Made by a program: the position numbers and the translations under genes | The notes under the pieces: generated by a model | Database searches by the model: none | What the model saw: only the letters and a program-made list of their open reading frames with translations | What the model was told of the DNA's origin: nothing | IMG/VR virus record: IMGVR_UViG_3300036792_000156 | Coordinates: 1 to 43,333 of that record | Strand: one strand, 5' to 3' | DNA: 43,333 nucleotides | Origin: a virus | Shown: positions 1-43,333 of the stretch, in pieces | How positions within the stretch are numbered: position 1 is the stretch's first letter | Layout of the letters: each line of letters begins with the position of its first letter

Positions 1-280
1 TCGACCCCCCCGACCACCTCGACCGCCGAGGCCGGCCCGCCGGCCCGCGTCCCCGGCCACCGCACCCGCCGGCCGCCGGCCCGCGCCGCCGCCGGCCGGC
101 CGGCTCGCCGGCCCGCCCGGTTTTTCCTCGGCCGCCACGCGGCGGCGAGGCTTCGCTCGCCGGATCTCTCCCCCCGCCGCCCGGAATTGCAATTACCGGA
201 TTGCAATTGCCGCGCGTGAATTGCGGCACCGAATTATGGCGCGGAATTCACCAATTCCGGCCGGGCGCTATTCTTGGGCC
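1..280. other. Non-coding left end, possible cos / terminase-binding region
   Basis: No convincing gene lies here. Positions 1-180 are extremely G+C rich, with two adjacent hairpins: GCCGCC at 131-136 pairs with GGCGGC at 141-146, and CGGCGAG at 143-149 pairs with CTCGCCG at 156-162. From about 181 composition changes sharply to an A+T-rich patch with near-repeats: CCGGAATTGCAATT at 181-194, CCGGATTGCAATT at 196-208, then further GAATT words to about 260. Its position at the genome end, just before HNH and terminase genes, suggests cos or terminase-binding sequences. That role is inferred; no cut site can be seen. Confidence 0.45.
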
Positions 281-901
281 ATGGGCGACTACGGAACCAG
301 GTTCACCAAGGCCGAGCTTGAGCAGATCGCGGCGGAGAACGCCACGAGCACGCCCGAGGACGAGACGGCCGAGTGGACCGTCAACGAGACCGCCCCCGGC
401 GAGTTCACCCGCGAGCTGGCCGAGCAGATCCGCGAGGAGTCGGAGCGGACGAGGGACGACCCGTACCCGCCCGGCACGCAGTGGACCCGGCCGAACGCCC
501 CCGGGTCAACGGATCGTTTACGGCCGGGGCGCGCGGTGGGCGCGGCTAACCCGCTGTGGGGGAAGCGCGGCAACACCCGCGCGTGGGCGCGGCTGCGGGC
601 TCACTACGAGGCGTGGTTCCCGCTGCCGTGCTGGCGGTGCGGGCGGCTGATCCGGCCGGGCGAGGCGTGGGTGCTGGGGCACCTCGACGACAGGTGGCGC
701 GGGGGAGGGGACGACCGCCTGGCGCCTGAGCACAACGCCTGCTCGCTGAAGTCGGCCGGGGCGGCGTCGGCGGCGGCGCGGCGGGCGCGGCGGGCTGCGG
801 CGGCGGCGGGCCGGCCGGTGCCCGCCTCGGCGGCGACGGCGCGGACGAGGCAGGCGCGGGCGCGGCGTGCGGCCCGGTACGGCCCGTCGCGGGAGTGGTG
901 A
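281..901 (+). CDS. HNH endonuclease
   Basis: A 206-residue protein with a compact HNH-type zinc-binding core near the middle: C117-x2-C120, then LGH (H134) in a loop with two Asp, then EHNAC (H151, C154). The C-terminal tail is rich in Ala and Arg and is probably disordered and nucleic-acid binding. HNH nucleases beside the terminase are common in cos phages, where they assist cleavage and packaging by the large terminase. ATG 281 is chosen; in-frame ATGs at 221 and 236 would add residues encoded by the A+T-rich repeat patch. No strong ribosome-binding site precedes any of the three. A variant of the dispersed motif (CGTTTACGG) lies inside the gene at 515-523. Confidence 0.8.
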   Translation: MGDYGTRFTKAELEQIAAENATSTPEDETAEWTVNETAPGEFTRELAEQIREESERTRDDPYPPGTQWTRPNAPGSTDRLRPGRAVGAANPLWGKRGNTRAWARLRAHYEAWFPLPCWRCGRLIRPGEAWVLGHLDDRWRGGGDDRLAPEHNACSLKSAGAASAAARRARRAAAAAGRPVPASAATARTRQARARRAARYGPSREW

Positions 902-916
902 GGACGAGGCAGACTT

Positions 917-1162
917 GTGACCATGCGGAGCACTGACGAGTGGCTGGCCGGCCTCGAAGACGGCCGCGCCGAGGCGCGGGACGCGGCCGAGCTGCGCGCG
1001 GTCGGCGAGGCGCTGGTCGCGGCCGACGAGGACGGGCTGGCGTCGGCGGTGGCTGCCGCGCGGGACGCCGGGCGGAGCTGGACTGAGATCGCGAACGTGC
1101 TGGGCACCAGCCGGCGGGCGGCCCGGCAGCGGTTCGCGCCGCGTTTACACGCCGTCGACTGA
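917..1162 (+). CDS. Small helix-turn-helix DNA-binding protein
   Basis: An 81-residue protein, mostly acidic helix in the first half. It ends in a helix-turn-helix of the type used by small actinobacterial sigma-like or Lsr2-associated proteins: AARDAGRSWTEIANVLGTSR followed by RAARQRF. It lies between the HNH nuclease and the large terminase, the place where a small terminase subunit is often found, and small terminases use HTH domains to bind packaging sites. That role is plausible but unproven; a transcription regulator is the alternative. GTG 917 and ATG 923 are both possible starts. The first exact copy of the GTTTACAC motif lies inside its 3' end at 1143. Confidence 0.6.
   Translation: MTMRSTDEWLAGLEDGRAEARDAAELRAVGEALVAADEDGLASAVAAARDAGRSWTEIANVLGTSRRAARQRFAPRLHAVD
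1143..1150 (+). repeat. GTTTACAC motif, site 1
   Basis: In the 3' end of the small HTH gene, in context GCGTTTACACGCC. Forward orientation, the same direction as late transcription. Confidence 0.85.
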
Positions 1163-1182
1163 ACGGCCTGCGGGCTAAGATC

Positions 1183-1190
1183 GTTTACAC
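1183..1190 (+). repeat. GTTTACAC motif, site 2
   Basis: Intergenic, between the HTH and terminase genes, 40 nt after site 1. Context TCGTTTACACGCT. Confidence 0.88.
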
Positions 1191-1222
1191 GCTGTCAAGC
1201 TGCGATTACGATTGCGGGCAGC

Positions 1223-2662
1223 ATGGGTTCGCGTCCGACGTGGGGAATCGGCCCTCCGCCGCCCGGGGCTGCGGCGTGGCCCCGCCTCATGACGCGCCGT
1301 CACCCGCTCGCGCGGGGCACGTACGGCATCGAGTGCGCGAGCTGGGCGCAGGCGCAGCGGATGCACTCCAAGCCCTCGGCGGGCGCCCGGTGGTGGCAGC
1401 GGCTGGTGCTCGCGCGGGCGCTTGAGCACGACGCGGCGGGGCGGCTGCTGTGGCCGGTGGTGATCATCAGCGGGCCGCGCCAGGTGGGCAAGAGCTGGCT
1501 TGAGCGGATGCTGTGCGCGTGGCGGATCAGGCAGGCGGACCGCTTCGGCGGCGAGGAGCAGGCGCTGCTGCACGTGGCGCACAAGCTGGTGGCGGCGCAG
1601 GAGGTGTGGCGCCCGGCGGCGCGCTGGTCGGCGGGGCTCGGCGACACGGTGCGGTGGGCGAACGGGGAGCAGGCGATCGAGCGGCCCGACGGGTCGCGGT
1701 GGCTTTTGCAGGCCGCGAACGACGGGACGGGCGTCGCGTTCAGCCTGTCGATGGCGCTGATCGACGAGGGGTGGCGGATCGCCCGGTCGGTGTACGACGA
1801 GGCGATCGAGCCGACGCTGGCCGAGGCGGAGTCGCCGCAGACGTACCTGATATCGACCGCCGGCACGGCCGCGTCGGACCTGATGGCGACGTACCGCGCG
1901 AAGGGCATCGAGCAGCTCGCCGCGCCGCGCGACGTGCTGCTGATCGAGTGGAGCGCGCCGCCCGGCCCCGACGTGGACATCGACGACCCGGCGGTGCAGC
2001 GGGCGTGCCAGCCGCACTGGGACGCGAGGCGCGAGGCGTGGATCGCGCGCAAGCGCGAGCAGGCGGGGGAGCGGGCGTTCCGGCAGCAGGCCCTGAACCA
2101 GTGGGTGCCGTCGCTGACCCCGCCGGCGCTGCCGCCGGGCACGTACGGGGCGGCGGTGACGCGGGCGGCGCCGTCGGGGAGCATCGCGTTCGGGGCGGAG
2201 GTCGCCGAGGACCACAGCCGCGCGGTGATCGTCGCGGTGGGCTCGAACGGCGTCGCGGAGATCGTCGAGGAGCGCGAGCAGGCCGGGTGGGTGACGGGGC
2301 GGCTCGCCGACCTCGCCGCCGGGCACGGCGCGGCGGCGGCGGCCGTCGACGGGTCCGGCCCGGCGCGCGGCACCGCCGCCGAGCTGAAGCTGGCCGAGGG
2401 GCTGCCGTTCATCGCGCTGAACGCCGGGGAGATGGCGTCCGCGTCGGGGCAGGTCTACGACGCGCTGACCGCGCGGCCCCCGGCGCTGCTGCTGCGCGAC
2501 CACCCGTCATGGGAGGCCGCGGTCGACACCGCGCGGCGCCGCAAGGTGGGCGGGGCGTGGGCGTGGACGCGCGACGAGCTGACGCTGCCGGCGGTCACGG
2601 CCGCGTGGTGGGCGCTGGCGCACGCGCCCGAGCCCGCCGACGAGCCCGAGGTGTTCGCGTGA
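1223..2662 (+). CDS. terL: Terminase large subunit
   Basis: A 479-residue packaging motor: an N-terminal ATPase drives DNA into the prohead and a C-terminal nuclease cuts the concatemer. The Walker A motif SGPRQVGKS is at residues 83-91 and the Walker B motif SMALIDE at 176-182, with the catalytic Glu at 182. A coupling segment LISTAGT follows near residue 210. The C-terminal half has the acidic residues expected of an RNase H-like nuclease (EVAEDHSRAV and AAVDGSG). Length is normal for the family. ATG 1223 gives the full protein; a later start at ATG 1289 (residue 23) would also keep all domains. A copy of the GTTTACAC motif sits 33 nt before the start. Confidence 0.93.
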   Translation: MGSRPTWGIGPPPPGAAAWPRLMTRRHPLARGTYGIECASWAQAQRMHSKPSAGARWWQRLVLARALEHDAAGRLLWPVVIISGPRQVGKSWLERMLCAWRIRQADRFGGEEQALLHVAHKLVAAQEVWRPAARWSAGLGDTVRWANGEQAIERPDGSRWLLQAANDGTGVAFSLSMALIDEGWRIARSVYDEAIEPTLAEAESPQTYLISTAGTAASDLMATYRAKGIEQLAAPRDVLLIEWSAPPGPDVDIDDPAVQRACQPHWDARREAWIARKREQAGERAFRQQALNQWVPSLTPPALPPGTYGAAVTRAAPSGSIAFGAEVAEDHSRAVIVAVGSNGVAEIVEEREQAGWVTGRLADLAAGHGAAAAAVDGSGPARGTAAELKLAEGLPFIALNAGEMASASGQVYDALTARPPALLLRDHPSWEAAVDTARRRKVGGAWAWTRDELTLPAVTAAWWALAHAPEPADEPEVFA

Positions 2663-2937
2663 GCGACGAGCCGTTCCGCCTCGACGGCGCCGCGAAGCCG
2701 GGGAAGCCGTTCCCGTTCACGTTCGCCGGCGCCGCGTACGTGCTGCCCGCCGTGGCGGCGTGGCCGGTCACCGCGATGGGCGACGCGATGGCGGGCCGGC
2801 TCGCCGAGGCCCTCGCGCAGCTCCTGGGGGAGGAGGCCGCCGCGCGGCTCACCGACGACGGGCTCACCGTGGGCCACATGGCGGCCCTGTTCGAGCAGGC
2901 GAGCAAGGCGGCGGGAGGCGGGGACGATGCAGGTTGA
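2659..2937 (+). CDS. Small protein resembling the tail-assembly chaperone G
   Basis: A 92-residue protein overlapping the terminase stop codon (GTGA) and the portal start. Its core resembles the gpG-like chaperone at 8960: both have FxFxGAxY, then xxWP, then a helical stretch with LxxALxxLLGE, then LTDDGLTVGHMAALFE against LTNEGLTLGELTLLFE. Here it stands alone between the terminase and portal genes. I see no slippery site or downstream extension frame. It may be a head-assembly or packaging chaperone, a duplicate of the tail chaperone, or a relic. The similarity is seen directly; the function is inferred. Confidence 0.75.
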   Translation: MSDEPFRLDGAAKPGKPFPFTFAGAAYVLPAVAAWPVTAMGDAMAGRLAEALAQLLGEEAAARLTDDGLTVGHMAALFEQASKAAGGGDDAG

Positions 2938-4339
2938 GTCGCGGCAGGCGATCGGCCGGGGGCGCCAGGTGTGGGGGCCGGGGCGGGACGTGGGCGCGCC
3001 GTCGGTGCGGGTGCTGACCGCCACCGACGGCCGCGACATGCTCGTCAACGACCCCGACGGGTGGGAGGTCGACCAGCCGTGGCTGTGGTGGCAGGGGCCG
3101 GCCGGGAAAGACGGCACCGGGGTGCCGCTGGGGAACCCGCCGCCGGGGGCGGGGGCGCCGTGGCGGCTGCCGGCGGCCGTGACGCGGTGCACGAACCTGA
3201 TCTGCGACACCCTCGCCGGGCTGCCGTGGCAGGTGCGGCGCGACCTTGAGCGGCTGCCCACGCCGGCGTGGATCGAGGACCCGCAGATGCTCCGCGCCGA
3301 CGCGCGGATCGACGGCGGCCCGGTGCCCGCGACGCGCCGCTCGTACGTGGAGTTCCGCTCGTACCTGATGAAGTCGGTGCTGTGGCGCGGCGAGGGCATG
3401 ATCTACGTTCCGGTCCGCAACGAGGACGGGTCGCCGTCGCCGCCGCTGTTCCAGCTCAACCCGGACATGATCGGCGAGGAGGACGGCCGCTACTTCGTGA
3501 AGGGCGGCAACCCCGTCTCGCCGCACCTCGGCGACTACTACCGGCCGGGGGCGATGGAGCCCGAGTACGAGTTCGGGCCGCGCGAGCTGATCGTGGTGCG
3601 CGGGATGCTCGACGACGGGCCGCGCGGCCTCGGCGTGATGGGCGCCCACTTCTGGGAGCTGGCGCTGGCAGGGCTCATCCCCGAGTTCGCGTCCAACATG
3701 CTGCGCCGGGGCGTCCCCAACGGGTACCTGAAGGTCAGCTCGCCGAACCTCACCGAGCCCAAGGCGCGCGACCTGCAGCGGGCGTGGATGCGGTCGCACG
3801 GCGGGGTCAACAAGCGCATCGCGGTGCTCAACGCCACCACCGACTTCCACGCGCTGGCGATGGACGCGAACGCTCTGCAGCTCGCGCAGATGCGCGACTA
3901 CGCGACGCAGGACATCGCGCTGATCTTCGGGGTGCCGCCGTACATGGTGGGGATCGCCGGGGCGGGCACCCGCGACACCTACGCGAACGTGGAGTCGCGG
4001 ATGATCGAGTTCGCCGAGTTCACGCTGCTGCCGTGGGCGCGGCGGCTGGAGGCGACCCACTCGGCCGAGCTGCCGCGCGGGACCGGCATGAAGGTCAACA
4101 TGGACGGGCTGCGCCGCGCGGACACGAAAACCCGCTACGAGGCGCACCAGATCGCGCTCGGCGGCGGCGGCGGGCCGGCGTTCCTGACCGTCGACGAGGT
4201 CCGCGAGATCGAGGACCGCCCGCCGCTGACCGACGAGCAGAAGGCAGAGATGGGGATCGGCGCCGCGCCGGCGGCGCCCGCCCTGCCGGCAGCGCCGGAG
4301 ATTCCGGGGCTGCGGGTCGTGGAAGGAGGCCCGTCATGA
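2927..4339 (+). CDS. Portal protein (HK97/phage SPP1-like family)
   Basis: A 470-residue portal, the dodecameric ring at the head vertex through which DNA passes and to which the terminase docks. Family features include the VTRCTNLICDTLAGLPW segment near residue 85, a central region with MIYVPVRNEDGSP, and the typical IALIFGVPPYMVG motif near residue 330, followed by the helix that carries NVESRMIEFAEFTLLPWARR. The C-terminal tail is Ala/Pro-rich and probably disordered. The start overlaps the preceding gene by 11 nt, and the stop overlaps the protease start as ATGA. Its place between terminase and protease is the standard HK97-type order. Confidence 0.93.
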   Translation: MQVESRQAIGRGRQVWGPGRDVGAPSVRVLTATDGRDMLVNDPDGWEVDQPWLWWQGPAGKDGTGVPLGNPPPGAGAPWRLPAAVTRCTNLICDTLAGLPWQVRRDLERLPTPAWIEDPQMLRADARIDGGPVPATRRSYVEFRSYLMKSVLWRGEGMIYVPVRNEDGSPSPPLFQLNPDMIGEEDGRYFVKGGNPVSPHLGDYYRPGAMEPEYEFGPRELIVVRGMLDDGPRGLGVMGAHFWELALAGLIPEFASNMLRRGVPNGYLKVSSPNLTEPKARDLQRAWMRSHGGVNKRIAVLNATTDFHALAMDANALQLAQMRDYATQDIALIFGVPPYMVGIAGAGTRDTYANVESRMIEFAEFTLLPWARRLEATHSAELPRGTGMKVNMDGLRRADTKTRYEAHQIALGGGGGPAFLTVDEVREIEDRPPLTDEQKAEMGIGAAPAAPALPAAPEIPGLRVVEGGPS

Positions 4340-4953
4340 TCGGGAACGGGGAGACCGCGCTGGTGGCCGTCGAGGTCCGCAGCGCCGACGAGGCGCGCCG
4401 CGAGGCCGTGATGGTGGTGTGCCGCTACGGGGAGACGACCGACCGGCTGCCGCGCCGGGAGCGGTTCATGCCGGGGGCGTTCACCCGCAGCGTGGCCGAG
4501 CGGGGGCTGCGCGTGCCGTTCACGACGGCGCACACCGGGGGGACCGGCACGGTCGACAAGGCGACGATGATCGCCCGCGCGGCGTCGTGGGAGGCCGGCG
4601 ACGCCGAGCTGCGCGCGCGGCTGAAGTTCTTCGACACGCCCGACGGGTGGGAGGCGTTCTGCGACGCCCGCGACGGGAAGCTCGACGCCGGGTCGGTGGG
4701 GTTCCGGCCGGTCGAGGAGCGGACCGCCGCCGACGGCACCCGCGAGATCACCGAGGCGATGCTGCACCACGTGGCGCTGCTGTGCCGCGCCGAGGTGCTG
4801 CCCGCCTACGACGCGCCGACGCTGCTGGAGGTGCGGGCCGCGTCCGACGCGGCGACCGTGGCCGGGCTGCTGGCGGTGAAGTGGGACGCGGCGCTGGCGG
4901 AGCGGTCGGCGATCGCGGAGCTTGCGCGCGGCGCCGCGAGCGGCACACAATAG
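4336..4953 (+). CDS. Prohead (capsid maturation) protease, HK97 gp4 type
   Basis: A 205-residue caudoviral prohead serine protease. The likely catalytic His is H66 in PFTTAHTGGTG and the likely Ser is S120 in DAGSVGFRP, both in the usual context for this family. The sequence RRERFMPGAFTRS near residue 42 is the characteristic N-terminal signature. The enzyme removes the scaffold-like delta domain of the capsid protein during maturation, which agrees with the predicted coiled N-terminus of the gene at 5161. Translation is coupled to the portal through an ATGA overlap. A GTTTACAC copy lies 10 nt after the stop. Confidence 0.92.
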   Translation: MIGNGETALVAVEVRSADEARREAVMVVCRYGETTDRLPRRERFMPGAFTRSVAERGLRVPFTTAHTGGTGTVDKATMIARAASWEAGDAELRARLKFFDTPDGWEAFCDARDGKLDAGSVGFRPVEERTAADGTREITEAMLHHVALLCRAEVLPAYDAPTLLEVRAASDAATVAGLLAVKWDAALAERSAIAELARGAASGTQ

Positions 4954-4962
4954 CCACGGAGC

Positions 4963-4970
4963 GTTTACAC
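4963..4970 (+). repeat. GTTTACAC motif, site 3
   Basis: Intergenic, 10 nt after the protease stop and 10 nt before the first tandem repeat core. Context GCGTTTACACGTC. Confidence 0.88.
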
Positions 4971-4977
4971 GTCGCGA

Positions 4978-5150
4978 CTGTGCGTGCCCCGCCGGCGGCG
5001 TAGCGCTTTACCGCCGGGCCCGTGCGTGCCCCGCCGCCGGCGACAACCCCATCTAGGCCGCGCCCGTGCGTGCCCCGCCGGCGGCCGTTCCCTTGTATGC
5101 GCCGCGCCTGTGCGTGCCCCGCCGGCGGCGCGATCTTCCGATCGCGCCCG
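4978..5150 (+). repeat. Four tandem copies of a roughly 43-nt repeat between protease and capsid genes
   Basis: A core GTGCGTGCCCCGCCGGCGGC occurs at 4980-4999, 5022-5041 (with CCGCCGCCGG in place of GCCGGCGG), 5066-5085 and 5110-5129. The period is 42, 44 and 44 nt. The cores are nearly identical while the 22-24 nt between them differ. Several units can fold: in unit 1 CCGGCGG pairs with CCGCCGG across the spacer, and in unit 4 GCGCGATC at 5128-5135 pairs perfectly with GATCGCGC at 5140-5147. The block fills the whole gap before the capsid ribosome-binding site GGGAGGG at 5151-5157. It could be an RNA-level control element or a recombination or packaging signal; the function is unknown. Confidence 0.9.
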
Positions 5151-5160
5151 GGGAGGGCAC

Positions 5161-6528
5161 ATGGCTGCGAAGACAGTGAACGTCTACCTGAAGACCAAGA
5201 TCGAGGAGCGCCAGGCGCAGGCGTCGGTGCTCGAAAAGCTCCAGAGCACCGCCGCAGGGGCGGCCCGGGACCTGACCGAGGACGAGCGCAAGACGTTCGA
5301 CGGCATCGTCGAGCGGCTCAAGTTCCTCGACGCCGAGATCGGCCGGATCACCGAGGCCGAGACGGGCGCCGCGAAGTTCGTGGAGGTGTACGGGGCGCAC
5401 CAGTCCGCGCTCGCCCGCGCCGAGGCCGACCGGGCCGCGCGCGAGGAACAGGCGGCGCGGCGGACCCCCGAGGAGCGGGCGGCGGTCAAGAGCTGGGGCA
5501 CCCGGTTCACCGAGTCGGAGGAGTTCCGCAACTACAACAAGCACGGGTCGTCGGGCTCGTTCACCATCACCGGGGACTTCCTCGGCGTGGAGGAGCGCCA
5601 GGCGTTCAGCTTCGGCCAGGGGCAGAACATCATGGCCTCCAACATGGAGGGGCTGCAGCCGATGATCTGGGGCGGCCCCACCGAGGCCGCGTTCCGGACC
5701 CCGCTGTTCGACGTGATCGGCCGGGTGCCGACCACGATGGGCTCGGTCGAGTACATGTACTGGGAGCCCGGCGACGAGGACAACATGGCCTCGGAGGTGC
5801 CCGAGGGCGAGATGAAGCCCGAGGCGGCCCTCGCCGGCGAGATCAAGGCCGTGCCGATCAGCACGTACGCGTGGTGGAAGGGCATCACGCGCCAGGCCCT
5901 CGACGACATCCCGCAGATACGGACCATCGTCGACTCGTTCCTGCGCCGGGGCGTCATCCGCAAGATCAACTACGAGGCCGGCCGGGAGCTGACCTCCGAC
6001 GCGAACATCCCCGGCCTCGACGGGGCGGGCACCGAGCTGCTCGCCGTGATCCGGGCGGGCATCGCCTACGTCGACACCGCCGGGTTCGGCGTGAACGCGG
6101 TGCTGCTCAACCCCATGGACTGGGCCGCGATGGACATGGAGATGCTGCGGCTGACCGGGGCGGGCATGAATATCCAGAACGCGTTCTGGGGGCTGGCCCC
6201 GGTGGCGCTGCCGAACCTGCCGAGCGGCACCGCCTACGTCGGGGACTTTAACGAGGCCGTGACGTTCTTCGACCGGCAGCAGACGCAGGTGCTGATCACC
6301 GACTCGCACGCTGAGTACTTCCTGCGCAACAAGATGGTGATCCTCGCCGAGGCGCGCGGCCGGGTGGCCGTGACCAACGCGGCGGCGGTCGTCAAGTGCA
6401 CGGGCGACGTGCCGCAGCTCGGCGTCGGCGCCCCCGGCAACGGCGGCGAGGGCGGCGAGGGGTTCGCCGCGAGGCGGCGCGGCCGTCCGGCCCCGGCCCG
6501 CACCGTGAACCTGAGCCCGGGGGAGTAG
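5161..6528 (+). CDS. Major capsid protein (HK97 fold)
   Basis: A 455-residue major capsid protein. The first 110 or so residues are charged and helical with heptad-like spacing (EERQAQASVLEKLQ, later RAEADRAAREEQAARR) and match the scaffold-like delta domain removed by the upstream protease. The remainder has the HK97-fold pattern: E-loop region, SEVPEGEMKPEA, the spine helix with ALDDIPQIRTIVDSFLRRGV, and the P-domain strand VLITDSHAEYFLRNKMVILAEARGRVAV. A Gly/Arg-rich tail of about 40 residues ends the protein. A clear ribosome-binding site and an unusual repeat block precede it. It is expected to be one of the most abundant products. Confidence 0.93.
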   Translation: MAAKTVNVYLKTKIEERQAQASVLEKLQSTAAGAARDLTEDERKTFDGIVERLKFLDAEIGRITEAETGAAKFVEVYGAHQSALARAEADRAAREEQAARRTPEERAAVKSWGTRFTESEEFRNYNKHGSSGSFTITGDFLGVEERQAFSFGQGQNIMASNMEGLQPMIWGGPTEAAFRTPLFDVIGRVPTTMGSVEYMYWEPGDEDNMASEVPEGEMKPEAALAGEIKAVPISTYAWWKGITRQALDDIPQIRTIVDSFLRRGVIRKINYEAGRELTSDANIPGLDGAGTELLAVIRAGIAYVDTAGFGVNAVLLNPMDWAAMDMEMLRLTGAGMNIQNAFWGLAPVALPNLPSGTAYVGDFNEAVTFFDRQQTQVLITDSHAEYFLRNKMVILAEARGRVAVTNAAAVVKCTGDVPQLGVGAPGNGGEGGEGFAARRRGRPAPARTVNLSPGE

Positions 6529-6531
6529 GGC

Positions 6532-6918
6532 GTGACCGGCTTCGGCGGGCGCGACCGGCGGACGGGGTGCGACCCCGCGCTGCCGCGCGTGCCCGCCGAC
6601 CCGCCGACGGTCGACGAGGTGCGCGAGTGGATCGACGTGCCGCGCGTGGAGGTCAGCGACGAGCAGCTAGCGGACGTGCTCGCCGGGGAGCTGCAGGTGC
6701 AGGCGGACTTCTGCGACACCGACCCCTACGACGCGGGGCTGCGGATGGCGATGTTCCGGCGCTGCGCGCGGGCCGCCGCCGCGCGCGGGCTGCCGCTGGG
6801 CACGCTGCCGGTGCAGATGACCGGCTACCCCGACGCCTACGGGGCGCAGGTGATCCCGCGCCTCGACGCGGAGACCGAGCGGTACGAGGCGGCGCGGCGG
6901 GTGATCGCCATTGCCTAG
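6532..6918 (+). CDS. Head-tail connector / adaptor protein
   Basis: A 128-residue protein with GTG start, 3 nt after the capsid gene. It is mostly helical, with a sequence typical of phage head-completion adaptors: PTVDEVREWIDVPRVEVSDEQL, a Cys-containing helix QVQADFCDTDPYDAGLRMAMF, then QVIPRLDAETERYEAARR. Location directly after the capsid gene and before the gp10-like protein fits a portal-adaptor role. No catalytic motif is visible. Assignment rests on sequence style and synteny. Confidence 0.72.
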   Translation: MTGFGGRDRRTGCDPALPRVPADPPTVDEVREWIDVPRVEVSDEQLADVLAGELQVQADFCDTDPYDAGLRMAMFRRCARAAAARGLPLGTLPVQMTGYPDAYGAQVIPRLDAETERYEAARRVIAIA

Positions 6919-7201
6919 CAGCGCCGAGTTCAAGGTCACCGACCCGCACGCGCCGGCGCGGGCCGCGCGGGACGGCGTGCGGGCGAGGGCGCGCACGCTG
7001 GCCGACGACGCCCGCGCCGGGACGCCCGTGCGCACCGGGCGGCTGCGCAGCGGCTGGCGGGTCGGGTCCGGCGGGAACGGCGACAGCCGCGTGGCCAACG
7101 ACGTGCCCTATGCGCGGTTCGTGGAGTACGGGACGCGGCACAAGGCGCCGGCGGCGATGCTGGGCCGCGCGCTGGCGCGGGCGAGGGCGGCGCAGCGGTG
7201 A
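6911..7201 (+). CDS. Neck / head-closure protein, HK97 gp10-like
   Basis: A 96-residue basic protein with the family signature PVRTGRLRSGWRV followed by NDVPYARFVEYGTR and a C-terminal MLGRALARAR helix, as in HK97 gp10-like minor tail or neck proteins. TTG 6911 is the likely start, overlapping the previous gene by 8 nt; no ATG or GTG gives a complete protein. The stop overlaps the GTG of the next gene. Confidence 0.78.
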   Translation: MPSSAEFKVTDPHAPARAARDGVRARARTLADDARAGTPVRTGRLRSGWRVGSGGNGDSRVANDVPYARFVEYGTRHKAPAAMLGRALARARAAQR

Positions 7202-8238
7202 CCGCCCCCGACGTTCCCCTGCGGGTAACGACGGTGCTCCCGCCGGGGACGACGGGCGTGCCGTACCTCGGCGTGCTGACCGCCGAGGGCGGCGCGCCCC
7301 CCTACCGCTGGGAGGCCGAGGGGCTGCCGCCGGGGCTGGAGCTGGCCGGCGCGCGCGTCCTGGGCGCCCCGGAGGGGTTCGGCGTTTACACGGTCACGCT
7401 CGCGTGCACCGACGCGGCCGGCACCGTCACCGTCGCCGGGGAGCTGCTCGTGGCGGAGGCCGAGGCCGTGCCGCTGCCGCCGGGCGCGGACCCGGCGCTC
7501 GCCTACCCGCGCGCCGACGTGGAATGGATCGTTTACACGGCCGTGCGGCACCTCGGCGGGACCGTCGACTGGCTGCTGACCGCCGACGAGCGCGACCCGC
7601 GCACGTGGCTGACCGTGTCCAGCGTGCAGGTCGACGTGCGGGCGTCGTCCAAGCGCCTCGCCGCCGAGCGCGCCGACGCGGCGCGGCGGGTCGTCGCGGC
7701 GCTGCCGTGGACGTCCGGCGAGGGCGTCGTGGCCGCCGTCGACGTGATCGCCGGCCCGTTCTGGGAGCCGGACCCGTCGACCGGGCAGCCGCGCTACGTG
7801 ACGCGGTTCGCCGTCACCACCCACCCGCCGCGCCCCGGGGCGGCCGGGGTGCCCGCCGCGCGCGGCCCCGTCGACCCGGTGCTGGCGTTCGCGCGCCCGG
7901 CGGTGGAGCTGGCGGTGCGGGACGCGGTGCGCGACCTCGGCGGGACGGTCACGTGGTGCTACGCGGCGGCCGAGGCGCAGCCGCGCGGCTGGCTGAGTTC
8001 GGTCAACGTCCAGGTGGACGTGCGGGCCGGCTCGAAATCCGCCGCCTGGCGGCGCGCCGACGCGTGCCGCCGGGCGGTCAGTTCGCTTCCGTGGCGCGCC
8101 CAGCCATGGGGGGTAATCGCGAGCGTCGACGTGACCGAGGGGCCGTTCTGGTTCCCCGACCCCGGCGCCCGCTACGTAGCCCGGTACGCGGTGATGTGTC
8201 ACCCGTCGCGGCCGGCAAGGCAACCAGAGAAGGTGTAA
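7198..8238 (+). CDS. Tail terminator-like protein with Ig-like domain and duplicated terminator domain
   Basis: A 346-residue protein, much longer than ordinary tail terminators (about 110-150). Residues 12-86 look like a putative Ig (He_PIG-type) domain: VPYLGVLTAEGGAPPYRWEA, then GLPPGLEL and GVYTVTLACTDAAG. Residues 103-212 and 231-338 are two copies of one module. Both have LGGTVxW, VQVDVRAxSK, ERAD or RRAD with a following Arg-rich helix, LPW, and DVxxGPFWxPDPxxxRYVxRxAV. This is the expected position for a tail terminator, before the major tail protein. GTTTACAC copies at 7384 and 7531 lie inside the gene, and the TAA stop is within a third copy. Confidence 0.75.
   Translation: MTAPDVPLRVTTVLPPGTTGVPYLGVLTAEGGAPPYRWEAEGLPPGLELAGARVLGAPEGFGVYTVTLACTDAAGTVTVAGELLVAEAEAVPLPPGADPALAYPRADVEWIVYTAVRHLGGTVDWLLTADERDPRTWLTVSSVQVDVRASSKRLAAERADAARRVVAALPWTSGEGVVAAVDVIAGPFWEPDPSTGQPRYVTRFAVTTHPPRPGAAGVPAARGPVDPVLAFARPAVELAVRDAVRDLGGTVTWCYAAAEAQPRGWLSSVNVQVDVRAGSKSAAWRRADACRRAVSSLPWRAQPWGVIASVDVTEGPFWFPDPGARYVARYAVMCHPSRPARQPEKV
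7384..7391 (+). repeat. GTTTACAC motif, site 4
   Basis: In the tail terminator gene, encoding VYT in the Ig-like domain. Context GCGTTTACACGGT. Confidence 0.8.
7531..7538 (+). repeat. GTTTACAC motif, site 5
   Basis: Same gene as site 4, 147 nt downstream (a multiple of 3, so again VYT). Context TCGTTTACACGGC. Confidence 0.8.
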
Positions 8239-8240
8239 AC
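8233..8240 (-). repeat. GTTTACAC motif, site 6 (reverse)
   Basis: GTGTAAAC on the plus strand. Its TAA is the stop of the tail terminator gene and it ends 3 nt before the major tail protein ATG. The only exact copy without G on the 3' side of the motif. Confidence 0.85.
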
Positions 8241-8243
8241 GGC

Positions 8244-8960
8244 ATGGCAACCGGCGTACTCGACCCGGCCGAGGTGCAGGTAGGCACCGCCAACGGCCCC
8301 GGAATCTACCTCGCCCCTCCCGGCACGGAAGGGCCGGCCAACACCACCGACGACTGGCCCGAGCCGTGGTCGGTGCTCGGCTACCTGTCCGACGACGGCC
8401 CCACCGTCTCGCAGTCCACCGACAGCGAGGAGATCACCCCGTGGCAGTCCGTCGTGCCGATCCGCACGGTGCTGACCTCGCGCGGCGTGACGCTGCAGTT
8501 CACCATGTGGCAGCTCAACGCCGAGACGCTCGCGCTGTACTTCGACACCGACGCGGTCGAGCCCGGCGACGACGGGTCGGTGGAGATGGACATCCGCACC
8601 GACAGCCCCCAGCACATCTACGCCGTCGGCATCGACTCCGCCGACGCCGACCGGGTGCTGCGCATCGTGTTCCCCCGCGCGTCGCTGTCGGACGCCGGGG
8701 ACCTGCAGATCCAGCGCGGCGCGGCCGTGCCGCTCGACGTCACGCTGTCGGCCCTCGACGACGGCGGCCGGCTCGCGAAGATCCTGCTCGGGCCGGGCGG
8801 CAGCGCGGCGACCAACCCGGCCGCGCAGAGCGCTGAGGAGTTCCTGCGCGCGAGCCAGGCGGTCGGCGCGCGGCAGGAGCGCGACACCGGGCGCAACGGC
8901 AAGCGGCGGGCCGGGCGGACCCCGGCGACCGCGCAGACGGCGGCGGGCGGTGGGTCGTAA
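8244..8960 (+). CDS. Major tail protein
   Basis: A 238-residue tail tube subunit. It begins MATGVLDPAEVQVGTANGPG and has alternating strands with SDDGPTVSQSTDSEEI near residue 55, a pattern typical of actinophage major tail proteins. The last 45 residues are Ala/Gly/Arg-rich and probably flexible. AGAAGG at 8227-8232 can serve as ribosome-binding site, although a GTGTAAAC motif separates it from the ATG. Position just before the frameshifting chaperone genes supports the call. The stop overlaps the next start (TAATG). Confidence 0.88.
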   Translation: MATGVLDPAEVQVGTANGPGIYLAPPGTEGPANTTDDWPEPWSVLGYLSDDGPTVSQSTDSEEITPWQSVVPIRTVLTSRGVTLQFTMWQLNAETLALYFDTDAVEPGDDGSVEMDIRTDSPQHIYAVGIDSADADRVLRIVFPRASLSDAGDLQIQRGAAVPLDVTLSALDDGGRLAKILLGPGGSAATNPAAQSAEEFLRASQAVGARQERDTGRNGKRRAGRTPATAQTAAGGGS

Positions 8961-9316
8961 TGGCAACCCCCGTAAGGGCGGCCGGCAAGGCCGAGGTGTT
9001 CGACCTCGACGCCGCGTCCGAGGCCGCGGCAAGCGAGGCCGAGCGCGAGCCGATGACGTTCCGGTTCCACGGCGCCGAGTACGAGATCCCCAACCAGGCC
9101 GAGTGGCCCATGGTCGTCGTGCGGGCGTTCGCCGCCGGGGAACTCGACTCCGCGCTTGAGGGGCTCATCGGCGAGGCGGCCCTCAACAAGCTGACCAACG
9201 AGGGGCTGACGCTCGGGGAGCTGACGCTGCTGTTCGAGGAGGCGGGAAAGCGGGCCGGAATGGGGGGCCTCCCAAATTCCAGGCCGCAGCCGCCGCGCGG
9301 TTCGACCCGGAAGTAG
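8960..9316 (+). CDS. Tail assembly chaperone G (zero-frame product)
   Basis: A 118-residue chaperone that binds the tape measure protein during tail assembly. It has an Ala/Glu-rich start, then MTFRFHGAEYEIPNQAEWP, a helical middle and LTNEGLTLGELTLLFEEAGK. Termination at 9316 gives the G product. A minus-1 slip near 9244-9250 yields the longer GT product. The protein resembles the small product at 2659. The start overlaps the tail protein stop, so the two are probably coupled. Confidence 0.88.
   Translation: MATPVRAAGKAEVFDLDAASEAAASEAEREPMTFRFHGAEYEIPNQAEWPMVVVRAFAAGELDSALEGLIGEAALNKLTNEGLTLGELTLLFEEAGKRAGMGGLPNSRPQPPRGSTRK
9244..9250 (+). promoter_or_regulatory. Minus-1 ribosomal slippery site GGGAAAG
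   Basis: GGGAAAG is read in the G frame as G GGA AAG, exactly the X XXY YYZ register needed for a minus-1 slip, and is the heptamer used by phage lambda G/GT. After the slip the frame stays open to 9726. A second heptamer in the correct register, CCCAAAT at 9271-9277, is a weaker alternative or backup. Confidence 0.85.
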
Positions 9317-9726
9317 AGGCGGCGCTGCTCGCCGCCTACGGGATCGACACCCTCGACCCGGCCGTGTCCACGCGCCGGGTGCACGTGCTGCTGCGGCAGC
9401 TCCCGCCCGGCGCGCGGCGCGGCGGGCAGCGCTGGTCCACCGAGGCCGAGCTGGTCGCCGCCGTCGTCGACCACCTGGCGATGCTGACCTACGTCACGCT
9501 CAAGGCCAACGGCGCCAAGAGCGCCAAGAAGCCCGCCCCCGTGCCCCGGCCGGCCGAGGAGCGGGCGTTCGCGCGCGCCGACAGCAGCCGTAAACGGGCC
9601 GTTGACGCCGGGCACGCGCCCGGCGGGCTGCCCGGCAGCGGCCCCGCCAAGGCGGGCACGTGGGCCGAGGCGGCTCTCGCGCTCGCCCGGGTGCCCGGGG
9701 TGAAGGTGGACGTGCAGCATGGCTAA
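9250..9726 (+). CDS. T extension of the tail assembly chaperone (made as a GT fusion)
   Basis: This frame has no credible start codon with its own ribosome-binding site near its beginning. A slip at 9244-9250 joins 97 codons of G to this reading frame for a GT fusion of about 255 residues. It encodes AARFDPEVEAALLAAYGIDT, then HVLLRQLPPGARRGGQRWST, typical of T-domain extensions, and ends 8 nt inside the tape measure gene. In tailed phages GT is made at a few percent of G and recruits the tail tube protein to the tape measure complex. Confidence 0.82.
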   Translation, partial: AGRNGGPPKFQAAAAARFDPEVEAALLAAYGIDTLDPAVSTRRVHVLLRQLPPGARRGGQRWSTEAELVAAVVDHLAMLTYVTLKANGAKSAKKPAPVPRPAEERAFARADSSRKRAVDAGHAPGGLPGSGPAKAGTWAEAALALARVPGVKVDVQHG

Positions 9727-12700
9727 CGGGCAGTACGGCGCCCTGTCGATCCGGGTCACGGCCGACACCAGGCAGATGACCGCGAACATCGCCCGCGACG
9801 CCACGCGGGCCGGGGCCGGCGCCGCGCAGGGCATCGGCAGGGAGGTCTCGCGGGGCGTCGCCGGGCTCAAGGGCGTGCTCGGCGCCGTCGGCGAGGCCGC
9901 CGCCGTCGGGCTGACCGCCGCGACGGTCGCCGCCGGCGGGTTCGCCGTCGAGGCGTTCAAGACCGCCGCCCGCGCGGGGGAGATGGACGCCACGCTGCGC
10001 GCCCTCGCCCAGGCGAACGGGCTGAGCTACGACGCGATGCAGCAGTCGGTCCAGGCGATCCGGGGGCAGGGCATCGAGGCCGGCGTCGCGCAGAACCTCG
10101 TCGCGCAGTTCGCCCGCAACCAGCTCGACCTCGGCCAGTCGACCGACCTCGCGCGCGTCGCGCAGGACGCCGCCGTCATCAGCGGCCAGAACTCAAGCGA
10201 CACCCTCGACCAGCTCATCCACGGCATCACCACCCAGAACAGCCTCGTGCTGCGCAACGCCGGGGTGAACGTGCAGGCCGGGCAGGCGATGGACACCTAC
10301 GCCGCGTCGATCGGCAAGAGCCGCGCCGAGCTGACCCCGGCCGAGCGCGCCCAGGCCGTCCTCAACGCCGTGATGGAAGCGGGAACCTCCATCGCCGGGT
10401 CGTACTCCGCCGCGATGGAGGAGCCCGGCAAGGTGCTGCGGTCCTACCCCCGGCTGTTCGACGACATCCGGCTGTCCATCGGCCGGGGCCTCGTGCAGGG
10501 GTTCGGGCCGCTGATCATCAAGGGCTACGAGCTGACCAAGACGTTCGCCGGCGCGCTGGAGCCCGGCGGGAAGCTCGCGCCCGTGATGGACGCGATCGGC
10601 GTGGTCGCGACGCGGATCGCCGCCCCGATCGGCGTGGTGATCGACAAGGTGACCGCGTGGGTCAAGGGCCTAGACACGGCGTCGGTGCAGCGGTTCGCCG
10701 ACGGGCTCAAGTCATGGGGGCCGCTGCTCGCGACCGCCGCCGGCGGGCTCGCCCTGGTGACCTCGCCGCAGATCCTGTCCAACCTGCCGTTCATGGGCAA
10801 CGCCGTGTCCAACATCGGGCTGGCGTTCACGAAGTCGTTCATCGGGCCGATGACGCAGGGCGGCACCGCCACGACCAGCCTCGGAAAGGCTTTCGAGTTC
10901 CTGAAGTCGCCGATGGGCCTCGCCATCGCCGCGTTCGCGCTGCTCATGGCCGTGTCGCCCGAGTTCCGCAAGGCCGTGATGGACCTCGGGAGCGCGATCA
11001 TGGGCGCCCTCGTCGAGGCGTTTAAACAGATCTGGGCGGCGGTGCAGCCCGTCATCCCGCCGCTGATCGAGCTGGTGCGGGTGATCGGCGGCGCCCTCGC
11101 GCAGGTCCTCGTCGCCGTCGCGCCGCTCATCACCGCGCTCGTGCGGGCCGCCGTCTCGCTGCTGCCGGCCGTGCTGCCGCTCATCCCGCCGCTGATCGAC
11201 CTGACGGTCGCCGTGCTGCGCCCGCTGCTGCCGGTCCTCGTCGCCGTGGCGGGGGCGCTGTCGGCCGTGCTGCAGTGGCTCGCGCCGCTGCTGCCGGTCA
11301 TCCTCGCCGTCGTCGGCGCCTGGTACGCCTACCAGGCCGCCATGGCCGCCGTGCAGGTCGCCCAGTCGCTGGTCAGCTTCGCCCAGATGATCCCCTTCCT
11401 CATCCAGTACGCGCTCGGGATCGAGAGCATCACGATAGCGACCGTCGCGCAGGCCATCGCCTCCAAGATCGCCGCCGCCGCCACCTGGCTGTTCAACGCG
11501 GCGCTGACCGCCGCCGGCGGGTGGGTCGGGCTCATCATCATCGCCGTCGCCGCGTTCGTCGCCGGGATCGTGCTGCTGTACCAGAAATGCGAGTGGTTCC
11601 GCAACCTCGTGCAGGTCGTGTGGGGCGCGATCAAGGTCGCGATCGACGCCGTCGTCGGCGCCGTCGTGACGCTGTGGCACTGGATCGTGGGCGGCTCGCC
11701 GGGGCTGATCCCCGCGTTCCAGCTACTCGCCACCGTGTTCGGGCCGGTCATCGCCGCTATCCGCCTCGGGTTCCAGGGCCTGATACAGCTCGCGCAGTGG
11801 GTCACGGCGGGCATCGCGGCGGCGTGGAACTGGCTGTCGGGCGCCGTGACCACGGCGGTCGGGTTCGTGCTGTCGTGGCTGCGCGCCAACTGGCCATTGG
11901 TCCTCGGCATCATCGGCGGCCCGATCGCCATGGCCGTCGTGCTCGTCATCCGCTACTGGTCGCAGATACAGGCGGGCACCGCCGCGATCGTGAACGCGAT
12001 ACGCGGGTTCCTCGCCGGGGCGTGGGCCGCGATCCGCAACACCGTGACCTCGATCATGGCCGCGCTGACGAGCGCCGTCGCCGCGTCGTGGACCTGGCTG
12101 CGCAACACCACCTCCGCGATCGTCAACGCGATACGCGGGTTCCTCGTCGCCGCGTGGACCGCGATCCGCAACGTGGTGACGGGGATAGCGAACGCGCTGT
12201 CGCGGGCCGTCGCCGCCTCCTGGCAGTGGCTGAGCGCGCAGGTCTCCGCGATCGTCAACGGCATACGCGGGTTCCTGTCCGCCGCGTGGACGGCGATCCG
12301 GAACATCGTCGCGCAGACCGCGCAGGCCGCCGCCCGCGCCGTCGCCGCCGCGTGGGAGTGGACGCGCGGCGCCACCACCCAGATATGGAACGCCATACGC
12401 GGGTTCCTGGCCGGGCTGTGGAACGCGATCCGGGCGATCGTCGCCGCCGCCGTCACGTGGGTGCAGCAGCGCATCGCGCAGGGCTGGAACATCATCCGGG
12501 CGGTCACCGCGCAGATCTGGAGCGCGGTCGCCAACGTGATCCGGGGCACCTGGGACGGCATCCGGGGCACCGTGCAGGCCGCCGTCTCGTGGGTGCAGCA
12601 GCGCATGGGGCAGGCGTGGGAGGCGATCCGCGTCGCCGCGTCCAACGCGTGGAACGGCATCCTCAACACGATCAAGAACGTATGGGAGCGGCTGAAGGAA

Positions 12701-14347
12701 GCCGTGCGCGCGCCCGTCGCGTGGGTCGTGTCCAACGTGATCAACAAGCTGATCGGCGGCATCAACGCGCTCGTGACGAAAATCGGCATCCCCGCGATCC
12801 CGGCCATCCCCGGGTTCGCCGAGGGCGGCCGGATACCCGGCGGGTGGGGCGGCGGCGACACGCGGCTGATCATGGCCGAGCCGGGGGAGTGGGTGCTGAC
12901 CAAGCGCCAGGCCAAGGCGATCGGCTACGGCAACCTGCGGGCGCTGCCGCACTTCGCGCAGGGCGGCATGGTCGGCCACGTCCGCCCCGACGCCCCCGAG
13001 AGCCTCGGCCCCCAGGCGCGCATCCCCGAGTGGATCAGGGACGTGGGCGGCGCCGTCGCCCGGGTGACCCACATCGACCAGCTCGCCAGCGCCGGCAAGG
13101 AACTGTTCGACGACGTGATGGGGATGCTGACCTACGCCGCCGCCGAGCTGTTCAAGGCGCTGACCGCCCCGTTGCGCAAGCTCGCCGAGCCCTACGCGAA
13201 CGACCCCGTCGTGTTCCCCAAGCAGTGGCTCGGCAAGCTCATGCTCACCGTCATCGACAAGGCCGTCGAGTTCATCACGAGCAAGTCGATGGGGTCCTGC
13301 GACGCGGGCGGCCTCGTCGGCGCGATGCAGAAGTACGAAGGCCACAAGTACATTTGGGGCGGGGCGGCGGCGCCGGCGGGCGGGTTCGACTGCAGCTCGT
13401 TCGTGAACTACATCGCCGGGCACTACGGCAAGCTGCCGCTTCCGGGCGGGTTCAAAGCGCCGTCGCCGTCGCACGGCCCCAACACCACCATGTGGCTGTC
13501 GTTCGGCGGGATGGACCGAATCCCGCTAGGCGGCACCCGCCCCGGGGACGTGGCCGTCAACAGCCATCACATGGGGTTCATCATCGGCCCGAACGGGTCC
13601 GGGTTCGCCGCGCGCGGCAAGGACTCCGGGGTGGGCAAGCAGTCGTTCGCGCGCGGCTACACCTACCTGCGGTGGAAGGGCGGCGGCGACGCCACCGCCG
13701 CCGGGGACTGCGGGCCGGGCGGGTCGGCGGGCGACGGGCCGCCGGGCAACTTCCCGTCCGGCGTGCGCAACTACGCGGCGATCACCGGGCAGATCGCCCG
13801 CCAGCTCGGCGTCCCGCAGTGGACCAACGTCTTCCTGCAGCAGATGCAGTCGGAGTCGAACGGCAACCCGCGCGCCGTCAACAACTGGGACTCCAACGCC
13901 CGCCGGGGCACCCCGTCCAAGGGCCTCATGCAGCTCATCGACCCGACGTTCGCCGCCTACGCCGGCCCGTACCGCAACCGGGGTATCTGGGACCCGACGG
14001 CGAACATCTTCGCCGCGATCAACTACGCGGTGAAGCGCTACGGCAGCCGCATCCCCCAGGTGCTCGGGCGCGGCCACGGGTACGCGCGCGGCGGCATCAT
14101 CAACGAGCACGTGGTGGGCATCGGGCAGTCGTCGGGGGAGATCTACCAGATCGCCGAGGCGGGCCGGCCCGAGGCGGTCGTGCCGCTCGGCGGGCGGCGC
14201 AACGTCCTCGACGCCGCCGACACGTTTACACGCGGAGGCCGCGGCACCGTGATCAACGTCTACCCGCAGGCCGGGCAGTCCGAGGAGCAGATCGCCGCGT
14301 CGGTGGCCCGCCGCATGGCGTGGGCCGAGGCAGGGGGGATGATATGA
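9719..14347 (+). CDS. Tape measure protein with NlpC/P60 and lytic transglycosylase domains
   Basis: A 1542-residue protein that sets tail length and probably degrades peptidoglycan during DNA entry. Order: helical N-terminus; hydrophobic segments around residues 390-740; four 44-residue repeats beginning with an I(V/W)N(A/G)IRGFL motif at residues 757, 801, 845 and 889; a Gly/Ile-rich link ending in PAIPAIPGFAEGG; an NlpC/P60-like peptidase near 1193-1320 with Cys1225 in GGFDCSSFVNYI and His1283/1284; and an SLT-type transglycosylase near 1345-1460 with likely catalytic Glu1379 in MQSESNGNP and GLMQLIDPTF. The final stretch has GRPEAVVPLGG, common at tape measure ends. GTTTAAAC at 11020 and GTTTACAC at 14224 lie inside. 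Confidence 0.93.
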   Translation: MANGQYGALSIRVTADTRQMTANIARDATRAGAGAAQGIGREVSRGVAGLKGVLGAVGEAAAVGLTAATVAAGGFAVEAFKTAARAGEMDATLRALAQANGLSYDAMQQSVQAIRGQGIEAGVAQNLVAQFARNQLDLGQSTDLARVAQDAAVISGQNSSDTLDQLIHGITTQNSLVLRNAGVNVQAGQAMDTYAASIGKSRAELTPAERAQAVLNAVMEAGTSIAGSYSAAMEEPGKVLRSYPRLFDDIRLSIGRGLVQGFGPLIIKGYELTKTFAGALEPGGKLAPVMDAIGVVATRIAAPIGVVIDKVTAWVKGLDTASVQRFADGLKSWGPLLATAAGGLALVTSPQILSNLPFMGNAVSNIGLAFTKSFIGPMTQGGTATTSLGKAFEFLKSPMGLAIAAFALLMAVSPEFRKAVMDLGSAIMGALVEAFKQIWAAVQPVIPPLIELVRVIGGALAQVLVAVAPLITALVRAAVSLLPAVLPLIPPLIDLTVAVLRPLLPVLVAVAGALSAVLQWLAPLLPVILAVVGAWYAYQAAMAAVQVAQSLVSFAQMIPFLIQYALGIESITIATVAQAIASKIAAAATWLFNAALTAAGGWVGLIIIAVAAFVAGIVLLYQKCEWFRNLVQVVWGAIKVAIDAVVGAVVTLWHWIVGGSPGLIPAFQLLATVFGPVIAAIRLGFQGLIQLAQWVTAGIAAAWNWLSGAVTTAVGFVLSWLRANWPLVLGIIGGPIAMAVVLVIRYWSQIQAGTAAIVNAIRGFLAGAWAAIRNTVTSIMAALTSAVAASWTWLRNTTSAIVNAIRGFLVAAWTAIRNVVTGIANALSRAVAASWQWLSAQVSAIVNGIRGFLSAAWTAIRNIVAQTAQAAARAVAAAWEWTRGATTQIWNAIRGFLAGLWNAIRAIVAAAVTWVQQRIAQGWNIIRAVTAQIWSAVANVIRGTWDGIRGTVQAAVSWVQQRMGQAWEAIRVAASNAWNGILNTIKNVWERLKEAVRAPVAWVVSNVINKLIGGINALVTKIGIPAIPAIPGFAEGGRIPGGWGGGDTRLIMAEPGEWVLTKRQAKAIGYGNLRALPHFAQGGMVGHVRPDAPESLGPQARIPEWIRDVGGAVARVTHIDQLASAGKELFDDVMGMLTYAAAELFKALTAPLRKLAEPYANDPVVFPKQWLGKLMLTVIDKAVEFITSKSMGSCDAGGLVGAMQKYEGHKYIWGGAAAPAGGFDCSSFVNYIAGHYGKLPLPGGFKAPSPSHGPNTTMWLSFGGMDRIPLGGTRPGDVAVNSHHMGFIIGPNGSGFAARGKDSGVGKQSFARGYTYLRWKGGGDATAAGDCGPGGSAGDGPPGNFPSGVRNYAAITGQIARQLGVPQWTNVFLQQMQSESNGNPRAVNNWDSNARRGTPSKGLMQLIDPTFAAYAGPYRNRGIWDPTANIFAAINYAVKRYGSRIPQVLGRGHGYARGGIINEHVVGIGQSSGEIYQIAEAGRPEAVVPLGGRRNVLDAADTFTRGGRGTVINVYPQAGQSEEQIAASVARRMAWAEAGGMI
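11020..11027. repeat. Palindromic GTTTAAAC inside the tape measure gene
   Basis: Context GCGTTTAAACAG. No TATAAT at the 22-nt offset, so it is not another promoter copy. Confidence 0.7.
14224..14231 (+). repeat. GTTTACAC motif, site 7
   Basis: Near the 3' end of the tape measure gene, encoding part of TFTR. Context ACGTTTACACGCG. Confidence 0.8.
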
Positions 14348-15402
14348 CCGTCCCGGCGGAGGCAGCGCGCGGCTACGGCGGCCCCGGCGCCGAGCGCGAC
14401 TACGACCGCGACTATGACCGCGCCTACGGCCTGGAGCCGGACCGGCCCGCGCCGCCGCCGCCGCCGGCGCCCGGCCCCCCGCCCGGCCCCCCCGACTGGT
14501 CGGCCGGCGGCGGGAAGCTCGTGCCGGTCGTGTGGCACGGCACCGACCTCGACCCCGGGAACGTCGACGCGTGGTTCACCGCGATCGTGGAGAACGTCGA
14601 GGGCTGGTACGCCTCCCCGCCGCTGAGCGGCAACAGCGCCGAGCGGGCGCTGGCCGACGGCGGGTTCTACGGGCTGAAGGTGCTCGGGCCGCGCGAGATC
14701 ACGATCAGCGGGTCGTGCATCGGGCCGCGCGCCGACATCATGGGCTGGCGCGACCGCATCGCCGGGCTCGCCGCCGAGCGGCAGCCGTCCGAGCTGGCGA
14801 TCACCGACCCGTGGCTCGGCACGACCCGGACCGCGATGGTCCGCGCCGACAGCGACTCGTTCACGCACGAGTTCTTCGGCGGGCGCCGCGCGTGGCGCTA
14901 CCAGGTGACCGTGCTGGCCGCCGACCCCATCCTGTACGGCACCCCGTGGAAGGAAGCGGTGCTGACCAACCTGTCGGCCACCGAGACCGGCCGCCCCTAT
15001 GACCGCTTCTACGTGCACCCCCGCGAGGACCAGCCCAACCCGCCCGGCGGGCGCAACGGGTGGGTGTACGAGTCGGACGTGCCCGCGAACTCCGCCGTGC
15101 TGCTGACCAACGACGGCAACGTGCCCGCCCCCGTCTACGCCGTGTGGACCGGCGACCTGTCGCCGTCGACGATCACCGACAACGTGACCTCGATCGAGCT
15201 GGGCGGCATCGCCGCCGGCGTGCAGGTCGCCGTCGACACCTCGACGCTGGTCGCCGAGGCGCCCGGCGGCGGGAACCGCTCGTCGATGATCGCGCCCGGG
15301 TCGCGGCCCATGCTCGTGCCGCCCCGGTCGACGGTGCTGTGGCACCTGTACTCCACCGGGTCCGGGTCCGTGACGCTGCTGTGGCGGGACGCGTGGGCAT
15401 GA
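14344..15402 (+). CDS. Minor tail protein, distal tail (Dit)-like
   Basis: A 352-residue protein coupled to the tape measure gene by an ATGA overlap. The first 50 residues contain an acidic Asp/Tyr/Arg stretch and a proline-rich linker. The body has WHGTDLDPGN, then NVEGWYASPPLSGNSAERALADG, and later RRAWRYQVTVLAADPILYG, typical of actinophage proteins in the distal-tail position. The C-terminal half has features of a beta-sandwich. Position directly after the tape measure supports a Dit or baseplate hub role. Confidence 0.78.
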   Translation: MTVPAEAARGYGGPGAERDYDRDYDRAYGLEPDRPAPPPPPAPGPPPGPPDWSAGGGKLVPVVWHGTDLDPGNVDAWFTAIVENVEGWYASPPLSGNSAERALADGGFYGLKVLGPREITISGSCIGPRADIMGWRDRIAGLAAERQPSELAITDPWLGTTRTAMVRADSDSFTHEFFGGRRAWRYQVTVLAADPILYGTPWKEAVLTNLSATETGRPYDRFYVHPREDQPNPPGGRNGWVYESDVPANSAVLLTNDGNVPAPVYAVWTGDLSPSTITDNVTSIELGGIAAGVQVAVDTSTLVAEAPGGGNRSSMIAPGSRPMLVPPRSTVLWHLYSTGSGSVTLLWRDAWA

Positions 15403-16592
15403 TGACCAGCCCCGCCGCCTCCGCCCGCGCCTACCGGCCGCGCCCGGCGCCGCTGCCGGACCAGTGGACGTTCTGGGCGTCGACGGTCGTCGGCGGCGCG
15501 AACCTCGGGCTGCTGCGCCCGCACGGCTTCTCCTGCACGTCGCGGCTGTCCGGGTTCGGGTCCGGGCAGGTCACCCTCCCGATGGAGCCCGGCGCCCTCG
15601 ACGGCGACCGCCTCACGCGCCTGTGGTCCTACAAGATCTGGGCGTACTACGGGACGGCGCCGTACTGGTGCGGGGTGCCGTCCGGCATCGCCGACGACGG
15701 CTCTAACTACGTGTCGCTGACGCTGACCGAGCTGAGCGGGTACCTGGCCAAGCGGGTCCTCGACGTGCCCGGCGGCGTCCGCTACAGCCAGGTCGAGCAG
15801 ACCGAGATCGCGCGGCAGCTCGCCGCGCCCGTCGCCGACGTGGGCGTCGTCCTGGCGGTCGACGCCGGGCCGGGGTTCCCCCGTGACCGCTCGTACGAGT
15901 ACCTGGAAGGGGAGAACCGCGCGACCCTGCTCGCGAACCTCTCCCAGGTGATCAGCGGCCCCGAGTTCCGCACCGAGTACGACCGCGACCCCGCCGGGCA
16001 GCCCCGGTGCACGCTGCGGATCGCCTACCCGCGCGTCGGCGCCAACGCCTACCTGGTGCTGTCGGTGCCCGGCACCGCCGCCGCCTACGGCGCGTCATGG
16101 GACGCCGACAACCTCCGCACCCGCACGTTCGCCGTCGGCGACCTCCCCGAGGACGCCCCCGAGGACGCCGTCAAGCCCGTGGTGATCGTCGACCGGCCGC
16201 AGGCCGAGCTGCCGCGCCTCGACGTGGTCGACTCGTGGGAGCAGACCTACCTGATATCGACGCTGACCGAGCGCGCCAACACCAGCGCGACGCTCTACGC
16301 GCAGCCGGCCCTCGACCTCGGCGCGACCGCCACGACCGCCAACCCCGACCCCACCACCTACCGGGTCGGCGACGACGTGACCGTCCGGCTCGTGACGCCG
16401 CTGCTGGAAGGCGGCCTCGACGTGCCGGGGCGCCTCACGCAGGTCGACGTGTCGGCCGGCTCGGGCACCGTGACGTGGACCGTGGCCGTCACGGTCCCGC
16501 CGCCGCGCGCCCGCGCCCCGCTCACCGCCCGCCTGACCACGATGAACAGCCGTGTAAACGCGGTGTTCCGCCGCCGCATGGCCCCCGTTTAA
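15399..16592 (+). CDS. Minor tail protein, ReqiPepy6 gp37-like
   Basis: A 397-residue protein resembling Gp37-like baseplate or tail-associated proteins of actinophages: FSCTSRLSGFGSGQVTLPME near residue 47, YEYLEGENRATLLANLSQV near 165, and a strand-rich C-terminus with RVGDDVTVRLVTPLL. The start overlaps the previous stop, with two consecutive ATG codons at 15399 and 15402. GTGTAAAC at 16552 lies within the gene, and the TAA stop is inside the palindrome GTTTAAAC at 16587-16594. Confidence 0.75.
   Translation: MMTSPAASARAYRPRPAPLPDQWTFWASTVVGGANLGLLRPHGFSCTSRLSGFGSGQVTLPMEPGALDGDRLTRLWSYKIWAYYGTAPYWCGVPSGIADDGSNYVSLTLTELSGYLAKRVLDVPGGVRYSQVEQTEIARQLAAPVADVGVVLAVDAGPGFPRDRSYEYLEGENRATLLANLSQVISGPEFRTEYDRDPAGQPRCTLRIAYPRVGANAYLVLSVPGTAAAYGASWDADNLRTRTFAVGDLPEDAPEDAVKPVVIVDRPQAELPRLDVVDSWEQTYLISTLTERANTSATLYAQPALDLGATATTANPDPTTYRVGDDVTVRLVTPLLEGGLDVPGRLTQVDVSAGSGTVTWTVAVTVPPPRARAPLTARLTTMNSRVNAVFRRRMAPV
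16552..16559 (-). repeat. GTTTACAC motif, site 8 (reverse)
   Basis: GTGTAAAC on the plus strand, encoding part of RVNA near the end of a minor tail gene, 28 nt before the palindromic copy at 16587. Confidence 0.8.
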
Positions 16593-16594
16593 AC
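16587..16594. repeat. Palindromic GTTTAAAC at a stop/start junction
   Basis: The TAA inside the palindrome ends the minor tail gene, and the next ATG (16597) follows 2 nt later. Context CCGTTTAAACGG. Confidence 0.82.
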
Positions 16595-16596
16595 GG

Positions 16597-17700
16597 ATGG
16601 AGACAACGACGATGCCCGCACGCACCCGCACCCGGCGCCTCGACCCCGCCATGAGCGCAGGGAAGGACCCCGCGATGACCCCCGAGCCCGCCTCGCCCGT
16701 GCCGCCGCTGCCGGGCGGCCTCGGCATCATGAGCGACGCCCTGGAGGGCACCGACCCCGACGGCAACCCGACCGGGCTGCTCATGTGGGGGCAGGCCGGG
16801 ATCTACAACGGCGTCGACGACCGCGCCGTCATCACCGCCGTGACCGACAACGCGATCGGCGGCATCGTCCGCCCGCCGGGGCTGTCCGCCGGGCCCGGCC
16901 TCGCCCTCAACGTCGCCGGCGGGTGGGTCGCCGTCGCCTCGTGCGGCGACGGCACTAACGCCGTGGTGCGCGCCGCGATCACCCACCAGGTGCAGGTCCC
17001 CGCCGGGGCGCCCGGCGTCACCCGCCGCGACCTGCTGTGGTGCGACACCTACCCCGACGACGGCCGCTGGGTGCTGCGCGTCATCCGCGAGGCCGAGATG
17101 CCAGGCCGGCCGGGGCTGCCGCTCGCCCGCATCACCGTCCCGCCCGGCGCGAACCTCGCCTCGCAGATGACCTTCACCCACGACGTGCACTTCCTGTCGC
17201 CCAAGGTCGACTCCGACCCGCGCAGCAACCACGGAACCGGCACCTACACCGACCTGACGCCGCCCTACCCGTTCGCCCTGTACGGCATCCGCCGCGACGC
17301 CATGTTCCGGCTCACCGCCTACGGAGTCGTCGACGTGGGCTCGGGCACCGCCGGGCTGCGCTGGCGCATCGGCGGCGCCACCCTCGACTGGACCCCGGCG
17401 ACCCTCGGCGGCGGCATGGCCAACCGCCTGTTCCACTGGGACGCCACCGCCGTCGTGATCTTCGGGTCCGGGTTCGCCGCCGGCGTCGGGAACACCAAGC
17501 TGACCGTCACCGTCTCCCGCGCGTCGGGCCGCGCCGACCCCGGCAGCACCCTGACGGCGACCCGCTACGCCGGGTCGGTCGGCTTCGGTGCCGGCCCGTG
17601 GCTGACGTTCGGGCTGCAGGCCGCGTGGCTGTCGGCGATGCCGAACGCCAACATCGTCTGCCAGTCGTCCGCGTTCGAGGCCGTCGGCAAGCCGTGGTGA
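16597..17700 (+). CDS. Minor tail / fibre protein
   Basis: A 367-residue tail protein. After a basic start and a Pro-rich segment it has LLMWGQAGIYNGVDDRAVIT and DNAIGGIVRPPGL, matching the start of the next gene product ([19 protein letters not shown]). This shared N-terminal module probably anchors both proteins to the baseplate. Residues 200-367 look beta-rich. ATG 16597 lies only 2 nt after the GTTTAAAC palindrome and has no good ribosome-binding site; in-frame ATGs at 16612, 16651 and 16675 are alternatives. Confidence 0.72.
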   Translation: METTTMPARTRTRRLDPAMSAGKDPAMTPEPASPVPPLPGGLGIMSDALEGTDPDGNPTGLLMWGQAGIYNGVDDRAVITAVTDNAIGGIVRPPGLSAGPGLALNVAGGWVAVASCGDGTNAVVRAAITHQVQVPAGAPGVTRRDLLWCDTYPDDGRWVLRVIREAEMPGRPGLPLARITVPPGANLASQMTFTHDVHFLSPKVDSDPRSNHGTGTYTDLTPPYPFALYGIRRDAMFRLTAYGVVDVGSGTAGLRWRIGGATLDWTPATLGGGMANRLFHWDATAVVIFGSGFAAGVGNTKLTVTVSRASGRADPGSTLTATRYAGSVGFGAGPWLTFGLQAAWLSAMPNANIVCQSSAFEAVGKPW

Positions 17701-17713
17701 AAGGGGACACGCA

Positions 17714-19048
17714 ATGACAGACATGATGACCGGCCGGTCGATGTGGGGGCAGGCGTCCCGCTACACCGCGTTCGACGACCGCCTCGCTCTCACCGCGCTC
17801 ACCGGGGGCCGCGCCGGCATCGCGCGCGCCGCCGCGTTCGGCGAGGCGCCGGGGCCGCTCGACGTCACCATCGACGGCGGGTGGCTCGCGATCGCCGACG
17901 CCGGCGACGGCACCGTCATGATCGCCGGCACCCTCGACCCCGGGACGCTGACGCTGCTGCCCGGCGGCGAGGACGGCACCCGCCGCGACCTGATCTACTG
18001 CTACGTCATGCCCGACGAGGGCACGTGGTTCGTGAGCGCCGCGCTGGAGGCCGACACCGCCGGGCGCCCCGGCATCGCCCTGGCAACCGTCGACGTCCCC
18101 GCCGGGGCGACCAGCGCCGGCCAGATGGTCATCACGCCCCGCCCGGCGGAGTTCGTCATCGAGGGCGCGCGCGGGCCCGCCGGCCCGCCCGGCGCGACCG
18201 GGCCGCAGGGAACCGCCGTCAACATCCGGGGGAACCTCGGCAGCACCTCGGAGCTGCCGGCGCAGGGCAACCCCGGCGACGCCTGGCTCATCGACGGGGA
18301 CCTGTGGGTATGGGGCGGCGGCGGCGCCGTGGCGGCTGCCGCCGCCGGCGCGGCACCGCTCGCGAACTGGGCGCTAGCCGACCCTGCGGGGTCCCCGACG
18401 GTGCTGGAGACCGTCGCCGGCAGCGACGGGATCGTGGGCAGCAGCGACGCGGCCGGCGCCCTCACCCTCGGGGCGGCTGACCCGTGGGGCGCCCCCCGGG
18501 CGGCGCAGTACGCCAATAACAGGGCCGCGATCTGGATTCCCCCGGCGATCCTCAACCGGATGCTGTCCGGCCCGCACACGCTCCAGGCGCTGGTGCGCAC
18601 CACGGCCGGCCCGTACGGGACGATCCTCGGCGGCAACGACCGCCACGACAACGCTTTCGTGTTCTTCGGCATGAGCACCGGGGGAGCGCTCGGCTACCGG
18701 CGGGCACCGGGGCAGCTCGTCACCGCGACGGGAACGCAGCCGGTCAACGACGGGAACTGGCACCGGGTCGGGTTCCGGGTCGCCAACGACCTGGTGACCC
18801 TCACGCTCTGGGTCGACGGCGCCAACGTCTCGCAGATCACGCTGAGCACCAGCCCGGCGAGGACGCTCACGGTGGCGGCGATCGGCCACAGCGGCGTCGC
18901 CGGCGAGCCGAACGGCTGGGTCGGCTACCTCGCCCGGGTGCGCGTCTGGGACAGGGCGCTCACCGACGCCGAGATGGCCGGCACCGTCGTTACGGGAATC
19001 TACCCGCCCGGCGCGCAGGCGCAGGCACGGAAGGAGGGCCGCTCATGA
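17714..19048 (+). CDS. Tail fibre protein with collagen-like segment and LamG-like domain
   Basis: A 444-residue protein preceded by AAGGGG. Residues 1-150 resemble the upstream tail protein. A short collagen-like segment [13 protein letters not shown] follows near residue 155, then [16 protein letters not shown], a motif frequent in phage fibres. The C-terminal 220 residues resemble a concanavalin/LamG-type lectin domain ([15 protein letters not shown], then [13 protein letters not shown], then [20 protein letters not shown]). A carbohydrate-binding, receptor-recognition role is likely. Confidence 0.8.
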
Positions 19049-19617
19049 GCACGCCGGCCGGCTGGGAGAACGTCGGCACCATCGCGGGGCCGCAGGGCGA
19101 CCCCGGCCCGCAGGGCACCCCCGGCCCGCAGGGCGACCCCGGACCCGCCGGCCCGCAGGGGCCGCCCGGCCTCGCCGGGCCCCAGGGGGCCGCCGGCCCG
19201 CAGGGGCCGTCCGGCCCGGCCACGATCGGGCGCGCGTACGAGTACCAGGGCGCGCAGTACGTGCCGCCCGGCGACGGAACCCTCCGCACCCTCGTGGCAT
19301 CCGCCGCGATCGTCCTCGACCGGCCCTCGCACGTGCAGGTCACCGGGCAGTGCGACGTCGACATCTACCAGGCGGGGGGCACCGCCGGCGCGCTGTGGAC
19401 CGGCACCCTCCTGGTGGACGACACCGTCGCCGGCCCGACATGCGTGCTGCGCGCCAACCAGACCGCTTTCCGCCTCACGCAAACATGGACCGGGCTGAGG
19501 ACCCAGGTTCCCGCAGGCTCGCACACTATGCGCCTCCAGGTCTCGTGGAACGGCCCGGCGAACCAGTGCACCGTCCGCGCCCCGACCCTGACCGTGATCG
19601 TGATGCCCGCCGTGTAA
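19045..19617 (+). CDS. Collagen-like minor tail protein
   Basis: A 190-residue protein overlapping the previous stop by 4 nt. Residues 14-60 are almost pure Gly-X-Y triplets ([16 protein letters not shown] and onward), expected to form a trimeric collagen-like stalk. The remaining 130 residues form a beta-rich head of unknown binding target. It stops at a TAA within GTGTAAAG, one base from the dispersed motif. A tail fibre or tip role is inferred. Confidence 0.75.
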
Positions 19618-19628
19618 AGGAGAAACCA

Positions 19629-19820
19629 ATGACCGACGTACCCGCCCACTCAGACGACGACTTCGACCCCGAGCACCCCGACCTGCAGCACGAGGACGGC
19701 GCCGAGGCAAGCGAGCCCGACGACCTCATCGAGCCCGGCGCCGAGCCCGCCGAGCCCGGCGACGCCGAGCCCGGCGACCACACCGAACCCGACGGCGGCG
19801 CCGAGCAGGACGGGGACTGA
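19629..19820 (+). CDS. Small acidic protein
   Basis: A 63-residue protein made mostly of Asp, Glu, Pro and Gly (for example EPAEPGDAEPGDHTEPDGG). It has a good ribosome-binding site, AAAGGAG, 6 nt before the ATG. Probably disordered. It lies between the tail fibre genes and the endolysin. No family is recognised. Confidence 0.65.
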   Translation: MTDVPAHSDDDFDPEHPDLQHEDGAEASEPDDLIEPGAEPAEPGDAEPGDHTEPDGGAEQDGD

Positions 19821-19823
19821 CCC

Positions 19824-20894
19824 GTGGCCCCGGCACCGCGCATCGTCACCCGCCGCGAGTGGGGCGCGGCGTTCACCATCCCCGGCGGCCGTCACGTCGC
19901 CCCCTCGGCGCGCCGCTGGTTCGTCGTCCACTGGCCCGGCTCGGCCGTCGCCGGCGACGAGCGCGCCGTGGTCCGCGCGATCGAGCGCAGCCACCGCACC
20001 GGGCAGGGGTGGGCCGCCGCCCCCGGCTACAACTACCTCGTGGGCCGCTCCGGGACCATCTACGAGGGCTGCGGGCGTGACGTCCGCGGAATCCACTCCC
20101 CGCCCCGCAACACCGACGGGTGGGGCGTCTGCGTGATGATCGCCGTCGGCGAAACCCCGCCGCAGGCCGCCCTGAACGCGACCCGCCAGCTTTACAACTG
20201 GCTCAACTCCGTCGCCGGGCGCACCCTCGGCATGAGCTGGCACGGGCAGCACCACCCCACCGCGTGCGCCGGCCCCGCCCTGAACTCGTGGGTACAGCGC
20301 GGCATGCCCGCCGGCGCCGCGCCCGCGCCGCCGCCGCCCGGCCCCGGCGGCGCCCCCGCGTTCCCCGGCCGCATCCTGCGCCAGCCCCCGATCATGCGCG
20401 GCGAGGACGTCCGCACCTGGCAGACCCGCGTGCGGGCGCGCGGCTGGTCCAACGTCGCCGTAGACGGCGCGTACGGGCCGATCAGCGAGGGCGCGTGCAG
20501 GCAGGTGCAGCAGATCGGCCGCCTGCCCGTCGACGGCCGCGTGGGGCCGAACACGTGGCCCGTGACATGGCGCGACAGCGCCGGGCCGGGCGGCAGCCCC
20601 GCCCCGCCGCCCCCGCCGCCGCCGGGTCAGCCCACCGGGCTCGCCGAGTCGCCGATCGCGATGGTCGCCCAGGTGAACCTCGCCTGGGACACCGTGACCG
20701 GGCCCGCCGCGCGGTTCACCGTGCAGGTGCAGCGCGGCAACACCGGCACCGCGAACATCCGGACGTTCGAGGTGCCCGTGCCGTCCACGGGCCGCACCAG
20801 CTTCGCCGTCCCCGACCTCGCGCCCCGCGAGCTGCACCGCTGGCGGGTCTCGCGCGGCACGTGGTCGGCCTGGCGAGAGTTCCGCACGCCGTGA
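19824..20894 (+). CDS. Endolysin: N-acetylmuramoyl-L-alanine amidase (PGRP type)
   Basis: A 356-residue lysin A. Residues 5-160 are a peptidoglycan-recognition-type amidase with REWGA at the start, a zinc-ligand His at 36 in FVVHWPG, NYLVGRSGTIYEG, and the second metal cluster WHGQHHPTAC (H140, H143 or H144, C148). A peptidoglycan-binding domain follows at about 185-245 (GEDVRTWQTRVRARG, then VDGAYGPISEGACRQVQ and VDGRVGPNTW). The final 90 residues resemble a fibronectin type III domain. GTG start. The enzyme cleaves the sugar-peptide amide bond of peptidoglycan at host lysis. Confidence 0.92.
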   Translation: MAPAPRIVTRREWGAAFTIPGGRHVAPSARRWFVVHWPGSAVAGDERAVVRAIERSHRTGQGWAAAPGYNYLVGRSGTIYEGCGRDVRGIHSPPRNTDGWGVCVMIAVGETPPQAALNATRQLYNWLNSVAGRTLGMSWHGQHHPTACAGPALNSWVQRGMPAGAAPAPPPPGPGGAPAFPGRILRQPPIMRGEDVRTWQTRVRARGWSNVAVDGAYGPISEGACRQVQQIGRLPVDGRVGPNTWPVTWRDSAGPGGSPAPPPPPPPGQPTGLAESPIAMVAQVNLAWDTVTGPAARFTVQVQRGNTGTANIRTFEVPVPSTGRTSFAVPDLAPRELHRWRVSRGTWSAWREFRTP

Positions 20895-21100
20895 ACCGCC
20901 TAGCCGAGCTGATGGGGCTGATCCTCGCGTCGGGCGAGGCCGTCGCCCTCGTCGTGATGGTGCTCACCGTGACGCTCAACCCCGGCCCCGGCGACGCCGA
21001 GCTGATCGCCGCGCTTACGACCCTCGTCGGGGCGACCCTCGGCGCGGTCAGCGGCTGGCTGATGCGGGGCAGGCCCCCCGGCGGCGACCCGCCCGGCTAG
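20891..21100 (+). CDS. Putative holin
   Basis: A 69-residue membrane protein beginning 4 nt before the endolysin stop (GTGA). It has two hydrophobic stretches, about residues 8-29 (LILASGEAVALVVMVLTVTL) and 38-58 (AELIAALTTLVGATLGAVSG), joined by a short turn. The tail is short and Pro/Gly-rich with one Arg pair. Size, topology and place after the amidase fit a small class II holin. No sequence family is recognised with certainty. Confidence 0.7.
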   Translation: MNRLAELMGLILASGEAVALVVMVLTVTLNPGPGDAELIAALTTLVGATLGAVSGWLMRGRPPGGDPPG

Positions 21101-21511
21101 AGGGCCGTTTGCCGGGGCGGAGACGGGGGCAGGAACGCCCCGCAGCCCCCCGCCGGGGCAATAATCCCGTGCGGACCCCCGGGAACCCGGGGACGCGGGC
21201 CGCCAGCGCCGCAGCAGGGGGCCACCTGGCGCGGCGCAGGCCACACGGCCCGCGTCCCCTTTCCCCAGCCCCGCCGCCCCCCTGACATTGATGGCGGGGC
21301 CAGGCCCTTGAGCGTCCGGGGGGCCTGCTCGGCGCGCAGGCCAGGCGGGGCGGGTCCGCCACCGTTGCACGTGGCGGCAGGGGTTCGCCTCACGCCCCCC
21401 ATCTGCGCCGTTGCGCGGCCGACTGGGTTGGCATGCCCCCCGGACGTGTTACACAAGGTATCAGTGTAAGTACAGGGCCGCACGTCTATTCCGCGCGTGT
21501 TCCCCGGCGTG
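21101..21511. other. Non-coding region after the lysis genes
   Basis: About 410 nt with no credible gene. It begins with G+C-rich inverted repeats that could end rightward late transcription: CGGGGCG at 21113-21119 with CGCCCCG at 21136-21142, GCCCC at 21145-21149 with GGGGC at 21155-21159, and CCCCGGG at 21177-21183 with CCCGGGG at 21186-21192. None has a U-tract. The block ends in an A+T-rich patch near 21446-21474 carrying TTACAC at 21449-21454 and GTGTAA at 21464-21469 around a 9-nt centre, a possible protein-binding or attachment site. Confidence 0.5.
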
Positions 21512-21934
21512 TCACGGCGCCGACCGGCGCGGGTAGCGCCACGAGCCGCCCCAGCCTGGCAGGGCGCGCCGGCGCGCCTCGCGGGCCGCCCGCAGGCCCT
21601 CGCCCTCGACGTGCCGGTGCTCGCCCGGCCCCAGCAGGAACATCGCCGCCACCTCGTCGCCGTCGCCGGCCATGTCGACCGTCGGCCCGCCGTGCCGCGA
21701 CATCGGCTGCGCCATCCGGTCAGTGTCGGTGCCGAACCGCAGCGCGCCGCCGCCCGGCCCGCTGACCTCGCTGATCTCCACCAGCCACGGCACCCCCCCG
21801 GCGTCCGCGTCCGCGACTATGCGGAACTGGTGATCGCTGACCCCGCCGAGGAACGGGTCGACCCCGGCCGCGAGGTCGACCGTCACGTCCGACGCCACCT
21901 CGCCCCTGATCAGCACCCGGAAACGGAAGCGCAC
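21512..21934 (-). CDS. Hypothetical protein, related to the product at 33217
   Basis: A 140-residue protein of unknown function with GTG start; a GGGGG run lies about 8 nt upstream. It shares a pattern with the rightward gene at 33217: both have an FRFRV-type start, PWLVEI or PWLAEV, and LR(F/W)GTDT followed by M and P. The C-terminus is basic with repeated Arg (REARRRALPGWGGSWR). It lies leftward, facing the late operon. Confidence 0.6.
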   Translation of the reverse strand: MRFRFRVLIRGEVASDVTVDLAAGVDPFLGGVSDHQFRIVADADAGGVPWLVEISEVSGPGGGALRFGTDTDRMAQPMSRHGGPTVDMAGDGDEVAAMFLLGPGEHRHVEGEGLRAAREARRRALPGWGGSWRYPRRSAP

Positions 21935-22058
21935 GGGCCTTACCCCCTAAGTCGTTGTGTCGTTTACTCCGGGCGCGCCTGGCGCGCCGCAGCCAGATGC
22001 AGCCGAGGACCACGTAGCCCGCAGCGAACAGCACGCCGAGCACCTCGGCCGTGATCAT
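21720..22058 (-). CDS. Possible small membrane protein (doubtful)
   Basis: From ATG 22058 the reading frame gives a credible membrane start: MITAEVLGVLFAAGYVVLGC followed by IWLRRARRARSKR. The rest of the frame overlaps the better-supported gene 21512-21934 by 215 nt and loses protein-like character, so the true product may be shorter or absent. It fills an otherwise empty 170-nt gap between two leftward genes. Confidence 0.3.
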   Translation of the reverse strand: MITAEVLGVLFAAGYVVLGCIWLRRARRARSKRHNDLGGKARALPFPGADQGRGGVGRDGRPRGRGRPVPRRGQRSPVPHSRGRGRRGGAVAGGDQRGQRAGRRRAAVRHRH

Positions 22059-22103
22059 GTACCCCACGCCCCGCCTCCCGGTTACCAAAGGGGGCCCGGG
22101 GGC

Positions 22104-22111
22104 GTTTACAC
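22104..22111 (+). repeat. GTTTACAC motif, site 9
   Basis: At the 3' end of the leftward gene 22106-22372, whose TAA stop it contains. Context GCGTTTACACGCG. Confidence 0.85.
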
Positions 22112-22372
22112 GCGCGCCGAGCGGTACTGCTGCGCGAGCCGTTCCAGCGCCGCCCCCGCGCGGTCGTCGCGCAGCGCCTCGACCGTGGCGTCGGTCAGCA
22201 GCACGTGGTACCCCTCGCGCAGGTAGCCGATCGCCATCACGAGCGCGTCGAGGGGGTCGGCGGCGGTCAGCCGCGACACGTCCGCCTGAGTCTTGTGCAC
22301 GACGATCCCGAACGCCTCGGAGCTGTCGTGGGTGGAGGTGTTGTGCCCGTAGCGGTGATTACGCCTGGTCAT
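22106..22372 (-). CDS. Hypothetical protein
   Basis: An 88-residue protein with no recognised family: MTRRNHRYGHNTSTHDSSEA, then LTAADPLDALVMAIGYLREG and a C-terminal helix ALERLAQQYRSARV. Its stop codon TAA is inside an exact GTGTAAAC motif (22104-22111). It is transcribed away from the control region at 22373-22752 and could be an early or lysogenic gene. Confidence 0.6.
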   Translation of the reverse strand: MTRRNHRYGHNTSTHDSSEAFGIVVHKTQADVSRLTAADPLDALVMAIGYLREGYHVLLTDATVEALRDDRAGAALERLAQQYRSARV

Positions 22373-22752
22373 GGGTGTGAGGCCCTTCCCGCGTCTGCTC
22401 GGTGGATATACCTACCCGGTGCAACTACATGCTGTAGGTGTGGTGTAACTACATCGGTAGGCATCGTAGCGCCGCGCAACCCCAACGCGCGATAGCTCTG
22501 GGTAACTTGGACGCTACGAAAACGCAAACGGCCCCTAACGGCAGGCCATCGCGGGGGACGCGGGCCCCCGCCCGTTCCGTCACAGTATGTCGCGGAGAGC
22601 AGCCGTCGCGCTACGCAGGGGGAAGACCGAAACAGTTTCGCGTTCTTGCCGCGCGTAGACGCCATGCCACGGAATGCTACTAGACAGGCACCGACGTGGG
22701 TAGACATCCGCCATGGTGAGTCGCGGCGGGTACCTGCATAGGGTTCCTGGTC
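22373..22752. promoter_or_regulatory. Divergent control region upstream of the GntR-like regulator
   Basis: 380 nt between divergent genes with no credible ORF. It holds direct repeats GGTGCAACTACAT (22418-22430) and GGTGTAACTACAT (22442-22454), 24 nt apart and flanked by CCTAC and GTAGG words; a leftward TATATC box (22405-22410 on the minus strand) beside them; a hairpin GCGGGGG (22551-22557) with CCCCCGC (22565-22571); and a 13-bp palindrome CGAAACAGTTTCG (22628-22640). Repeats two to two-and-a-half helical turns apart next to a promoter-like box suggest operators of a genetic switch. The binding protein is not known. Confidence 0.55.
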
Positions 22753-22995
22753 ATGGGCAAGCTGAGTGACCTCGACCGCGCCGACGTGCCCAAGCACGTG
22801 CAGCTAGCGGACTGGATAAAGGCGCGGATCGACGACGGCACGTACCCGCCGAGGAGCCGCATCCCGTCGGAGTCGACCCTCGTGCAGGAAACCGGCTACG
22901 CCCGCGACACCGTCCGCAAGGCGATCGGCGTCCTCCTCGACGAGAACCGCGTCTACATCGTCCGGGGCCTCGGCACCTTCGTGACCCCGGCATAA
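22753..22995 (+). CDS. GntR-family winged-helix regulator (DNA-binding domain only)
   Basis: An 80-residue protein that is essentially a single GntR winged helix-turn-helix: QLADWIKARIDDGTYPPRSR, then PSESTLVQETGYARDTVRKA and IGVLLDENRVYIVRGLGTFV. Full GntR regulators carry an extra effector domain, absent here. It stands beside the integrase, with a repeat-rich upstream region, so it may control lysogeny or integrase expression. It is one of four HTH candidates for the protein that reads the dispersed CGTTTACACG sites. Confidence 0.8.
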   Translation: MGKLSDLDRADVPKHVQLADWIKARIDDGTYPPRSRIPSESTLVQETGYARDTVRKAIGVLLDENRVYIVRGLGTFVTPA

Positions 22996-22999
22996 AGGA

Positions 23000-23046
23000 C
23001 GGCCCCCGCGCCCGCCGGGGGGACCGGACAGGAGGCACGGGGGCCG
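23000..23046. terminator. Hairpin between convergent regulator and integrase genes
   Basis: CGGCCCCCG at 23000-23008 pairs with CGGGGGCCG at 23038-23046, with an inner loop of 29 nt that is itself G+C rich. It lies between two genes that point at each other, as expected for a bidirectional terminator. There is no clear U-tract on either side. Confidence 0.5.
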
Positions 23047-23079
23047 CTTCGCTCCGTAAGGGCGCAGTTACACATTAGC

Positions 23080-24693
23080 TCACACGACGGCACCGACGAC
23101 CTCGGCCGGGGGCCGCGTCTCGTCGCGCCACACGATCTCGATCAGCTCGGGATTGAACACCCGCCGGCCACGATCCGGGACCGGGTGTATGACCACGCGT
23201 TCCATTAGCGCCTGCAGAACCGCGCGCCGCCGCGCGGTCCCCATGCTCGCCCATACCGCAGCGGCCGGCCTGCCCCGGAATTCCGCCAGCGGGTCCGGGC
23301 CGGCGGGCGCGCGCAGCGCCGCCTCTGCCTCCGCCAGCTCGCCGCGCAGCCGCGTGAGGTCGGCCCGCGCCTGATCGCCGTCGATCAGTCCCTCGGTGTG
23401 GAGAGTGTTCTTCTCCCGTATCAGCCTGCGCAGCCGCGCGGTTTGCGCCTCCCACCGTGCCGCCTCGGTGGCGGCCAGAGGGGGCGGCGGCTTGAGGAGA
23501 TCGGCCGCGTCGGGCATCGAAAGCCGGCCGACCGCCACCGCGCCGACGAGCTGGTCGAGGCGGTCGACGCTGCGGGTGACGTGCCATCCGCCCTGGCACA
23601 TATACCGTGGCCCCCTCTTGGCTTTCGGCCCCATCTTGCTCCCGGTCGCCTGCGCCCCGCACACGCCGCACACGGCGATCAGCGAAAGCATGTACTTGCT
23701 CGGCGTCGGCGACGGGCCGCGCCGCCGGCGCTCGGGGGCACACAGCAGCGTGACCATCTGAGTCCAGCGCTCAACACTGACGATCGGTTCCCACGGCCCC
23801 GGCCGAAGATCGCCGTTGTGGTTGTCCAGCCCGGCTACCGCCGGCTTGATAAGCACGCTCTTGAGTGTGGTCTGTGTCCACTGCCCGCCCCGCATGGTCG
23901 GCACCCCGCGCTCGCGCAGCCCCGCCAGCACCTCGCGCAGCTTCACGCGCCGGTCAAGGAGGTCGTCGTACGCGGCACGGATCACCTCGGCCTGTTCCGG
24001 GTGGTGGACAAGACGCCTGCGGTACTCGGCAGATTCGGGATCGGGGCTGAACCCGTACCCGCACTGCCCGCCCCGGTAAGACTTGCCGAAATAGCGGTCG
24101 TGCCCCTCGGCGACGCGCCGCGCCGTGGCGCGGCTCGACATGTTCGCGAACGCCAGCATGACCCGCGCCATGGTGATGCCGTCGTTTGTGGCGAGGTTGA
24201 CCTGCCCGGCCGTCTTGGAGTGGATGACCGCGCCGTGATGCTCGGACACGTCGATAAGGTCTTCCAAGTCGCGGGGGTCGCGTGCGATCCGGTCAATGTC
24301 TTCCGCGAACATGGCGTGCGCCCTGCCCGCCTGGAGGTCCGCGATGATGCCGGCGAAGACCGGCCGGATCACCCGCCACACCACCATCGTGGTTCCGTCT
24401 TCGAGCGTGATCGTGATCCGCTTGCGCTTGAAGGCGCTCGCGTTCTTCGGCTTATCGCCGTCCATGTCATTTTCGATCCGCACGCCGTCGGCCGGCACGA
24501 TGAAGCCGAGCCCTGTTGCCAGCGCTCTTAGCGCCTCGATCCGGCCGGCCATCTGCTCCGGGTCTGTCATCTCGGACAGCCGCAGGTAGAGCAGCGCGTA
24601 TCGCGGTTCGCCGGGGCGCGGTGTGCCCGGCAGGGCCGGTCGGCGTAGTCTGACTCGGCCGTCGTCGCCGATCTCAAGCTCGTTAGCTGCCAT
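23080..24693 (-). CDS. int: Large serine integrase
   Basis: A 537-residue large serine recombinase that integrates the phage genome at an attB site. The catalytic Ser is S40 in YLRLS. The catalytic domain includes AEDIDRIARDPRDLEDLID, and the conserved insert with ITLEDGTTMVVWRVIRPVFA before it is common in actinophage integrases. The recombinase domain follows (GGQCGYGFSPDPE, then RERGVPTMRGGQWTQTTLKS), then a zinc ribbon (CGVCGAQ and a later Cys/His), then a coiled segment (TARLRRLIREKNTLHTEGLI). ATG 24693 is chosen for its AGGAGG 6 nt upstream. No separate excision factor is evident. Confidence 0.93.
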   Translation of the reverse strand: MAANELEIGDDGRVRLRRPALPGTPRPGEPRYALLYLRLSEMTDPEQMAGRIEALRALATGLGFIVPADGVRIENDMDGDKPKNASAFKRKRITITLEDGTTMVVWRVIRPVFAGIIADLQAGRAHAMFAEDIDRIARDPRDLEDLIDVSEHHGAVIHSKTAGQVNLATNDGITMARVMLAFANMSSRATARRVAEGHDRYFGKSYRGGQCGYGFSPDPESAEYRRRLVHHPEQAEVIRAAYDDLLDRRVKLREVLAGLRERGVPTMRGGQWTQTTLKSVLIKPAVAGLDNHNGDLRPGPWEPIVSVERWTQMVTLLCAPERRRRGPSPTPSKYMLSLIAVCGVCGAQATGSKMGPKAKRGPRYMCQGGWHVTRSVDRLDQLVGAVAVGRLSMPDAADLLKPPPPLAATEAARWEAQTARLRRLIREKNTLHTEGLIDGDQARADLTRLRGELAEAEAALRAPAGPDPLAEFRGRPAAAVWASMGTARRRAVLQALMERVVIHPVPDRGRRVFNPELIEIVWRDETRPPAEVVGAVV

Positions 24694-24734
24694 GTCGTGC
24701 CTCCTGTGGGGCGTACCCATTTCGTGTCGGCTTA

Positions 24735-24762
24735 TTTGTGCAGGGGCAGGCCACTGCACAAA
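24735..24762. other. Perfect 9-bp inverted repeat upstream of the integrase
   Basis: TTTGTGCAG at 24735-24743 is matched by CTGCACAAA at 24754-24762 across 10 nt. It lies 42 nt before the integrase start. It could be an operator, part of attP, or a leader hairpin on the integrase transcript. Confidence 0.6.
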
Positions 24763-24828
24763 CTAGAGTACACGTCATTCCCGCAGGTCAGAGACGTTTC
24801 GGGACATTGCAGGGGTATCCGGCCCCCC

Positions 24829-24857
24829 TTGCGCGCGTGTAATCGCAGGGTTACTAT
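24829..24857 (+). promoter_or_regulatory. Candidate rightward promoter for the recombination genes
   Basis: TTGCGC at 24829-24834 and TACTAT at 24852-24857 with a 17-nt spacer resemble a sigma-70-type promoter. It points toward the gene at 25083, leaving a leader of about 220 nt. The match is partial, so this remains a candidate. Confidence 0.35.
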
Positions 24858-25082
24858 CCGTGTTCATGGCCCAAGCCCGGTGAGCGGCCTCAAAAGCTAC
24901 CGGAGAGCAGTAAGCCCGCATCGTCGCGACTGGCTCTAAACGGCCCGGCAGACAAAAACGCAGCAGCCCTACCGGGGGAGACGGCTTAAATACCCCCGGA
25001 GCCCGCACGCCCCGCGACTGGCTCGAAAAGGCCCGAGGGCACTTCACTCCGTGCAGTGCTTGCCCTTGGGGGACCTGTTGTC

Positions 25083-25349
25083 ATGGGCGTGTCACATGCG
25101 GCCAGCGAGGCCGCCGAACGAGCCGTCAGGGACGCGTGGATAGCCGAGCAGCTATCCCAAGCCCCGCCACTGTCCGACCGCCAGCGCGCCGCGCTCGCGC
25201 CGCTCCTCGACTGCACCGGCCCGTCGCTGACGCTGCGCCGTACAGTCGGCGAACCGCACATACATTATGCGGTTCACGCAGAGTCACCGGGGGAAGATCC
25301 ACCATCGGCGCGCCCGTCACAGGGCGCGGCAGGGGGCACGCCGTCGTGA
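25083..25349 (+). CDS. Small hypothetical protein at the start of the recombination operon
   Basis: An 88-residue protein with a helical first half (VSHAASEAAERAVRDAWIAE) and the segment PPLSDRQRAALAPLLD, a pattern familiar from short proteins near actinobacterial mobile elements. The tail is Pro/Gly-rich. ATG 25083 follows a GGGGGA. It overlaps the next gene by 4 nt. Function unknown. Confidence 0.6.
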   Translation: MGVSHAASEAAERAVRDAWIAEQLSQAPPLSDRQRAALAPLLDCTGPSLTLRRTVGEPHIHYAVHAESPGEDPPSARPSQGAAGGTPS

Positions 25350-26152
25350 CCGCCGCCACCGCCCAGGAGGGCGTGAGGCGGCGCGCATACGGCACTGGAC
25401 ACGGCTACACGATCGACGGCCGGAAGGTGCCAGGTGTGACCACCATCCTGCGGATGGTCCCCAAAGACGCCCTCGTGACGTGGGCGGCGAACAGCGGGGC
25501 CGACTACGCAATCGACAACTGGGACGACCTCGCGAAGCTCGCGTTGTCGGCCCGCCGCAAGCGCATCGCGAACGCCCACCGCGAGGACCGCGACAAGGCC
25601 GCCCGGCGCGGCACGCAGGTTCACCGCCTCGCGATGGGGCTGATCGACGGCGACGAGGTCGCCGTGCCCGACGAGCTGGCCGGGCACGTCTGGTCTTACA
25701 TCGACTTCCTCGACCGCTACAACGTGCAGCCCGTCGCGGTCGAGCTGGTCGTGGCGCACCGCGCCCTGATGTACTGCGGGACCCTCGACCTGATCGCGGA
25801 CCTGCCCGCCGTGATCCTCGGCGACGGGGCGCTGATCCCGCCGGCCCGGTGGCTGCTCGACCTGAAGACGAGCCGCAGCGGCATATGGCCCGAGGCGGCG
25901 CTGCAGGTCACGGGGTACCGCCGCGCCGAGCTGTACGTGGCCGGCGACGGCAGCGAGCGCCCCCTGGCGGAGTACGGCGTGCAGCGGACCGGGGCGGTTC
26001 ACGTCACCGCGAACGGGTGGGAGCTGCGGCCCCTGGCGTCCCACGACGGCGTGTGGGAGTTCTTCCGCCACCTCGTCGCGCTCAACGCCGCGAAGGACGA
26101 CATGCCCGGCTGGGTCGGCGAGGCCGCCGAGCCCCCCGTGCCGCTCCCGTAA
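25346..26152 (+). CDS. RecB/Cas4-like PD-(D/E)XK exonuclease
   Basis: A 268-residue nuclease. The C-terminal half carries the RecB-type motifs: GTLDLIAD (D148), then WLLDLKTS (D172, K174), then the QxxxY motif in ALQVTGYRRAELY (Q187, Y191). RGTQVHRLAMGLIDGDE near residue 89 is the usual conserved His-containing helix. Together with the RecT-like protein it probably forms a recombination pair in which the exonuclease produces single strands that RecT anneals. GTG start coupled to the previous gene. Confidence 0.85.
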   Translation: MTAATAQEGVRRRAYGTGHGYTIDGRKVPGVTTILRMVPKDALVTWAANSGADYAIDNWDDLAKLALSARRKRIANAHREDRDKAARRGTQVHRLAMGLIDGDEVAVPDELAGHVWSYIDFLDRYNVQPVAVELVVAHRALMYCGTLDLIADLPAVILGDGALIPPARWLLDLKTSRSGIWPEAALQVTGYRRAELYVAGDGSERPLAEYGVQRTGAVHVTANGWELRPLASHDGVWEFFRHLVALNAAKDDMPGWVGEAAEPPVPLP

Positions 26153-26254
26153 CGGGGGAGCGGGCGCGGCGGCCCCCCTATGGCCCGTCGCGCCCGCCCG
26201 CCCCCGCTCACAGCAATCACAACGCAGCTCCCCACAGCGAAGGAGACCCCTACA
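26153..26254. other. Short gap with ribosome-binding site of the recT leader ORF
   Basis: About 100 nt of G+C-rich DNA followed by a more A+T-rich stretch. AAGGAG at 26240-26245 is one of the best ribosome-binding sites in the window, but it is placed for the 17-codon ORF at 26255 and lies 55 nt from the recT-like start. No promoter match is convincing. Confidence 0.45.
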
Positions 26255-26308
26255 GTGACGCCGCTCACGCTAGCAGTCAGTAACCGTCTAAGTACCGGAA
26301 GTGACTGA
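26255..26308 (+). CDS. Possible 17-residue leader peptide before the recT-like gene
   Basis: GTG 26255 follows AAGGAG with a 9-nt spacer and opens a 17-codon ORF, MTPLTLAVSNRLSTGSD, whose stop at 26306-26308 lies just inside the recT-like gene (start 26301) in another frame. Ribosomes ending here would be placed to restart at 26301, which has no good ribosome-binding site itself. The arrangement fits translational coupling or attenuation; chance cannot be excluded for so short an ORF. Confidence 0.45.
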   Translation: MTPLTLAVSNRLSTGSD

Positions 26309-27353
26309 CGTGTCGTCGGACGAACTTTCCCTGCGCGCGTGGTTCGCCGAGGCCGAGGCCGCCGCCGGGATCGCCAACCAGGTGTGCAGCACCGCGTTCT
26401 GCCCCGACACCCTCAAGCGCTGGAAGGCCGAGGGGAACCGCAAGGTGCTCGACGTCGAGGCGACCGTCGCGACCGTCGCCGCCGCGCTCATGACCGGGCA
26501 GGAACTCGGGTTCGGCCCCATGGCGTCGCTCCGCTCGATCGACATCATCAGGGGCACCCCCGCATTGCGCGCGATCGCGCTGCGGGCGCTCGTGCAGAAG
26601 CACGGGCACGACATCACGATCGTCGACGCCACCGAGCACCGCGCCGTCGTGCGGGGCCGCCGCTCCAACGGGGAAACGCAGCAGTCGGTGTGGACGATCG
26701 ACCGGGCGCGACTCCTCGGCGTCTACCCCGGCCCCGCCGACGGGCAGTGGCGCCGCCAGCCTCAGAACATGCTCGTCGCGCGCGCGTCCGCCGAGGTCGC
26801 CCGGTGGATCGCCTCTGACGCGATCCTCGGCATGCCCTACGTCTACGAGGAACTCGTCGACGCGCCCTATGAAATCCACCGCGACGAGCCCGCCGAGGAC
26901 AGCCCGCAGGCCGCCGAGGAGGCCGCCCGGCCGAAGCGGGCCCGCACCGCGAAGCGCAGCACCCGTGTAAACGCCTCGCCGCTGGCGCTGCTCCCGCCGC
27001 CGCCGCCGCCGCACCCCGACGACAGCAGCGGCACCCCCGGGCCGCCCTCGCCGCCGCTCGGCGCGGACGGCAGCGAGGTGCCCGCCCCCGCCGAGCCCGC
27101 CGCCGAGAGCGAGGCGCCGCCGCTGATCAGCCGGCCCGCGCTCGCCGCCCTGCACATCAAGCTCCGCGAGGCCGGCCTCACCAGCTCCGCCGCCGCCCTC
27201 AAGCGGATCAGCGAATGGGCCGGGCGGGAGGTCACCAGCACCAAGACGCTGACCGCCGCCGAGGCGTCGGCCGTGCTCGGCAAGCTCGCCGACGCCGCCG
27301 CCGAGGCCCGGCCCGCCGAGGAGGAGGGAGACAGCAGTGCTGATGACCAATGA
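26301..27353 (+). CDS. RecT-like single-strand annealing protein
   Basis: A 350-residue protein. The first 190 residues resemble actinophage RecT-like proteins: VATVAAALMTGQELGFGPMA, then SLRSIDIIRGTPALRAIALR and LVARASAEVARWIASDAILG. Residues 200-275 form a Pro/Ala-rich linker with a run of seven Pro. The final 80 residues form a helical domain (RPALAALHIKLREAGLTSS, then TAAEASAVLGKLADAAAEAR). It promotes annealing of complementary single strands. GTGTAAAC lies in the linker at 26965. Confidence 0.82.
   Translation: MTDVSSDELSLRAWFAEAEAAAGIANQVCSTAFCPDTLKRWKAEGNRKVLDVEATVATVAAALMTGQELGFGPMASLRSIDIIRGTPALRAIALRALVQKHGHDITIVDATEHRAVVRGRRSNGETQQSVWTIDRARLLGVYPGPADGQWRRQPQNMLVARASAEVARWIASDAILGMPYVYEELVDAPYEIHRDEPAEDSPQAAEEAARPKRARTAKRSTRVNASPLALLPPPPPPHPDDSSGTPGPPSPPLGADGSEVPAPAEPAAESEAPPLISRPALAALHIKLREAGLTSSAAALKRISEWAGREVTSTKTLTAAEASAVLGKLADAAAEARPAEEEGDSSADDQ
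26965..26972 (-). repeat. GTTTACAC motif, site 10 (reverse)
   Basis: GTGTAAAC in the linker part of the recT-like gene, encoding part of RVNA. Confidence 0.8.
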
Positions 27354-27582
27354 CGCGGCTAACCAGCTCGCCGGCCGCGCCGACGTGTACCTGCGGTTCG
27401 GCGGGGCGATGCTGAGCCGCGACGACCTCGCCGCGATCGTCGCGGACTGGACCGAGGCCCGCGCCGTCGTCGCGCACGTGATCGCCCTGCACCGCCAGGC
27501 CCGCGAGGAGCTGTCGGCGACGGATGCCGGGGCCGCGCACGACCGCGGCGACGTTTACACGCCGCCGTGGGCGCCGTCGTGA
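27337..27582 (+). CDS. Hypothetical protein
   Basis: An 81-residue, mostly helical protein (RDDLAAIVADWTEARAVVAH and onward). GTG 27337 or ATG 27343 may be used; a GGAGGGAG lies upstream. A GTTTACAC copy at 27553 encodes VYT near the C-terminus. No family recognised. Confidence 0.6.
   Translation: MLMTNDAANQLAGRADVYLRFGGAMLSRDDLAAIVADWTEARAVVAHVIALHRQAREELSATDAGAAHDRGDVYTPPWAPS
27553..27560 (+). repeat. GTTTACAC motif, site 11
   Basis: Near the 3' end of the gene at 27337, encoding VYT. Context ACGTTTACACGCC. Confidence 0.8.
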
Positions 27583-27740
27583 GCCGCGCCGGCCGCGCCC
27601 GCGCCGTCATCGCCGCCGCTGCGCCCGCGTGGGCGCAGGTGCTCCGCCAGGCGTGGCTCGTCGCCCGCGCGACCGTGCTCGCGCTGCGCGTGGCCCTCTC
27701 CCGCCCCCGGGCCGACGAGGAGGAGGTGCCCGCGCCGTGA
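27579..27740 (+). CDS. Very small basic protein
   Basis: A 53-residue ORF fitted between GTGA overlaps on both sides, which supports it as a real gene. It is rich in Ala and Arg with a central amphipathic or weakly hydrophobic helix (QAWLVARATVLALRVALSR) and an acidic end. Function unknown. Confidence 0.55.
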   Translation: MSRAGRARAVIAAAAPAWAQVLRQAWLVARATVLALRVALSRPRADEEEVPAP

Positions 27741-28120
27741 GCCGCAACCGGGGCAACCGCGCCCCTCACTGGGTCGCCGCCTACCTCCGCCCGTGGTGGC
27801 CGTCCGCCGAGCCCACCCCCAACAGCCGCAACGGCCGGGACATCCTCGGCACCCCCGGCGCCGCGATCGAGATCAAGACCGGCACCGAGTGGCGGAACTC
27901 GTGGCTGAAGCAAGCCGCGTCCTACGCCGACGACGGCGAGGTCCCGATCCTGCTCTACCTACCGCCCGGCCTCGGCGAACGGCACGTCGCCGACGCCATG
28001 GGCGTGCTCCCGCTCCGCATCCTCATGCCGTTGCTGGTCGCCGCCGGGTACGCGCCGGCGCCGGCGAAAGCGCGCGACCTCACCGCCGACCCGCCCGACG
28101 ACGAGGGGGGGCCGTGGTGA
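27737..28120 (+). CDS. Small PD-(D/E)XK nuclease, possible Holliday junction resolvase
   Basis: A 127-residue protein with the nuclease signature GRDILGTPGAAIEIKTG (D35, E45, K47), followed by WLKQAASYADDGEVPILLYL. Size and motif spacing suit VRR-Nuc or resolvase-like enzymes that cut branched DNA. It sits between the RecT-like gene and the methyltransferases, so a role in recombination is likely. Both ends overlap neighbours as GTGA. Confidence 0.7.
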   Translation: MSRNRGNRAPHWVAAYLRPWWPSAEPTPNSRNGRDILGTPGAAIEIKTGTEWRNSWLKQAASYADDGEVPILLYLPPGLGERHVADAMGVLPLRILMPLLVAAGYAPAPAKARDLTADPPDDEGGPW

Positions 28121-29272
28121 GCGGGCGCGTGATCATCCTGCGGGGCGACGCCGCGCGCCTCCCGCTGCGCGACGCCAGCGTGGACCTGATCGTCACGTCG
28201 CCGCCGTACTACGCGCAGCGCGCGTACGCCGACAGCGGCGAGGTCTACGCCGGGCAGATCGGCGGCGAGGCCACCCCGGGCGAGTACGTCGCCGCCCTGA
28301 TCGGGTGCACCCGCGAATGGAAGCGGGTCCTGTCCCCGCGCGGGTCAATCTTCGTGAACCTCGGCGACAAGTACACCGGCAGCGGCGGGCACGGCCACTC
28401 CGGGCTGCGGCCCGGACGGTACACCGGCAACACGACCGCCATCCCGCCGACCCACGGCGAACGATGGGGCCGCGCGCCCAAGTCGCTGCTCGGGCTGCCG
28501 TGGCGCTACGCCCTCGCGTGCACCGACCAGCTAGGGCTGACGCTCCGCGCCGAGATCATCTGGTCAAAGGTCGCCACCCTGCCCGACCCGGCCGCCGACC
28601 GGGTCAGCCGCTCCCACGAGCAGGTGTTTCACTTCACCCGCTCGCGCAGCTACTTCGCCGCCGTCGAGGAGACCCGCGAACCGCACCGCCTGAGCACCAG
28701 CAGCGTGTGGGTCATCGCGCCGGCGCCGCTGATCGTCCCGGCGCACCTCGGCGTGGACCACTTCGCCGCGTTCCCGCCGGAACTGCCGCGCCGGGTCATC
28801 CTCGACCGCGTGCGGCGAGGGACGGCGCCCGGTAGTGCGGCCGGCCGGGCTCACGCCCGAAGGCGAGCGGCTCGCACGAGGACGCAGCCGCGCCTCGCTG
28901 CGGTACGCCGCCGGCGCGCAGGGCCGCGCGGGGGAATCGCTCGGCGTCCTTCACACCCTCAGCGGCGCCGAGCTGCGGCGGCACACCGAGCCTGCGGCCG
29001 TCACCGGCTACGCCTGCGCCTGCCCCGACGCGTCCGCGCCCGCCCGCCCGGCCGTCGTCTTGGACCCGTTCGGCGGCAGCGGCACGACGGCGCTGACCGC
29101 CGCCATGCTCGGCCGCACCGGCATCACCGTCGACCGCTCCGCCGACTACTGCCGGCTCGCCGCGTGGCGCACCGCCGACCCCGCCGAGCGCGCCAGGGCG
29201 CTCGGCGTCCCCAAGCCCCCGCCCGTGATCGACGGGCAGGGTTCGCTGTTCGACGAGATAGGCACGCCATGA
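28117..29272 (+). pseudogene. DNA methyltransferase, frameshifted into two halves
   Basis: The first part (start GTG 28117) encodes an N4-cytosine/N6-adenine-type methyltransferase beginning: VDLIVTSPPYYAQRAY (catalytic TSPPY near residue 28), EWKRVLSPRGSIFVNLGDKY and HFAAFPPELPRRVI. Near 28800-28815 the protein-like sequence moves to another frame (position mod 3 changes from 1 to 2) and continues CGEGRRPVV, GYACACPDASAPARPAVVLD, then PFGGSGTTALTAAMLGRTG, the AdoMet-binding motif, ending at 29272. The first frame runs on without protein character. Either the gene is broken, the sequence has an indel, or a plus-1 shift is used. Separate halves would lack a complete active site. Confidence 0.8.
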
Positions 29273-30327
29273 CCATCAGCGAGGACGTAATCACGGGCAC
29301 CGTCACCGGAGCCAAGACACCCGAGCAGTGGGCGCGGGTCATCCGTGCCGACCTCGGCCAGGCCGTCGCCGGGTTCGTCGCCGCCGGGCAGCACCTCGCG
29401 GAAGCGAAGCGCGCAATTCCCCACGGACAATGGGAATCGTGGTGTAAAGAGCAGGTAGGGATCAGCTCGGAAACCGCGGTCAGGCTTATGGCGCTTCCAC
29501 GCCATGAGGTGATCGCAAATCCTGCCCATGGGCAGGATTTGCCGCCGTCGTGGCGCACGTTGTACGAGGTGTCGCGGCTCGACCCGCCGCTATTGCTCGC
29601 CGCGATCGAGGCGGGCGACATTCACGCCGAGATGGAGCGCAAAGAAGCAATCGCGGTCGTTACCGAATACCGGAAGGCCGCCGCGATCGAGGCCGCCAAG
29701 TCAGTGCAGCCCGGCCAGTGGTGGCAGCTCGGCCCGCACCTGCTGTACTGCGGAGACTCCGCTTCCGCCGACTTCACCGGCCGCGCCGTCGGCGCCGCGC
29801 TCGCGTTCGCCGACCCGCCCTACAACGCCGGCAAAGCCGACTGGGACCGCGAATTCACCTGGAACCACGACTACCTGTCCGGTGCCGCCGAAATCGTCGC
29901 CGTCACCCCCGGAATAGGCGCCATCCCCCAATTCATGCGCGCCACCCGAATGCCCTACCGCTGGTCAATGGCCGCCTGGATCAGCAACGGCATGACACAC
30001 GGCGCCCTCGGCTACGGCAACTGGATATACATCGCCCTGTTCGCCGAGGCCGAAAGCATATACAGGGAAATGCAGGACCACATGACTATCACGGTCGGGG
30101 CGGCGCCCCCGACCCGCCACGAGTCACGCAAGCCCGCCGCGCTGCTCGTCAACCTGATCGAGTCGTTCACCGACCCCGGCGACACCGTGATCGACCCGTT
30201 CCTCGGGTCGGGGACCACCCTGTTCGCCGCCGACCAGGCCGGCCGGACCTGCATCGGCGCGGAGATCCTGCCGGAGTACTGCGCCGAGATCATCGCCCGT
30301 TACGACGGCGAGGCGCACCCCCTGTGA
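29269..30327 (+). CDS. DNA methyltransferase with N-terminal HTH-like domain
   Basis: A 352-residue enzyme. Residues 30-140 are helical and ParB/DUF3102-like, with GQHLAEAKRAIPHGQWESWC and VGISSETAVRLMAL, probably a DNA-binding part. The catalytic domain has DPPYNAG at 182-188 and the AdoMet motif DPFLGSGTTLFAADQAGRTC near residue 312, then IGAEILPEYCAEI. The order DPPY before FxGSGTT marks a beta-class amino-methyltransferase. Parts of the gene are more A+T rich than its neighbours, which may reflect recent acquisition. A 28-bp perfect palindrome lies at codons 83-92. Protection from host restriction is likely. Confidence 0.88.
   Translation: MTISEDVITGTVTGAKTPEQWARVIRADLGQAVAGFVAAGQHLAEAKRAIPHGQWESWCKEQVGISSETAVRLMALPRHEVIANPAHGQDLPPSWRTLYEVSRLDPPLLLAAIEAGDIHAEMERKEAIAVVTEYRKAAAIEAAKSVQPGQWWQLGPHLLYCGDSASADFTGRAVGAALAFADPPYNAGKADWDREFTWNHDYLSGAAEIVAVTPGIGAIPQFMRATRMPYRWSMAAWISNGMTHGALGYGNWIYIALFAEAESIYREMQDHMTITVGAAPPTRHESRKPAALLVNLIESFTDPGDTVIDPFLGSGTTLFAADQAGRTCIGAEILPEYCAEIIARYDGEAHPL
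29515..29542. repeat. Perfect 28-bp palindrome inside the methyltransferase gene
   Basis: Each 14-nt arm reads GCAAATCCTGCCCA on its own strand, centred on CCATGG. In RNA it could form a 12-bp stem with a 4-nt loop. It is coding (ANPAHGQDL). A palindrome this long and exact is not needed for the protein. Confidence 0.9.
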
Positions 30328-30857
30328 GCGCGTTCTACAGCCCCGAGCGCGCCGCAGCCAGCCAGCGCGCCCACCGCACCGCCCAGGCGCAGTTCTACCC
30401 GGCGCTGTTCCAGGGGCGGCCCCTCGCATTCGAGGACTGCACCGACACCGCCGCCGACCTCCGCTACGCCATCGACGTGCAGGTAGCCGTGACGCTGCCG
30501 CAGCTCCGCGCCCCGCTGCGGTTCACCGTGCAGGAACGCTGGCGCCTCGACCTGACCGCCATGGCCTACCGCGACGTCACCGTCACGGAGTGGAACCTCG
30601 ACACCGACCGGCCCTCCGAGCTGCACAAGCTCGGCGCGCACCTGTTCGTGTACGGGTTCTACGACGCGACCCGGGACCGGATCGTCCAGGCCGCCGCCGT
30701 CAACGTGCCGCGCATGGTGCGCGGCTACGCGCTGGGCAAGCTCGCCGGCGCCACCGGGAGCCGGGGCGACCAGACGTTCAAGTGCTTCGCGCTTGGCGAC
30801 CTGACCGCCATCGGCGCCGTCGAGTACCTATACGAAGGAGGACCATCCAATGCCTGA
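30324..30857 (+). CDS. Conserved phage protein of unknown function
   Basis: A 177-residue protein with GTG start overlapping the methyltransferase stop. Notable stretches: FYPALFQGRPLAFEDCTD, DVTVTEWNLDTDRPSELHKL and AAVNVPRMVRGYALGKL. It has mixed strand and helix character and a single Cys in each half. No catalytic motif is recognised. It sits between DNA-modification and replication genes. Confidence 0.6.
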   Translation: MSAFYSPERAAASQRAHRTAQAQFYPALFQGRPLAFEDCTDTAADLRYAIDVQVAVTLPQLRAPLRFTVQERWRLDLTAMAYRDVTVTEWNLDTDRPSELHKLGAHLFVYGFYDATRDRIVQAAAVNVPRMVRGYALGKLAGATGSRGDQTFKCFALGDLTAIGAVEYLYEGGPSNA

Positions 30858-31221
30858 CGCAGCACTCGGCGGGAACCTGCCGCGAGGAGACGCCAACGGG
30901 CTGTCGGCGATGGCCGGCGACCTCATCCGCGAGCCCGAGCGCAAGCGGGTCATCATCGCGATCGTCGACAACCCCAAGACCGTCGTCAACAACATCAGCG
31001 GCGACCGGGTCGCGACCGTCCGCGTGTGCCGGATCGAGGCGGTGCTGCCGCAAGACCTCGGCGCGGCGGAAAAGCTCATGCGGCGGGCGCTGGAAAAGCG
31101 CACCGGCCAGACCGTCCTCCCGCTCGACCTCGAAGACGAGCTGTCGGCCGCGTTCGCCGAGTTCGACCCCGACGCCGGCGACGACGAGGGGGCCGCCGGC
31201 CATGACGCTGACCCTGAATGA
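30850..31221 (+). CDS. Hypothetical protein
   Basis: A 123-residue protein preceded by AAGGAGG, one of the clearest ribosome-binding sites in this operon. It has RKRVIIAIVDNPKTVVNNIS, a strand-rich centre, and an acidic tail (AEFDPDAGDDEGAAG). Proteins of this style are frequent among actinophage replication-region genes; role unknown. Confidence 0.62.
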   Translation: MPDAALGGNLPRGDANGLSAMAGDLIREPERKRVIIAIVDNPKTVVNNISGDRVATVRVCRIEAVLPQDLGAAEKLMRRALEKRTGQTVLPLDLEDELSAAFAEFDPDAGDDEGAAGHDADPE

Positions 31222-31519
31222 GCCGCCCCCGTGCGAGCTGCACGCCTGCGCCCGCTACTTCGCCGCCGACCCCGCCAGGTGGCCCGACGTGAGCGTCTGG
31301 ATTCCCGCCCGCGTCGCCGACGCCTCCGCCCCCGTGCTGCGCGACACCGGCCGCGCCGACGTGATCGCCGACTACCTCGCCGCCCACCTCGGGTGGACGG
31401 CGGCCCGCACCAGCGGCTACCTCATCGGCCCCGCCGACGGCGACGAGGCGGGCCTGGCGCTCGTCGTGATCCCCGTGCTGCGCGCGACCCTGCCGAGGCG
31501 GCTGGGGGGCAGGCGGTGA
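31202..31519 (+). CDS. Hypothetical protein
   Basis: A 105-residue protein overlapping the preceding gene by 20 nt. It begins MTLTLNEPPPCELHACARYF and has ADYLAAHLGWTAARTSGYLI near the middle. No family recognised. The overlap makes ATG 31202 the natural start. Confidence 0.55.
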   Translation: MTLTLNEPPPCELHACARYFAADPARWPDVSVWIPARVADASAPVLRDTGRADVIADYLAAHLGWTAARTSGYLIGPADGDEAGLALVVIPVLRATLPRRLGGRR

Positions 31520-31752
31520 GCCGCGCCGCCGCGCACGTGCGGGGCGACGCCCGCCGCGACGCCATCCGCGACGCCATCGGCCGCGTGCTCGACGCCGGGC
31601 TGCCCCTTGAGGCCGCCGCGCTGGCCGGCATCGCCGTCCGCGACGCGCAGCCGTGGGCGATCCGCCTAGGCGCCGCCTGCTGGCCCCTGACGGTGCCCCT
31701 CGGCGGCGGCGTGACCCTGACGCTGCGCGCCCCCGCCGGGGGCCCGCCGTGA
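31516..31752 (+). CDS. Hypothetical protein
   Basis: A 78-residue protein framed by GTGA overlaps with both neighbours. Helical first half (RDAIRDAIGRVLDAGLPLEA) and a strand-rich second half (GGGVTLTLRAPAGG). Function unknown. Confidence 0.55.
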   Translation: MSRAAAHVRGDARRDAIRDAIGRVLDAGLPLEAAALAGIAVRDAQPWAIRLGAACWPLTVPLGGGVTLTLRAPAGGPP

Positions 31753-32885
31753 GCTGGTTCAAGCTCGACGACGGGTTCCACAGCCACCCCAAGGTGGCCG
31801 CGATCTCGGACGCGGCGGCCGGGCTGTGGGCGAAAGCGGCGAGCTGGTCCGTCGACTACGGCACTGACGGGCGCGTCCCGGTGAGCGCGGTTAGATTGCT
31901 CGTTTCGAGCAGGAGGTGGTCCCACCTGGTGCGCGAACTGTGCGACGTTAACCTGTGGGAAGCCGACCCGGGCGGCGACGGGTTCCGGTTCCACAACTGG
32001 GACCGCTACCAGCCCTATTTCGAGGCGCGCCGCCAGGCGCACGCCGAGGCCCAGAAAGCCTACCGGCAAAGGGTTTCCGCGCCCGCAGCCCCGCCCGGCG
32101 AGGGCGAAAGTGATGATCACGTGACCGATCACGTGACCGTCACCGGCGGATCACGTGATCAGTCACGTGATGATCACGTGACCGTCACCGGCGGATCACG
32201 TGACGATCATGTGACCACCTCGCGCGCGTCCGCGCGCGCGTCCGCGCACGCCCGTCCCAGACCTACTGGGGCTACTGCATCCTCATCCGTTACAGGTAGC
32301 AGCGCGCGCGAGCCCGCGACGGACGATGATGATGATCGGAGTCGTGTAAACGGGTTCGTGCCGCCGGCCGCGCAGCAGGCCGCCGCCGTCATCGCCCAGG
32401 TGCACGAGCTGACCGGCGTGGTCCTGGCGCCCGCCGCCGCCGAGGCGGTCCGCGATGACATCCTCGGCGACCGCCCGGGGGTCCGCGACGCCGGCGGGTA
32501 CCTGCGGTCGGCGATCGCCGCCGAGCACCGCCGCGACCCGTCGCTGACGCGGTGGCTCGCCCCGGCCCGCCGTGGCACCCCGTCGCCGCGCCCGGCCGCC
32601 GGGGTGCTCGCCGACGCCGCCGAGGGCCGCCCCGAGGCCGACCCGTCCACCGCGCACCGTGGCGCCGAGGCCGCGCGCGCGCTGCTCGCCGCCCGCGCGC
32701 CCAGGCCGCCCGAGCCCGCGCCGCCCGTCCCGGAGGCGCCGACCCCCGCCGAGCTGCGCGCCGCCCGCCTCGCCGCCGAGCCCGACGAGGACCCGCCCCC
32801 CGACCCCGGCCCCCCCGACTGGCCCCCCGAGCCCCCCGCCGCCGACGACGGCGACGACGCCGCCGACATGGAAGTTCCGTTCTAG
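31749..32885 (+). CDS. Replication initiator-like protein
   Basis: A 378-residue protein. The N-terminus (SWFKLDDGFHSHPKVAAISD, then LWAKAASWSVDYGTDGRVP) matches the winged-helix start common to phage replication initiators and replisome organisers. Residues 122-165 are a low-complexity segment translated from a repeat array (DDHVTDHVTVTGGSRD repeated), followed by an Ala/Arg/Ser-rich stretch. Residues 200-280 form a second helical domain (AAVIAQVHELTGVVLAPAA), and the tail is very Pro/Asp-rich. As no polymerase or helicase gene is present, it probably loads host replication proteins. Its gene carries the likely origin, as in lambda gene O. Confidence 0.68.
   Translation: MSWFKLDDGFHSHPKVAAISDAAAGLWAKAASWSVDYGTDGRVPVSAVRLLVSSRRWSHLVRELCDVNLWEADPGGDGFRFHNWDRYQPYFEARRQAHAEAQKAYRQRVSAPAAPPGEGESDDHVTDHVTVTGGSRDQSRDDHVTVTGGSRDDHVTTSRASARASAHARPRPTGATASSSVTGSSAREPATDDDDDRSRVNGFVPPAAQQAAAVIAQVHELTGVVLAPAAAEAVRDDILGDRPGVRDAGGYLRSAIAAEHRRDPSLTRWLAPARRGTPSPRPAAGVLADAAEGRPEADPSTAHRGAEAARALLAARAPRPPEPAPPVPEAPTPAELRAARLAAEPDEDPPPDPGPPDWPPEPPAADDGDDAADMEVPF
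32115..32213. repeat. CACGTG iteron array, probable replication origin
   Basis: CACGTG occurs at 32118, 32130, 32152, 32164, 32175 and 32197, with a degenerate CATGTG at 32208. Start-to-start distances are 12, 22, 12, 11, 22 and 11 nt, so the sites face one side of the helix. Most lie in GATCACGTGA. A 32-nt segment is directly repeated at 32127-32158 and 32172-32203. An alternating CG tract follows at about 32220-32250. Confidence 0.82.
32344..32351 (-). repeat. GTTTACAC motif, site 12 (reverse)
   Basis: GTGTAAAC in the initiator-like gene, about 130 nt after the iteron array, encoding part of RVNG. Confidence 0.8.
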
Positions 32886-32896
32886 GAGGGAATCAC

Positions 32897-33220
32897 ATGA
32901 ACTGCCGTAAGAGCCCGCTTACCCGAGCCGAGGTCGCCGCCCACGTCGCCGAGGCGCACCGCGACGCCCTCGCCGCCTACCGGGCGGTCCTGACCGACGA
33001 CCGCGACGGCCTCGCCGTCATCCTCGGCGGCACCCCCTGCGTGCACTGCCTGCTCGTCACCGTGATGCTGGTCGGGCTGTCCCTCGCCGTGCGGGGGCCG
33101 GGCGACCTCGGCCCCGGCGGGGAGTGGTCGCCCGGGTTCACCCGCGAGGTCATGACGGCCCTCGCCGCGACGCAGGCCGCCTACCGCGACGGCCTGAGCG
33201 CCGCCGGGGGGCTGTCATGA
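32897..33220 (+). CDS. Hypothetical protein, paralogue of the product at 33606
   Basis: A 107-residue protein with a strong TAGGAGG 7 nt before ATG 32897. The segment RDALAAYRAVLTDDRDGLAV, followed by GTPCVHCLLVTVMLVGLSL, resembles RDALALYRAMLDLDTDAAMA and RCTTCLCALSAQVGLWL in the gene two places downstream. Both keep a CxxC and a hydrophobic stretch, then a gap and PxFxxEV. This suggests gene duplication; a small zinc-binding or membrane-associated protein is possible. Confidence 0.6.
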   Translation: MNCRKSPLTRAEVAAHVAEAHRDALAAYRAVLTDDRDGLAVILGGTPCVHCLLVTVMLVGLSLAVRGPGDLGPGGEWSPGFTREVMTALAATQAAYRDGLSAAGGLS

Positions 33221-33609
33221 CCCGCCCGCCGGATGGCATACTCAGCGCCATGGAATCGTCACCCGGCGTCACCCCGCCGCCGGCTGCCCCCGGCGATCCC
33301 CGCCTGCGCTTCCGGGTCTGGGACGACGGCCGGCTAGCCGACGAGCACTGGATCGACGCCGACACCGCCACCGCCGGGGACGCCGAGGCCGCCGCCGCCC
33401 GGCAGGCAGCGATCGTCGCCGCCGCCGCAGAGGCCGGCCGCCCCTGGCTCGCCGAGGTCTACGACCCCGCCCTGCCCGAGGGCCGCGCCTACCTGCGGTG
33501 GGGCACCGACACGGCCGGCATGGTCAACCCCGTCGCGGTCCCCGGCGACCAGGCCGAGACGACCCTGAGCGCCGCCGCCGCCGCCCGCTACGCCGTGGAC
33601 GAGCCGTGA
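33217..33609 (+). CDS. Hypothetical protein related to the leftward product at 21512
   Basis: A 130-residue protein with ATG 33217 overlapping the previous stop (ATGA); ATG 33250 is an alternative. The core has LRFRVWDDGRLADEHWIDAD, then PWLAEVYDPALPEGRAYLRW and GTDTAGM, shared with the gene at 21512. It separates the two paralogous genes at 32897 and 33606. Function unknown. Confidence 0.58.
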   Translation: MTRPPDGILSAMESSPGVTPPPAAPGDPRLRFRVWDDGRLADEHWIDADTATAGDAEAAAARQAAIVAAAAEAGRPWLAEVYDPALPEGRAYLRWGTDTAGMVNPVAVPGDQAETTLSAAAAARYAVDEP

Positions 33610-33905
33610 CCGGGCCGGGACGCGACGCCCCCGCCGAGCCCCACGCCGAGGACTACGACGACAGCATGCGCGACGCCCTCGCGCTGTACCGGGCCATGCT
33701 CGACCTCGACACCGACGCCGCCATGGCCGTCGTCCGCAACACCCGGTGCACCACGTGCCTGTGCGCGCTGTCGGCGCAGGTCGGCCTGTGGCTCGTGTCC
33801 GGCCCCGACGACGTGCTGCCCTGCGGCCGGTTCCACCCCGAGTTCGCCGAGGAGGTCCGCGACGGCCTCGCGCTGCTGCAGCCCGAAGCGGGGCTGCACC
33901 CGTGA
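33606..33905 (+). CDS. Hypothetical protein, paralogue of the product at 32897
   Basis: A 99-residue protein with GTG start. It repeats the pattern of the gene at 32897: DALALYRAMLDLDTD, RCTTCLCALSAQVGLWLV and FHPEFAEEVRDGLALL. A CxxCxC cluster may bind metal. No family recognised. Confidence 0.6.
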   Translation: MTGPGRDAPAEPHAEDYDDSMRDALALYRAMLDLDTDAAMAVVRNTRCTTCLCALSAQVGLWLVSGPDDVLPCGRFHPEFAEEVRDGLALLQPEAGLHP

Positions 33906-34138
33906 GGCCCGACGGGAACCACCCGTGCCCCGTCCGCGACTGCCCGCGCCGCGTCCCGCCGCACCTGCTGATGTGCGGGCAGCACTGGCGCATGGTCCCG
34001 GCCCGGCTGCAACGGGAGGTCAACGCCGCGTTCAACGGCGGGGGGCCGCTGCACGAGCTGCTCGCCGCGCAGCGCCGCGCCGTCGAGGCCGTCAACGACC
34101 AGCTGCAGCCGGCGGCCGGGAGGGGCGACGATGACTAG
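33902..34138 (+). CDS. Small zinc-finger-like protein
   Basis: A 78-residue protein with Cys and His spaced as a small metal site: CPVRDCPRRVPPHLLMCGQH. The rest is helical (LLAAQRRAVEAVNDQLQPA). Short proteins with this signature are frequent in actinophage genomes. GTG start overlapping the previous stop. Confidence 0.62.
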   Translation: MRPDGNHPCPVRDCPRRVPPHLLMCGQHWRMVPARLQREVNAAFNGGGPLHELLAAQRRAVEAVNDQLQPAAGRGDDD

Positions 34139-34583
34139 CCCCTCGCCGTGGCTCGCCGCGCAGGAAACCCGGGTCGTCGCCGCCGCCGACCTGTGCGGGC
34201 GCGCCGGGGCGCGTCAGTTCCAGATCGGCTACCTCCACGAGGACGTGCCCGCGCACGAGGCCGGCTGGTTCGCGCACGCCCAGTTCCGGGGCGCGCGGAT
34301 CACCGCCGAGGACCACTCCAGCCCCGGCGACGCCGCCGAGGCCCTCGCGCTCAAGCTGCTGACCGGGGCGCGCTGCGCGTGCGGGAAGCTCGTGCAGCTC
34401 ACCCCCGGGGGAGCGCTCGCGTTCCGCCGCCCCCGGATGGCCGACGGCACCACGTGGACCGCCGAGGAGGCCGCCGCCGCCGGGCAGTGCCGGTGGCGGC
34501 GCGTCGGCCCGCGCTGGTACAAGGGCTGCGGCGACGTGCCCGCCGCCGCGGACGCGTTTACACGCCCTGCGGGGCACCCGTGA
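34131..34583 (+). CDS. Hypothetical protein with Cys pairs
   Basis: A 150-residue protein with FQIGYLHEDVPAHEAGWFAH, a CACGK cluster and two later single Cys. An exact GTTTACAC motif (34556-34563) encodes part of AFTRPAG at its end. Overlaps both neighbours by a few nucleotides. Function unknown. Confidence 0.58.
   Translation: MTSPSPWLAAQETRVVAAADLCGRAGARQFQIGYLHEDVPAHEAGWFAHAQFRGARITAEDHSSPGDAAEALALKLLTGARCACGKLVQLTPGGALAFRRPRMADGTTWTAEEAAAAGQCRWRRVGPRWYKGCGDVPAAADAFTRPAGHP
34556..34563 (+). repeat. GTTTACAC motif, site 13
   Basis: Near the 3' end of the gene at 34131, encoding part of AFTR. Context GCGTTTACACGCC. No exact copy lies to the right of this one. Confidence 0.8.
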
Positions 34584-34843
34584 CCGGCACCGTCGAGCTG
34601 ACCGCCGACGAGCTGGCCGTCATCCGGTCGGCGCTGTCCGACGCCGCCGACTACCGCTGGCAGCTCGCCGGGTCCTGCCCCCGCAACTGCATGAGCCACG
34701 GCACCTCGTGCGAGGACTGCCAGCGCCACCAGGAGGCCGCTGGGGAGTACGAGACCCTCGACGGCAAGCTCGCCGGCGACGAGGCGCGCCGCTACCCGCT
34801 CGCCCGTCCGGGCGACATCGCGATCAGGGGGGACCTGCTGTGA
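34580..34843 (+). CDS. Hypothetical protein with Cys cluster
   Basis: An 87-residue protein: ELTADELAVIRSALSDAADY, then SCPRNCMSHGTSCEDCQRH, a possible metal-binding group of four Cys and two His. The C-terminus contains YPLARPGDIAIRGDLL. GTG start in a GTGA overlap. Confidence 0.57.
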   Translation: MTGTVELTADELAVIRSALSDAADYRWQLAGSCPRNCMSHGTSCEDCQRHQEAAGEYETLDGKLAGDEARRYPLARPGDIAIRGDLL

Positions 34844-35163
34844 CCGCAACCGACCAGACGCCCGGTGCCGGCCCCGCCGAGGCCGAGGAGTTCGACGCGC
34901 TCGACCTCGCCCGCAACGCCGCGCACAACGTCCGCGTGTTCGCCGAGGCGCAGGACCGCGACCCGCTCACGTCGCACCTGCAGCGCTACGGCGACCGTGG
35001 GTTCGCCGCCGCGCAGCTCGGCGCGTGCATGGCGGCGGTGTCGGCCGCCGAGGACATCCGCCGCATGGCCGACGCCGTCATCGTGATGGCCCTCGACGTG
35101 CGCCGCGCCGTCGAGGCGCTCACCGCGACGGCCGCCGCCGGCGAGGCGGGGGAGGGGACCTGA
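34840..35163 (+). CDS. Hypothetical helical protein
   Basis: A 107-residue protein, acidic at the start, then almost wholly helical (ARNAAHNVRVFAEAQDRD, later EDIRRMADAVIVMALDVRRA). No family recognised. GTG start overlaps the previous stop. Confidence 0.57.
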   Translation: MTATDQTPGAGPAEAEEFDALDLARNAAHNVRVFAEAQDRDPLTSHLQRYGDRGFAAAQLGACMAAVSAAEDIRRMADAVIVMALDVRRAVEALTATAAAGEAGEGT

Positions 35164-35164
35164 C

Positions 35165-35488
35165 ATGGCACTGACCGCGAAGCAGCGGAACGCCCTGCCG
35201 CGCTCGGCGTTCCTCGACCCCGTCCGCCGGCGCTTCCCCGTGCCGACCGCCGCGCAGGCCCGCCGGGCGGGCATCCCCGAGGCGCAGCGGTTGCGGACGC
35301 TGCGCAACGCCCTCGCCCGCGCCGCGCAGCCGCAGAAGCGCGGCGCCAAGCGGGTGACGCCCGCCGCGACGCGGCGCAAGGTCGCGCTCCGCGCCCGGGG
35401 GAAGGTCGCCAGCGTGCGGCAGCACCCCGCCGCCCGGCACCGCCGCGCCGCCGCCGCCCGCAGGCACCGTGCCCGCCGGCGCCGCTGA
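35165..35488 (+). CDS. Small basic protein, DUF6582-like
   Basis: A 107-residue, strongly basic protein. It begins ALTAKQRNALPRSAFLDPVR, followed by RFPVPTAAQARRAG and LRTLRNALARAAQ. This resembles the actinophage family starting LTAKQRxxLPxSxF with a downstream NALAR. The C-terminal 60 residues are nearly all Arg, Ala and Lys, so nucleic acid binding is likely. It follows the previous stop by 1 nt. Confidence 0.65.
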   Translation: MALTAKQRNALPRSAFLDPVRRRFPVPTAAQARRAGIPEAQRLRTLRNALARAAQPQKRGAKRVTPAATRRKVALRARGKVASVRQHPAARHRRAAAARRHRARRRR

Positions 35489-35861
35489 CGCCCCGCTGAC
35501 GGGGGCTGGCAAGACGGGGGCGCGTCCCGTGCGCCATGCGGGACGCGCCCCCTGCCCGTGCCCCGCGCCGCCCCCGGACGGGTGCTGGGTGACGTTCGCG
35601 CCGTGCGGCTGCGTCCAGCACTTCCCCTACATGCAGGCCGTGACCGGGCTCGTCGAGCGGCACCCGCGCGACGGCGCGTGGATCTCCCACTACGGCCCCG
35701 CGAGGCCGCCCGGCGCGTGCCAGAGCAGCGGCCGGGTCGTCGCCGTCGAGCGCTGCGCCGACCCGGCGTGCCGCTACTGCTCGGCCGACCGGGTCGACGC
35801 GTGGCAGCGCCGCCGCGAGTTCCCCGTGACCAGCCCGAATCCCGACCGACCGCCCGGCTGA
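35469..35861 (+). CDS. Hypothetical Cys-rich protein
   Basis: A 130-residue protein with Cys groups CPCP, CWVTFAPCGC and CADPACRYC and several His, suggesting zinc binding. Start uncertain: GTG 35469 overlaps the previous gene by 20 nt, but a 14-bp hairpin at 35516-35552 would lie inside the reading frame; GTG 35529 is an alternative. Confidence 0.5.
   Translation: MPAGAADAPLTGAGKTGARPVRHAGRAPCPCPAPPPDGCWVTFAPCGCVQHFPYMQAVTGLVERHPRDGAWISHYGPARPPGACQSSGRVVAVERCADPACRYCSADRVDAWQRRREFPVTSPNPDRPPG
35516..35552 (+). terminator. Strong 14-bp hairpin near the start of the last rightward gene
   Basis: GGGGGCGCGTCCCG at 35516-35529 pairs with CGGGACGCGCCCCC at 35539-35552 around a 9-nt loop. No U-tract follows. 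It may stop or pause transcription after the basic protein gene, or lower translation of the gene that contains it. Confidence 0.55.
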
Positions 35862-35892
35862 TCGGCGGGTGGCTCTCGCCGGGTTCATGGGA

Positions 35893-35927
35893 ACGGCCCC
35901 CGGAGGTTGACTACCTCCGGGGGCCGT
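35893..35927. terminator. 15-bp hairpin between convergent operons
   Basis: ACGGCCCCCGGAGGT at 35893-35907 pairs perfectly with its complement at 35913-35927 around TGACT. It sits between the rightward genes ending at 35861 and the leftward genes ending at 35951, the expected place for a bidirectional terminator. No U-tract is present, as is common in high-GC actinobacterial systems. Confidence 0.8.
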
Positions 35928-35950
35928 GCAATGTGTCGGCCCGCCGCCTT

Positions 35951-36307
35951 TTACGGCAGCAGCTCGTCGAGCGGCCCGACCTGGTACGCCACCGCCTCCA
36001 GCATCACGCGCTGGTCATCGGTCACGTCGGGCAGGTTCTCCAGCAGGGAGCGGACTAGGCGCTCCTTGCCCTTGCGGATGATGTAGTCCGTCCACCCGTC
36101 GGCGTAGAAGTCGGCCTCTAGGCGCTCGACGTCGCGGTCGCCCTCGCCCTGCTCGGCCACGGTGAGGGCGCGCTCGTACCAGGCGGCGAACCTCTCCTCG
36201 CCGCACCACTTGCGGAATGCCTTGCGGTCGGCGGAGTTGCCCCGGTCGCCCTCGGGGTGCTCGTAAAGCCACTCGTACGGGTGCGTGCCCGTGGGTCTGC
36301 GTGCCAT
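35951..36307 (-). CDS. Hypothetical protein
   Basis: A 118-residue charged protein rich in aromatic residues: GTHPYEWLYEHPEGDRGNSA, RKWCGEERFAAWYERALTVA and DGWTDYIIRKGKERLVRSLL. The last leftward gene, behind the divergent copy of the promoter element at 36342. GAAGGG precedes ATG 36307. Function unknown. Confidence 0.62.
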   Translation of the reverse strand: MARRPTGTHPYEWLYEHPEGDRGNSADRKAFRKWCGEERFAAWYERALTVAEQGEGDRDVERLEADFYADGWTDYIIRKGKERLVRSLLENLPDVTDDQRVMLEAVAYQVGPLDELLP

Positions 36308-36341
36308 GTGACGTGTCCCTTCGTGTGTTCCTTGCCTAGGT

Positions 36342-36403
36342 GCGCGGGCGGCCCCTCCGCCGCGCGCACCTGCACCTACATTGTAACCGCTGTCGGCGTA
36401 AAC
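36342..36403 (-). promoter_or_regulatory. Divergent copy of the leftward promoter/leader element
   Basis: On the minus strand: a GTTTACGC word (plus 36396-36403), TACAAT (plus 36380-36385) 18 nt after it, GTAGGTGCAGG, then GGCGGAGGGGCCGCC. It matches the five main copies in order but differs at several positions, including the -10 box and a spacing shorter by 4 nt. It would drive the gene at 35951-36307. Confidence 0.6.
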
Positions 36404-36410
36404 GACCTGT

Positions 36411-36770
36411 TCACGCCCGTCCGCCGGGCCGCCGCTTGCGCCACTGCGACACCGCCTGCTTGGTGATGCCGACCTCGGCGGCGATGTCCGCCCACGAGTA
36501 GCCGTTGGCCCGCAGCCCGTCGATCGCCGCCGTCGCCGCCGCCTCGGCCTCGCCGAGCATCGCCCACACCTCGCGGAACTCCGCCGGGTCGCCGTCGACC
36601 CGCCGGGCGAGGGCCCGCACCATGCGGCGGGTCATCGCGGCGACCTCGGCCGTCTCCCGCGTCCGCTCGGCGCGGCGCCCGGCCCGCGCGCACGCGTCGC
36701 TGCAGAAGCGCCGGCGCGGCGGCTTCACCTGCGCGCGGCATCCGGGTGCCGCGCACGTGCTCTGTATCAT
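36411..36770 (-). CDS. HTH protein with N-terminal Cys cluster
   Basis: A 119-residue protein. Residues 6-27 hold four Cys (C6, C11, C23, C27) in a small zinc-binding arrangement. A helical middle is followed by a clear helix-turn-helix NGYSWADIAAEVGITKQAVS and QWRKRRPGG. It is a likely transcription regulator and a candidate to bind the CGTTTA elements. No copy of the repeated promoter element lies directly upstream, so it may be read through from the gene at 36917-37228. Confidence 0.7.
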   Translation of the reverse strand: MIQSTCAAPGCRAQVKPPRRRFCSDACARAGRRAERTRETAEVAAMTRRMVRALARRVDGDPAEFREVWAMLGEAEAAATAAIDGLRANGYSWADIAAEVGITKQAVSQWRKRRPGGRA

Positions 36771-36916
36771 GATCCTGCCCGCCTTTCGTGTGGCAGGCGC
36801 GGCCGGGTTGTCATCGTGTGGCCCGTCCGCGCCGGCCGGGTTCCCGGCCCCTCCGGGGCCCGGCCGTGGGGCGGGGGCCGGCCTCATCCGGTCCCCGTCC
36901 CGCGTAGCTCCCCGCG

Positions 36917-37228
36917 TCACAGCACCGGGAGCTGCGCGATTTCCCCGGCGGTGAGCCGGCCGCCGGTCGCGTCGGCGAGGGCGTCGGCCCACTCGCGGTA
37001 CAGCACCGGCCCGTCGCCGGGGGTGCCCTCGTCGCGGTACAGCCGCAGGTCGTCGTCGCCGTCGATCACGTACCGGCCGACCTCGTGCCGGCGGACCGCC
37101 GCGACCCGGTCGCCCTCGACCGTCCACAGCGTGAACGCCGCGCCGTCGGGTACCGGCACCGCGACGCCGCCCGCCATTCCGGCGGTGTAGTGCGGGTCGG
37201 TGATCTCGATGATGTAGTCGTCGCGCAT
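36917..37228 (-). CDS. Hypothetical protein
   Basis: A 103-residue strand-rich protein (YIIEITDPHYTAGMAGGVAV, then AFTLWTVEGDRVAAVRRHEV, YVIDGDDDLRLYRD). It lies directly behind promoter copy 37244-37300, with GGGGGGAG upstream of its ATG. Function unknown. Confidence 0.6.
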   Translation of the reverse strand: MRDDYIIEITDPHYTAGMAGGVAVPVPDGAAFTLWTVEGDRVAAVRRHEVGRYVIDGDDDLRLYRDEGTPGDGPVLYREWADALADATGGRLTAGEIAQLPVL

Positions 37229-37243
37229 GTCGCGCTCCCCCCT

Positions 37244-37300
37244 GCCGGGCGGCCCCTCCGCCCTGCACTTACATTATACCCCCTAGGGGGGCGTTTAAAC
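37244..37300 (-). promoter_or_regulatory. Repeated leftward promoter/operator/leader, copy 1
   Basis: Minus strand order: CGTTTAAACG (GTTTAAAC at 37293-37300), 14 nt, TATAAT (37273-37278), GTAAGTGCAGG, then the hairpin GGGCGG-AGGGG-CCGCCC (to about 37248). The palindrome occupies the -35 position. Drives the gene at 36917-37228. The start point is expected near the GTAAGTGCA. Confidence 0.82.
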
Positions 37301-37334
37301 GCCCGCGGACCCACTGTGACCTGCCTTTAAACGC

Positions 37335-37367
37335 AAAAAAGGACCGGGCGGGATCGCTCCCGCCCGG
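37335..37367 (-). terminator. Rho-independent terminator for the gene at 37396
   Basis: On the minus strand CCGGGCGGGA and TCCCGCCCGG (plus 37344-37353 and 37358-37367) form a 10-bp stem with a 4-nt loop, followed by TCC and six U (plus 37335-37340). A textbook intrinsic terminator, 29 nt after the stop codon. Confidence 0.9.
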
Positions 37368-37395
37368 CCCGCCTCGGCGCGCCCTCCGTGCGCTG

Positions 37396-37848
37396 TCAGC
37401 CCGCCAGCTCCACGGCGGCGGCGATGGCTTCCACCATCTCGGCCGGCGCCAGCGCCAGGTACTCCCGCCCGGCCGTGGTCGTGACCTGCATCCAGCCCCG
37501 GTGGGTGCCGACCGCCGCGATGGCGGCAACCGGGATCGTCACGGTGCCGTTCACCTTGACCTGGCGGACGTTGCCCCACGGCCCCCGGATCATCTCGCGG
37601 GGGACGGCGCCGACCCCGCCCCGCAGGACCAGTGCGCGCCCGTTCCACTCGGCGCAGCCGCCCTTGCCGGTGAGGTGCCGCGCGGCGGCGCGCTGCTTGG
37701 CGTCGCGGTCGGCGGCGGCGTCGGTGGCGGCCCTGGATTCCGCGATCGCCGCCACGGCGGCCTCGGTCCTGGCCTTTTGCTCGCGGTCCTTCGCGGCGTC
37801 GGCCTGCACCCGGCGGTTGAAGTCGGCTACTTTCTTGATCCATCCCAT
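37396..37848 (-). CDS. Hypothetical protein with PH-like or SHOCT-like C-terminal part
   Basis: A 150-residue protein. The first 65 residues are a charged helix (MGWIKKVADFNRRVQADAAK and onward), possibly coiled coil. The second half is strand-rich: GGVGAVPREMIRGPWGNVRQ, then VNGTVTIPVAAIAAVGTHRG and a final helix. The style resembles small beta-domain proteins that sense or bind partners; no firm family. Transcribed from promoter copy 2. Confidence 0.6.
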   Translation of the reverse strand: MGWIKKVADFNRRVQADAAKDREQKARTEAAVAAIAESRAATDAAADRDAKQRAAARHLTGKGGCAEWNGRALVLRGGVGAVPREMIRGPWGNVRQVKVNGTVTIPVAAIAAVGTHRGWMQVTTTAGREYLALAPAEMVEAIAAAVELAG

Positions 37849-37865
37849 GTGTCGGTCCCCCTGTC

Positions 37866-37922
37866 GCCGGGCGGCCCCTCCGCCCTGCACTTACATTATA
37901 CCCATTAGAGGGGCGTTTAAAC
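37866..37922 (-). promoter_or_regulatory. Repeated leftward promoter/operator/leader, copy 2
   Basis: GTTTAAAC at 37915-37922, TATAAT (plus 37895-37900) with the same 22-nt offset as copy 1, then the conserved leader hairpin down to 37866. The 14 nt between palindrome and TATAAT differ from copy 1 (ending CTAATGGG), so the conserved parts are the two boxes and the leader. Drives 37396-37848. Confidence 0.82.
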
Positions 37923-37974
37923 GCGCGGCAACGTCGTTGACGTGCGACACCGTGTAGCGAATCGCGACATGCAA

Positions 37975-38007
37975 AACGGGCCGGGCGGGATCGCTCCCGC
38001 CCGGCCC
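37975..38007 (-). terminator. Rho-independent terminator for the SprT-like gene
   Basis: A 13-bp stem (plus 37978-37990 with 37995-38007) with loop TCGC, followed on the minus strand by GTTTTGC. The inner 24 nt are identical to those of the terminator at 37344-37367, so the terminator has been copied along with the cassette. Confidence 0.85.
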
Positions 38008-38021
38008 GCCGGCCGGCCGTC

Positions 38022-38687
38022 TTACGCTGCCTCCTCCATCGTCACGCCGTGCGGGCACATCGGCAGGCCCGCCTCGATCCACTTGCGGGTCGCCCGCACC
38101 GTGTAGCCGCAGTCCGGCGCGACCAGCTTGATCATCCGCGTGCCCTGCTTCGCCGGGCCGCTGTGCACCTTCGGCGGCACGACCGTCCCGTCGTCGCCGG
38201 CGCCGCCCGCCGGGACGGGTACCTTCGCCAGCTCCGGGTCAAGCTTGCCGTGGTCGAACGGCCCCAGCTCGGCAGCCATCACCGCCAGCTCGGCCGCCAG
38301 CTCCACCGTCGGCGGGGTCTGGGTCATCGGCCCGTTGAACCCCAGCCGCGTCGCGGCCTCGGCGAACGCGCCCTTGTGGCCGCTCGCGTTGTCGTCGGCG
38401 ACGTGGATCAGCTCGTGCAGCAGCGTGATCAGCATCTCGGCCGGGTCGGCCTCCATCGGGCCGATGAACACGTGGTTGACGCCGTCGGCGCTCGCGATCC
38501 GCGCCCACGTCTGCCCGGCGATGTACTTGCTCTCGGCGCGGCTTCCGTACCCGAACCCCACGCTCACGTGGACGTGCTCGGGCAGCGGCAGCCCGACCTC
38601 CTCGAAACGCGGCCGGAACATCCCGATCGCGCGCTCCAGCCATGCCTCGCGGCTCATGTCGGTCCGCTCCGTCTCTTGTGCGCTCAT
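38022..38687 (-). CDS. SprT-like zinc metalloprotease
   Basis: A 221-residue protein with the zinc-protease motif HELIH at residues 91-95 and a third His at 104 in DDNASGHKGAFAEAATRLG, as in SprT/Spartan-like enzymes. The C-terminus holds a small zinc-ribbon-like part (DCGYTVRATRKWIEAG, then MCPHG). SprT-like enzymes degrade DNA-crosslinked proteins; the target here is unknown. It is the only leftward gene with a clear biochemical assignment and sits alone behind promoter copy 3, with its own terminator. Confidence 0.85.
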   Translation of the reverse strand: MSAQETERTDMSREAWLERAIGMFRPRFEEVGLPLPEHVHVSVGFGYGSRAESKYIAGQTWARIASADGVNHVFIGPMEADPAEMLITLLHELIHVADDNASGHKGAFAEAATRLGFNGPMTQTPPTVELAAELAVMAAELGPFDHGKLDPELAKVPVPAGGAGDDGTVVPPKVHSGPAKQGTRMIKLVAPDCGYTVRATRKWIEAGLPMCPHGVTMEEAA

Positions 38688-38702
38688 CGCTTGCCTCCCC
38701 CT

Positions 38703-38759
38703 GCCGGGCGGCCCCTCCGCCCTGCACTTACATTATACCCCTGGTGAGGGCGTTTAAAC
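38703..38759 (-). promoter_or_regulatory. Repeated leftward promoter/operator/leader, copy 3
   Basis: TATAAT at plus 38732-38737, GTTTAAAC at 38752-38759 and the leader hairpin to 38703. GGGGAGG precedes the ATG at 38687. The operator is part of a 36-bp perfect palindrome (separate entry). Confidence 0.82.
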
Positions 38760-38773
38760 GCCCTCACCAGGGG
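38738..38773. repeat. 36-bp perfect palindrome at promoter copy 3
   Basis: CCCCTGGTGAGGG at 38738-38750 and its complement at 38761-38773 flank CGTTTAAACG. It lies between the stop of the upstream leftward gene (38783) and the TATAAT box, so it may act as terminator for that gene and operator for the next. Confidence 0.88.
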
Positions 38774-38782
38774 TGACGCCGC

Positions 38783-39085
38783 TCACGCGGCCCGCTGCGC
38801 CTCGCGCGCCCGCGACTCTGCGAGCAGGTCCCGCACCTCGGCGAGGTCGGCCTCCAGCCGCACCGCCGCGCGCGGGCCGCTGTACTGCCGCGTCACCCGC
38901 GAGCCCCGCTCGATCCGGCGGGCGCGCTCCCGGTACTGCACGAGGTAGAACTCGGGCTCGGCGTGGCCGCGCCGGACGTGCCGGAACACGACCGCCGTGA
39001 TCACGTTCCGGTCGTCGTCGATCCCGTGGATCACCTCGACCCGCTGCGTCCCGGTGCGCGGCACCTGGTGGTTAGCCATCGTCAC
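38783..39085 (-). CDS. Hypothetical protein
   Basis: A 100-residue basic protein: VPRTGTQRVEVIHGIDDDRN, then FYLVQYRERARRIERG and a final helix RLEADLAEVRDLLAESRARE. GTG 39085 overlaps the previous stop (ATG 39079 is possible). Second gene of the two-gene unit behind promoter copy 4. Confidence 0.58.
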   Translation of the reverse strand: MTMANHQVPRTGTQRVEVIHGIDDDRNVITAVVFRHVRRGHAEPEFYLVQYRERARRIERGSRVTRQYSGPRAAVRLEADLAEVRDLLAESRAREAQRAA

Positions 39086-39264
39086 TCGCCCCCCTCGAAG
39101 ACGTGCATCACGCGGATGGCCGCGTTCGGGAACCGCTCGTGCATCTCGATCGCCGCCAGGCCGGCGGCCTCGCGCTCGTCGTGGGCAGTGACCGTGATGG
39201 TCCGGTAGTCGCAGCCGGCGACGCCGTACCCGGCGCGGACCCCTGCGCGGTAAGTCGTGGTCAT
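39082..39264 (-). CDS. Hypothetical small protein
   Basis: A 60-residue protein with a strand-helix-strand look: YRTITVTAHDEREAAGLAA, then IEMHERFPNAAIRVMHVFEG. First gene behind promoter copy 4, with GGGAGGGGGG upstream of ATG 39264. Function unknown. Confidence 0.58.
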   Translation of the reverse strand: MTTTYRAGVRAGYGVAGCDYRTITVTAHDEREAAGLAAIEMHERFPNAAIRVMHVFEGGE

Positions 39265-39279
39265 GGTGTCCCCCCTCCC

Positions 39280-39336
39280 GTCGGGCGGCCCCTCCGCCCT
39301 ACACTTACATTATACCCCCGGCCACGGCGTTTAAAC
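39280..39336 (-). promoter_or_regulatory. Repeated leftward promoter/operator/leader, copy 4
   Basis: TATAAT at plus 39309-39314, GTTTAAAC at 39329-39336, leader hairpin to 39280. Two single-base differences from the other copies, GTGTAGG for GTGCAGG and CCCGAC for CCCGGC, both outside the hairpin stem. Confidence 0.82.
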
Positions 39337-39350
39337 GCCGTGACCGGGGG
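39315..39350. repeat. 36-bp near-perfect palindrome at promoter copy 4
   Basis: CCCCCGGCCACGG at 39315-39327 and CCGTGACCGGGGG at 39338-39350 flank CGTTTAAACG with one mismatched position. The arm sequence differs from copy 3, but the length and symmetry are the same, so symmetry rather than sequence is kept. Confidence 0.85.
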
Positions 39351-39359
39351 TGACGCGCC

Positions 39360-39656
39360 TCACCTCAGCTCGTGCTGCTTGCCTGCGTCCGGGTTCGCCG
39401 CGCAGTACCACGGCCCGTCGCGGTTCGGGTCCGTCGTCGCCCACCGCCCCTGCTCGACGCCGATCGCCTCGCCGCAGTGCCGGCACGTGTCCGGGCGCGC
39501 CGCGTACGGCGACTCGCACCCCTCGTCGTGCGGGCGCTTCCAGTCCGCCCCGCAGAACGGGCACCAGTCGCCGCCCATCCCGAACGGCGTATGGTCCTCC
39601 ACCTCGCCCGCCGTCACCGCGTCCCACAGCGCGTCGTACTGCTCCCGCGTCATCAC
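39360..39656 (-). CDS. Hypothetical zinc-finger-like protein
   Basis: A 98-residue protein with two Cys groups: WCPFCGADWKRPHDEGC and CRHCGEAIGVEQG, plus a later Cys. Probably binds one or two zinc ions. Start GTG 39656 in a GTGA overlap, or ATG 39653. Last gene of the four-gene unit behind copy 5. Confidence 0.62.
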   Translation of the reverse strand: MMTREQYDALWDAVTAGEVEDHTPFGMGGDWCPFCGADWKRPHDEGCESPYAARPDTCRHCGEAIGVEQGRWATTDPNRDGPWYCAANPDAGKQHELR

Positions 39657-39862
39657 TCGCCACCTTCCCCGGCGGCCTCCGCCGCCGCGTTCACCTCGTC
39701 GACCGTCCACCCCTTGCCGAGCAGGTACGCCCGCGCGGACAGCCGCTCGCGCATCGCCTTGGCCGTCGGCCCCGGCGTGCGCAGCAGCGCCACCGCGTCC
39801 AGCTCAAGCGCCTTGAGCATCCCGTCGCGGAGCGGCTCGCCGTCCCTCCCGTACCGCATCAC
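39653..39862 (-). CDS. Hypothetical small protein
   Basis: A 69-residue helical protein: GMLKALELDAVALLRTPGP, then AMRERLSARAYLLGKGWTVD and an acidic Ala-rich end. Start GTG 39862 or ATG 39859, each overlapping the upstream stop. Function unknown. Confidence 0.57.
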   Translation of the reverse strand: MMRYGRDGEPLRDGMLKALELDAVALLRTPGPTAKAMRERLSARAYLLGKGWTVDEVNAAAEAAGEGGE

Positions 39863-40074
39863 GCGACCTCGAATTCTGCCGCCGCGAGCGCCGCGAAGTC
39901 GTAGGCGTCCGTGTCGTCCATGCGCGGCGCGGCCACGGCCAGCCATGCCCGGCGGTCAGCCTCGGCGTAGCCCGCCGCGATCAGCAGCCGCATCGCGGTC
40001 ACTGGCAGCGCCCGCCGCCACGCGGCCAGCGCCCCGGCCTCGGCCGCCTGGTCGATGATCTTCCGTGCCCTCAT
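39859..40074 (-). CDS. Hypothetical small protein
   Basis: A 71-residue helical protein (RKIIDQAAEAGALAAWRRAL, then AMRLLIAAGYAEADRRAWLA). ATG 40074 overlaps the stop of the gene before it (ATGA). No family recognised. Confidence 0.57.
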   Translation of the reverse strand: MRARKIIDQAAEAGALAAWRRALPVTAMRLLIAAGYAEADRRAWLAVAAPRMDDTDAYDFAALAAAEFEVA

Positions 40075-40352
40075 GCCGCCACCTCCACAATCACGGTCTC
40101 CTCGGCCGCCGGCACGGTCACCCGGCGCCCCCTCATCTCGCCCGCCGCCCACTCGACGGTGTCCTGCTCCTTGCTCCGCCAGGTCTTGGCGACGGCCCAG
40201 CCGCGCTGCGGGTCGTAGACCCACCACGGGTCGGACCACGCGCCGGTCACGTGCAGGCCGTCCACCGTGTGGTGGCGCCCGCCCCGGATGAACTCCAGCG
40301 GCGCCTGCGCCTGCGCCTGGTAGCCCTCGATCATCTCGCCCGCGTGCATCAT
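40071..40352 (-). CDS. Hypothetical protein
   Basis: A 93-residue protein with several Trp: LEFIRGGRHHTVDGLHVTGA, WSDPWWVYDPQRGWAVAKTW, and a strand-rich end. Start ATG 40352, or the adjacent ATG at 40349. First gene of the four-gene unit behind promoter copy 5. Confidence 0.6.
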   Translation of the reverse strand: MMHAGEMIEGYQAQAQAPLEFIRGGRHHTVDGLHVTGAWSDPWWVYDPQRGWAVAKTWRSKEQDTVEWAAGEMRGRRVTVPAAEETVIVEVAA

Positions 40353-40363
40353 GCCCCCTACCT

Positions 40364-40420
40364 GCCGGGCGGCCCCTCCGCCCTGCACTTACATTATACC
40401 CCCCGCTAGGCCGTTTAAAC
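40364..40420 (-). promoter_or_regulatory. Repeated leftward promoter/operator/leader, copy 5
   Basis: TATAAT at plus 40393-40398, GTTTAAAC at 40413-40420 (22-nt offset kept), leader hairpin to 40364. Transcription would cover four overlapping genes down to 39360. Rightward from here the DNA leads to the XRE gene at 40511, so this is a divergent control region. Confidence 0.82.
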
Positions 40421-40510
40421 GCCCTGAGACCCTGTGACGACCGCCACCTCAGACCCTCTTGAGATACCAGCGTGATTGCACCCCGCCCACCCCGGCGGTA
40501 ACGTTCTGCC

Positions 40511-40840
40511 ATGACCCGCACACGCAAAACCGCGCCAGTCATCGACGGAAGCGCCATGATGACCGCCCGCCGCAAGGCCAAGGTCAGCAGGCGCGACGCC
40601 GCCGAGAAGCTCGGCGTGTCCGAATCGGCGATCAACGCCTACGAACAGGGCCGCTCCGACCCCTCGGCGCGCGTGCTCGTCATGATGGCCTGGCTCTACC
40701 GCGTCCGGATCGAACGCCTCGTCAGGCCCCGCGAAGCCATCCAGGCCGAGTACGACGAGACAGCCGAGACAGCCGCGCCCGCCGGCCCCGGCGACGACGA
40801 CCCGCCCGCACACCCCCGAGCAGAGGAACCCGCCGCATGA
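40511..40840 (+). CDS. XRE-family helix-turn-helix regulator
   Basis: A 109-residue protein with a clear XRE/Cro-type domain: MMTARRKAKVSRRDAAEKLG, then VSESAINAYEQGRSDPSARV. An acidic, Pro-rich tail follows. It stands divergently next to promoter copy 5, a typical place for a regulator of that promoter, and is a leading candidate to bind the GTTTAAAC operators. The ribosome-binding site before ATG 40511 is weak. Confidence 0.8.
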   Translation: MTRTRKTAPVIDGSAMMTARRKAKVSRRDAAEKLGVSESAINAYEQGRSDPSARVLVMMAWLYRVRIERLVRPREAIQAEYDETAETAAPAGPGDDDPPAHPRAEEPAA

Positions 40841-41310
40841 CAACCGACCCCGCCGCCGACCGCTACACCGGAACCACCGGCTGCTACTGCCTATGCGCCG
40901 TCGCCCACCCCAAGACCGACGGCATATGCAAGCCCGCCAACGCCGTCACAACCCGCGACGTCAAGGGCCGCCCCGTGCAGATGTGCGCCCCCTGCGCCGC
41001 CGCCCACGACGCCAAGGCCCCCAAGCCCAAGGCCGCCCCCGTCGTCATCCCGCGCGTGCACGACACCCTCGACGAGCGCCTCATGGCCCACGCCGCCACC
41101 ATGCCCGCCGACGACGCCGAGCGCCTCCGCGACGCCCTCGCCTACATCCGCGAGGCATGGGCCGGCAACGACCACGCCGACCCCGCCGCCGCCCTCGAAT
41201 GCATCGCCGACAACGCCACCGCCGCGATGCACCTCATGCGCGGCGAGACCACCCAGCCCGTCCTCAACGACGGGCGCGGCCCCGTCATCTTCCGCAAGGC
41301 CACCGTGTGA
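40837..41310 (+). CDS. Hypothetical Cys-rich protein
   Basis: A 157-residue protein. The first 60 residues have TTGCYCLCAVAHPKTDGIC and MCAPCAAAHD, a probable metal site. The second half is helical (LDERLMAHAATMPADDAER, then LRDALAYIREAW). ATGA overlap with the XRE gene suggests joint expression. Confidence 0.6.
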   Translation: MTTDPAADRYTGTTGCYCLCAVAHPKTDGICKPANAVTTRDVKGRPVQMCAPCAAAHDAKAPKPKAAPVVIPRVHDTLDERLMAHAATMPADDAERLRDALAYIREAWAGNDHADPAAALECIADNATAAMHLMRGETTQPVLNDGRGPVIFRKATV

Positions 41311-41621
41311 CCGGCAGCGGGCAGGCGAACACGGGCAGCGCGTTCACCTGCCCGCGCTGCGGCGCCGTAAGCCACCACCCCGTCGACCGGCAACAGGGCT
41401 ACTGCGGGCGCTGCCACGACTGGACCGTGCCCGGACAGCAAGCCCTGTTCGCGCCCCGCCCCGAATGCCCCGCCCACGGCGGCCCCATGATCCACGACGC
41501 CGGCCGCGAGCTGAGCTACTGCCCCGGCTGGGACGGCGAAGGATGCGACACCCCGCCCGTGCCCGACGCCGCCCTCGACTGGCGCGCCCTCGGCACCGTC
41601 GACCCCGGGGACATCCTGTGA
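41307..41621 (+). CDS. Zinc-ribbon-like protein
   Basis: A 104-residue protein with FTCPRCGAVSHHPVD, YCGRCHDW, ECPAHGG and YCPGWDGEGC: several CxxC-type pairs suited to zinc. GTG start. Function unknown. Confidence 0.62.
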   Translation: MTGSGQANTGSAFTCPRCGAVSHHPVDRQQGYCGRCHDWTVPGQQALFAPRPECPAHGGPMIHDAGRELSYCPGWDGEGCDTPPVPDAALDWRALGTVDPGDIL

Positions 41622-41872
41622 CCGACCCCGAAACCAAGGCCGTCCGGGTAACCGTCCGCATCGACTACGCCGACGGCCACACCGCCGACATCACCGCCAC
41701 CGAGGTCGGGCCGGTCACCCTCCGGCTGACCGAACCCGACCTCCCCGACATCACCAGCGAGCTTGCGACCCTCGCCCGCCAGCCCCCGCCCCGCGTCCTC
41801 ACCGTCGAGGTCGCCGCCTACCTGTTCACCATCCGCCCCAACATCGACGCCGCCGAGGAGACCCCCGCATGA
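41618..41872 (+). CDS. Hypothetical protein
   Basis: An 84-residue strand-rich protein (VRVTVRIDYADGHTADITAT, then VGPVTLRLTEPDLPDI, and VLTVEVAAYLFTIRPN). No family recognised. GTGA overlaps both sides. Confidence 0.57.
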   Translation: MTDPETKAVRVTVRIDYADGHTADITATEVGPVTLRLTEPDLPDITSELATLARQPPPRVLTVEVAAYLFTIRPNIDAAEETPA

Positions 41873-42384
41873 TCAGCGACACCCCGCTGCCCGACGGGCA
41901 CACCGCACGCATCCTCGCCGCCGCCCTCGCCGACGCCGGCGCCCCGCGCGGCATGATCCGCCGCGCCGAACGCGGCTACTACCACGACTACCTGTCGCCC
42001 CTCGCCACGCCCGAGGTCGCCCTCGTCACCGAGCTGCGCCACGCCGCCAACCGCGCGCCCAACCAGGCCGCCGCCCGCAAGCTCACCGACCTCGCCCGCG
42101 ACGTGATGGCCGGCAAGCACGACGCCAGCAAAGCCGAGGCCGACGAGTGGGCGCGCTCACCCGAGGGCCGCGAGACGTTCGCCCAGATCACCAGCGACCC
42201 CGCCGCCGCCCGGGACATCGGCAGCATCCTCGGCGTCCCCCCCGAGGAGGACCCGAACCCCGCCCACTCCGCCGCGCTCCTCGCCCTCGCCCGCGACGTC
42301 GCCGACGGCACGCTCGCCGCCTTCGCCGGCATGTTCGGCGTCCCGCCCGACATCGTCGGGCCCGGCGGAAAGGACCCGGCGTGA
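41869..42384 (+). CDS. Hypothetical protein
   Basis: A 171-residue, largely helical protein: HTARILAAALADAGAPRGM, RKLTDLARDVMAGKHDASKA and the C-terminal LLALARDVADGTLAAFAGM. ATG 41869 overlaps the previous stop. No catalytic motif seen. Confidence 0.6.
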   Translation: MISDTPLPDGHTARILAAALADAGAPRGMIRRAERGYYHDYLSPLATPEVALVTELRHAANRAPNQAAARKLTDLARDVMAGKHDASKAEADEWARSPEGRETFAQITSDPAAARDIGSILGVPPEEDPNPAHSAALLALARDVADGTLAAFAGMFGVPPDIVGPGGKDPA

Positions 42385-42611
42385 TCAAGGCATCCGGCCG
42401 CAACGCCCACGGCGTCCCCGTCCTCTTCCTCGGCCTGTCCGGTGAGAACGTCACCCGCCTCACCGCCGGCGAACCCATCCTCGTAACCAACCAGGCCATG
42501 CAAGAACTCGGCCTCCCCGCGATCAACGTCGTCATTCACTACGGCCGCACCGAGCAGGACATCGCCGACGAACTCACCGCGCACGGCGTCCCCATGCGCG
42601 AGGCCGAGTGA
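42381..42611 (+). CDS. Hypothetical protein
   Basis: A 76-residue protein: GVPVLFLGLSGENVTRLTAG, then EPILVTNQAMQELGLPAINV, VIHYGRTEQDIADELTAHG. The alternating strand and helix pattern suggests a small alpha/beta fold. Function unknown. Confidence 0.58.
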   Translation: MIKASGRNAHGVPVLFLGLSGENVTRLTAGEPILVTNQAMQELGLPAINVVIHYGRTEQDIADELTAHGVPMREAE

Positions 42612-42880
42612 CCATGACCACCCCGGCCTGCGAGGCGCGCCCGCCGCTCACCCGCACCGCCGGCGACCCGCGCCTCCACCCCCCGTGCGACGCCCCCGCC
42701 ACCGACCACTACCGCTACACCTGCGCCTGCGGCCACGTCGCCGACCGCTGGACCTGCCCCGCCCACCGCCCCGAGCCCGGCGCCGTCGGGTGCCGCCGCT
42801 GCCTCACCGAGGCCGGGCACGAGTGCCCGATGACGTTCACCCGCGCCGGCATCATCCCGCCCGAGGGGGACGCGGGATGA
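42608..42880 (+). CDS. Hypothetical Cys/His-rich protein
   Basis: A 90-residue protein with TCACGHVADRWTCPAHRP and GCRRCLTEAGHEC, consistent with two zinc sites. GTG 42608 start (ATG 42614 possible). Function unknown. Confidence 0.58.
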   Translation: MTMTTPACEARPPLTRTAGDPRLHPPCDAPATDHYRYTCACGHVADRWTCPAHRPEPGAVGCRRCLTEAGHECPMTFTRAGIIPPEGDAG

Positions 42881-43158
42881 TCGAGGTCAACCCCGACGAG
42901 GCCGCCGCCCTCATCAGGATCGCGGCCGACGCCGCCGACAGCGAAGCACTGCTGACCGCCCGGCCCGCCGGCGAAACCCCCGCCGCCCACACCCGCCGCC
43001 TCGTCGGTGCCGCCGTGCTCCACCTCATCGAGCAAGGGCTGCTCGTCATCCCCGACGACCTCGCACGCCGCCTCGCCCGGCCCATCCCCGCCGACCGGGT
43101 ATCAGCGAAGCGGATGGAACGCATGGGCTGGACCGACGATGCCGCGCCCGGTGACTAA
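42877..43158 (+). CDS. Hypothetical protein
   Basis: A 93-residue mainly helical protein (EAAALIRIAADAADSEALL, later RRLVGAAVLHLIEQGLLVIP). ATGA overlap with the previous gene. No family recognised. Confidence 0.57.
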   Translation: MIEVNPDEAAALIRIAADAADSEALLTARPAGETPAAHTRRLVGAAVLHLIEQGLLVIPDDLARRLARPIPADRVSAKRMERMGWTDDAAPGD

Positions 43159-43321
43159 CGCCAGCCGTGCCGCGCTCGCGCTCGCCGCCGTGGCGTTCGC
43201 CCTCGCCGTGACCGCGCTCGCCCTCGGCGGCCCGCTCCCGCTCGCCGTGCCCGCGCTCGCCCTCGCCCTCACCGCCGCAGCCCTCGGCCGCTACGCCCTC
43301 CGCACCCGGCGCCGACCCTGA
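43139..43321 (+). CDS. Small membrane protein at the right end
   Basis: A 60-residue protein with two hydrophobic helices, about residues 11-28 and 33-50, and an Arg-rich C-terminus. It overlaps the preceding gene by 20 nt and ends 12 nt before the window ends. Function unknown. Confidence 0.55.
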   Translation: MPRPVTNASRAALALAAVAFALAVTALALGGPLPLAVPALALALTAAALGRYALRTRRRP

Positions 43322-43333
43322 CCACCACCCCCA

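Follow-up and report, generated by a model that had tools for sequence, protein, structure and literature searches.

The window analysed here is the 43,333-nt IMG/VR record IMGVR_UViG_3300036792_000156, from an uncultured actinobacterial phage. Divergently from a gene for an XRE-family regulator, it carries a series of leftward genes in which one composite element recurs in five near-identical copies, as the sequence-only reading had noted (Table 1). The parts have the same order in each copy, namely GTTTAAAC, 14 variable nt, TATAAT and GTAAGTGyAGGGCGGAGGGGCCGCCCG, and the last two form a 33-nt block with 0-1 mismatches (four copies are identical, and the one at 39314 has one mismatch). The palindrome GTTTAAAC starts exactly 22 nt upstream of TATAAT in all five cases, and it is found seven times in the window, compared to 0.02 expected from shuffles. 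The longer TACATTATA has five exact occurrences in the window, where ca 0.1 would be expected even with one mismatch allowed, and GGGCGGCCCCTCCGCCC has five exact copies, at the five promoter places. At every copy there follows a leader of 37-66 nt and then a single gene or a short gene run, in agreement with the earlier description. The divergent sixth copy described there is also real; in this case GTTTACGC is located 18 nt upstream of TACAAT, as opposed to 22 nt in the other five, and both stem arms of the hairpin are longer (GGTGCGCG/CGCGCACC; -31.5 kcal/mol, z -3.6). Another -10-like match, at 25257-25269, was rejected as a further copy; it has no operator and lies inside a local palindrome.

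Table 1. Features discussed in the text, in window coordinates. Promoter, operator and terminator roles are predicted.
Feature	Position	Strand	Parts	Context
XRE-family regulator gene	40511..40840	+	HTH_3 1.2e-10	divergent from P1; first candidate as binder of the sites
P1	40367..40420	-	GTTTAAAC 40413-40420; TATAAT 40393-40398 (33-nt block from 40398); hairpin 40367-40383	would drive four genes, 40349-39360
GTGA-N6-TCAC dyad	39350..39363			13 nt upstream of P2 GTTTAAAC; counterpart 38773-38786 at P3
38-bp dyad at P2	39314..39351	-		directly behind stop codon 39360; proposed upstream-unit terminator and P2 operator
P2	39283..39336	-	GTTTAAAC 39329-39336; TATAAT 39309-39314 (block from 39314); hairpin 39283-39299	would drive two genes, 39264-38783
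Perfect 38-bp palindrome at P3	38737..38774	-	-37.9 kcal/mol	directly behind stop codon 38783; proposed upstream-unit terminator and P3 operator
P3	38706..38759	-	GTTTAAAC 38752-38759; TATAAT 38732-38737 (block from 38737); hairpin 38706-38722	would drive SprT-like protease gene, 38687-38022
Terminator near-identical to 37341..37370	37977..38007	-		behind SprT gene, upstream of P4
P4	37869..37922	-	GTTTAAAC 37915-37922; TATAAT 37895-37900 (block from 37900); hairpin 37869-37885	would drive 37848-37396
Intrinsic terminator	37341..37370	-	with T run	follows gene 37848-37396, precedes P5
P5	37247..37300	-	GTTTAAAC 37293-37300; TATAAT 37273-37278 (block from 37278); hairpin 37247-37263	would drive 37228-36917
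Divergent sixth copy	36339..36403	-	GTTTACGC 36396-36403; TACAAT 36380-36385; hairpin 36339-36370	would drive 36307-35951
Strong hairpin	35892..35935	-	-35.1 kcal/mol	after last leftward gene
GntR-type winged HTH gene	22753..22995	+	80 aa	second candidate
Two CGTTTACACG sites	1142..1191	+		upstream of terminase gene; G001 site at homologous place, TGTTTAAACG in G002
CGTTTACACG	4962..4971	+		just past stop codon 4953, before capsid gene; place kept in G001 and G002
CGTTTACACG, two	7383..7539	+	7383 and 7530	in-gene, rare GTT codons used
CGTTTACACG	14223..14232	+		tape measure gene, near 3' end
Site pair	16551..16595	+	CGTGTAAACG 16551-16560; CGTTTAAACG 16586-16595	3' end of tail gene; pair kept in G001
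CGTTTACACG	22103..22112	+		at stop codon of leftward gene 22372-22106
CGTTTACACG	26964..26973	-		variable linker of RecT-like gene; retained in G001
CGTTTACACG	27552..27561	+		stop codon 25 nt on
CGTTTACACG	32343..32352	-		10 nt ahead of gene start 32358
CGTTTACACG	34555..34564	+		stop codon 24 nt on

In a sigma-70 type layout, the putative operator occupies the -35 place, with GTTTAAAC at about -34 to -27. The -10 is perfect, and a consensus promoter scan gave no match at the copies for a canonical -35 (16-18 nt from the -10). A separate GTGA-N6-TCAC dyad lies farther upstream at P2 and P3, and also in both copies of the element in the relative G002. This dyad is centred at ca -54.5, and in three of the four perfect copies the upstream gene ends on the TGA of the dyad; a CRP-like reading was considered.

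The relatives used for comparison are genome fragments. The terminase of G001 is 94% identical to that of the window, and that of G002 (IMG/VR contig IMGVR_UViG_3300043811_000116) is 83% identical; the XRE region is covered by two genomes only, the window and G002. An exact-pattern search of IMG/VR for the composite element returned chance AT-rich matches only, until the leader pattern was relaxed. The search for the leader in other phages, which had been suggested previously, then gave two copies in G002. They are syntenic, lie beside the XRE gene, and conserve both the 22-nt geometry and the leader; P1 has its counterpart among them with identical geometry, and one of the two separates a pair of genes whose window counterparts overlap. 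Since G002 has two copies with equal geometry at the equal place, the element is not a private duplication, and the conservation in a second phage together with the anatomy supports the original reading as promoter, operator and leader hairpin. In GTDB genomes there were two matches, both in Bacteroidetes and due to chance, phage records gave no match, and an XRE-based scan for further relatives recovered G002 alone. Phages with SprT relatives (LazerLemon, Floof, Maureen, L068) were rejected as carriers of the element, as the protease is all they have in common.

The 14 nt between operator and -10 do differ among the copies, as had been stated, but in two of them they form an arm of a near-perfect 38-bp palindrome. 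In the leftward RNA the P2 dyad folds with -38.0 kcal/mol, its sole imperfect pair being a G-U wobble on the leftward strand. Three copies have no terminator of their own upstream, and their dyad energies are -38.0, -37.9 and -23.4 kcal/mol; for the remaining four copies the range is -8.4 to -14.5 kcal/mol. The long dyads are thus restricted to the first three (Fisher p=0.029), and their G-U pairs are on the leftward strand. This pattern suggests that the extended dyad probably also ends the upstream transcript, although the predicted termination is uncertain at the two long window dyads because they have no T run. All six leftward units that were tested end in hairpins of -30 kcal/mol or stronger.

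GC-rich codon repeats aside, CGTTTAmACG heads the list of words over-represented in the genome, and it has at least 18 sites in total. Thirteen copies are outside the promoters, whereas shuffles and the reversed word both give 0. For eight of these 13, a stop codon is no more than 45 nt away (expected, 1.5; p=0.00015), and those inside genes force codons with 0-2% usage. The symmetric GTTTAAAC is present at all promoter sites, compared to GTTTACAC at 12 of the 13 others (Fisher p=0.0007). In rightward genes, eight of the asymmetric sites point with transcription and three against it, and the one in a leftward gene points against. In G001, five of seven sites are homologous in position, including two that are spaced by 35 bp and the one in the diverged RecT linker; no site is present in G003, G005, G006 and G008, which are more distantly related.

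The scattered CGTTTAmACG set and the extension of the dyad to a hairpin behind genes without a terminator are new here. The sequence-only reading had the anatomy of promoter, operator and leader right, but it did not include the sites scattered over the genome, nor the way in which terminator and operator overlap. It overlooked that the GTTTAAAC core is a member of a genome-wide set and that the dyad is a nearly perfect 38-bp palindrome in two copies.

As to the protein that binds the sites, the XRE product is the most likely one, judging from the position of its gene and from two genomes. The gene is present alongside the motif in both genomes covering the region, and the G002 orthologue has the equal place and a nearly identical recognition helix. 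A tblastn search with the R4-like immunity repressors of Spernnie, Jevington and Marav gave none in the window and six related contigs.

The explanation that we favor, with a probability of roughly 60%, is a composite promoter-operator array together with a genome-wide operator set of one phage DNA-binding protein, probably the XRE regulator. The region would be an array of leftward units, each promoted separately by one composite element, in which the operator GCGTTTAAACGC replaces the -35 box, TATAAT serves as a strong -10, and the transcript opens with a short stable hairpin. One phage-encoded protein would read the at least 18 CGTTTAmACG sites. In the lysogen, its binding to the symmetric GTTTAAAC sites would keep the leftward promoters, taken here to be early, switched off, and its binding to the GTTTACAC sites, most of which are at the 3' ends of genes, would block stray transcription in a stoperator-like manner. 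Where there is no terminator behind the upstream gene, the operator dyad would be lengthened such that the upstream transcript folds as a terminator hairpin, and a single 38-bp segment would then do the work of a terminator, an operator and a promoter spacer. For the 5' hairpin, the most likely role is protection of the mRNA or fixing of the leader structure. Nothing supports the earlier suggestion that it blocks false translation starts: each leader contains, downstream of the hairpin, a separate G-rich Shine-Dalgarno-like stretch, and one G002 copy with a weakened stem retains GGAGGGGCC.

Another option considered was that a phage activator binds GTTTAAAC, substitutes for the -35 contact and switches the leftward units on together, with the scattered sites being weak or otherwise used. 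This is possible because a canonical -35 is lacking and the promoter scan was empty, and the position of GTTTAAAC fits it; lambda CII activates several promoters, and the GTGA-N6-TCAC dyad suggests a second DNA-binding protein. However, an activator does not need 13 more copies at gene 3' ends, with positions that are conserved and a codon cost for their maintenance, and actinobacterial promoters with a perfect TATAAT can work without a -35. We thus consider this option unlikely.

Alternatively, the operator system could be as described but with the GntR-type protein beside the integrase as the binder. HutC-type GntR operators, such as the DasR/NagR dre sites, are GT-4nt-AC palindromes (PMC4494728, PMC4333415), and both GTTTAAAC, as GT-TTAA-AC, and GTTTACAC fit this form. 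The third helix retains the guanine-reading Arg, and Ser takes the place of the Arg reading a G before GT, consistent with the C before GT in the site. On the other hand, the variable positions are T/A here and M/K in the HutC-type site (NyGTMTAKACNy, PMC4494728). In G001, which has the sites, the stretch from gene 22106 to the integrase lacks an orthologue (the right arm of G001 is outside the contig), G005 has a 38% relative but no CGTTTAmACG sites, and GTnTAnAC, the HutC-type form, is not enriched in R4-like phages encoding such a protein. The GntR-type protein is therefore a candidate only, and an improbable one.

A put/nut-like antitermination signal in the 5' hairpin, by which the polymerase would pass the inter-unit hairpins, is less probable again. 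The invariance of GGAGGGGCCGCCCG and GTA-GTG-AGG in 8/8 copies, exceeding that of the -10, does suggest recognition of sequence rather than of the fold alone, but read-through is unneeded when each unit has its own promoter, a stem pair is broken in one G002 copy, and Rfam gave no matching family. Finally, recent segmental duplication of one promoter, with the likeness reflecting age and not function, is very improbable: P2 and P3 share 83% identity over 103 nt, but the identity ends sharply at the functional blocks, the 14-nt spacer and flanks diverge, and G002 keeps blocks and spacing with neighbouring proteins only 57-78% identical.

Returning to the promoter-operator array with its scattered sites, repression from such sites has its experimental evidence in other phages, and would apply here by analogy. 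It is established in phages of related hosts, namely R4-like Streptomyces phages (PMC10276819), Cluster A and MabJ. The stoperators of Cluster A, the MabJ prophage and the R4-like phages are many copies of a short site, mostly at gene ends or in short gaps, with at least one at the early promoter (PMC6550527, PMC9934374, PMC10276819). The window likewise has many near-identical sites genome-wide, also at gene ends. Five of its sites overlap predicted promoters, which may be early ones. In contrast to these systems, there are five operator-promoters instead of one. Stoperators are also asymmetric and predominantly in one orientation, whereas the core here is nearly symmetric and of mixed orientation; its promoter form is symmetric, and the form found elsewhere departs from symmetry by one base. 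Relatives of the R4-like immunity repressors are absent from the window and its kin, and R4-like phages are enriched in other words (TGTGCAAGTG).

In the SPbeta system, many prophage genes have promoter regions that carry one and the same repressor site (SPBRE, for MrpR; PMC10516654). This repetition is similar, but site, host and repressor fold are different, and the passages considered describe no leader hairpin or terminator overlap for SPBRE. The likeness to Cluster K that had been proposed is weak. There, SAS is a 13-bp GGGATAGGAGCCC with an RBS core, 3-7 bp from start codons, and ESAS is a 17-bp inverted repeat just upstream of it (PMC3203893). These are also repeated elements before small genes, some with an inverted repeat, but neither is a promoter with a -10. 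What is conserved here is a -10 and the leader that follows it, rather than a GGGATAGGAGCCC-like 13-mer near the start codon, which lies 37-66 nt past the predicted transcript start.

The phage seems to carry an as yet unrecognised form of multi-site repression, the kind of system that silences prophages. More specifically, but only tentatively, we suggest that for lysogeny it uses one regulator unrelated to the known stoperator repressors, two site forms (GTTTAAAC at promoters, GTTTACAC at gene ends), and a 38-bp fusion of terminator, operator and promoter. If this is true, actinobacterial phages would have evolved genome-wide operator silencing around a different site and an unrelated repressor, and site words, readable from sequence, would predict immunity groups among uncultured phages. 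The fusion of terminator and operator would show how single-gene units are insulated in a compact genome, and the copies would constitute a matched natural promoter set, ready for GC-rich hosts.

The five near-identical leftward promoter elements (P1-P5) described in the sequence-only reading are all present just as stated, and the sixth copy proposed there is genuine, though diverged from the other five. On the minus strand the element consists of a GTCAC box, 13 nt, GTTTAAAC, 14 nt with a GGG end and TATAAT, followed by GTAAGTG, yAGGGCGG-AGGGG-CCGCCCG, a G-rich Shine-Dalgarno-like stretch and the start codon. The 13-nt GTCAC spacing is found in 3/5 window copies and in both copies of the related contig G002 (IMGVR_UViG_3300043811_000116). 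A scan of the window finds no canonical -35 in the predicted promoters, its position being occupied by GTTTAAAC. If transcription starts about 7 nt past the -10, as we assume, the mRNA 5' end would lie only a few nt from the hairpin (-14 to -17 kcal/mol). Both stem arms are extended in the sixth copy, which favours an RNA fold; GGAGGGGCCGCCCG is kept in 8/8 copies even though a stem pair is broken in one G002 copy, so the sequence itself appears to matter too.

The dyad extends to 38 bp at P2 and P3, the window copies directly 3' of a leftward gene without another terminator. An ordinary hairpin terminator lies upstream of P4 and P5, and no leftward gene lies upstream of P1. The G002 dyads reach -23.4 kcal/mol in the copy behind a gene and -12.2 in the first copy. 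Across the window and G002, the long dyad occurs in 3/3 copies behind a terminator-less gene versus 0/4 others (p=0.029). The P2 and P3 arms differ in sequence yet keep their pairing, and in leftward RNA the imperfect P2 pair is a G-U, a pattern that favours RNA over added protein contacts. Each of the six leftward units tested ends in a hairpin at least as strong as -30 kcal/mol, close to or past the 5% tail of random segments. We infer termination here, since both long window dyads lack a T run.

CGTTTAmACG, the candidate operator core, ranks first among word counts in the window, GC-rich codon repeats excepted. Its 18 full copies lie at promoters (5) and in other places (13); GTTTAAAC occurs 7 times and GTTTACAC 13 times. 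Dinucleotide shuffles contain no CGTTTAmACG, and the reversed word is absent. A stop codon lies within 45 nt at 8/13 non-promoter sites (expected 1.5; p=0.00015), and in-gene sites force codons with 0-2% usage for their amino acid. The promoter sites are all symmetric, while 12/13 others carry C (p=0.0007). Contig G001 has 7 sites, 5 at homologous positions (pre-terminase, pre-capsid gene, a pair at the tail gene 3' end, RecT linker); G002 also keeps the pre-capsid site, as GTTTAAAC, and G003, G005, G006 and G008 have none.

As binder we give the XRE protein about one half, the GntR protein about one sixth, and another protein the remainder. The XRE gene is divergent from P1 in both genomes covering that place (window, G002), its recognition region VSESA(I/V)xxYEQG is kept between them, and its promoter is apparently leaderless (TTGCAC, 17 nt, TAACGT, 6 nt, ATG); the G002 gene is similarly arranged. 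For the GntR protein the form of the site is a good fit, but the distribution of the sites is not.

In 4/7 copies (window and G002), GTGA-N6-TCAC precedes the operator by 13 nt. An extra one, located between exonuclease and RecT genes, is conserved in G001, where GTGACGCCGCTCAC shows one change; its 14 nt equal those upstream of P3. A second regulator, from host or phage, is possible.

By our own gene calls, the window (43,333 bp; 73.8% GC) encodes terminase, portal, amidase endolysin, serine integrase, exonuclease and RecT-like proteins, a set that on predicted content is the layout of a temperate siphovirus. Its closest cultured relatives, actinobacteriophages, are remote (23-26% identity across most of the terminase); a terminase search returned G001 (94%), G002 (83%) and further contigs (59-70%), the related contigs compared being fragments. 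Other repeats are present. At the position of the protease/capsid array each relative carries its own version (GAGCCCCGCACGGAGCCGG, GAGCCCTGCACAGAACCGGC, GCGCCCAGCACTGAACCGGC), so what is conserved is the array and not its sequence. The iteron-like array may be a replication origin or partition site, and the AT-richer gap possibly an integration or immunity region; the adjoining leftward gene is 77% identical in G001 and matches no known family. The repeats of L068, a distant 82-kb contig, have gene-start-like spacing and are perhaps its own repeated promoters.

Coordinates of the features discussed
Feature	Position	Strand	Sequence
Sixth element copy	36339-36403	-	
XRE gene	40511-40840	+	
GntR gene (80 aa)	22753-22995	+	
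Extra GTGA-N6-TCAC	26255-26268; G001 25957		GTGACGCCGCTCAC
Protease/capsid gap, tandem 44-nt units	4973-5131		CCCGTGCGTGCCCCGCCGGCGGC...
Iteron-like array, non-coding gap	32110-32216		GTGACGATCAC, GATCACGTGACC
AT-richer gap, repeats	22372-22753		AACTACAT
Adjoining leftward gene	22372-22106	-	
60-nt repeat, n=3	L068:2094-3315		contains TTGACAT

In each of the Streptomyces phages Sycamore, Spernnie, Jevington and Marav a word of its own is strongly over-represented: AAGGGGTGGT for Sycamore, and TGTGCAAGTG and GTGTAAGTG for the R4-like members of this group, where they are probably the stoperators; GGTTTCGCCTT is likewise prominent in Jevington and Marav. We do not claim Cluster A/R4 family membership, R4-like repressors being absent from the window and six related contigs and site orientation mixed. 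Stoperators are the nearest working analogy for the candidate site set, and the SPbeta repeated element (SPBRE) for the repeated operator-promoters.

Searches of IMG/VR and GTDB genomes did not find the element beyond the window and G002. The two G002 copies adjoin the XRE orthologue, and in each of them the GTTTAAAC to -10 distance is 22 nt. One sits between orthologues of a gene pair that overlaps in the window, so copies are gained or lost along with gene junctions.
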